From assembly GCA_017463935.1 (NCBI GenBank), contig JAFUEM010000036.1:1-36479 (forward strand): DNA of 36,479 bases, given 5' to 3'. Both the position numbers and the translations under genes were made by a program. The notes beneath the pieces are model-generated. The model was not told where the DNA came from, made no database searches, and saw nothing but the letters and a program-made list of their open reading frames with translations. The stretch is from Kiritimatiellia bacterium (lineage in GTDB: Bacteria > Verrucomicrobiota > Kiritimatiellia > RFP12 > UBA1067). This document shows positions 1 to 36,479 of the stretch, in pieces. Positions within the stretch are counted from its first letter, which is position 1, and the number at the start of each line of letters is the position of its first letter.

Positions 1-2
1 CG

Positions 3-134
3 ATAGTCCCGACCATGCGCAAGCTGCTGTCGCTGCTGAACAGGATCGCGAGGGATCCCGGATTCATTCCGATGCCGGAGCCCGAGTCGACGAAACAGAA
101 TGCCAATGTCGGACGACGAAAGAAAGCCGCGTAG
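3..134 (+). pseudogene. C-terminal end of a transposase (IS110-like?), cut by the window edge
   Basis: An open frame enters from the left edge and stops at TAG 132-134, giving 43 residues. It contains MRKLLSLLNRIARDPGF, which resembles the C-terminal MRKLL...LN segment of IS110/IS116-type transposases, followed by a polar, basic tail. Only the tail is visible, so the family is uncertain and I cannot tell whether the complete gene is intact. A mobile element at this edge would fit the accessory nature of the locus. An unrelated protein end remains possible. Confidence 0.4.
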
Positions 135-211
135 CGCCCGTGCCCGGGAGACGGTTTCCCTTCCCTTCCTCCTTCTCCCCCGCACCCCCTCATCCTCCTT
201 GCTATCTCTTC

Positions 212-231
212 CCTTGCGCTGTCGCGCAAGG
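212..231. repeat. Perfect 8-bp inverted repeat with TGTC loop
   Basis: CCTTGCGC (212-219) pairs with GCGCAAGG (224-231) around a four-base loop. No T-run follows on the + strand. On the minus strand the stem is followed by a purine-rich run. It could be a structural element of the leader RNA or the end of the upstream mobile element. Confidence 0.5.
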
Positions 232-298
232 ATGGAAAGCCACGTCTTTAGACAATGCCCGAAAATTTCGCATGAAATTTACAGTTGCTGACCCTTTG

Positions 299-315
299 AA
301 CCTAAGAGGTTTTTT
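299..315 (+). terminator. Short attenuator-like hairpin in the operon leader
   Basis: AACCT (299-303) and AGGTT (307-311) form a 5-bp stem with loop AAG, and the T-run extends through 315. The stem is short and AT-containing, so this would be a weak terminator at best. Its position about 57 bases before the first start codon would suit an attenuator read through by a NusG/RfaH-type factor, but that is inference. Confidence 0.25.
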
Positions 316-342
316 CGGAGATTCGCAAAACAAGACTATAAA
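314..342 (+). promoter_or_regulatory. Weak candidate promoter for the operon
   Basis: TTCGGA (314-319) and TATAAA (337-342) are spaced by 17 bases and lie about 30 bases before the first start. The -35 match is poor and the box overlaps the end of the hairpin T-run. This is the best sigma-70-like candidate visible, not a firm call. Confidence 0.25.
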
Positions 343-372
343 AGAAGCCGATAAAAAGGATGGTTGATAAAA

Positions 373-783
373 ATGAAGGTTGTGTTGACTGTAGGTGTGT
401 ATGACTTGCTACATTACGGGCACTTTGAGTTGTTCCGCCGGTGCAAGGAACTGGCGGGAGAAGGCGGTAAGCTTGTGGTCGCGGTGCAGGATGATGCTGT
501 TGTCACAAAATATAAACCACAGGCAAAACTGGTCTATGACTGGGACACGCGCGTGAAAATGATTCGCGCGTTGCGCTATGTTGATCAAGTCGTGCCGTAT
601 GGTGATGTTGACGAATCAATCAAGCACATCGATTTCGCGACATTCGTTGTCGGCCCTGACCAGTGCCATGCGGGATTTCAGCGGGCGATGCAGTGGTGTC
701 GTGATAATGGGCGGGAAGTTGTCGTTTTGCCGCGAACGGAAGGTATCTCATCCTCTCAACTTAGAGCGGGAGGCATGAAGTGA
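373..783 (+). CDS. Cytidylyltransferase, glycerol-3-phosphate cytidylyltransferase (TagD)-like
   Basis: The product (136 aa) is a single small nucleotidyltransferase domain. It has the HxGH motif (H14-Y-G-H17) that binds the CTP phosphates and, near the C-terminus, RTEGISSS (121-128), the counterpart of the RTxGISTT signature. Length and motifs fit TagD/GCT enzymes, which join CTP with glycerol-3-phosphate (or a related phosphoalcohol) to give CDP-glycerol. The ATG at 373 is preferred to the TTG at 364 because the purine-rich GGA at 358-360 is then suitably spaced and the protein begins directly with the beta strand. It overlaps the next gene at GTGA. The CDP-glycerol glycerophosphotransferase-like gene two places downstream supports a CDP-alcohol product. 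The exact substrate cannot be read from the sequence. Confidence 0.85.
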   Translation: MKVVLTVGVYDLLHYGHFELFRRCKELAGEGGKLVVAVQDDAVVTKYKPQAKLVYDWDTRVKMIRALRYVDQVVPYGDVDESIKHIDFATFVVGPDQCHAGFQRAMQWCRDNGREVVVLPRTEGISSSQLRAGGMK

Positions 784-1499
784 AAATTGGCGTCATCGGC
801 GGCAATGGTGTTGCGGCGACGAACCGGCTTGTTCATTTGCTTGAGCGGAAGCGTATCGCAGCCGGAGCGTTTCGCGATCAGCATCATCCTGAATTGGTCG
901 TCCTCTACAAGACGCAGTCGCCTTCGCGCAGCATGTTTCTCGAAGGGCGGGGACCATCGTTCGTTGAGGGGTATATAGAGGACGCCAAGGAGCTGAAGCG
1001 TTTGGGGTGCGGAGTCGGATGCATTTGTTGCAACACGGCGCATTATGCTATTGACCGGATTCAGGAAGAATCGGGCTTGCCGTTTATAAATATGCTTGAG
1101 GAGGTCGCGAAGAAAGCCAAGTCAACCGGCAAGACCAGATTTGAGTTGTTTGGCACGGATGGTGCGCGTAAGTTCGACATCTATGGTTCGGCCTTTGCTC
1201 GAATCTTCCCTGAAGCGACGATTGTTTACCCGTTGGAAGAGCGACAGAAACTAGTGACCAAAGTTATTTGCGATGTGAAGAACAAAGCTCGTCTTTTGCC
1301 TCCCGAAGACCCGTCTTCGCCGATTGCAATTCTAAAAGGGCTTCTCAATTCGGCAAGAGCCCCTGTGATACTCGGTTGCACGGATCTTCGTGTAGCATAT
1401 GCACCTGACTCAGAAGTTGATGATATTGTCGCAGTGGATTCGCTAGAGGCTCTTGCAGATGCTATTCTTGCTAAATCAGCTATGGCTACGCATAAGTAG
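780..1499 (+). CDS. Aspartate/glutamate racemase family protein
   Basis: The product (239 aa) matches the two-cysteine, PLP-independent amino acid racemase family. The N-terminus is MKIGVIGGNG. The first catalytic motif is CCNTAH (C83-C84-N85), and the second, LGCTDL, carries C200; these are the two cysteines that act as acid and base on opposite faces of the substrate. The GTG start overlaps the stop of the cytidylyltransferase gene and the two are surely co-translated. Relatives include aspartate racemase, glutamate racemase and maleate/hydantoin enzymes. In this context it could provide a D-amino acid that decorates the polymer, or act on another small carboxylate. The reaction is inferred from family only. 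Confidence 0.8.
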   Translation: MKIGVIGGNGVAATNRLVHLLERKRIAAGAFRDQHHPELVVLYKTQSPSRSMFLEGRGPSFVEGYIEDAKELKRLGCGVGCICCNTAHYAIDRIQEESGLPFINMLEEVAKKAKSTGKTRFELFGTDGARKFDIYGSAFARIFPEATIVYPLEERQKLVTKVICDVKNKARLLPPEDPSSPIAILKGLLNSARAPVILGCTDLRVAYAPDSEVDDIVAVDSLEALADAILAKSAMATHK

Positions 1500-1500
1500 T

Positions 1501-2787
1501 ATGAGAGAGATTTTCCATTCTTTGTTGCATAAATTTCCCGCGCTGGATCGATATGTTACGACAGCGTTAAGGGCAAAATTCCTGCGCGCTCGTTATGCAA
1601 TTGATGCAAGACGCATTCGGCAGAAAGCTTGCGAAGGGGAGAAGATAAGGATATTGTTTCTTGTGAGCGAACCAGCCAAATGGAAGGCGCAATCGTTGTT
1701 TGACATCCTGTCGGCTGACAGTCGATACGAAATTGTGGTGGCGATTTCGATTGGCGATACAGATATTGCGCTCTCCCATGAGGAGCGAAAAGCCAAAGTG
1801 GATTCAATAGTTTCCTGGTTCCAAGGGCGTGGTATCTTAAATTGTGTGCTTGCTTATGATTCAAAGACAGATAGGGCGTTGCCTCTTGACCGATTCCAAC
1901 CTGATATGGTTTTTTATCAGCAACCCTGGTTCATCCCACCGTGCCAAATGCCAAGGGTAGTTTCAAGATATGCATTGACCTTTTATATTCCGTATTTTGT
2001 GCCGACATTTGCCAACAATACGATGCACTGTCAGCTTCAACTGCATAAAGATGTGTTTCGGCATTTCGTGTTGAATGAAGATTGGCGCAAGTTTTATCTT
2101 TCGCAGATAGATACGTCGTCGTATGCCGGAGATATGATAGCAGTTGGCCATCCATTTTTGGATAATATTAAAATGAGGGTGCAGGAAGGTTCTCCAGATG
2201 ACTATGTCATCTATGCGCCACATTGGTCTATTTGCCATCCAAAGAATCCCAATGAACTGAATTTATCCACATTCCCGGTGTTTGGCGCTGCCATGTTGGA
2301 ATATGCCCAACGACATCCAGAGATAAGGTGGGTGTTTAGACCGCATCCAACATTAAAGTTGGCTCTGCAACGCACGTCGTTTATGTCCGACGCTGAAATA
2401 GCTAAGTACTACGATGCATGGGCCAGAGTTGGAGAAGTGAGTTTGGCTGGCGGGTACACTGAACTCTTCAACCATTCACGGGCTCTTATCACTGACTGTG
2501 ATTCGTTTCTTTCTGAATATGCCGTAACTGGGAATCCTGTTGTCAGGCTTGTTTCTGAGATAAAAAACAATAGACATTTTTCGCCGTTAAAAAGTTTATT
2601 TGATTCATACTATCAGGTTCGGGACAAGGAAGAATTTTTGCGGATACTTGACGATGTAATTGTCAAGGGCAATGACCCTGTGCGCAAAAAGCGTTTGTAT
2701 GAATTGTCTCGGACTGGTCTGGGCCGGACAAGAAGCGCCGAGCAGATAGCTAACCATCTACACGCTATTGTCGAAGGTCGGCATTAA
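1501..2787 (+). CDS. CDP-glycerol glycerophosphotransferase-like enzyme (TagB/TagF family)
   Basis: The product is 428 aa. The C-terminal half shows features of the Glyphos_transf (PF04464) GT-B fold: a YAPHW strand near the middle, then WVFRPHP, and then a segment with ALITDCDSFLSEYAVTG, which corresponds to the TDYSS..FD nucleotide-binding region. Members transfer glycerol phosphate (or another polyol phosphate) from CDP-activated donors to an acceptor polymer at the cytoplasmic membrane. The ATG at 1501 lies one base after the racemase stop; an upstream in-frame start at 1453 would overlap the racemase strongly and is less likely. With the cytidylyltransferase at 373 it forms a donor-synthesis/transfer pair. 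The acceptor and exact donor are unknown. Confidence 0.8.
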   Translation: MREIFHSLLHKFPALDRYVTTALRAKFLRARYAIDARRIRQKACEGEKIRILFLVSEPAKWKAQSLFDILSADSRYEIVVAISIGDTDIALSHEERKAKVDSIVSWFQGRGILNCVLAYDSKTDRALPLDRFQPDMVFYQQPWFIPPCQMPRVVSRYALTFYIPYFVPTFANNTMHCQLQLHKDVFRHFVLNEDWRKFYLSQIDTSSYAGDMIAVGHPFLDNIKMRVQEGSPDDYVIYAPHWSICHPKNPNELNLSTFPVFGAAMLEYAQRHPEIRWVFRPHPTLKLALQRTSFMSDAEIAKYYDAWARVGEVSLAGGYTELFNHSRALITDCDSFLSEYAVTGNPVVRLVSEIKNNRHFSPLKSLFDSYYQVRDKEEFLRILDDVIVKGNDPVRKKRLYELSRTGLGRTRSAEQIANHLHAIVEGRH

Positions 2788-4346
2788 TGACATTGACCGA
2801 AAATAGACGCATCATTCTCAATACCGCCGCCACATATGGCAGGTCGTTGGTGTCGCTGTGCTTTGGCTTGTGGACATCAAGGTGGGTTTTGCAGGCGTTG
2901 GGGAAAGACGATTTCGGATTGTATGGTGTTGTTGGCGGGCTTATCGCCTTTGTCGTGCTGTTGAATAATGTCATGGCCAATTCGGTAGGACGCTTCTACG
3001 CATACGCGGTTGGTGAGGCGCGTAACATGTCGCAAGCCGAAGGCAGGGATCACGTATCAAGGTGGTTCAACACTGCACTGACAATTCATGGGTTGCTGCC
3101 GGCGTTGTTAATTGCCATTGGATATCCAGTGGGAGTTTATGCCATCAGGCATTGGCTCGTGATTCCCCCTGATAGATTCGAAACATGCATGTGGGTGTTT
3201 AGGTTTTCGTTGATTACGGCGTTTGTGAATATGATTTCCGTGCCGTATATAGCGATGTATCGGGCGCGGCAATTGATTGTGGAATTGTCGGTGTGGGGGA
3301 TGATACAGACGGTGTTTATGTTCTGCATTGCATATTGCCTCCTTTCCGTGGATGGTGATCGAATGTTTGTGTATGCCGGGCTTGTCACAATGCTGTCATG
3401 CCTTGTACTGCTGCTGCAGATGATAAGAGCAAAGATGCGTTTCCCGGAGTGTACCATTCATGCCTCGTATATGCTGAAACGGAAATATCTAAAGCCGCTA
3501 CTGGGATTTGGCTTTTGGGAGATATTCAGCTGCTTTGGCGATATTTGTCGGCAGCATGGAACAGCGTTTTTGATAAACCGCAGATTTGATTCTGGAGTGA
3601 ATGCTGCATATGGAATCGCCATGCAGGTGTCTGTGCAGACATCAGCACTGTCGCAGGCGTTATTGGGCGCTCTCAGCCCTGCGGTGACGTCGTCTACAGG
3701 TGCAGGGAACCAAGAAAGAGCCATTTCATTGGGATTGAAGTCAAGCAAGTTCAGCGCATTCCTTGTTGCACTATTTGCAGTTCCTCTTACAATCGAGATG
3801 GATGAAGTGTTGCGACTTTGGCTTGTTATGCCTCCTGAATGGACGGCGACGATTTGCAGAGCGGTATTGATTGCCTTGATCTGTCATAAACTTGGGTGGG
3901 GCAATCACATGTTGGTTATGGCTTCGGGTAATATCGCGGGGCTAGAATGTTGCCTTGCTATTACATCGTTGTTGACACTTCCGTTGATATGGGTCTTAAT
4001 TCAATGCGGAACTGGTGTCCCAGGCATCGGGTATGCATTTATTGCCAGTTATTCCATGCTGTCGGTGCTTAGGGCGTTCTTCTCTTGGCGTATTGTTGGA
4101 TTGTCTCCGCTACGCTGGTTAAAACGTGCCGTACTTCCAGTTTCGCTGGTCGTGTTGTTGATGTTCATCAGCGGTCTTGCAACTTCGAGAAGTATGCCGG
4201 CAAGCTTTGCGCGAGTTGTATCTACATCATTTGTTTGTCTTATCGTGGCACTTGTCAGCGGGTGGTTTTTGTTGTTCTCTGCGTCCGATCGCCAGCGGAT
4301 GCTTGGCGTTATAGGTAAAAGCTTAAATGGATTGATGCGCAGGTAG
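2787..4346 (+). CDS. wzx: Wzx-type oligosaccharide flippase (MOP superfamily)
   Basis: This 519-aa protein is hydrophobic along its whole length with roughly 12-14 predicted membrane spans. Its N-terminus (NTAATYGRSLVSLCFGLWTS, then RWVLQALG and DFGLYGVVGG) resembles polysaccharide transporters of the MOP/MATE superfamily found in Bacteroidetes and PVC capsule loci. It should flip the lipid-linked repeat unit across the inner membrane. The ATG overlaps the preceding stop by one base (TAATG). The presence of a Wzy-like gene at 12396 and the absence of ABC transporter genes fit a Wzx/Wzy-dependent pathway. Confidence 0.88.
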   Translation: MTLTENRRIILNTAATYGRSLVSLCFGLWTSRWVLQALGKDDFGLYGVVGGLIAFVVLLNNVMANSVGRFYAYAVGEARNMSQAEGRDHVSRWFNTALTIHGLLPALLIAIGYPVGVYAIRHWLVIPPDRFETCMWVFRFSLITAFVNMISVPYIAMYRARQLIVELSVWGMIQTVFMFCIAYCLLSVDGDRMFVYAGLVTMLSCLVLLLQMIRAKMRFPECTIHASYMLKRKYLKPLLGFGFWEIFSCFGDICRQHGTAFLINRRFDSGVNAAYGIAMQVSVQTSALSQALLGALSPAVTSSTGAGNQERAISLGLKSSKFSAFLVALFAVPLTIEMDEVLRLWLVMPPEWTATICRAVLIALICHKLGWGNHMLVMASGNIAGLECCLAITSLLTLPLIWVLIQCGTGVPGIGYAFIASYSMLSVLRAFFSWRIVGLSPLRWLKRAVLPVSLVVLLMFISGLATSRSMPASFARVVSTSFVCLIVALVSGWFLLFSASDRQRMLGVIGKSLNGLMRR

Positions 4347-4348
4347 AT

Positions 4349-4438
4349 ATGCCAAACCGTAATCCAGCCATAGATTTGTATCGAATTGTATTGATGTTCG
4401 GCATTGGTATCGCGCAGAAGATTAAAGACCGGACATGA
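4349..4438 (+). pseudogene. N-terminal stub of an acyltransferase-3 gene (29 aa)
   Basis: A 29-residue frame begins MPNRNPAIDLYRIVLMFGI, matching the start of membrane acyltransferase-3 proteins (compare the intact one at 16360, which has RNAAVESLRVIMMLGI). It then runs into an unrelated or C-terminal-like tail (GIAQKIKDRT) and stops. The normal protein would be over 300 residues, so about 300 codons are missing. The stop overlaps the ATG of the next gene as ATGA, so the stub may still couple translation. It could alternatively be a leader peptide, but the family resemblance favours a deletion remnant. Confidence 0.6.
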
Positions 4439-5433
4439 CGTTTTCTTTGATAATCCCTGTTTTCAACGCATCAAGATATCTCCGGGAATGTCTTGATTCC
4501 ATCCGAAGTCAGACGTGCGGCAACTGGGAATGCATTTGCGTTGATGATGCTTCTACAGATGCGAGCCTTGACATCCTCAAGCAATGCGCGAGAGATGACA
4601 ATCGTTTCCGTGTCGTGTCGCTTCCTCGGAATGGCGGCGTGTCGGCCGCTAGAAATTATGGTTTGGATTGTGCTCATGGAGAATGCATTGGTTTTGTAGA
4701 TGCGGATGACATCGTGTCTCAACATTGGCTAGAGGCGGCAAGCGATGCCTTTGCACAAGGGGTGGATATGGTGAAGTTGTCGATATCGAGAGAAAGCCCG
4801 CTCTCGTCATACATGCGTCCGCGCAAAATCGATCCACTCGCTGGGTATGATGTCTTTGACTGCAGCATTTTACGTGGAGGGCTAACGGTGCAGAATTTTT
4901 ATCGCAGAACTGTGTTGCGTGATGTCAGATTCAAAACGGGCATGAAAGTTTATGAGGATGCGATATTCAACCTGGAAGCGCTGTTGAATGTGAAAACCGC
5001 AGTCAGTTTGGATTTCGCCGGCTATTGGTATCGAGACAGCGAGACCTCTGCCTGGAAACGCCGCACCGCAGAAGACATAGGGCAGTTGATTAGGGCTCTT
5101 GAAGTTTGGTACAAGAAAGCCGAAGCCAGCCTACGGCAAACTAAGGCCGAAGAACTCGCCAAAAGCCGCATGGCAACATACGTTACGTCAATTGTTCAAG
5201 ATTTCATTACACATTCTCAATCTGTGGATGTTGGGAGGTCTGCGCTGGTTCTGGCGAAAGAGTGTAAATCGCTTGAAAGGGAACTTGGAGTGGATTTGTC
5301 GAAGTGCGTTTCATTCGGCAAGTTGAAGACGGTAAAACGATATGCATATTCAAGATTTATTCATCAAGGCAGATGGCGGATCTTCCGCGCCTTGATGACA
5401 GTCATGGAGAAATTGAAGAGGATGCGCCCATGA
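4435..5433 (+). CDS. Glycosyltransferase family 2
   Basis: The product (332 aa) begins with FSLIIPVFNASRYLRECLDS and continues with VDDASTD and GVSAARNYG, the standard GT2 nucleotide-sugar-binding core. The DxD-type motif is D89-A-D91-D92, which coordinates the metal and the diphosphate of the donor sugar. The catalytic domain occupies about residues 1-220 and the C-terminal 110 residues are basic and helical. It should add one sugar to the lipid-linked intermediate on the cytoplasmic side. It starts inside an ATGA overlap with the acyltransferase stub and its stop overlaps the next start. Sugar and linkage cannot be predicted. Confidence 0.92.
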   Translation: MTFSLIIPVFNASRYLRECLDSIRSQTCGNWECICVDDASTDASLDILKQCARDDNRFRVVSLPRNGGVSAARNYGLDCAHGECIGFVDADDIVSQHWLEAASDAFAQGVDMVKLSISRESPLSSYMRPRKIDPLAGYDVFDCSILRGGLTVQNFYRRTVLRDVRFKTGMKVYEDAIFNLEALLNVKTAVSLDFAGYWYRDSETSAWKRRTAEDIGQLIRALEVWYKKAEASLRQTKAEELAKSRMATYVTSIVQDFITHSQSVDVGRSALVLAKECKSLERELGVDLSKCVSFGKLKTVKRYAYSRFIHQGRWRIFRALMTVMEKLKRMRP

Positions 5434-6413
5434 CTCAGATTTTTGCGGCTTGGTCAAAAGATCCGCAAGTGCTGCGAAAAAGCACGAGCGGTGGCATATT
5501 TGCTGAATTGGCGACTCGAACGCTCAGGCGTGGTGGTGTGGTTGCTGGGGCGGCGTATGTCAGTGGGCTTCGGGTGGGGCATCGCGTAGTATTGTCGGAG
5601 AGCGAATTGGAAGCGCTGAAAGGTGTGAAATATCTATACGGCGAGATACATAGAGACGTGTACTCCGTATTAAGGGATGCCTTAGATGGAGGACGAGAAG
5701 TCCTTTTTTCTGGACTGCCTTGCCAATGCGCCGCCATACGCAAGTTGTTTGGCTTTTCGCCTAAGCTTATTCTCGTCGACCTTGTATGCTTTGGTGCGCC
5801 TTCGCAAAAGTTATGGCTCAAGTATGTTTCGTGGCTGGAACGTGAGAATGGGAAACGGGTGCGCAACATTGATCCAAGGGATAAACAACACGGTTGGGGC
5901 CGCAAGACCTATTATCGCTATGATTGGATGGATGGAACAACAACTCGAAAATTGAGTCTTTTCGATCCATACGCTCAGGCTTTTTACTCTGGTCTAGGAT
6001 TCCGGACATGTTGCTTCAATTGCAAATTCCGGGGATTGGAGCGCGAAACGGACATTACTCTTGGCGACCTTTGGGGCGCGGAAGAATTATGCCCGGAATT
6101 GAGCCGTGCCAAGGTAAGTGCCGGTGTTAGCTGTGTGCTTGTTCATACCCAAAATGGTCATGCCGCATTTAACGAATTGGACATTGGGCGGAAAGAATTG
6201 TCGGCAAAAGATGTGATAGCCAAAAATCTGCCGATTGTGGAGTCGCCGAGCAAGCCAGTGCAATGGGAGAACTTCGCGGCAGATTCCGGAAAGATGGATT
6301 TCGGCGAATTGGTGGAAAAGTATAGATTGAGAATTGGTATGATGGCATATGTCCGCAGTAGGCTGCGTATGATTTTTTCGAAAGTAAGGCAAAGAATGCT
6401 GGGTGATATATGA
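5430..6413 (+). CDS. FrhB/FdhB-like protein (coenzyme F420 hydrogenase beta-subunit C-terminal family)
   Basis: The product (327 aa) matches the FrhB_FdhB C-terminal family often found in polysaccharide loci. It has STSGGIFAELA near the N-terminus, VLFSGLPCQCAAIR about residues 90-105, and CCFNCKF followed by ITLGDLWG about residues 190-215. The N-terminal 4Fe-4S ferredoxin domain of longer homologues is absent, but several cysteines (PCQC, CCFNC) remain and could bind an iron-sulfur cluster or flavin partner. Such genes regularly sit beside polysaccharide pyruvyl transferases, as here. The precise reaction in polysaccharide synthesis is not established. ATG 5430 overlaps the preceding stop; a longer upstream frame is discounted. 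Confidence 0.82.
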   Translation: MTQIFAAWSKDPQVLRKSTSGGIFAELATRTLRRGGVVAGAAYVSGLRVGHRVVLSESELEALKGVKYLYGEIHRDVYSVLRDALDGGREVLFSGLPCQCAAIRKLFGFSPKLILVDLVCFGAPSQKLWLKYVSWLERENGKRVRNIDPRDKQHGWGRKTYYRYDWMDGTTTRKLSLFDPYAQAFYSGLGFRTCCFNCKFRGLERETDITLGDLWGAEELCPELSRAKVSAGVSCVLVHTQNGHAAFNELDIGRKELSAKDVIAKNLPIVESPSKPVQWENFAADSGKMDFGELVEKYRLRIGMMAYVRSRLRMIFSKVRQRMLGDI

Positions 6414-7510
6414 AGATAGGCATTCTGACATTTCACCATTCGCTTAACTGTGGCGCTGCCTTGCAGGCGTGGGCCTTGCAGGCGCATCTTCGCAAATGCG
6501 GGCATAACGCATCCATTGTGAACTACGGCAAGATTGGCTGGCCGTGCAAATATTATCTGCGGTGCGACAGCCTGCGGCGTTTCATCGGTTCGTTCTACAA
6601 AGGGTTCTTCACATTCTTCAGGACTTTTGCCATTGAGTCGTATCGGCGGCATTTGTATCGGCGGTTCATGCGCGAACAGATGGCGTTGGGCGATGCTGTG
6701 AAGAAGGACGAGATCAACAAGAGCGGATATACACATCTCATCGTGGGCAGCGACCAAGTGTGGCACTCGGTCATCAACGAGGGAGATGATGCTTACTTCC
6801 TCGCTGACGTACCTGACGGCGTTAAACGGATTTCATACGCGCCCAGCTTCGGGGTTGACGAATTTGATCAGAAGCTGGAACAGAAGATGGCTGGATGGCT
6901 CGCAAGGTTTGATGCTCTTTCTGTGCGAGAGCCGCAGGGAGCGGAAATCGTGAAGAGACTTTGCGGACGATATGCTGCGGTTGTATGCGACCCGACGCTG
7001 CTCCTAAAGCGGGCTGATTATGAGGTGATAGAGCGGGCGCCTCGTTTCGGGTTGCCCCAAAAGTACATTGCTGTATATACGGTCTGTGGACATCCGTGGG
7101 CGGAGAGTGCGGCGATTGGACTTGGCAAGAAGATGGGATTGCCTGTTGTGCATCTTCCTGGTGGGCAGCTGGCGCGGTGGTATTTGCCGGGAAAGGCGAA
7201 GCGTGTGACGGCATTGGGGCCGGCGGAATGGCTTTGGTTCATTCATCATGCGGAATATGTCGTGACCAACTCGTTTCACGGCACGGTGTTCTCGCTCGTT
7301 TATCACAGGCCGTTTACCGTGGCGCTGAACGTCAAGCCGTCGGATGCGCGGATGCTGTCGCTGCTGGAGGGTGTGGGGTTGATTAGCCGTGTAGAACATT
7401 CAGAACGTGTAGATTGTGTAGATGTTGATTGGGGCATGGTTGACAAGCGAATTTGGGAGATGCAAAAAGGCGGGGCCGATTTCTTGGCAGATAATCTTAT
7501 GCATGGTTAA
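6410..7510 (+). CDS. Polysaccharide pyruvyl transferase family protein
   Basis: The product (366 aa) shows the PF04230 pattern: MKIGILTFHHSLNCGAALQA at the start, HLIVGSDQVWH about residues 110-120, and VTNSFHGTVFSLVYHRPF about residues 285-302. Family members transfer pyruvate from phosphoenolpyruvate to hydroxyls of a sugar, forming a ketal. It is coupled to the FrhB-like gene by an ATGA overlap. The segment encoded by 7381-7433 (SRVEHSERVDCVDVD) carries a copy of the dispersed 9-base-period repeat also found in two other genes here, so this part of the C-terminal region is probably an insertion rather than family sequence. Confidence 0.88.
   Translation: MKIGILTFHHSLNCGAALQAWALQAHLRKCGHNASIVNYGKIGWPCKYYLRCDSLRRFIGSFYKGFFTFFRTFAIESYRRHLYRRFMREQMALGDAVKKDEINKSGYTHLIVGSDQVWHSVINEGDDAYFLADVPDGVKRISYAPSFGVDEFDQKLEQKMAGWLARFDALSVREPQGAEIVKRLCGRYAAVVCDPTLLLKRADYEVIERAPRFGLPQKYIAVYTVCGHPWAESAAIGLGKKMGLPVVHLPGGQLARWYLPGKAKRVTALGPAEWLWFIHHAEYVVTNSFHGTVFSLVYHRPFTVALNVKPSDARMLSLLEGVGLISRVEHSERVDCVDVDWGMVDKRIWEMQKGGADFLADNLMHG
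7381..7433 (+). repeat. Dispersed in-frame repeat, copy 1 (end of the pyruvyl transferase gene)
   Basis: GATTAGCCGTGTAGAACAT (7381-7399) is followed by variants of a 9-base unit GTAGAACGT. The same core occurs at 7534, in inverted orientation at 7928-7962, and at 22990. Here it encodes SRVEHSERVDCVD in the host protein frame. Confidence 0.75.
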
Positions 7511-7531
7511 ATAAAAAGGCGAGAGGATGTG

Positions 7532-7936
7532 ATGATTAGCCGTGCAGAACATGTAGAACGTGTAGAGAGGCTCAAGGTGCTTGCGGGCGAAGTGGGGCAA
7601 GTGGCCTATGGCGTGCATGAATACTTTGGCAATGGTCTGTTGGAGAAAGTGTATGAGGTGGCTCTTGAACATCGTCTTGTTAAGGTAGGTTATACGGTAG
7701 AACGTCAGAAGCCTTTAAAGGTCTTTGATCATGATGGGTATTGTGTTGGAGAATACTTTGCAGATATGATTGTCAATGATGAGCTGATAGTTGAACTGAA
7801 GGCCGTGAAATCGCTGGCACCCGAACATCTCGCTCAAACATTAAACTACATGAAAATTACCGGTAGTCCTGTTGCATTGCTAATAAACTTTGGCTCTTAT
7901 AAGTTCGAACGTCGCACAGTAACACTTTCTACATGA
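7532..7936 (+). CDS. GxxExxY family protein
   Basis: The product (134 aa) carries GNGLLEKVYEVALEHRL (the GxxExxY motif) and then VGEYFADMIVNDELIVELKA and LNYMKITGSPVALLINFGS, typical of PF13366, a PD-(D/E)XK-like small protein of unknown role. Its first residues (MISRAEHVERVER) are encoded by a copy of the dispersed repeat. The ATG at 7532 has GAGAGG at 7521-7526; a GTG just before (7529) is an alternative. The stop lies inside an inverted copy of the same repeat, so the gene is a self-contained passenger between repeat copies. A role in polysaccharide synthesis is unlikely. Confidence 0.88.
   Translation: MISRAEHVERVERLKVLAGEVGQVAYGVHEYFGNGLLEKVYEVALEHRLVKVGYTVERQKPLKVFDHDGYCVGEYFADMIVNDELIVELKAVKSLAPEHLAQTLNYMKITGSPVALLINFGSYKFERRTVTLST
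7534..7571 (+). repeat. Dispersed in-frame repeat, copy 2 (start of the GxxExxY gene)
   Basis: GATTAGCCGTGCAGAACAT followed by GTAGAACGT and GTAGAGAGG. It shares 18 of the first 19 bases with the copy at 7381 and is translated in the same frame (ISRAEHVERVE). Confidence 0.75.
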
Positions 7937-7964
7937 TCTACATGTTCTACACGGCTATAATCTA
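7928..7964 (-). repeat. Dispersed repeat, inverted copy closing the GxxExxY cassette
   Basis: Read on the minus strand, 7942-7962 gives GATTATAGCCGTGTAGAACAT, and the copy continues to 7928 with 9-base units. It forms an inverted pair with the copy at 7381. It is followed at 7973-7989 by a short direct repeat (CTCTGCTT/CTCTGCGTT). Confidence 0.7.
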
Positions 7965-7998
7965 ATTTGCCTCTCTGCTTCTCTGCGTTAAAACACAA

Positions 7999-9171
7999 AT
8001 GAACATTCTTTTCTATCTGCACCAATATCCGGCGTTCGGCGGCATCGAAACCGTGACGACGATGCTGGCGAATGCATTTGCCGACGACGGGCATAATGTC
8101 ACCATTGTCTCGTTCATCCACAAGGACGGTTCAAACCTCCTCGAACGGCAGCACCCATCCGTCAAGTGGCATGAGCTGCCTGATGCAGAGATAGATGCAG
8201 ATGCGAACCGTCGTGCGCTTTCGGGGATCATTGCGAATTTCAGGCCGGATAAAATCATCTTTCAGGATTCATACGCCAACATCCAGCACGTTCTTTTTTC
8301 GGCGCTTGACAGCCGGCAAGGAGATCGCGGCAAAAAACTGTTCGTGGCGGAGCATTCGTCTCCCGTATGGTCTTTGGGCAGAAGAATAAAGCCTTTATTC
8401 GTCAGAGAACTGTTGAAGCGACTTGTCGTGTTTTTGCTGAACCCGTATTTTAGGTATCGGCGCTTCCAGTATGAATCACGGAGGCGGCGCGAACTTTTCG
8501 ACCGGGCTGCCGCCTACGTCATTCTTTCAAAGAACTATGAACGCGCAATCCGCCGATTGGTCGGCGAGAATCGGATGGGCAAACTTCATGTAATACCGAA
8601 CCCGACGCGCGACGAGCCGTTTGTCGATATGTCATCCAAGAAAAAACAGATGCTGTTCGTCGGCTCTCTCATCCCCACCAAAGGAGTGGACAGATTGCTT
8701 GCGGTATGGCGCGATGTGTCGCGCCTGCATCCCGATTGGGAGTTTGTCATAGTCGGGGACGGCGTAGAGCGGAAGAAGCTTGAAGCCTTTACTGCGAAAG
8801 AAAAGCTGCGCCATGTCCGTTTCGAGGGTTTTCGCGGCAATCCCGCGCCTTATTATCAAGCGGCGTCTATCATTGTCATGGCATCCGATTTTGAAGGCTG
8901 GCCGATGGTGTTGGGCGAAGCAATGGGCCAAGGATGCGTACCCGTGGTCTATGATTCCTTTGCCGCAGCTTCAGATATCATAGACGATGGCATTAATGGC
9001 CGAGTGATTCGGCACTTCAAGCACAGAAAATACGTCGCAGCAGTTGAAGAACTGATGGACAATGCGGTCAAGCGCAAGTGCTTTGCAGAAGCCGCCCGTC
9101 AGAAAGCTGCGAAATATTGCATGGAAAACGTCAAAAAAGAATGGTATGGCCTCCTTCAGGGGGGGGGGTAA
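7999..9171 (+). CDS. Glycosyltransferase family 4
   Basis: The product (390 aa) is a GT-B glycosyltransferase. The N-terminal domain has FGGIETVTTMLANAFADDGH, the acceptor-side signature. The C-terminal domain has LFVGSLIPTKGVDRLL, VIVGDG and FEGWPMVLGEAMGQGCVPVV, the family's EX7E-type donor-binding region. It acts on the cytoplasmic face in repeat-unit assembly. The gene is preceded by the repeat-bounded cassette, and no good ribosome binding site is seen before ATG 7999. It ends with a run of ten G (9159-9168) immediately before TAA, so the last residues are Gly-Gly-Gly; changes in tract length would only alter the extreme C-terminus. Confidence 0.92.
   Translation: MNILFYLHQYPAFGGIETVTTMLANAFADDGHNVTIVSFIHKDGSNLLERQHPSVKWHELPDAEIDADANRRALSGIIANFRPDKIIFQDSYANIQHVLFSALDSRQGDRGKKLFVAEHSSPVWSLGRRIKPLFVRELLKRLVVFLLNPYFRYRRFQYESRRRRELFDRAAAYVILSKNYERAIRRLVGENRMGKLHVIPNPTRDEPFVDMSSKKKQMLFVGSLIPTKGVDRLLAVWRDVSRLHPDWEFVIVGDGVERKKLEAFTAKEKLRHVRFEGFRGNPAPYYQAASIIVMASDFEGWPMVLGEAMGQGCVPVVYDSFAAASDIIDDGINGRVIRHFKHRKYVAAVEELMDNAVKRKCFAEAARQKAAKYCMENVKKEWYGLLQGGG
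9159..9168 (+). repeat. G10 homopolymer tract at the end of a glycosyltransferase gene
   Basis: Ten consecutive G precede TAA. One more G would give a tail starting VIIVEHNAPWDG; one fewer would give three extra residues (NNS). The tract is long enough for slipped-strand changes, but the effect on the protein should be small. Confidence 0.7.
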
Positions 9172-9213
9172 TAATAGTTGAGCACAATGCCCCATGGGAC
9201 GGGTAAGATCAAT

Positions 9214-9429
9214 TCATTGTAAAGCGAAGCAGATCCATTTCGAGATTGATGTCGCGTTCGGTATCCGAAAGCGGACTTTGGTCGTGTGACTCGATGGGGC
9301 CGTGTCCAGCAGGCGAGGGGGCTTCTGTTGCGCGAACGAGATAGGGCTCGTGCCTTGTTTGCGAATGAAAGTGTGGAAATGCGCGATATATTGCGATAGG
9401 TTTTTAACCGGCAAAGAATTTTCATTTCT
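9214..9429 (-). pseudogene. Possible degraded AraC-type HTH remnant in the gap between two genes
   Basis: The 258-base gap 9172-9429 has no intact gene. On the minus strand it reads LSQYIAHFHTFIRKQGTSP and later RLLDTAPSS and NATSISKWI. The order resembles the AraC/XylR HTH consensus (F-R-G-SP, then RLL-T-S, then SFSRWF). A neighbouring frame gives AFGYR, where AraC proteins have AFGF, so at least one frameshift would be needed. The similarity is weak and judged by eye; chance is possible. Confidence 0.3.
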
Positions 9430-10062
9430 ATGAAATACCAATTATCAATGTTTATTTTGACTGTCATGAGGATGGTGTGGGGCAAAATCTACTGCCGTTA
9501 TGCCGTCGCCAAGACATGGTTTCTGAAAAAAGCATGGGGGATCGATGCAGGTCGCGGCTGTCGGTTCGAGGGGCGGACGATCATTTCCACCCGCGAACGC
9601 GGGCAGGTTGTGCTTGGTGATGGCGTCGTATTCAATTCGCGCCCCCTTGGAAACCTTGCCGGATTGTCTCGCCCGACTATCATTGATTGCCACGCTTCAG
9701 GTGCGAAGTTGATGTGCGGGGACAACAGTGGATTCTCATCGGTGACCATCAATTGTCGCTCGTCGATAACCATCGGGAGAAATGTCAAGGTCGGCGCGGA
9801 TGTCAGAATCTACGATAATGACTTTCATTCTCTGGAGCCGCAGTTCCGGCGTTCCGGGGACGATGCGAATCATATTCGCGCTAAACCGATAGTCATTGAA
9901 GATGACGTTTTTATTGGCGCGGGTGCGATCATCCTAAAGGGCGCCCGCATTGGCGCCAGATCTATTGTGGCGGCGGGAAGCGTAGTCTTCGGCGGAGAGA
10001 TTCCGCCTGATTCCCTTGTCAAAGGAATATCCAATATCCTGCGAAGTCGTGGGGAAGGGTAA
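9430..10062 (+). CDS. Hexapeptide-repeat acyltransferase (WbbJ/CysE-like, left-handed beta helix)
   Basis: The product (210 aa) has an irregular N-terminal region with a hydrophobic or amphipathic start, and then hexapeptide repeats from about residue 60. The catalytic region contains VRIYDNDFHSLEP (His in NDFHS) and then IVIEDDVFIGAGAIILKGARIG and IVAAGSVV, the left-handed beta-helix coils. Such enzymes O- or N-acetylate sugars of the repeat unit from acetyl-CoA. It is followed after one base by the next glycosyltransferase, so the two are co-transcribed. The acceptor sugar is unknown. Confidence 0.88.
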   Translation: MKYQLSMFILTVMRMVWGKIYCRYAVAKTWFLKKAWGIDAGRGCRFEGRTIISTRERGQVVLGDGVVFNSRPLGNLAGLSRPTIIDCHASGAKLMCGDNSGFSSVTINCRSSITIGRNVKVGADVRIYDNDFHSLEPQFRRSGDDANHIRAKPIVIEDDVFIGAGAIILKGARIGARSIVAAGSVVFGGEIPPDSLVKGISNILRSRGEG

Positions 10063-10063
10063 T

Positions 10064-11353
10064 ATGCGAATAATGTGGCTTGTTCCCATGATTTTGCCCG
10101 AATTCGCGAAGCGACTCAATATGCCGGTCGTCAATTCGGGCGGCTGGATGCCCTCGCTTGTGGATGGCGTTCGTAAGTTTGCACCCGATATTGAGTTGAC
10201 TGTGGTGGGCGAAGGCCCGGCTTGCCGCGACGAGGAGATAGATGGCGTCCGTTATGTCGCGCTCGGGCCAGCAAGACTACGAGCGCGGCAGAAACGGATT
10301 TCGGCGGAGTTCGAAGCGAGACTGGAAGAACTCGTTTTCGAGTTGAAGCCGGCTGTCATACACATACATGGCACGGAATCGCTCTGGAATGGGCTGTCCG
10401 ATGGATTCCTTTCGCGTCACCGCGCACGTATCGTCGCCTCCTTGCAAGGCATAATCACGGGGTGTGCTCCACATTACGCCGGCAATCTCGCTTCGTCGGA
10501 AGTATGGAACGCAAGGAACATTCCGAACATTCTCCTCACTCGTTACACCATTCAACGAGCCGCATCCTACTGGCGGAACCGCCTTGCAAAGAAGGAGGAA
10601 CGGTTCTTTTCGTCTATTGCAAACTTTCTGGGCCGGACAGATTGGGATCGGACGTGGACCAGGTATCTCAACCCCGAGGCCAATTACTATCATGTCGGGG
10701 AAATCATGCGTTCACCTTTCTATCGCGGCAAACGCGACGGCGGCAAGGTGGTCCGCCACTCGATCTACTGCGGCGCGGCGTTCAACTACCCGCTGAAAGG
10801 CGGTCATTGGCTCTTGCGGGCGGTTGCCGCCTTGAAGCGGCAATATCCCGATGTGCAGCTTCGGGTCGCCAACGCCAGAAAATCCGCCAAGCCCAAAGGC
10901 ATCGTGGACTGGCTCCGGCAAGGCGAGTACAACCGCTATCTGTCAAGACTCGTTGATGAACTCGACATTGAAGGAAACGTTGTTTTGCTGCCCGCGCTTT
11001 CCGGGGACGAGGTGCGCGAAGAACTGGAAAAGGCCGAAGTCCTGTGCATACCGTCCGCATGCGAAAACAGCCCGAACTCCATCGGCGAGGCGATGCTTGC
11101 GGGATGCCCGGTCGTCGCGACGAACGTGGGAGGCGTAAGTTCCATCATCGAGGACGGCGAGACCGGCCTGTTGGTTCCGTCCGCCGATCCAGCGATGCTT
11201 GCCGATAGGATAGCCTACCTCTTTGGAAACCGAGATGCTGCATTGCGCCTTTCGGAGACGGCTTATAAGGTGGCGGAGGCGCGATACAGCCCGCAAAAAG
11301 TCGTGGCGGATTTGATGTCTGCATACTGCAAAGTGCAGGGGGCGGTGTCATGA
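10064..11353 (+). CDS. Glycosyltransferase family 4
   Basis: The product (429 aa) has a GT-B fold: N-terminal VVNSGGWMPSLVDGV, a middle segment IHIHGTESLWN, and a C-terminal donor domain with YPLKGGHWLLRAVA, VVLLPALSGDEVREEL and the EX7E region ENSPNSIGEAMLAGCPVVATNVGG. The ATG at 10064 has GGGGAAGGG (10051-10059) at good spacing; the upstream frame start at 10016 would overlap the acetyltransferase. It contributes one sugar to the repeat unit. Its 3' end overlaps the following gene as ATGA. Confidence 0.92.
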   Translation: MRIMWLVPMILPEFAKRLNMPVVNSGGWMPSLVDGVRKFAPDIELTVVGEGPACRDEEIDGVRYVALGPARLRARQKRISAEFEARLEELVFELKPAVIHIHGTESLWNGLSDGFLSRHRARIVASLQGIITGCAPHYAGNLASSEVWNARNIPNILLTRYTIQRAASYWRNRLAKKEERFFSSIANFLGRTDWDRTWTRYLNPEANYYHVGEIMRSPFYRGKRDGGKVVRHSIYCGAAFNYPLKGGHWLLRAVAALKRQYPDVQLRVANARKSAKPKGIVDWLRQGEYNRYLSRLVDELDIEGNVVLLPALSGDEVREELEKAEVLCIPSACENSPNSIGEAMLAGCPVVATNVGGVSSIIEDGETGLLVPSADPAMLADRIAYLFGNRDAALRLSETAYKVAEARYSPQKVVADLMSAYCKVQGAVS

Positions 11354-12396
11354 AGGTTGTCTTGGCCGATCCGATATCATGGACCGTTTCAGGCAGGCAA
11401 ACGGGGCATTATCGCGCCGTGGCGGAGAATTATGCTGCGATGTTCAAAGGACGGGATTTTGCCATAGCAGGAGGTCCGGTTTACAAGAATTGGTGCGACA
11501 AGTTGATGGAACTCCCCTTCAACCAGTCAAGCGACGCCGGACACTTGAAGAACAAGATCGCCGCGTTGCGGAATTGCCGTGTTCTGTTCCGCGAAGCTGG
11601 AGAGTCCGCCGTCGTGTTGCAGTCGGTCGGTTTCGCCACCGAGTTGCTGGGCATTCTGCTTTTTGCAGACAAGAAGACAAAAGTGTTTTTGATCCAATAT
11701 CAACCATTGGGTTCACGGTCGTTGTTCTGTCGAATTCTCTGTTCTCTTGCAAGACGCAAGATAAGTGGGGTTGTTTGTCCGAACGACGAGGTCGGCAGAT
11801 CATTCGGTGTCGATTATTGTGTAGTCCCGGACTATATCTACACGGGGGATGGCAAGCTCGTTTCCAAGGCTGGAAACGATCCTCGATACGATTTCGTCAG
11901 CGCAGGCATGCAACATCCCAACAAGGGGACTCTTGCATTCGCGGAAAAAGTGGCATCATCGCCACACACAATGCTCATTGCCGGCCATGTGGCGAATGCG
12001 GAATTGAAGCAAAAGTTTACGGTTCTTGCGGCGAACCATCCCAATATCCATCTTGATCTGCGGTATCTGAATGAAGAAGAATATGCTTCGACGGTTGCAA
12101 GCGGGCGGTATGCCGTGATGAACTATACGGATTCGTATGCAACTCGTTCCTCTGGCGTTGTATTCGATTTTGTGTATAGGAGGGTGCCGGTAGTGGGACG
12201 GGCGTGCAAAGCGCTCCAGTTGATATCCGACAGTCGCATGGGGTATTTGTATCGTAGTCTGGCCGAGATCGATTTGGAGAAATTGATGGACGATGAAGTC
12301 TATGACGAATACAAACGCAATATAGAAGCGTATCTGAGGAATGCGAATTCGCAAGTCAAGGCACTATTGCAATTTGTGGCAGAGGAGAATAGATAA
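11350..12396 (+). CDS. Putative GT-B glycosyltransferase
   Basis: The product (348 aa) begins MKVVLADPISWTVSGRQTGHY and has the layout of a short GT-B enzyme. A middle segment (VVCPNDEVGRSFGVDYCVVPDYIY) resembles the interdomain linker with the pre-donor-domain strand, and the end has SGVVFDFVYRRVPVVGRA where GT4 enzymes carry their EX7E region. The canonical Glu residues are not well conserved (FDF in place of E..A), so it belongs to a divergent group. Start and stop both overlap neighbours (ATGA and TAATG), which places it firmly in the operon. Confidence 0.75.
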   Translation: MKVVLADPISWTVSGRQTGHYRAVAENYAAMFKGRDFAIAGGPVYKNWCDKLMELPFNQSSDAGHLKNKIAALRNCRVLFREAGESAVVLQSVGFATELLGILLFADKKTKVFLIQYQPLGSRSLFCRILCSLARRKISGVVCPNDEVGRSFGVDYCVVPDYIYTGDGKLVSKAGNDPRYDFVSAGMQHPNKGTLAFAEKVASSPHTMLIAGHVANAELKQKFTVLAANHPNIHLDLRYLNEEEYASTVASGRYAVMNYTDSYATRSSGVVFDFVYRRVPVVGRACKALQLISDSRMGYLYRSLAEIDLEKLMDDEVYDEYKRNIEAYLRNANSQVKALLQFVAEENR

Positions 12397-13811
12397 TGGT
12401 TGGCTTGAATCTTGATGTCGCCGAGTATTCCGCGCAGGAAAAACGTTCCTTGCTGCTGCATACTGTCGTTGCGCTGTTATGCGTACCCCTTTACATGCTG
12501 GGGCCGACACTCATAGCATACGTACTGACCCCGTATTTGATATGGATGATATTCAGGGGACATAGCGTTTACTACATTCCGCTCATGGTCCATACTTTTT
12601 TAGGGTCTCAGCAGCGGACGATCATGTTGATGGGCTGCTTCATTTATGTCTGTATTCATTATGCAGAACTGAAGCGTTACCGGCTCGGTCTGCTGTTTTT
12701 CATCTATCTGCTTGGCCTCCCGTTCTATGTCTGGTTTACGATAAAGCGGTATCAGTACCAAGGATTCGGCGGAATGTTCGAAGGGTTGGGGTGCTATCTG
12801 ACATACGCGGCATTTTTCTGGGGCGTATTGACAGGTGGAACGGTAAGAAAGTCTTTGTTTACGTATTTGTTTTGGTTGTCGATTGTCTGGGTCGGAGAGT
12901 TCTGCCTGGGGGCCATTGAACCCTCACGTTTCTACCATTGGGCCATCCCATGTGTTTTGACCATATCCTTTTGGTCGCTCTTGAAACGAGGCGCGACAAT
13001 TCCAATCGCAATTGCGGTTTTCTCGATGGTAGCCACGGTTTTTGCACTGGCGAGCTTCTTCCGGTATTTTGCGCACACCGCCACATTTACGCAAATCGGA
13101 GTCGGCATGATGGCTTGCGCATATCTGGCATTGTACAGATGGCTCCCGAAGTTGAAAATCCTGTTGAACCCCATTGTTGTGTTCGCACTGTTGGCATTCT
13201 CGCTTTTCTCGACAATGGCAAAATTCGACGCAAACACTATCGACTTTTCCGTTGCATATGAGGATATCAAAGTGAAAGACTTTGATTCTTTCATAGAGCG
13301 CTGGAATCGCAAATCGATTGGCGATAGAGGATGGCTCTGGAGAGCGACATGGAACACGATAGTTCGGCAATTCAAAGACAACCCTTTTTATGTTTCCCCG
13401 GAATTCCAAATGGGCGAGGTCGAGCGTGATTTGAAAGACGGCAGACATATAGTTCAAACCGTCGATCTTGCAGCTCACAACACGTTTCTGGAATTGCTGC
13501 GCAATTATGGCTTGTACGGCGGAGGCTTGATGTGCCTCCTGTATATCATGATTCCAATCATGTGTTTCCCGAAACGTCCATTTACAGACTTCTTCAACAC
13601 ACCGTATGCGCCTGTCTTTGCCTTGTGCCTTGGAGAGATTTTCGTTGGCGGGCAAGGTGGACAGTACACCGTTCTGCCGCAGTTCTCGTTTATCTTGTTC
13701 GGTCTTTATGGTTTCATGTATCGTTCGGATTTCAGCGATTGCAATATTTTCAGGTGGGCGAGCCTGCCCGTAAATCAAAGCAGACAGGTCGCCATGGACT
13801 GCCGGCCGTGA
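12396..13811 (+). CDS. wzy: Wzy-like polysaccharide polymerase / O-antigen ligase-type membrane protein
   Basis: The product (471 aa) has about 10-11 hydrophobic segments. Between two of them, about residues 285-375, lies a large soluble loop with many charged residues (KDFDSFIERWNRKSIGDRGW). This is followed by AAHNTFLELLRNYGLYGGG, the HN.FLE.L..YG pattern at the end of the periplasmic loop of Wzy/WaaL-type proteins. It should polymerise flipped repeat units in the periplasm. The ATG overlaps the upstream stop (TAATG) and its own stop overlaps a GTG of a glycosyltransferase stub. Polymerase and ligase cannot be separated by sequence, but the locus context favours Wzy. Confidence 0.82.
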   Translation: MVGLNLDVAEYSAQEKRSLLLHTVVALLCVPLYMLGPTLIAYVLTPYLIWMIFRGHSVYYIPLMVHTFLGSQQRTIMLMGCFIYVCIHYAELKRYRLGLLFFIYLLGLPFYVWFTIKRYQYQGFGGMFEGLGCYLTYAAFFWGVLTGGTVRKSLFTYLFWLSIVWVGEFCLGAIEPSRFYHWAIPCVLTISFWSLLKRGATIPIAIAVFSMVATVFALASFFRYFAHTATFTQIGVGMMACAYLALYRWLPKLKILLNPIVVFALLAFSLFSTMAKFDANTIDFSVAYEDIKVKDFDSFIERWNRKSIGDRGWLWRATWNTIVRQFKDNPFYVSPEFQMGEVERDLKDGRHIVQTVDLAAHNTFLELLRNYGLYGGGLMCLLYIMIPIMCFPKRPFTDFFNTPYAPVFALCLGEIFVGGQGGQYTVLPQFSFILFGLYGFMYRSDFSDCNIFRWASLPVNQSRQVAMDCRP

Positions 13812-13879
13812 AGAAGGTTCTTTTATTCCATCCGGCGCTTGCGCCGTATCGCGTCGATTTCTTCAATCTTCTTTCGTGA
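13808..13879 (+). pseudogene. N-terminal stub of a glycosyltransferase (23 aa)
   Basis: A GTG overlapping the polymerase stop (GTGA) opens a frame reading KKVLLFHPALAPYRVDFFN and then stops. This is the typical first strand and loop of a GT4 enzyme, closely like the start of the intact gene at 15138 (KILWVNPSFLDYRIPFYDEM). The remaining roughly 360 codons are gone. The stop lies 15 bases before the next gene's ATG. I read it as the relic of a deleted glycosyltransferase; a small regulatory peptide is less likely. Confidence 0.7.
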
Positions 13880-13893
13880 ATGGAGTGGAGTCA

Positions 13894-15141
13894 ATGAAAA
13901 TACTTCTGTCGGCATTTGCGTTTTCCCCGTATCGCGGCAGTGAATGCGCCGTGGGGTGGAACATCGCCCGGAACCTTGCCCGGTTCCATGACGTGACGGT
14001 GATTGCGGGCGACCTCGGAGACGGCGAGAATGATTATGCGCGATATGTCGCAGAGAACGGTTCGGTGCCGCGTCTGACGGTCGATTATGTCCCGCCGTCG
14101 CGTTTCACTGTGTTTTTGGAGCGATTGCACCGCTTGCCGGGCCTATGGGGGCTTTACTACTTGGCCTACAACCTTTGGCAGCGAAAGGCTTGCAAGAGGG
14201 CGAAGGAACTGTTGAAAACTGAAAAGTTCGACCTTGTCCACCAGCTGACGATGATTGGCTACCGCGAGCCGGGATACATGTGGAAGCTCGGACTGCCGTT
14301 TTTCTGGGGCCCGGTCGGCGGGGCTCCAAACGAGCCGATTGCCTTTCGGCGGATGTTTTCTTGGCGCGGGTGCGTAAAGGTGGTATTGCGGACCGTCCTG
14401 AATGAAATTCAGAAGCGGATATGTCTTCGGGCGAAAAGAGCTGCGCGGAAAGCAAGTAAGATATGGGTGGTAACCGATGCGGACTATCGAATGGTTCACG
14501 ATTTATGGGGCGTCGAGTGCGATCGCATGGTGGAGGCGGGAAGAGACGATTCAATCGCCGGAAAGATCCGCTCGTATGACGGCGCAAGTCCGTTGAGAAT
14601 CGTGTGGAGCGGCATACATACATCGCGAAAGGCGCTGCCCATCCTCCTGCATGCTCTTTCGAGGCTCGAAGAGGGAATGGAAGTCGGGGTCGATGTCTTG
14701 GGCGAAGGGCCTGAAACAGCCAAATGGAAGTCGCTTGCCGCCAGTCTTGGCGTGTCCTCCCGTTTGACGTGGCATGGCAGGTTGCCGAGGATGGATGCGT
14801 TGAAATTGATGGCGCGGGCGCATGTGTTGGCGTGCCCTTCCATCAAGGAGGCCTCGTCTATTGTCGTGATAGAGGCACTGTCCCTCGGATTGCCGGTCAT
14901 TTGCCATGATGCCTGCGGAATGGGAATCGTGGTGACCGACAAGTGCGGCTTCAAGATTCCCCTCAGAAATCCTGAAACAAGCATCAGCGGCTTCGCAACC
15001 GCGATACGAACCATCTTGGAAAGGCCGGACTTGGTGGAGCAGAAGTCTGCCGCCGCCATTGCACGAGTCGGCGAGTTGACGTGGCATTCAAAGGTGTCGG
15101 CGTTTTCGGCTGCATATTTGGAAAGACGCGAAGCAAAATGA
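13894..15141 (+). CDS. Glycosyltransferase family 4
   Basis: The product (415 aa) starts MKILLSAFAFSPYRGSECAVGWNIARNLAR, with the GSE..VGW motif of a GT4 subgroup. FFWGPVGGAPNEP follows in the middle and SIKEASSIVVIEALSLGLPVICHDACG at the donor site, where the two Glu of EX7E are visible. GGAGTGGAG (13882-13890) precedes ATG 13894; the in-frame GTG at 13876 is less likely. The gene follows the 23-aa glycosyltransferase stub and its stop overlaps the next ATG (ATGA). Confidence 0.92.
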   Translation: MKILLSAFAFSPYRGSECAVGWNIARNLARFHDVTVIAGDLGDGENDYARYVAENGSVPRLTVDYVPPSRFTVFLERLHRLPGLWGLYYLAYNLWQRKACKRAKELLKTEKFDLVHQLTMIGYREPGYMWKLGLPFFWGPVGGAPNEPIAFRRMFSWRGCVKVVLRTVLNEIQKRICLRAKRAARKASKIWVVTDADYRMVHDLWGVECDRMVEAGRDDSIAGKIRSYDGASPLRIVWSGIHTSRKALPILLHALSRLEEGMEVGVDVLGEGPETAKWKSLAASLGVSSRLTWHGRLPRMDALKLMARAHVLACPSIKEASSIVVIEALSLGLPVICHDACGMGIVVTDKCGFKIPLRNPETSISGFATAIRTILERPDLVEQKSAAAIARVGELTWHSKVSAFSAAYLERREAK

Positions 15142-16298
15142 AACAAAGAAAAATTCTGTGGGTAAACCCTTCGTTCCTGGATTACCGCATCCCGTTTTAC
15201 GATGAGATGAATAAATGTTGCAATGGCGGATTTCACCTTATATATAGCAAAAATCGCGTTCCCGAGCGTTGCCGGTTGAATATAGGCAGAAGGCTTGGCG
15301 GCAATGCAATCGGCATAGAAAAGGAAGTTTGCTATGGCTCCGCGACGACTGCGGAGTTCGCAAATCGCGGAGTGACGATCCCTTTTCCGAAAGGACTTTA
15401 CAGGAAAATTGCATCCGTTGAACCTGATTTGCTTGTGGCAGAGGGGTTTTTCCAGTTTACTCCCTGGGCGTTGCTGTATTCGATAGTCCATCGCAAGCCT
15501 CTGTTGATTGCCTACGAACGTACAGCGCACACCGAACGCAATTGCCCGTTCTGGCGGACTGCATATAGACGTTTCGTCAATCTGTTCGTCGATGGATATG
15601 TTGTGAATGGTCGATTGACAAAAGAGTATCTCATGTCGCATGGCGTGAGGGAAGAAAGCATATTCACTGGCGGCATGTGCGCGGACAGCACCGGCTTGGC
15701 CGATAGCGTGACCGCGTTTTCATCCTGCGAAAGGGATTGTTTCCGCAATCAGGTTTTTGGTTCGCGCGTTTCCGGCTTGATTTACATCTATGTCGGGCAG
15801 ATGATTCATCGAAAGGGTGTTTCAAGTCTGATAGAGGGATGGCGAACGCATATTGCAAAACACGGGGCAGACAAGCTTTTGCTTGTCGGCGATGGCCCAG
15901 AATTGGAAAATTGCCGGAAAATTGCCGAGACAATGGGTTCGATTGTGTTCGCCGGCGCCGTGGATTATTCTTTGATACACAAGTACTACGCGATATCCGA
16001 TGTGTTTGTCATGCCGACATTGGAGGATAATTGGAGTCTGGTCGTTCCGGAGGCGATGGCTTGCGGGTTGCCTGTCGCGTGCTCGATTTACAATGGATGC
16101 CACCCGGAATTGGTGCGCAAAGACGTAAATGGAATAACTTTTGACCCGCTGCTCCCGGAATCGGTTGTCATGGCTCTGGATTATTTTCATAATGCGGATT
16201 TGAGAAAACTAGGCCGGGCGTCAATTGAAATCGAGCGCAACTACAACCCTGCGCATGTTGCCGCCAATGTAATGAGGGCGATTGATTCGTGTTTATAG
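15138..16298 (+). CDS. Glycosyltransferase family 4
   Basis: The product (386 aa) begins KILWVNPSFLDYRIPFYDEM, and contains the acceptor-domain segment YERTAHTERNCPFWR and the donor domain YVGQMIHRKGVSSLIEGW, LLVGDGPELE and MPTLEDNWSLVVPEAMACGLPVACS, which holds the EX7E pair. The true start is the ATG at 15138 inside the ATGA overlap; the frame is open further upstream but within the preceding gene. Its N-terminus resembles the stub at 13808, so the locus once held two members of this subgroup. Donor sugar unknown. Confidence 0.92.
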   Translation: MKQRKILWVNPSFLDYRIPFYDEMNKCCNGGFHLIYSKNRVPERCRLNIGRRLGGNAIGIEKEVCYGSATTAEFANRGVTIPFPKGLYRKIASVEPDLLVAEGFFQFTPWALLYSIVHRKPLLIAYERTAHTERNCPFWRTAYRRFVNLFVDGYVVNGRLTKEYLMSHGVREESIFTGGMCADSTGLADSVTAFSSCERDCFRNQVFGSRVSGLIYIYVGQMIHRKGVSSLIEGWRTHIAKHGADKLLLVGDGPELENCRKIAETMGSIVFAGAVDYSLIHKYYAISDVFVMPTLEDNWSLVVPEAMACGLPVACSIYNGCHPELVRKDVNGITFDPLLPESVVMALDYFHNADLRKLGRASIEIERNYNPAHVAANVMRAIDSCL

Positions 16299-16359
16299 CG
16301 ATATGCAGGAAACCGTGCATGCTGTTGTTTGTTCTTTATTTGTCTTCAGGAGGCCGTAG

Positions 16360-17244
16360 ATGTTTATGCGAGATAGGGACATGAATGTGGGAACGTCGAG
16401 AAATGCAGCTGTCGAATCTTTGCGCGTCATAATGATGCTTGGCATCGTCGCCTGCCATGTGATTGGCCAGGGCGGACACGACAATCATCTTGGAATAGAC
16501 AGGATTTGCGGATGCGGAGTCGTCGGCTTCATGTTTATTTCAGGCTACTATGGGATGAAATGCAGCGTCAAGAGGATTTTCCGGTTGTTGGGAATTGCTT
16601 TGTATTGCAATTTTATCGTGGCGGGGCTTGGTGTTTTGTCGGAACCGTCGGTCTCGTATTGGGACGTATTCCTCTACAATTGGACGCACGGTTCCGGATG
16701 GTGGTTTTTGTGGGGTTATTTGATAGTCATGCTTCTGTCGCCTTTGATCGAAGCGGCGTTTTCGACGCGCCGGCTGGATTTTGTCGTATCGGTCTGCATA
16801 TTGGTTTTCGGATGGCAGTTTGCAACTGCCGTTCCATTTCTTCGCAATGTGATTCCCGTCCCTAACGGTTTTGGCGGATTGTCGTTTGTCATGCTGCTGG
16901 GGATTTATGTATTTGCCCGGGCATGCAGCTGCTTTGAATGGTTGCGCCATCTACCCCGCAGAACGGCCATGCTCGCGTTTGCGATATCGGCTGTGTTTGT
17001 GGCGATTGGATTCTCGCAGTATTCGTCTCCGGCCGCATTGCTACTTGGCGCAAGTGCGTTTTCGATTGCGCTTTCGTTCGAGCGGACTCCTCTGTATGTC
17101 GGGAAAGTATGTCGATGCCTGGTTCCGTCGCTTTTTTCTGTCTACCTCATTCACACGAACATTCAAGGATTTGAACTTATTTCCCGAATGGAAGATTATT
17201 TCTTTGATACGTTGAACATTCAAGGGGGGGGTATTTACTTGTGA
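16360..17244 (+). CDS. Acyltransferase-3 family membrane protein, C-terminus cut by a G8 tract
   Basis: The product as read (294 aa) is an integral membrane acyltransferase (PF01757). It has RNAAVESLRVIMMLGIVACHV with the catalytic-type His in the first span, then about eight further hydrophobic segments and SVYLIHTN near the end. AGGAGG (16348-16353) is well placed before ATG 16360. The frame passes through eight G (17224-17231) and stops 10 bases after the tract. With nine G it would continue as YLLVICIVFCAGIII and DLPRRLCVSL, a normal last membrane helix, and stop at 17330 in an ATGA overlap with the next gene. The gene is therefore probably phase-variable and shown here in the short state, unless the tract was miscounted. 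Confidence 0.85.
   Translation: MFMRDRDMNVGTSRNAAVESLRVIMMLGIVACHVIGQGGHDNHLGIDRICGCGVVGFMFISGYYGMKCSVKRIFRLLGIALYCNFIVAGLGVLSEPSVSYWDVFLYNWTHGSGWWFLWGYLIVMLLSPLIEAAFSTRRLDFVVSVCILVFGWQFATAVPFLRNVIPVPNGFGGLSFVMLLGIYVFARACSCFEWLRHLPRRTAMLAFAISAVFVAIGFSQYSSPAALLLGASAFSIALSFERTPLYVGKVCRCLVPSLFSVYLIHTNIQGFELISRMEDYFFDTLNIQGGGIYL
17224..17231 (+). repeat. G8 tract, probable phase-variation site
   Basis: Eight G interrupt the acyltransferase frame near the last membrane helix. Adding one G restores an open frame of about 30 further codons with the expected hydrophobic segment. Its context, TTCAA before and TATTT after, resembles that of the G10 tract at 9159 (TTCA before, TAATA after). Confidence 0.75.
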
Positions 17245-17326
17245 TTTGTATAGTGTTCTGCGCAGGCATCATTATTGATCTACCGAGACGCCTGTGCGTG
17301 TCTTTGGCTGATAGATTAATCAATAG

Positions 17327-18124
17327 ATGATTGTACATAATCAAAATATGGGCAACGGCAAGAATTGTAACTCCGGCATAGACATATTGAAGGTCTCGGC
17401 CTGTTTTGGCGTCGTTTTCCTGCACTTCGGGAATGGTGGCGGGATTGCGACGCTATCCGTTCCGGTATTCATGTTCGTATCGGCTTGTCTTTGCGGACGA
17501 TTGTTTACTGATGGCACATGGCGCGAGTTGTTCATCAGGCTCAGGCGGTTGTATGTTCCGTTTGCCGTATGGGGTGTGTCGTATTGGCTGATGTTCTGCT
17601 TGTTCAACAGGAGTTTTGATATAGTCGTCTTGATAAAACAGTTGGCCATTGGTGCGCCGGCTTGTCCCGTCCTTTACTTTCTCTTTCTTCTTGCGTGCTA
17701 TTCCATCATGCTGTTTTATGTCGGGCACATGCGTCGCAGGTTTTGGGCGCTTCCCCTGGTTTTGGTTATTTGTCTCGCGCTCCAATATTCAGGGTTGAAT
17801 GCAACAGTGTTCAATCGTTACTCATTCGATTTTAGGATGGTACTGGGTAGGTTTGTGGAATTGCTGCCGCCTTGTTTCGGAGGCGTCGCTGCGACACGTC
17901 TTGCCGCGCTTGTCTTCGGGGTCTATCTTTGGCATCCTGTGTTCAAGGGTGCAGCAATGGTAGCTGTTTCACGTTTGGCTCCATCACAAATGTGGTCGGT
18001 ATTCCCGGTCACTGTGTGTCTGGTGTTTGTTGCGATCTATATTGTTTCATTATCTAGGATCGGCTCAGTTTCTGTTGGCACACAAGCAGGTAAATTCAGG
18101 AAAGGCCTATATGATAAAGAATAA
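17327..18124 (+). CDS. Acyltransferase-3 family membrane protein, shortened
   Basis: The product (265 aa) has the family start IDILKVSACFGVVFLHFGNG, with His in the first span, followed by VPVFMFVSACL and several membrane helices, and LVFGVYLWHPVF near the C-terminus. Family members are usually about 330-350 residues. Between FRMVLGRFVELLP and AALVFGVYLWHP the usual two to three helices are missing, so a deletion of roughly 70-90 codons with the frame kept is likely. Whether it is active is doubtful. The ATG at 17327 overlaps the restored (nine-G) stop of the previous gene as ATGA, and its end overlaps the next gene by 14 bases. Confidence 0.8.
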   Translation: MIVHNQNMGNGKNCNSGIDILKVSACFGVVFLHFGNGGGIATLSVPVFMFVSACLCGRLFTDGTWRELFIRLRRLYVPFAVWGVSYWLMFCLFNRSFDIVVLIKQLAIGAPACPVLYFLFLLACYSIMLFYVGHMRRRFWALPLVLVICLALQYSGLNATVFNRYSFDFRMVLGRFVELLPPCFGGVAATRLAALVFGVYLWHPVFKGAAMVAVSRLAPSQMWSVFPVTVCLVFVAIYIVSLSRIGSVSVGTQAGKFRKGLYDKE

Positions 18125-18902
18125 TGATTGCACTGTCTTGGTAATTTCTTGCGATGAATACCAAGATATGATTCCTCCTTTTTCTGCTCTTTGGCGGAAA
18201 AACTGGCCTGATTGCCCGTTTGAAGTTGTTATGGTCACCGAAAACGAGGCCGGTTCGCCTGCCTGTGGGGTGTTTGACAAGGTGATATATACGCATAAAA
18301 CGGTCTCATGGAGCGAAAGGGTTGCAACTGCATTGCGCCAGATAGATACACCTTTCGTGTTGCTTTTTCTAAACGACTATTTTGTATCGGGGAAGGTGCC
18401 TACCTCCAAGGTGTTAATTCGTCTTGAGCAGGCCATAAGGTTTAACGCCTTAAACCTGCGGCTTATTCCAATGCCGAGGGCGCAATTGGCATTCGACTCC
18501 GGCGATGAGGAATTACCATTACGCGAATATATCAAGAACACGGCCTATTGCATCGCTACACAGCTTGGTTTCTGGGATAAGAAGTTTCTGCTTCGAATGG
18601 TGGAACGGACAAATAGTGCATGGGAATTCGAAAGAAAAGGGTCGTTAATGGTTGGTGATGAGAAATACCCCATACTCAGTGTTGTCCAAAAGGAGTTTCC
18701 GTTTCTTGATGCGGTACACAAGGGGTTTTGGGAAAAAGAAACCGAGAAACTCCTTGCGGCCAATGCCGTGAAGGTAGATTTTTCAAGGCGTGGGTTCGTT
18801 CCCGCGTCAGTGAAAGTAAAAGAATATCTGAGGGCGAAGGTTGTTCGGATGTTGCCAAGAGCATTTTTGCTTCGCCTTCGTTTGAAGATCAAAGGAGCAT
18901 AA
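18111..18902 (+). CDS. Putative glycosyltransferase (GT-A-like), function not certain
   Basis: The product (263 aa) starts NNDCTVLVISCDEYQDMIPPF. It contains PFVLLFLNDYFVSGKV about residues 80-95, where a hydrophobic strand ends in an acidic pair-like motif (NDYF) similar to the FL.DDYF signature of a group of polysaccharide-locus transferases. No classical DxD is obvious. The ATG at 18111, preceded by CAGGAAAGG, is preferred; the upstream open frame lies inside the acyltransferase. Its position between acyltransferases and the CDP-sugar genes supports a transferase of the CDP-derived deoxysugar, but that is inference. Confidence 0.55.
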   Translation: MIKNNDCTVLVISCDEYQDMIPPFSALWRKNWPDCPFEVVMVTENEAGSPACGVFDKVIYTHKTVSWSERVATALRQIDTPFVLLFLNDYFVSGKVPTSKVLIRLEQAIRFNALNLRLIPMPRAQLAFDSGDEELPLREYIKNTAYCIATQLGFWDKKFLLRMVERTNSAWEFERKGSLMVGDEKYPILSVVQKEFPFLDAVHKGFWEKETEKLLAANAVKVDFSRRGFVPASVKVKEYLRAKVVRMLPRAFLLRLRLKIKGA

Positions 18903-18904
18903 AA

Positions 18905-19681
18905 ATGAAAACAGTCATTCTGGCGGGTGGTTTTGGTACCCGCATCAGCGAAGAAAGTCAGTTCAAGCCCAAACCCATGGTGGAACTTGGTGGGATGCCT
19001 ATTTTATGGCATGTGATGAAGATATACTCTCATTACGGATTCAACGATTTCATAATCTGCGCCGGATACAAGCAGCATGTGATAAAGGAGTATTTCGCCG
19101 ACTACTTTCTGCATACAAGCGACATCACGTTCGATTTCACCAGAGGTAGTCAGGATGTGGTCGTGCACCGGCACTCGGCAGAGCCGTGGCGTGTGACGGT
19201 CGTCGATACCGGTCTTAATACGCTAACCGGAGGAAGAGTCAAACGCGTAAAGGAGTATCTTGGCGGAGAGAGATTCTTTCTGACATACGGCGATGGCGTC
19301 GGAGATGTCAATATCGGTAACCTCCTTGAGTTCCACAAAGCGCATGGTCGGCTTGTGACGCTAACTTCTGTAAATCCAGGGCAGCGGTATGGCAGTCTGG
19401 ATATCGACGAGTCCGGACGGATCAGGGAGTTCCGGGAGAAGGCCAAGTCTGATGGTGCCCTGATCAATGGCGGATTCATGGTCTGCGAGCCAGGAATGAT
19501 CGACTACATCGACGGGGACAGCCAAATGCTGGAGCGTGAGCCGTTGGAGCGTATAGCGAAATCTGGAGAGCTGATGGCGTACCGGCATGACGGATTCTGG
19601 CAGCCGATGGATACACTGCGAGAGAAACAGATGCTTGAGAAGATGTGGAATGATGGGGAGGCACCATGGAAAGTCTGGTGA
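18905..19681 (+). CDS. rfbF: Glucose-1-phosphate cytidylyltransferase
   Basis: The product (258 aa) is a near-standard RfbF/DdhA. It has LAGGFGTRISEE (nucleotide-binding loop), KPKPMVELGGMPILWH, FFLTYGDGVGDVNI (the metal-binding Asp), and LINGGFMV and GFWQPMDTLREK at the end. It forms CDP-glucose from CTP and glucose-1-phosphate (EC 2.7.7.33), the first step of CDP-linked deoxysugar synthesis. ATG 18905 follows AAAGGAG at close spacing. Its 3' end overlaps rfbG by 16 bases. Confidence 0.96.
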   Translation: MKTVILAGGFGTRISEESQFKPKPMVELGGMPILWHVMKIYSHYGFNDFIICAGYKQHVIKEYFADYFLHTSDITFDFTRGSQDVVVHRHSAEPWRVTVVDTGLNTLTGGRVKRVKEYLGGERFFLTYGDGVGDVNIGNLLEFHKAHGRLVTLTSVNPGQRYGSLDIDESGRIREFREKAKSDGALINGGFMVCEPGMIDYIDGDSQMLEREPLERIAKSGELMAYRHDGFWQPMDTLREKQMLEKMWNDGEAPWKVW

Positions 19682-20754
19682 ACACTTACCACGGGAAGAG
19701 TGTTCTTGTAACAGGGCACACGGGCTTCAAGGGTTCGTGGCTTTGCGAGTGGCTTCTTTCGCTTGGCGCGGAGGTGCATGGTCTCGCCCTGCCGCCGCCG
19801 ACAAACCCTAGCCTCTTCAATCAGCTTAGGCTCGCCAAACGGATAAAATCGCACACTATCGGTGACATTCGCGATTTGAAGACCGTAAAGGTTGTGATGC
19901 GGCGCGTCAAGCCCGACTTTGTGTTCCATCTTGCCGCGCAGCCATTGGTGAGGTTGTCTTACAACAAGCCGGTAGAGACATTTGACACGAATATCATGGG
20001 CACGATTCATGTTCTCGAGGCTGCGAGACAAGTGTTCTGCGAAGGAAAAGCAAGGAGACAATGCTCGGTCATCTGCATAACGACGGACAAATGCTACGAG
20101 AACAAAGAAACGACACGCCCGTACAAAGAAGATGATCCCATGGGGGGGTACGATCCATACAGCTGCTCCAAAGGATGCGATGAACTTGTGATATCATCGT
20201 ACCGTCGTTCGTTCTTCGGCAGGCCTGAATCGCCCGTGTGGGTCGCTTCAGCGAGGGCCGGTAATGTCATAGGCGGCGGAGATTGGGCATTGGATAGGAT
20301 AGTACCGGATTGCATGAGGGCAATTGCGAAGGGCGAGGCAATTCCCGTGCGCAATAAGATATCGACGCGTCCTTGGCAGCATGTTCTCGAGCCGCTTGGC
20401 GGATATCTGATGCTTGGTGCGGCGCTTGCGTCGCGAACGCGCTTTATGGACTACGCCGGCGGATTCAACTTCGGACCCAATCCGAAGGCGAATCGCTCGG
20501 TCGAGGATCTGGTGACGGAGATACTCAAAACGGCAGAGGGGGAGTGGATAGACAAAACGGAACCAGATGCCGTTCACGAAGCAGGACTGCTCAATCTCGA
20601 CATCCGCAAGGCGAGGCGCATTCTCGGATGGATGCCAAGATGGGGTTTCGAGACGACGGTCGTCAACACGGTGAGGTGGTATCTCGAAGTCTCCAACGGC
20701 GGCAATGCGGCGGATATCACGCGCTGCCAGATATCTGAATATTGCAACAATTAA
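19666..20754 (+). CDS. rfbG: CDP-glucose 4,6-dehydratase
   Basis: The product (362 aa) is an extended SDR of the RfbG/DdhB type. It has VLVTGHTGFKGSWLCEWL (NAD-binding GxxGxxG), FHLAAQPLVRLSY, CITTDKCYEN, and DPMGGYDPYSCSK carrying the YxxxK catalytic pair. ARAGNVIGGGDWALDRIVPD follows, a highly typical segment. It converts CDP-glucose to CDP-4-keto-6-deoxyglucose (EC 4.2.1.45). The G7 run at 20142-20148 encodes part of the conserved MGGY and is not taken as a slippage site. Confidence 0.96.
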   Translation: MESLVNTYHGKSVLVTGHTGFKGSWLCEWLLSLGAEVHGLALPPPTNPSLFNQLRLAKRIKSHTIGDIRDLKTVKVVMRRVKPDFVFHLAAQPLVRLSYNKPVETFDTNIMGTIHVLEAARQVFCEGKARRQCSVICITTDKCYENKETTRPYKEDDPMGGYDPYSCSKGCDELVISSYRRSFFGRPESPVWVASARAGNVIGGGDWALDRIVPDCMRAIAKGEAIPVRNKISTRPWQHVLEPLGGYLMLGAALASRTRFMDYAGGFNFGPNPKANRSVEDLVTEILKTAEGEWIDKTEPDAVHEAGLLNLDIRKARRILGWMPRWGFETTVVNTVRWYLEVSNGGNAADITRCQISEYCNN

Positions 20755-20757
20755 CAA

Positions 20758-21342
20758 ATGTCTGATATGATTACAAAGTTTTCATTCAATGAAACGGAAA
20801 TTCCTGGGCTGATAGAGGTCACTTCGTTCAATGCCGATGACATTCGCGGCTGTTTCACCAAGGACTATTCCAAAGAAGTGTTTGAGGCAAATGGTATTCA
20901 TCATGATCTTGCGGAGGTGTTCTACACCACGTCGCACAAGGGGGTGATAAGGGCACTGCATTTCCAGCGGGTCAAACAACAGCCGAAGCTTGTTCGGTGC
21001 ATCTGGGGGCATGTGTGGGATGTTGTTGTGGATTTACGCAGGGACTCGCCATCATTCAAAAAGTGGCTGTCGTTCGACTTGACGAGGGAGAATCGTCGGG
21101 AAGTGTTGATACCGGCAGGTTGTGCACACGGGTACCTTGTCCTGGATGAGTCCGTAGTCAGCTACAAGTGCGGCGAGAAGTTCTACGGCGAATACGACGA
21201 CGGCATCCTCTGGAACGATCCGGAACTCGCCGTCGCCTGGCCGTTGGACAGAGTCGGTGGAGCAGAGAAGGTTATTCTTGCCGACAAGGATAAGAATCTG
21301 CAGTCATTTGCGCAGTTCATAAAATCATACGGAGGTTTTTGA
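20758..21342 (+). CDS. RmlC-like sugar-nucleotide 3,5-epimerase family protein
   Basis: The product (194 aa) follows the RmlC pattern: VIRALHFQ with the catalytic His, KLVRCIWGHVWDVVVDLR, LIPAGCAHGYLVL, YKCGEKFYGEYDDGILWNDP and then AVAWP. RmlC enzymes epimerise C3 and/or C5 of 4-keto-6-deoxy nucleotide sugars. Lying directly after rfbF and rfbG, with no dTDP-sugar genes in the window, it most likely acts on CDP-4-keto-6-deoxyglucose. Which carbons are inverted cannot be read. It overlaps the next gene at TGATG. Confidence 0.9.
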   Translation: MSDMITKFSFNETEIPGLIEVTSFNADDIRGCFTKDYSKEVFEANGIHHDLAEVFYTTSHKGVIRALHFQRVKQQPKLVRCIWGHVWDVVVDLRRDSPSFKKWLSFDLTRENRREVLIPAGCAHGYLVLDESVVSYKCGEKFYGEYDDGILWNDPELAVAWPLDRVGGAEKVILADKDKNLQSFAQFIKSYGGF

Positions 21343-22172
21343 TGGCAAAGATTTTGATTGCTGGGGCGGGCGGCTATGTTGGTAGGAATCTTGTTGCGGC
21401 GCTTGATGGCGAGGTGGAAGTAACAGGCATTGATATCGCACCAGGATACATTAAGCCAGAGGATGTCAAAACGCTTGAAGGGCTATACGATGTTTTCTAT
21501 AACTTTGCTTGGGTTGGGAAGGGCGGCCCTCAAAGGGCAGATTACAATTTGCAAATGACCAACGTCAAGAATGCGCTGGATTTCTACAAAGAAGCTGTGA
21601 GGTTGGGTTGCAAGCGATATATCTGCGCTGGTACAATTGGTGAACTCATGGTTGAGTTGCCGGAATGTGCGAAGATTCGTTCTCAGAACTTTATCTACAT
21701 ACAGGCAAAGAATTTCTTGCACAGGGTGCTCAACTCAATTGAGGAACCCGATAAATGCCGCGTAATATGGGCTAGGCTTGGGAATCTTTATGGGGGCGGA
21801 GACTCTGGCGGAAATCTCGTTGATTATACCCTGAAAAAGCTTGCGGCAAACGAGAAGGCCATTTTTGGCCCGGCGGAACAGCCATATGATTTTGTTCATG
21901 CGCTTGATGCCGCCCATGCGCTTGCTGCTATTGGTATTGCGGAGCGAATTGTCTCAAGCGAGTTTTATATTGGTTCGGGTGATGTGCGTCTGTTGAAAGA
22001 TTATCTACTTTCAATAGGTAAGATTATGGGGAAGCCGAATCTAATTGAAATTGGTGGCCGTCCTGATGATGGTACGAGGTATCGAGCGGAATGGTTTTCA
22101 ATTGCATCTTTAATGAAAGAGACGAAGTATCGACCGACTATTCCATTTGAGAGTGGCGTACGTGCACTATAA
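21342..22172 (+). CDS. NAD(P)-dependent epimerase/dehydratase (SDR), likely CDP-4-keto-6-deoxyhexose reductase
   Basis: The product (276 aa) has ILIAGAGGYVGRNLVAAL (Rossmann GxxGxxG), VTGIDI, YNFAW and ICAGTIGE. YIQAK matches YxxxK, and ARLGNLYGGGDSGGN and YDFVHALDAAHAL follow, typical of extended SDR sugar enzymes. GGAGG at 21331-21335 sets ATG 21342. As the fourth gene of the rfbF-rfbG-epimerase set it probably reduces the 4-keto group, giving the finished CDP-6-deoxyhexose. An epimerase function is an alternative. Confidence 0.85.
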   Translation: MAKILIAGAGGYVGRNLVAALDGEVEVTGIDIAPGYIKPEDVKTLEGLYDVFYNFAWVGKGGPQRADYNLQMTNVKNALDFYKEAVRLGCKRYICAGTIGELMVELPECAKIRSQNFIYIQAKNFLHRVLNSIEEPDKCRVIWARLGNLYGGGDSGGNLVDYTLKKLAANEKAIFGPAEQPYDFVHALDAAHALAAIGIAERIVSSEFYIGSGDVRLLKDYLLSIGKIMGKPNLIEIGGRPDDGTRYRAEWFSIASLMKETKYRPTIPFESGVRAL

Positions 22173-22195
22173 CCTGAATGTTTGAGTTCCCACCA

Positions 22196-22261
22196 ATGGC
22201 AAATAGACTACCATATTTGGATGCGCTAAAAGGTTTTTTGATGCTGCTTGTAATATGGTGA
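22196..22261 (+). pseudogene. N-terminal stub of an acyltransferase-3 gene (21 aa)
   Basis: ATG 22196 opens MANRLPYLDALKGFLMLLVIW followed by TGA. LPYLDALKG..MLLVI is the usual first-helix start of acyltransferase-3 proteins (consensus YLDalKGi.mllVv.gH), ending exactly where the catalytic His should come. The rest of the gap to 22368 has no further recognisable part, apart from a single unit of the dispersed repeat on the minus strand (22346-22358). It is the third such stub in the locus. Confidence 0.65.
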
Positions 22262-22368
22262 CTATTGTGCAGGGACAGCACCGAGACATTACAAGTTCAT
22301 GTGCGCAATCAAGGAGCTGTGATGGTCAATGGTACATATGTGAATACGTTCTACACGGTCAATAAATC

Positions 22369-23577
22369 ATGAAGATTCTTCTTGTCCATAACTACTACGG
22401 GTCATCGGCACCCTCCGGCGAGAACAAGGTGTTCGAAGCGGAGAAATCCATGCTGGAGAGGCATGGGCATGAGGTTGAGGTCTATACACGGCATTCGGAT
22501 GAGATACGATGTGGCAATGCAATTAAGCGAATTTGGGGTAAAATAAAAGGGGCGTTGTGTACGGTCGGCAATCCTTTTGCGGCACTGGCGGTTGCAAAGA
22601 AGTGTAGGGAATTCAAGCCGGATGTCGTTCACTTCCATAACACCTTCCCGCTTATCAGCCCGTTGGCGGTTCGCGCTGCGAGCAGGTATGCGCCGGTCGT
22701 GATGACTCTACACAACTATCGAACGGCTTGTGCGGCAGGCGTTCCGACGAGGGACGGCAAGGTTTGTTCGCTGTGCCTGGATAAGAGATGTGTGTGTGAT
22801 GGAATCAAGCATAGTTGCTATCGTGGAAGTCTGCTCGCAACGTTGCCATTGGCAATGAACATTACGTTGTATAGGAAAAAACTGGCGAGGTGGGTGGCTC
22901 GGTTTATCGCATTGAGCGAGTTTCAAAGGCGAAAGATGGTGGATGTTGGTTTGCCGAAAGAGAAGATTGCCGTGAAGGGAAATTTCATCAGCCGTGCAGA
23001 ACGTGCAGAACGCGTCGAAAAGAAGGATCAGATTATGTATGTCGGACGCCTCTCGCCGGAGAAGGGAGTCTCGACGCTTATAGAAGCCTGGCGCATCATC
23101 GGGCTTTCGACAGGCTGCAAGTTAATCTTGATTGGCGACGGCGACAACCGAAGAGAATACGAGTCGTTGGCATTTGGCTTGGGCGTGGAATTCATGGGCA
23201 ATAAATCAAATGATGTCGTGCGAGAGGAGATCGCAGCATCTAAGGCTGTTGTCTTGCCAAGCGAGTGTTGGGAGGGCATGCCCATGACGATTCTTGAAAG
23301 TTTCGCCGAGGGGACTCCTTGCGTTGTCAGCAATCTTGGGGCATTGCCGGAATATATACGCAACGGAGAACTTGGGGAAGTATTTGAGGCATGCAATATC
23401 GAGGCGTGTGCAGCGGCAATAAAGCGTTTGCTTGACCGACCCGACTATGCTGTGATGTGTGCTGCGGCAAGGCAAGAGGCCGAGACCAAGTATTCGGAAG
23501 AGGCTAACTATAAGCGGCTGATGGAGATTTATTTGAAGGCTATTGGACAATCAGACCATGACGGCAAACAATCATAG
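22369..23577 (+). CDS. Glycosyltransferase family 4
   Basis: The product (402 aa) has MKILLVHNYYGSSAPSGENKVF at the start, VHFHNTFPLISPLAVRAA, and a Cys-rich acceptor segment (VCSLCLDKRCVCDG). The donor domain has MYVGRLSPEKGVSTLIEAW, LILIGDG and PSECWEGMPMTILESFAEGTPCVVSNLG with the EX7E pair. In the linker between the two domains the sequence SRAERAERVEK is encoded by a copy of the dispersed repeat (22990-23018). There is no clear ribosome binding site before ATG 22369. The 3' end overlaps the tandem cyclase-homology gene by 20 bases. Confidence 0.92.
   Translation: MKILLVHNYYGSSAPSGENKVFEAEKSMLERHGHEVEVYTRHSDEIRCGNAIKRIWGKIKGALCTVGNPFAALAVAKKCREFKPDVVHFHNTFPLISPLAVRAASRYAPVVMTLHNYRTACAAGVPTRDGKVCSLCLDKRCVCDGIKHSCYRGSLLATLPLAMNITLYRKKLARWVARFIALSEFQRRKMVDVGLPKEKIAVKGNFISRAERAERVEKKDQIMYVGRLSPEKGVSTLIEAWRIIGLSTGCKLILIGDGDNRREYESLAFGLGVEFMGNKSNDVVREEIAASKAVVLPSECWEGMPMTILESFAEGTPCVVSNLGALPEYIRNGELGEVFEACNIEACAAAIKRLLDRPDYAVMCAAARQEAETKYSEEANYKRLMEIYLKAIGQSDHDGKQS
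22990..23018 (+). repeat. Dispersed in-frame repeat, copy inside a glycosyltransferase linker
   Basis: AGCCGTGCAGAACGTGCAG continues with AACGCGTCGA. The core is the same as at 7385 and 7538, in the same reading frame (S-R-x-E-x-x-E-R-V). It lies at the junction of the two GT-B domains, a position that tolerates insertion. Confidence 0.7.
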
Positions 23578-25441
23578 ATACATAGCATGCTTCTTTGATA
23601 TGTTGGGGCAGTCTGCGGCATATCTAAAGTTGAAAGATCTAAATACACCAAAAGAAGCAATAGATGCTGTTGTTTCTAAAGCCACTGAGACAATGGCAGT
23701 GGCAGAACATTTACGTGGAATTGTTGCGGATATAGAATCGAATCCTATTGCGATTGTAGAGCAGTTAAAAAGGAACGCAGGAACTATTTTTGAGTCTATT
23801 TCGGTCGACACTTTTCTTGCAGGAAAGCCACGAGAAGGTGAATGGGGTGTTGTCATATTTTCTGATGGAGTTCTGTTTTACATCAAAGAAGGAAATCTAT
23901 GGGCAGGTCTTTTGTTTATAACGTGGCTTACCAGACTATCTGAATTGATGGTTAGGTTGCATTCTGATTTGATATCGGTTCGAGGGGCCGTATCTGTAGG
24001 TGAGGCTTGGCCGGTTAAGGGCGGTTCATTATGCGGCCCACTAATTGATCAATTGGATAGAATGGAGAAAGATTCGGCGTTCTATTCAAGGATAATAGCG
24101 TCGCATCAATTTGAGGAATATATTAGTGAGCTTGTCGAATTATCTGATAAATCAGAGAAGGTAGATAATCTCTTTTTTCTGGCAAGAGATTTGTTTGATG
24201 CGGATATAGACGGGATATTGATGCTTGACATACTTTCGGTGCATATGTTGAATCGCTTAAAGGCAGAAGGACGTGCCTTGGACTATCTGAAGCGATATAA
24301 GAGAGCGGCAACAACGATATCGGATGAAGCAAATGGATTGTCAGAGAATATTTCGTTATCTAAAGTGGCAGTGGATACAAGTACGATTTCATGGAAATAT
24401 CACTTCCTTGACGCATATTATGGTTCGCGGTCTGAGATTATCGACAATGCCTTGGAGCAGTCTTCAAAGGGAACGAATAACGTTATAGATGTGAATGAAG
24501 GCGGCATATATAAAGAAGTCGGAGAGTATCTTGTTTGCTATTTTAGAATTGAAAAGATGCGGCATTTCCCAGATAAGTACCACCAAGAATACAATTACGA
24601 TGGAATATTTGATGCTGTTGATTCCGGGGAAGATACGGCTATATTGCTTCAAAGTTTAATCGCTCAGTTGCATCTGTCGATTGATTCGTGGAAAAAAGAT
24701 CCAAAGAGATTGTTCAGAACTAGCATTGTAGATCACAACATTTGGCCCGATCAAAGCGGTTTTGAGCGGGAAACAGATGTGTTGTCAGTGGGAGTAGAAC
24801 AAATTGGCAATTACTTATTATTCTATGTCCGAAATGATTGTCCATTGGCGTTGCTCTTTTTCGTCTCTTGCGTCCAGATGGTTTCTGTGATGACATTAGA
24901 CGCATTGATTCGCGACCATGTTGTTATGGTGGCCTGTACATTAGGAAATGGATGGGAAATTGCGCCTAATCAACTGATGGGGCCATGCATTGGTGAGGCA
25001 CATAAACTGACAAACGTATATGCATTCTATCCGCGTATTGTAATGTCTCCAGCGCTTCAGGACATAATTGCTAGATCAAGAACTTGTATTACATTCTTTG
25101 GGTCGAATGAGATGTATCCGATTGTACAGGATGTTGATGGAGTTTATTTTTGGGATTATTTGTCGGAGATCAATAAAGCTCTATTCGAATCAAGAAGTAT
25201 TCCGTTGGATTTTCATGGGGCAGTTGAATTTGTCTATACTAGGCTTTCAAGACGTATGGGATTTTTTGCAAAGTGCGCCCGACGAAAAGAACTGTCGGCG
25301 TCAAAGGTAAGGCCGATGTTGGTATTGCAGTTCTATCTGCAAGAGAAGTTGAATAAGTGCGGTGTTAATTGCGATGCGATTAAAGAACAAATAATTGAGG
25401 AAATGGATGCTTTGCCTTTGATGAATCACAGAGGTGTGTGA
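23558..25441 (+). CDS. Tandem cyclase-homology-domain protein (Pycsar-cyclase-like), copy A
   Basis: The product (627 aa) has two similar halves. Domain 1 has YIACFFDMLGQ (Asp14), VIFSDGVLFYI (Asp103), SVRGAVSVGEAW (about 140-151) and CGPLIDQLDRMEKDSAFYSRII; this is the order seen in class III nucleotide cyclases of the Pycsar PycC type (FxDxLG, FSDS, RGxxxxG, GPA..E.......PRI). Domain 2 (from about 322) reads GEYLVCYFRIEKM, VEQIGNYLLFYV, MVACTLGNGWEI and FYPRIVMS: the same scaffold, but with no Asp at either metal position. It lacks membrane spans. A paralogue lies at 31853. The gene is visibly more AT-rich than its neighbours and starts 20 bases inside the preceding gene. Cyclase activity is a prediction; no product is known. 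Confidence 0.7.
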   Translation: MTANNHRYIACFFDMLGQSAAYLKLKDLNTPKEAIDAVVSKATETMAVAEHLRGIVADIESNPIAIVEQLKRNAGTIFESISVDTFLAGKPREGEWGVVIFSDGVLFYIKEGNLWAGLLFITWLTRLSELMVRLHSDLISVRGAVSVGEAWPVKGGSLCGPLIDQLDRMEKDSAFYSRIIASHQFEEYISELVELSDKSEKVDNLFFLARDLFDADIDGILMLDILSVHMLNRLKAEGRALDYLKRYKRAATTISDEANGLSENISLSKVAVDTSTISWKYHFLDAYYGSRSEIIDNALEQSSKGTNNVIDVNEGGIYKEVGEYLVCYFRIEKMRHFPDKYHQEYNYDGIFDAVDSGEDTAILLQSLIAQLHLSIDSWKKDPKRLFRTSIVDHNIWPDQSGFERETDVLSVGVEQIGNYLLFYVRNDCPLALLFFVSCVQMVSVMTLDALIRDHVVMVACTLGNGWEIAPNQLMGPCIGEAHKLTNVYAFYPRIVMSPALQDIIARSRTCITFFGSNEMYPIVQDVDGVYFWDYLSEINKALFESRSIPLDFHGAVEFVYTRLSRRMGFFAKCARRKELSASKVRPMLVLQFYLQEKLNKCGVNCDAIKEQIIEEMDALPLMNHRGV

Positions 25442-25467
25442 TGTGGAAGAATATTTGAGAATATATT

Positions 25468-26244
25468 ATGGTAGATACCATACATAAAACCGTTGGCTTT
25501 GTTTTGAATCCGCTTTTTATCGGGATGTTGCTGGCTGCAGCGGCATTTGCGCTTGCGGTACTTAATAAGAAGCGCCAATCTGTGGTTTTTGCACTCGGTA
25601 TTGCCTTGTCATGGTTTTGGTTTTGGGCGATGCCGATTGTTGGCGGTTGGCTTGCTTTGCCGCTTGAGGAGGATTTTCCTGTCGAACTTGCGGAGGACAT
25701 GCCAAGGGCCGATGCAATAGTGCTCTTGGGCGGCGGCGTGTGGGGGACGACCAATTATCCGTATGCGATGCTGAATGACGGTGCGGATCGTGCGTGGCAC
25801 GCGGCGAGATTGTGGAAGGCGGGAAAGGCGCCGATTATCATCCCAAGCAATGTCGATGCGGAATTGTGCGATATCAATCTTCTGGTTGACTTGGGCGTGC
25901 CTCGCGAGGCTGTCGTGCTGGAGAACAAGGCGGTGAACACGGAAGAGAATGCGAAGTTTGTCCGGGAGATTTTAGCGCAGAGGCGCAAAGGCGCGGAGGA
26001 CGCAAAGAAACCAAGTGTGCTGTTGGTGACGAGCGCGTGCCACATGAGACGGAGCTTGTATATGTTTGAGAAGTATGCGCCAGAGATTGAGTGCATCCCG
26101 GCTGCGACGGACTACCAGGCGTTGCCGTGGAAGGACGAGCCGTTCAAGTGGCGGCATCTTTTACCAGATATTGGCGCATTTGCGAGGAACAATGCATTCA
26201 TCCACGAATACATCGGCTACTACGGCTACAAGTGGCTTAGATAG
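25468..26244 (+). CDS. YdcF/ElyC/SanA-like DUF218 membrane protein
   Basis: The product (258 aa) has two N-terminal membrane segments (about residues 12-29 and 36-58) followed by a soluble DUF218 domain. This domain has ADAIVLLGGGV, RAWHAARLWKAGKAPIIIPS, VLENKAVNTEENAKF and LLVTSACHMRRSLYMFEKY, the family hallmarks. ElyC-type proteins affect envelope polysaccharide or lipid-carrier metabolism in Enterobacteria; the biochemical role is still unclear. It lies between a tandem cyclase-homology gene and the AbiL-like pair, so it might belong either to the envelope locus or to the accessory block. Confidence 0.88.
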   Translation: MVDTIHKTVGFVLNPLFIGMLLAAAAFALAVLNKKRQSVVFALGIALSWFWFWAMPIVGGWLALPLEEDFPVELAEDMPRADAIVLLGGGVWGTTNYPYAMLNDGADRAWHAARLWKAGKAPIIIPSNVDAELCDINLLVDLGVPREAVVLENKAVNTEENAKFVREILAQRRKGAEDAKKPSVLLVTSACHMRRSLYMFEKYAPEIECIPAATDYQALPWKDEPFKWRHLLPDIGAFARNNAFIHEYIGYYGYKWLR

Positions 26245-26291
26245 TTGTTAGCAGGAGTTGTCGCAATTATGAGATTTTTTCGCAAGTTCTA

Positions 26292-26321
26292 TTGCCTTCG
26301 GCAGGTGAGATGTGATATAAT
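26292..26321 (+). promoter_or_regulatory. Promoter of the AAA ATPase/RloB pair
   Basis: TTGCCT (26292-26297) and TATAAT (26316-26321) are separated by 18 bases, 22 bases before the ATG. The -10 lies inside TGTGATATAAT, the same extended element seen before mnmA and the last gene. The pair therefore appears to have its own sigma-70-type promoter. Confidence 0.7.
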
Positions 26322-26342
26322 ACACATCGTTTGAGGTGGAAG

Positions 26343-27620
26343 ATGCTTATAAATCTCACAATTGAGAACTTCTTGTCGTTTGATGCGCCAGTCTCTTTCT
26401 CAATGGAGGCTGGTCGCAAGACCTCGCGTCATGAGAACCATGTTCGCGATGTGAATGGTATTTCAGTCTTGCGAGGGGCTGCGATATATGGCGCTAATGC
26501 ATCTGGTAAGTCCAATCTTCTTAAGGCGGTCGATTTGTTTCGCCAGATGGTTTCCCGTGGCGATTGCTCCGTAGTGCGTGGGATGCAGTTTGCTTTGTCT
26601 GCATCCATTAGGCCGGAAATGCGATTCGATGCAGTGTGTTCCAATGACGGCTCGGTGTTCAGGTATGCGGTCGTCACGGATGGACTCGCAGTCAAGAGGG
26701 AAACCCTTTGGCTTGTCAGTGGCGAAAAAGAATCAATTCTTTTTGACAGGGAGAACGGAACTCGCTTAGAACTTGATGCGCGACTTGATAAGGCGGAGTG
26801 GTATAGGCAACGGACATTGGCGGACAATCTTCTGTATTTGCCGAAGTTGATTTCTGATGGTTTGGTAGAGAACAAGTTGGACATTGCAATGTCCGAGGTA
26901 ATCCTATCGGCTTATATTGGGCTTAATAACATGTTTGTGCTTGGCACGGAATCGCGTCCGAACCCAGCAGCATTCTACACTTTTATCAAGCAGAATGACT
27001 TCAAGACGTTTTTGCTTGAGCTGCTGAAGCGTGCTGACTTGGGCGTTACAGATCTCTCGTGGGAGCCTTTGTCCAGCAAGGAAGCTGAGATGATATTCAG
27101 CATGAATCCTTTCAATGGGGATGGCGTTCGTGTGTTGGGCATAAGCAGAGGGTTCTATCTAATTAAAAAAGATGCCAGTGGAATCAGCGGCGAGGAGTTC
27201 CGGCTGCAGCATAATGGAGTGCCTCTACGTGCAGAGTCTGAATCTGACGGAACCATACGATTGATTCATCTTTCGCCGATGTTGTATCAGTTGTATCATG
27301 GCAATGGAACATGGTTTATAGACGAGGCTGATTGTCATATTCATCCTGTATTGATGAAGTATCTCCTTAAGGCTTTCATGGATCGCAAGGCCGATGATGC
27401 CCAACTTGTGATAACCATGCATGACACCAACCTCATGTCGCATGATATCTGGCGTACAGATGAGATTTGGTTCGCTGAGAAGCGTGTTGATGGATCGTCA
27501 GACTTGTATTCGCTCTACCAGTTTCAGCCGAGGCATGACAAGAACCTGGAGAAGGGGTATCTGCAAGGTCTATATGGCGCACTGCCGTGTCTTGGCGGGG
27601 AGATGACATATGGCGAATGA
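26343..27620 (+). CDS. AAA family ATPase, AbiLi/RloA-like
   Basis: The product (425 aa) is an ABC-type AAA ATPase of the AAA_15/AAA_21 kind. The N-terminus is LINLTIENFLSFDAPVSFSM, Walker A is G50-ANASGK-S57, Walker B is WFIDEADCHIHP (D327, E328), and ITMHDTNLM (His360) follows as the switch region. Together with the RloB-like gene overlapping its end, it forms the two-gene arrangement of the AbiL (AbiLi/AbiLii) abortive-infection system. ATG 26343 follows TGAGGTGGA; an in-frame TTG at 26331 is less likely. It probably senses infection and controls the RloB partner. Confidence 0.85.
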   Translation: MLINLTIENFLSFDAPVSFSMEAGRKTSRHENHVRDVNGISVLRGAAIYGANASGKSNLLKAVDLFRQMVSRGDCSVVRGMQFALSASIRPEMRFDAVCSNDGSVFRYAVVTDGLAVKRETLWLVSGEKESILFDRENGTRLELDARLDKAEWYRQRTLADNLLYLPKLISDGLVENKLDIAMSEVILSAYIGLNNMFVLGTESRPNPAAFYTFIKQNDFKTFLLELLKRADLGVTDLSWEPLSSKEAEMIFSMNPFNGDGVRVLGISRGFYLIKKDASGISGEEFRLQHNGVPLRAESESDGTIRLIHLSPMLYQLYHGNGTWFIDEADCHIHPVLMKYLLKAFMDRKADDAQLVITMHDTNLMSHDIWRTDEIWFAEKRVDGSSDLYSLYQFQPRHDKNLEKGYLQGLYGALPCLGGEMTYGE

Positions 27621-28296
27621 CGCGGTTCCTGTTCCCGTAGTCTATCTCTTTCACGAAGGGAAGACGGAGCTTGGTTATCTCCAATCTTTGGCTAAGGGAC
27701 GTGCAATTCGGATTGTCCCTGAACCGTCGGTTTCGTCGCCGGTACGGCTATTGGAGAGCGCAATGCGGTTTGCTATGCAGCACGCTGAGGATTTGCGAGC
27801 CAATCCAAATGCGGAGATTTGGGTTGTGTTTGACCATGACGCCAAGGCAAAGGAGATGTCGGCGGTTCGATCCGTATTGAAGAAGTGCCCTGCTGAATGT
27901 ATCGTTGGGTGCGTGGTTCATGATATCAACAAATGCGAGTCGAATGACATTCTCGGCCGTATCCATGTTGCGCTTATGTCGCCATGCATTGAGATATGGG
28001 GGATTCTCTGCACTGAAGAAGGCTCGACGATGAAGCGGTTTCCGGAGGACCGACATGAATTGCAGAGTTTGTTGCATAAGGTCATGCCACGATATGATCA
28101 TAAGTGTGGCGCCCAGTTCGATTTGGCGAAGATGACATGTGTGGATGCGGCAATTAAGCGTGCCAAAGAGTGGGCGGGTACGCATGGTGCATTCCCCGAA
28201 TGTCTTGACGCTTCGCATTACGCTGGTATTTGCCCGCTTGTTGAAAAAATAATTGCCTCGCCGCTGATATCACCTAAATCTTGGCGACGGCAGTAA
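27610..28296 (+). CDS. RloB-like protein (AbiLii-type effector)
   Basis: The product (228 aa) matches RloB (PF13707), a TOPRIM-like putative nuclease family. It has LFHEGKTELGYL with E16 as the first acidic residue, VVFDHD (D75, D77) as the DxD pair, NKCESNDI, and SPCIEIWGIL, the counterpart of S.PcFE.W. It starts 11 bases inside the ATPase gene, with GGGGAG (27597-27602) as ribosome binding site. Pairing with an AAA ATPase is the known AbiL layout. The target in the cell is not known from sequence. Confidence 0.85.
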   Translation: MANDAVPVPVVYLFHEGKTELGYLQSLAKGRAIRIVPEPSVSSPVRLLESAMRFAMQHAEDLRANPNAEIWVVFDHDAKAKEMSAVRSVLKKCPAECIVGCVVHDINKCESNDILGRIHVALMSPCIEIWGILCTEEGSTMKRFPEDRHELQSLLHKVMPRYDHKCGAQFDLAKMTCVDAAIKRAKEWAGTHGAFPECLDASHYAGICPLVEKIIASPLISPKSWRRQ

Positions 28297-28386
28297 TGTG
28301 TCAGTAATTTAAGCCGCAGCTTAGCGGTATTGTAGACTAGCAAATAATCTCTCAGTTTAGGCGCATTGCGCCAATCTGTTCTATTG

Positions 28387-28409
28387 CTATGCCTTTACAC
28401 AGGGCATAG
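28387..28409. repeat. Inverted repeat upstream of the GT26 gene
   Basis: CTATGCC (28387-28393) pairs with GGCATAG (28403-28409). The gap 28297-28429 also contains a 5-bp hairpin, GGCGC-ATT-GCGCC (about 28360-28372). Neither has a T-run, so their role is unclear: an RNA processing site, weak terminator or operator. The gap separates the RloB-like gene from the next transferase block and has no gene. Confidence 0.4.
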
Positions 28410-28429
28410 TAAACATTGTTCATCCTGTT

Positions 28430-29161
28430 ATGATTGAGAAAGTAAAGACGCGATATTGGGATATGGCGGCGGTGACTTATGAGTCGCTGCTGGCGGAGAT
28501 GGAATCATGGCGTCATGCCAAAGGGAAGACTCGGCTTGTCTGTTTTTGCGATGCTAATGGGCTTGCCCATGGTTGGCGAGACGAGGAATTGGCTCCGGCA
28601 TACCGCAAGGCCGATGCTGTTGTGGCCGATGGAATAATCATGGTGAAACTGGCCAAGGTTTATGGCGGTAAGTTGTCCGGTAGAGTGATCGGGCCTGTTC
28701 TGTTTGAGAAGACGATGGAATACGGTGTTAGCCGAGGTTGGCGGCATTTCTTTTGCGGTACGAACGAGGAGACGCTTGCCAAACTTAAGGCGAACATGGA
28801 GGCCAAGTTCCCAGGTGTTAAGATTGTCGGAACGTATGCTCCTGAGTACTCGGCAGATCCAAAGGTGCCTGAGGGCGTTGATTGCGACTTTATGTGGGTT
28901 GCTCTGGGCAGCCCAAAGCAGGAGAAGTGGTGCGCGAGGCATCTGGGTGAATTCAATGCGGCGGCGGTTCTTCCTGTCGGCGCTGCGTTTGACTTTCATG
29001 CAGGGACGCAGAAGCCGGTTCCTCAGTGGGTTCACAAATACGGCATCTGCTGGCTGTGGCGCATGTGTACTGGCGGCTGGCGCGTTCTGAAACGCGACCT
29101 TTGGTGCGTTCCAAGGGCGGCATGGATTCTGGCGAGCGAGTTTGTCAGGGTCAGGTTTTGA
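28430..29161 (+). CDS. WecG/TagA/CpsF family glycosyltransferase (GT26)
   Basis: The product (243 aa) shows the GT26 pattern: VCFCDANGLAHGW, ADAVVADGIIMVKLAK (the conserved D-G following the first strands), HFFCGTNEETLAKLKANM, FMWVALGSPKQEKWC with the SPKQE motif, LPVGAAFDFHAGTQKPVPQWV, and a basic C-terminal tail. These enzymes transfer N-acetylmannosamine-type or related sugars to lipid-linked acceptors, usually as the second sugar. ATG 28430 follows the hairpin-containing gap. Its TGA shares one base with the next ATG. Confidence 0.93.
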   Translation: MIEKVKTRYWDMAAVTYESLLAEMESWRHAKGKTRLVCFCDANGLAHGWRDEELAPAYRKADAVVADGIIMVKLAKVYGGKLSGRVIGPVLFEKTMEYGVSRGWRHFFCGTNEETLAKLKANMEAKFPGVKIVGTYAPEYSADPKVPEGVDCDFMWVALGSPKQEKWCARHLGEFNAAAVLPVGAAFDFHAGTQKPVPQWVHKYGICWLWRMCTGGWRVLKRDLWCVPRAAWILASEFVRVRF

Positions 29162-29925
29162 TGTCGATTGAATTGGCGATATTCACCGCGACAAAACCGT
29201 TTGAGGGGCGTACTGGCGAAATCCAAAACCGCTCGCTATCAAACTGGCGCGATGTGTTCTGGGGTATGGATACGATCGAGTTCAAAGGGCCGCTTGTGCC
29301 GTTTGACGAGATGGTCAAGGTGGTGGAAGACGACACCGATGACAATTGGCTGATGTATGCAAATGCCGATATCCTTTTCGACAAGGCGCAGGTGTGGCGA
29401 CTATACGATTCGTGGATAGGGAATTTGCCCCGTGTTCTCGATGGCGATTTCTTGCTGACTGGACAGAGGATTGACATACAGGAAAACGGATCAAGGCGAC
29501 TGCACAGGCCGAGTGGGATGGATTATTTCGTGTTTCGGCGGGGAATGTTTCGTGATTTGCCTAGGACACTTATGGGACGGGCGTATTGCGACAATGCGCT
29601 CGTTTTGCATTGTTTAGGGCAGAACATTCCTGTGATTGACGCTAGTTTTGCGCTGAGGGTTGAACACCAGTTTCACGACTACGGTCATATAGCAGGCGGT
29701 AGGAAATCCGTCTGGTGCGGGGAAGACGCATTGGCGAACAAAAGGAACAACAGTTTGCGAGAATTAGGCCCCAATGTCCTTGATGCGACGCATACATTGC
29801 TGCCCGACGGGAGAATGGTTCCAAATATTCGCAGGCGTCCGAGTTGCTGGGGGTTGTGGAATTTGTTGACTCGCGGTGGAAAGTACTGGAAAAATCCGAA
29901 ATGGGACGGCGTGGTGCCTATATGA
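29161..29925 (+). CDS. Putative glycosyltransferase (GT-A-like)
   Basis: The product (254 aa) starts MSIELAIFTATKPFEGRTGE. It has WLMYANADILFD (N68-A-D70, a DxD-like turn), then GDFLLTGQRIDI, DYFVFRRGMF and CDNALVLHCLGQNIPVIDAS, and a His-rich segment (VEHQFHDYGH). The arrangement of a strand ending in an acidic turn followed by a conserved D-N-(W/A) segment fits small nucleotide-diphospho-sugar transferases. Its place among transferases with 1-4-base overlaps on both sides supports this. I do not recognise a precise family. Confidence 0.6.
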   Translation: MSIELAIFTATKPFEGRTGEIQNRSLSNWRDVFWGMDTIEFKGPLVPFDEMVKVVEDDTDDNWLMYANADILFDKAQVWRLYDSWIGNLPRVLDGDFLLTGQRIDIQENGSRRLHRPSGMDYFVFRRGMFRDLPRTLMGRAYCDNALVLHCLGQNIPVIDASFALRVEHQFHDYGHIAGGRKSVWCGEDALANKRNNSLRELGPNVLDATHTLLPDGRMVPNIRRRPSCWGLWNLLTRGGKYWKNPKWDGVVPI

Positions 29926-30884
29926 TGAAGCAGTCGGCTGTCTATATCACACGCTGCGACATTGGCTGGTATTCAAAGAACGCCAATGCGTATTTGAAGC
30001 CGCTTGAAATCGCGCAGAAATATCGGACGACGCTCTGTGTGTGCAAAGATTGCCGTGTGCCGCGTGAGATTGAAGACCAGTGCGAGGCGATTGTGCGGTT
30101 CGGTGGACTGCGCGGGCTGCTGAAACCACATAATACACTCAATGCGCGGGAAGGGGGCTTGTTGTTCACGGGCTTTGACTTCCCTTGCATGTACAAGGCA
30201 TGGCAATTGAAAAAGAAGTTTGGCTGCAAATGGACAATCTTTCTTTGGGATCCACCCAGCCTGCGATGGCGTGACGGATTGCCGCCTCTGCGCTGGGCTA
30301 TAGATGCTGTATTCAGGTTCTTTGCCAGGCGATGCGACAGGCTTATGTTGAATATCCATCCAGGTTTGCTGGATGAGATTGGCTACAAGCCGCGAGAGGG
30401 GCAGTTGGAACTGCGGATGCAGGATGCTTGGGCGAATGCAAAGTGTAAAATTGAAAATGTGAAAATGGAGTCGGTCCCATATGAATATGATTTTGGCGTA
30501 TTGTCGAACTGGGAAAGGGGCAAGGGTGGGCCGTTGATGGTTGAGGCGATGGCGAAGATGCCTGGCAAGCGGTGCTTGTGGATTGGCAATCCGCCGCGAG
30601 ATGGCAAGGTGCGTGTCGGAATCGAATTTGCTGGGCGTCTTTCACAGGAAGAGGCGTTCGCCCGACTGAAGAAGTGCCGCGTTTTGGTTGTGCCCTATTT
30701 GCCGACACGAGCGCTCAAGTGGAACTATCCGCTTAAGCTATATGAGTATCTGCAAATTGGTCGGCCCATTGTTTCGAGCGACAATCCCGGCAATGTTACC
30801 ATAGCCGCTAAGTATCCTGGACGAATAACACTATTCAAGAGTGGTGATGTTGATGAACTTACAGCCAAGTTGCGTTCAGAATGA
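29922..30884 (+). CDS. GT-B glycosyltransferase
   Basis: The product (320 aa) begins QSAVYITRCDIGWYSKNANA. It has a short N-terminal domain with WTIFLWDPP, then a C-terminal donor-binding domain with VSSDNPGNVTIA and VVPYLPTRALKWNYPLKLYEYLQIGRPIV, the last being the usual Y.P.K..EY...G.P.V motif of GT4-like enzymes. Residues encoded by 30438-30467 (AKCKIENVKME) come from an AT-rich short repeat and look like an in-frame insertion between the domains. Two adjacent ATGs (29922, 29925) overlap the previous stop. Donor unknown. Confidence 0.82.
   Translation: MMKQSAVYITRCDIGWYSKNANAYLKPLEIAQKYRTTLCVCKDCRVPREIEDQCEAIVRFGGLRGLLKPHNTLNAREGGLLFTGFDFPCMYKAWQLKKKFGCKWTIFLWDPPSLRWRDGLPPLRWAIDAVFRFFARRCDRLMLNIHPGLLDEIGYKPREGQLELRMQDAWANAKCKIENVKMESVPYEYDFGVLSNWERGKGGPLMVEAMAKMPGKRCLWIGNPPRDGKVRVGIEFAGRLSQEEAFARLKKCRVLVVPYLPTRALKWNYPLKLYEYLQIGRPIVSSDNPGNVTIAAKYPGRITLFKSGDVDELTAKLRSE
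30438..30467 (+). repeat. Short AT-rich in-frame repeat within a glycosyltransferase
   Basis: CAAAGTGTAAAATTGAAAAT followed by GTGAAAATGG has a near 9-base rhythm (AAATTGAAA, ATGTGAAAA). It encodes KCKIENVKM, a composition unlike its surroundings. It is a second repeat family, different from the GTAGAACGT type. Confidence 0.5.
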
Positions 30885-31714
30885 AGATACTGCATATAGT
30901 CCCTGGCACGAGCGACATATCAAATGGGATGGTCGTTGTCGCCAATTTAATTGCAAAAGAGCAAGGCGAATCAGAGGTCGTCGATTTGAATCAAGGACAA
31001 ATCAGAATATGCCAAAAAGATATCAATGAAATCTGGGTTCATGGTATGTGGCTGCCAAGGGAATGGCTTGTTTGCAGAGGGGTGTTGAAAGCTGGGAAAC
31101 GGTTGGTCCGCATGACTCATGGCAGCCTAAGTCCTGTTTATCTTGAGAACCAAAGCAAATGGAAGAAACGAGTTGTCTCTCCAATTGAGAAATGGCTGCT
31201 GCGCCTTTCGGATAAAGTTATTGTAACATGTGAATCTGAAGCTGAATGGGTGCGTGCATATCAACCAAAAGTAAAGCGCGTAGAGATGATGGATCTCAAG
31301 TGTTTTTTCAATCTACCTAAAGACTCCGTAAAGCGATATCCGGCGAGAAACTTCCTGTATCTTGGGCGTGAGCATCCATTGAAAGGGATTAAATATCTCA
31401 AGTTGGCTATAGCTGGTTTGAACAGAATCAATCTTCGCGTTTTGTCACATGCATTCGGTAATGAATTGGAAGAGGCCTGGCGCTGGGCCGATGTTCTAGT
31501 GTTGCCGACTTTAAGTGAGAACTTCGGACTCGTCATTGCCGAAGCCCTCGCGCGCGGCAAGCGCGTAATTACCACCGATGGCGCACCGGCGTGGGGTGAT
31601 GGCAATACTTATGGCGGCAGGTTGACCTACTTGCGGGGCTATAGGGATGGTACAGATGCTGAGAGGGTGGCAAAGCTCAAATCGGCAATTGAGAATTTGA
31701 TATGCATACACTAA
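30881..31714 (+). CDS. Glycosyltransferase family 4, short form
   Basis: The product (277 aa) has MKILHIVPGTSDISNGMVVVANL, WVHGMWLPREW and THGSLSP in the N-terminal domain. The C-terminal domain has FLYLGREHPLKGIKYL and LVLPTLSENFGLVIAEALARGKRVITTDGAP with both Glu of EX7E. The protein is about 100 residues shorter than typical GT4 enzymes, with both domains compact, but no key segment is missing; related short enzymes exist in LPS loci. Its ATG overlaps the previous stop. The 138 bases that follow (31715-31852) hold no recognised gene or strong promoter. Confidence 0.85.
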   Translation: MKILHIVPGTSDISNGMVVVANLIAKEQGESEVVDLNQGQIRICQKDINEIWVHGMWLPREWLVCRGVLKAGKRLVRMTHGSLSPVYLENQSKWKKRVVSPIEKWLLRLSDKVIVTCESEAEWVRAYQPKVKRVEMMDLKCFFNLPKDSVKRYPARNFLYLGREHPLKGIKYLKLAIAGLNRINLRVLSHAFGNELEEAWRWADVLVLPTLSENFGLVIAEALARGKRVITTDGAPAWGDGNTYGGRLTYLRGYRDGTDAERVAKLKSAIENLICIH

Positions 31715-31852
31715 AATTATAGCCATTGCAATATAGCGGCTCTATGGGGCAAGCCCAGACGCCGTGGCAACAATATAGACACTTGGGATGAATCCATAGA
31801 GGATGTTTAGGTTTACAATGGACTGAATCTTGTAGTTGCGGATATTAAGTGT

Positions 31853-33664
31853 ATGTCAAAAGATAATATGCTGAAAGAGGATTCCCAGACCAGCGAATAT
31901 CTCGTCTGTTTCTATGATGTCTTAGGGCAGAAGGAATGGATGAAAACTGCCGTCAAAGACTGTGCCGTGATACCGGGAAAGCAAGATGAGTTGAATCGGA
32001 TTGCGTCATTGACGATGACAGCATGTCAGAAGATTAGAGATGCCATTTCTAGATTCTCTAAAGAAAATTCCATTCGCCTCATCAAAGGAAAAGATTACGG
32101 TGTACAGCAATTCTCCGATTCAACAGTCATATATGTCAGAAAATCGATAGAATTGGCTCCAAGACTGTTTTATGAAGTTCTTTTGGATGTATCATGCCAT
32201 ATACTTGAATCGCAAGCGGAAGGTCTTGGTATAAGAGGCGGCGTTACTATCGGATTGGTTTGGCCTGTCGCAGGAGGAACATTTTGTGGTCCGGCTTTGG
32301 ATGAAGTGTCAAATTTAGAATGCAAAACTGCGTTTTGGCAGAGAATAGTGGTTTCTGATAGATATGTGCAATGGATTGGGAAGGAGATGGTTGACGATGG
32401 AATTTCAGACAAACGTAAAGAGGGTCTGAGCGATTTAAACAGTCTTTTGCGTTGGGGGGTTGATACAGAGTGTTATTTGAATGTTTTTAATAGTGCCGTT
32501 GCTTGCAGGATGGACAGTGACGCTGGCTATGAGAAATATAAGTGTGTCTATAATGCTGCATGGAAGATGGTAAATGAGACTTTGTGGTCATCCAAGAAAC
32601 CTTATGTGTGGAAGTATTTCTTTACGGAAGACACATATGACTATCGCAAAAAAGCAAGTGCCGAGGTGCCGAGGGATAATGGATTCCATGACGATAAAGA
32701 TAGCGCACTTGAGAATGTCAATGTAGGGCGTTATTTCGTTTGTTACCTTAAACTTCTTCCGTTGTCATTGATACCGAAGGACAAGGAATTGATAGAAACT
32801 GGGTATTGCAATTTAGGCTATTCTCATTCAAATGCTACGACGATTATGCTGCTCCAGTGTGGAATGGCGAATTTAATGGCATGGAGACGTGAATGCAGTA
32901 AGAGGCATCCCGATGTTGAGACAGGAATTCAACAGATAGGGAACTATGTCTTGATCTATGTAAAGGATGATATAGCCGAGGCCTATCTTGCTTTTGTTGA
33001 AGCACTTCACGTTGTTGAAATATTCAAGTTGCTAGCTTTGCACGCGCAGCATTTCATGACGGGGGCAATCGCAATAGGATGTGGATGGACGTTAGCCAAA
33101 GATTGCCTTTGCGGTCCTGTTGTCGGTGAAGTAGACTCGTTGGCTACGAAGAATGTGCCATATCCAAGGATTGTGATCTCCTCTGACATGGTTGACAGCA
33201 TGCATAGGCGGCTTATTTGCGGGACGGGTTTGAAATTTGACGGGCGAGTGCATGAGGACATTGATGGTTGCTGGATTTGGGATGATTTTGCCGAGATGTC
33301 AAAGCGACAAGATATTGCAGGTATAGAAATCAAAGTTTATATGAAGGAAGTGTTGAGGCATTATATGTTTCGGCACCTTGTCATGTGGCATTTTCGACAC
33401 AGGAATAATGAAGGTTCTGCTTTCGCCAGGCAGATGCATTTAGCTACTCGGAGGTTGATGGGAATAGCCGAAGAGCTGGAATGGAAAGATTTGTATGATG
33501 AGGCTGAGAAGTTGGCCATAGAAGACTTGAAGACAATTGAACCATTGGAAGCGGGCACGTATCCGTGGATATTGTGTCGTTATATTGGCATGCCAATTTT
33601 TGAGCCAAGAATCGGTTCTTCTGCACCATGGATTAATTTCGCGTCTGCACATTCCATACTCTAA
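31853..33664 (+). CDS. Tandem cyclase-homology-domain protein (Pycsar-cyclase-like), copy B
   Basis: The product (603 aa) is a paralogue of the 23558 gene with the same two-part layout. Domain 1 has YLVCFYDVLGQ (Asp22), VQQFSDSTVIYV (Asp89), GIRGGVTIGLVWPVAGG and CGPALDEVSNLECKTAFWQRIV. Domain 2 (from about 291) has GRYFVCYLKLLP, IQQIGNYVLIYV (I362-G-N364 in place of FSD), MTGAIAIGCGW, CGPVVGEVDSL and PYPRIVIS, again without the metal aspartates. No transmembrane segments are apparent. There is no clear ribosome binding site, and upstream and downstream spacers suggest a separate module. Function as a nucleotide cyclase is inferred from motif order only. Confidence 0.7.
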   Translation: MSKDNMLKEDSQTSEYLVCFYDVLGQKEWMKTAVKDCAVIPGKQDELNRIASLTMTACQKIRDAISRFSKENSIRLIKGKDYGVQQFSDSTVIYVRKSIELAPRLFYEVLLDVSCHILESQAEGLGIRGGVTIGLVWPVAGGTFCGPALDEVSNLECKTAFWQRIVVSDRYVQWIGKEMVDDGISDKRKEGLSDLNSLLRWGVDTECYLNVFNSAVACRMDSDAGYEKYKCVYNAAWKMVNETLWSSKKPYVWKYFFTEDTYDYRKKASAEVPRDNGFHDDKDSALENVNVGRYFVCYLKLLPLSLIPKDKELIETGYCNLGYSHSNATTIMLLQCGMANLMAWRRECSKRHPDVETGIQQIGNYVLIYVKDDIAEAYLAFVEALHVVEIFKLLALHAQHFMTGAIAIGCGWTLAKDCLCGPVVGEVDSLATKNVPYPRIVISSDMVDSMHRRLICGTGLKFDGRVHEDIDGCWIWDDFAEMSKRQDIAGIEIKVYMKEVLRHYMFRHLVMWHFRHRNNEGSAFARQMHLATRRLMGIAEELEWKDLYDEAEKLAIEDLKTIEPLEAGTYPWILCRYIGMPIFEPRIGSSAPWINFASAHSIL

Positions 33665-33730
33665 GGCGTCGTGCTTGATAAACAGGTTTAATCCTGGCTG
33701 CACTTCTGATCCGGATGACCTAGTCGACAA

Positions 33731-33747
33731 AGCGGACAAGTTCCGCT
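33731..33747. repeat. Perfect 6-bp inverted repeat before the small-gene cluster
   Basis: AGCGGA (33731-33736) pairs with TCCGCT (33742-33747), ending two bases before ATG 33750. It could occlude the translation start of the first small gene or mark the 3' end of the cyclase-like mRNA. No T-run follows. Confidence 0.4.
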
Positions 33748-33749
33748 AG

Positions 33750-33860
33750 ATGGCTGATATGTCCCAACCTAGCGAAGGCAAGTCTTGTGATGAAAGGGTT
33801 AAGAAGCTTTCAGTCGATATGTTCAATCGTGAAAACTCGATGAAGAGGTTATTGGAATGA
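33750..33860 (+). CDS. Small hypothetical protein (36 aa)
   Basis: The frame encodes MADMSQPSEGKSCDE, then a charged helical stretch (RVKKLSVDMFNRENSM), and ends KRLLE. It is soluble, with no known domain. A stop lies directly before the ATG and no Shine-Dalgarno is visible, so it rests mainly on the ATGA overlap with the following small gene. It could be a coupling peptide or not be a gene. Confidence 0.4.
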   Translation: MADMSQPSEGKSCDERVKKLSVDMFNRENSMKRLLE

Positions 33861-33979
33861 CGCTATCTTCGATTATGCTGAAAATCGCTATCGCGCTAGG
33901 GGGCATTGCTCTCCTCGGCGCGATTTTGGTTGTTGTGGCTGTAATGAATCCTCCCAAAGAATATAAAGGAGCCGAATGA
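33857..33979 (+). CDS. Small single-span membrane protein (40 aa)
   Basis: The frame encodes MTLSSIMLK, then a hydrophobic stretch IAIALGGIALLGAILVVVAV and a short polar tail (MNPPKEYKGAE). GAAGAGG (33842-33848) precedes the ATG by 8 bases, and the start overlaps the upstream stop, while its own stop overlaps the next ATG. The protein should be a single-pass inner-membrane peptide. No family was recognised. Lying after the second tandem cyclase-like gene, it might be a partner of it, but the locus end is an equally plausible reason for its location. Confidence 0.6.
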   Translation: MTLSSIMLKIAIALGGIALLGAILVVVAVMNPPKEYKGAE

Positions 33980-34146
33980 AAATCGCACTGATTGTAGTCG
34001 GCGTTATAGTCGTTGCTGCTATTGCGTTTTCCGTATGGAGTCGCATAGCTTACCGCCGCTGGCGCAATCGTTTCGACGCAATGACGCCCGACGAGCAGCG
34101 CAAGGAGCAGGAGCGGCTGTACAAGGCGCAACAGATGGGAACGTAA
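33976..34146 (+). CDS. Small single-span membrane protein (56 aa)
   Basis: The product starts MKIALIVVGVIVVAAIAF, a single hydrophobic helix, followed by a basic region (YRRWRNRF) and a charged tail (MTPDEQRKEQERLYKAQQ) that should lie in the cytoplasm. AAAGGAG (33965-33971) is at good spacing and the ATG overlaps the previous stop, so the gene is well supported. No family recognised. A hairpin terminator follows 33 bases after the stop. Confidence 0.65.
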   Translation: MKIALIVVGVIVVAAIAFSVWSRIAYRRWRNRFDAMTPDEQRKEQERLYKAQQMGT

Positions 34147-34178
34147 AACAGTTGAAAGTTGAGGAGTTGAAAAGTCTG

Positions 34179-34204
34179 AAGGCCGTCCGCGAGGGCGGCC
34201 TTTG
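34179..34204 (+). terminator. Hairpin terminator at the end of the locus
   Basis: AAGGCCGTCC (34179-34188) pairs with GGGCGGCCTT (34193-34202) with one G-T pair and loop GCGA, followed by TT. The stem is strong and GC-rich while the T-run is short. It lies 33 bases after the last small gene and marks the 3' end of the operon. Just before it, GTTGAAAGTTGAGGAGTTGA (34151-34170) is a short direct repeat. Confidence 0.65.
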
Positions 34205-34264
34205 CTGCATTGCGAAGGTACGGGCGGAAAACCGTTTGAGATTTCGATGCGAGCGGAGACCTTA

Positions 34265-34349
34265 TCGTGCAGAAAGTGTGATGGTTGAGGCAAATGTTCG
34301 CGCAGAAAGTGTGAATCAATGTAGGGAAGTTCGCGCAGAAAATGCGTAG
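34265..34349 (+). repeat. 33-bp tandem repeat, about 2.5 copies
   Basis: TCGTGCAGAAAGTGTGA (34265), TCGCGCAGAAAGTGTGA (34298) and TCGCGCAGAAAATGCGT (34331) begin units spaced exactly 33 bases apart. A related fragment, CGGGCGGAAAACCGT, lies at 34221. The units lie between the terminator and the mnmA promoter in the 299-base gap 34147-34445, which has no convincing gene. Confidence 0.7.
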
Positions 34350-34368
34350 CCGAGAGTCGCGATTCCGA

Positions 34369-34398
34369 CTGACGCGCGCGATCGGGATGTGATATACT
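34369..34398 (+). promoter_or_regulatory. Promoter of mnmA
   Basis: CTGACG (34369-34374) and TATACT (34393-34398) are spaced 18 bases, with the extended element TGTGATATACT. Transcription would begin about 34405, so the long-frame start at 34389 for mnmA is excluded. Confidence 0.6.
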
Positions 34399-34445
34399 AC
34401 CGCACGTCCCGGCTGGCGGTGCACGGCCGGGCACGTGAGATGGAG

Positions 34446-35525
34446 ATGAACGAACAGAGCGGAGGCGGCGCGTTGCGGTACGCGGTCGGCCTGTCGGGCG
34501 GCGTCGATTCGAGCGTCGCGGCGCTGCTTCTCAAGGAGCAGGGCCACGTGGTCGTCGGCGTCACCATGAAGCTGTGGCGCGAGGGCGTCTACAAGGGCGG
34601 CACGCGCGACGCCTGCTTCGGCGCGCACGAGGTCGAGGACATCGCGACCGCCCGCGCGCTCGCGGCGCGGCTGGGCATCGACTACCGCGTCTTCGACTGC
34701 TTCGACGTCTACAACCGCGAGGTCATCGCGTACTTCCGCGACACCTACCTCTCGGGCCGCACGCCCAACCCCTGCGTGCGCTGCAATGCGCTGCTCAAGT
34801 TCGGCCTTCTGCCGCGCCTCGCGCAGGCGGCGGGGCTCGCGTTCGACCGGTTCGCGACGGGCCACTACGCGCGGATCGTGCGCGTCGGCGACCGGCTCGC
34901 GGTCGCGCGCGCCAAGGACGCGTCAAAGGACCAGTCGTATTTCCTCTACCGGCTCACGCAGGAGCAGCTGGCGAAAAGCGCGTTCCCGCTCGGCGACTAC
35001 ACGAAGGCGGAGATCCGCCGTCTCGCGGCGGCGCGCGGCCTCGCCGTCGCCGACCGCCCCGACTCGCAGGATTTCTACTCGGGCGACAAGAACGAGTTGA
35101 TCGGCGCGCCCGACCGCCCCGGCGACATCGTGGATCTGTCGGGAAAGGTGCTCGGCCGCCACAACGGCTTCTGGCACTACACCGTCGGCCAGCGCAAGGG
35201 GCTCGGCATCGGCGGCGGCACGCCGTTCTACGTCGTCGACGTGAACGCCTGCCGCAACCAGGTGATCGTCGGGCGCGCGGACGACGCGGTGCGCACGTCG
35301 CTGGAGGTGACGGACATGGTGTACGGCGCACTCGCGCCCGACGCCGACGGCCCCGTGCCGTGCCGCGTCAAGGTGCGCTCGGCGGGCGAACCGAAGGGCC
35401 CGGCCGTCCTCTGCGGCAGCCGCTGCGAATTCCCGAACGGCCTCGCGGGCGTCGCGCCCGGCCAGAGCGCCGTCTTCTACGCCGCCGATTCCGACGTGAT
35501 CCTCGCCGGCGGCGTCATCCGCTGA
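34446..35525 (+). CDS. mnmA: tRNA-specific 2-thiouridylase MnmA
   Basis: The product (359 aa) is an MnmA-type tRNA 2-thiouridylase. It has YAVGLSGGVDSSVAALLL (the ATP-binding PP-loop, S17-S23), GRTPNPCVRCNALLKFG (C110, C113), FATGHYARI, SKDQSYFLYRL, YTVGQRKGLGI, and a C-terminal beta-barrel domain. It thiolates U34 of Lys, Glu and Gln tRNAs. C113 corresponds to the nucleophilic Cys of E. coli MnmA. At the place of the second catalytic Cys (DSTGICF in E. coli) this protein reads DSQDFYSGD (206-214), without a Cys. The start is ATG 34446 (or 34440). The gene is much richer in G+C than the locus to its left. Confidence 0.88.
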   Translation: MNEQSGGGALRYAVGLSGGVDSSVAALLLKEQGHVVVGVTMKLWREGVYKGGTRDACFGAHEVEDIATARALAARLGIDYRVFDCFDVYNREVIAYFRDTYLSGRTPNPCVRCNALLKFGLLPRLAQAAGLAFDRFATGHYARIVRVGDRLAVARAKDASKDQSYFLYRLTQEQLAKSAFPLGDYTKAEIRRLAAARGLAVADRPDSQDFYSGDKNELIGAPDRPGDIVDLSGKVLGRHNGFWHYTVGQRKGLGIGGGTPFYVVDVNACRNQVIVGRADDAVRTSLEVTDMVYGALAPDADGPVPCRVKVRSAGEPKGPAVLCGSRCEFPNGLAGVAPGQSAVFYAADSDVILAGGVIR

Positions 35526-35534
35526 CGGCCGCGC

Positions 35535-35563
35535 TTGGGCGCGGGGCGGAATTGTGATATACT
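35535..35563 (+). promoter_or_regulatory. Promoter of the secreted thioredoxin-like gene
   Basis: TTGGGC (35535-35540) and TATACT (35558-35563) are spaced 17 bases, with TGTGATATACT at 35553-35563. The start codon follows 20 bases later. Confidence 0.6.
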
Positions 35564-35583
35564 TATCGGCACTGGAGGGATTG

Positions 35584-36479
35584 ATGAAAAAGTTCGGAAT
35601 CTATCTACTGGCGGCGGCGCTGGCGGTGGCCGGCCCGGCGCGCGCGGCGGAGGCCCCGGAGGAAGTGCCGGAAGGCAGCACCGTCCTCATCCTGCAGGTC
35701 GGCAGCGACTGGTGCGTCGCGGGCGACGCGGTGCAGCGCGTCTTCGAGAGCGATGCGTTCAAGGCGCTCCTCCCGGACACCGCGATCCGCGTCCTCTACG
35801 ACGAGATGGAGGAGCCGACGCCCGCGGTCGCCGAGCGGAACAAGACGCTCGCCGACATCGTCGTGCGCACGCGCCGCTTCCCCGCGCTCACCTGCTACAC
35901 CGACCGCCACGTCTACGCGCAGCTCGACGGTCTGCCGCAGGACATCACCGCCGACGCGCTCGCGCAAAGAATCGCGGCGGCGACGGCGGGCAAGGACGCG
36001 GCCGAGCGCCTCTTCGCCGAAGGGAAGTACGGCGAGGGCTTCGACATCCTCGCGCGCCAGATGGGGCCGTTCCATTTCGACGCGCTGACGAAGGGCCGCG
36101 TCGCCTACGAGGAGGAGTGGAAGAAGCTGGCGGACGCGGGCACGGCCGAGGCGCGCGGCTGGCTCGCGCACTTCACGATGAAGGAGGGCGTCAAGACCGT
36201 CACCGACGCGAACGCATTCCGCGAGCAGAAGGATTTCGCAGGCGGCCGCGCCTACATCGCCGACCTGCGCGCGCTCCCGGCCGCGCACCTGTCGCTCAGC
36301 CAGCGCCAGTCGATCGAGATGGCGGAGTATGCGCTGTGGCGCACGGAGACGGACGAGGCGGCGCGGCAGAAGTGCCGCGGTCTGCTGGAGAAGGTGCTCG
36401 CGATGGGGCGCGACACGCTCTGGGGCCAGGCGGCGCTCGGGTATCTCAAGATGGGCGGGGCGGACATCGCGTCGCGGCC
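35584..36479 (+). CDS. Secreted thioredoxin-like protein, 3' end outside the window
   Basis: At least 298 residues are present with no stop before the window edge. The start is ATG 35584 after GGAGGGA (35574-35580). The first 21-22 residues (KKFGIYLLAAALAVAGPARA) form a signal peptide with an ARA-A type cleavage site. VLILQVGSDWCVAGDAV follows, where thioredoxin-like proteins carry GSDWCxxC; the second Cys is replaced by Gly (C44-V-A-G47). FPALTCYTD is a possible cis-Pro-region counterpart. A helical region, perhaps of TPR-like repeats, follows from about residue 125. Redox activity is doubtful; a chaperone-like or structural role in the envelope is possible. Confidence 0.75.
   Translation, partial: MKKFGIYLLAAALAVAGPARAAEAPEEVPEGSTVLILQVGSDWCVAGDAVQRVFESDAFKALLPDTAIRVLYDEMEEPTPAVAERNKTLADIVVRTRRFPALTCYTDRHVYAQLDGLPQDITADALAQRIAAATAGKDAAERLFAEGKYGEGFDILARQMGPFHFDALTKGRVAYEEEWKKLADAGTAEARGWLAHFTMKEGVKTVTDANAFREQKDFAGGRAYIADLRALPAAHLSLSQRQSIEMAEYALWRTETDEAARQKCRGLLEKVLAMGRDTLWGQAALGYLKMGGADIASR

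Follow-up and report, generated by a model that had tools for sequence, protein, structure and literature searches.

The stretch of DNA analyzed here (the window, 36,479 bases) is contig C140 of a metagenome-assembled genome (MAG, labeled G000) that comprises 354 contigs and is 85% complete. Judging by its named homologues, which are from Kiritimatiellae/Kiritimatiellaeota, Lentisphaeraceae and rumen (RUG) MAGs, the host is presumably a gut bacterium of the class Kiritimatiellia in the phylum Verrucomicrobiota. On its + strand lies a surface-polysaccharide gene cluster (4435..31714) with glycosyltransferases, a pyruvyl transferase, sugar-nucleotide (CDP/dTDP-sugar) enzymes, WecG and a weak Wzy-type match. 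Within this cluster is an AT3 acyltransferase gene (16360..17244, + strand) that, as read, encodes a truncated protein of 294 amino acids. It belongs to the AT3 family, as it matches PF01757 with 60.5 bits against a curated cut-off of 31 (E = 1.9e-16). AT3 domains have ten membrane helices (PMC9558356, PMC9833829), and the membrane core with its last helix is incomplete in this frame: the match to a profile of homologues ends at model position 289, and the missing core segment is found in the next frame. The frame changes at a run of eight G on the coding strand (17224..17231), at codon 289. So, the gene contains a homopolymer of at least 7 with gene pieces in different frames on either side of it, which is the arrangement of a contingency gene.

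The earlier note had the acyltransferase stop shortly after this tract and held that a single additional G would restore the protein's last membrane helix and end the frame in an ATGA overlap with the next gene. The position it gave for the tract is exact, and the 294-aa reading frame stops at most 13 nt beyond it. With 9 G, the protein runs on as YLLVICIVFCAGIIIDLPRRLCVSLADRLINR and reaches 323 aa, ending in NIQGGGYLLVICIVFCAGIIIDLPRRLCVSLADRLINR just before the stop, so that a hydrophobic last helix is regained. This continuation (17232..17330, + strand) comprises the helix, the sequence IIIDLPRR and a basic tail. In a hydropathy scan, the full-length frame adds one membrane segment, which is the strongest of all. 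Any tract length divisible by three reaches the frame that runs to 17330, while 7 G gives an unrelated C-terminus and a protein of 305 aa. The stop of the full-length frame (17328-17330) does overlap the start of the next gene at 17327 as ATGA (17327..17330, + strand). The further claim that the same coupling is used throughout the operon was overstated. Elsewhere, genes overlap by 4 nt at 6410, 11350 and 21339 (as TTGA in the third case) and by 1 nt at 2787 and 12396, and the remaining junctions are gaps or longer overlaps.

The next gene (17327..18124, + strand) encodes a second, shorter AT3 protein of 265 aa (PF01757, E = 2.4e-16, covering 2-199 of the 326 positions of the profile) and is possibly coupled translationally to the full-length frame of the first. 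An internal segment seems to be absent from this protein: its model match is short, yet a YLWH-type motif is still present close to the C-terminus.

The downstream piece is recognizably part of the same gene. All seven close homologues have an equivalent helix at their C-terminus, followed by a D-x-PRR motif. Also, a homologue profile in which the window's row lacked the downstream segment nevertheless detects that segment (E = 4e-4, model 286-328). As the helix and motif are common to all seven homologues and the profile matches, the extension is homologous and not a chance reading frame. Moreover, this match directly adjoins the main match of the same profile (2-289), so the AT3 gene is broken at the tract, with no other visible defect. 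Part of what the earlier note named as evidence against its reading was homologues that lack the last helix; we checked this part, and the helix is present in every one of the seven.

Poly-G tracts recur in relatives of this gene. Of the 97 AT3 hits that we obtained from 61 genus genomes, 7 carry a tract of at least 8, as compared to 0.74 expected from the rate for the genus (P = 1.3e-5), but this enrichment leans on one genome, G074, which supplies four of the seven genes. All seven tracts are G on the coding strand. In six of the seven genes the tract leaves the frame intact, and gain or loss of a single G truncates the protein. In G074, four of the six AT3 genes have G9 to G10, and one of them (G074:C1:64856-65866) has its G9 immediately ahead of the last helix, at codon 316 of 358, so that both the place of the tract and the consequence of a change are as in the window.

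At the level of the class, we considered the eight closest AT3 homologues, the window included, from 346 genomes (E below 1e-100). Five of the eight have a coding-strand tract of G8 to G11. Three of these genes are in frame and two (the window's and that of G202) are out of frame. The tract is near the start of the gene in three (G9 in frame, G10 in frame and G11 out of frame), in the middle in one (G11, in frame), and near the end in the window (G8, out of frame). Tract positions mostly differ, with the three N-terminal tracts at similar positions, and G030 has its G11 at a site where its close relative G011 has no tract. (The polysaccharide loci of G070 and G016 contain further coding-strand G12 tracts, in other genes.) Thus, tracts of differing lengths, both in and out of frame, are found among the relatives. 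Judging from these genomes, the repeated gain of tracts at different sites, in and out of frame, is as in contingency genes and would not be expected from random assembly errors or simple decay.

In the window itself, runs of A, T and C are all of 6 or less, and G runs of 7, 8 and 10 are present. By its length alone the G8 is only mildly unusual, with about 5 such tracts expected across the MAG (a rough extrapolation from run-length counts), so the weight of the case is in its position and homology rather than its length. Neither of the other two long G runs in the window is an obvious switch. The G10 (9159-9168) is at the extreme 3' end of a glycosyltransferase gene (7999-9171), and we rejected it as a second clear switch because the three phases give 390, 393 or 402 aa and alter tail residues only. 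The G7 (20142-20148) is ordinary coding sequence: it lies in a sugar-nucleotide dehydratase gene whose frame stays open and reads PMGGYDP.

The explanation that we favor, and consider probable, is that the AT3 locus is a slipped-strand contingency gene that was caught in the OFF state at 8 G. This was the reading of the earlier note, and it draws support from the recurrence of coding-strand poly-G in the AT3 family and the lineage, at varied positions and with lengths that are in or out of frame. Slippage during replication would add or remove G's, and we infer that it occurs reversibly in vivo at the G8 tract. A tract that is a multiple of three would give the complete AT3 protein (323 aa in the case of 9 G), including the conserved last helix. 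Other lengths would give truncated proteins, and the 8 G protein, which ends right after the tract, is likely inactive given that it lacks the last helix and DLPRR. In the 8 G form, translation also stops 83 nt short of the start of the next AT3 gene and the ATGA coupling is lost, which may weaken translation of that gene as well. Switching would then turn the decoration of the surface polysaccharide with acyl (probably acetyl) groups on or off between cells, if the polysaccharide is the substrate of this AT3 protein, as its gene cluster suggests. Against a switch, the G8 is short for this MAG, and genomes throughout the class are rich in long runs of G, some of which need not be switches.

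A second explanation is that the tract was miscounted: the majority of cells would have an in-frame tract, and the 8 G consensus would be an artefact of sequencing or metagenome assembly. The MAG is fragmented, and one of its contigs (C177, which duplicates C44) breaks off within a G tract, which indicates that assembly is fragile at such sites. Also, the sequence 3' of the window's tract looks intact throughout, as it would if the gene were whole. On the other hand, most tracts of the same family were assembled in frame even at 9-11 G, which is longer than G8, and in another pair of duplicate contigs, C56 and C171, two further tracts are both read as G8 in each copy, although the two contigs may share reads. 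Overall, we think that a miscount is unlikely.

Third, the gene could be a fixed pseudogene whose last helix is permanently gone from this lineage. It is broken as assembled, and there are other broken or incomplete homologues, such as one in G242:C13 that has internal stops. However, the sole visible defect is at a hypermutable tract, and the frame downstream retains the helix, the DLPRR motif and the ATGA overlap. We consider this marginally less likely still than a miscount. Finally, a stable 8 G gene could yield some full-length protein by programmed recoding, whether the ribosome shifts frame or RNA polymerase slips at the G tract. This is very improbable because, although homopolymers of at least 8 are typical of programmed transcriptional realignment (PMC3711429), there is neither a conserved shift site (the position of the tract varies among the homologues) nor a stimulatory structure (no significant RNA structure downstream of the tract, z = −0.44).

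A slipped-strand switch in an AT3 gene would have precedents: AT3 genes that undergo phase variation are already known, and so is a polysaccharide gene of the same phylum that switches through poly-G. In Akkermansia muciniphila, the exopolysaccharide gene Amuc_1413 has a G9 at which a change of one G truncates the protein; genomes have 8, 9 or 10 G, and both switching from G9 to G10 and loss of mucin binding were measured (PMC13055324). Amuc_2098, a capsule acyltransferase with a C10 tract, was described in the 2011 Akkermansia genome paper (PMC3048395). As in the window, these are G/C homopolymers within surface-polysaccharide genes of the same phylum, but Akkermansia belongs to another class, its switching was measured while ours is inferred, and Amuc_2098 is likened to our gene as an acyltransferase by its description. 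In Neisseria meningitidis, pglI encodes an AT3-SGNH O-acetyltransferase of the pilin glycan, and repeat slippage leads to glycans with or without acetyl groups (PMC11130364, PMC5445459). This too is an AT3 gene that is turned on and off by repeat slippage, but PglI has a fused SGNH domain and acts on a protein glycan, the phylum is unrelated, and switching was observed in paired isolates. Similarly, oafA of Haemophilus influenzae is a phase-variable AT3 gene for O-acetylation of lipooligosaccharide (PMC9558356) and so decorates a surface glycan, but the references of that review list it among genes with tetranucleotide repeats rather than a G tract.

The MAG also resembles Campylobacter jejuni NCTC11168 in having a genome-wide set of G/C tracts: 29 poly-G/C loci of at least 7 in that strain (PMC4965091) as compared to 45 in this incomplete MAG. 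C. jejuni differs in that its phylum is unrelated, its genome is smaller and AT-rich, and the changes in tract length were measured. In our literature searches, no earlier report linked Kiritimatiellota or Kiritimatiellae to phase variation or homopolymers. Poly-G phase variation of surface glycans has been studied mainly in pathogens and lately in Akkermansia, and our results would extend it to gut Kiritimatiellia, a class that is known almost only from metagenomes. Some truncated surface genes in MAGs from this class probably represent states of a switch, not pseudogenes or errors.

Of greater interest than the locus itself is the fact that such tracts recur within a single AT3 clade of the class. 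Poly-G of at least 9 is present in 190 of 193 sampled genomes of the class and in 186 of 195 sampled genomes of the phylum, so it is widespread in both, and we rejected the idea that it is confined to the genus. (Within the class, family f31 is very rich in tracts of this length, with 556 in the 3.0 Mb of G127, 341 in G210, 179 in G218 and 150 in G144.) Loss of mismatch repair was also rejected as the cause within the genus. MutS1 matches were found in 53 of 59 genus genomes and MutL exceeded its cut-off in 54 of 59; as mismatch repair is present, its absence does not explain the tracts. In the window's own MAG, MutS is in two pieces on different contigs, and we did not find a full MutL in the contigs of this 85% complete assembly, both probably because of its incompleteness. 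We suggest, tentatively and as something a little short of probable, that Kiritimatiellia have a large poly-G contingency system that acts on surface polysaccharides and surface proteins. In this view, poly-G switches arose repeatedly within the AT3 clade, whether at the start, in the middle or at the end of the gene, even though the genus has MutS and MutL, and some members of the class have hundreds of such tracts.

Across the window's MAG there are 45 tracts of at least 7 G and 29 of at least 8 G, many of them of 10-14. In the stretches of the MAG that we fetched, G/C runs fall off steeply up to length 6 and then show a tail at 8-14. These stretches were chosen for their tracts, so the tail is over-sampled, but the whole-genome counts are unaffected. 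Contig C222 has a coding-strand G11 (L092 7693-7703) in a cytidylyltransferase-oxidoreductase fusion gene, which is in frame and encodes part of a GGGAL stretch; the gene would be broken if a single G were gained or lost. In C121, a 726-aa repeat protein has a G tract at its signal peptide, and in C5, C134 and C189, tracts are upstream of surface proteins of about 1000 aa. These tracts are within or beside surface genes, but some others are close to ordinary genes, and switching need not apply to all of them.

Several smaller observations concern these loci. In C56, a G8 directly precedes the ATG of each of two tandem related genes of 914 and 985 aa (L081 8621-8628 and 11900-11907), in the position expected of a ribosome-binding site. 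Large surface repeat proteins beside G tracts (L077 1387-4692, L090 7927-11151 and L084 656-2836) end in similar short tails (GLVLVVR, GLIISFH and GLTIILR), which may serve as a signal for C-terminal sorting. Contig C209 terminates in a run of 24 G/C (L091 1-24), which is possibly an artefact of two-colour sequencing rather than real sequence. Finally, the window's polysaccharide cluster includes an AAA_21 ATPase gene followed by an RloB-like gene (26331-28296), a pair that resembles an anti-phage defence module.
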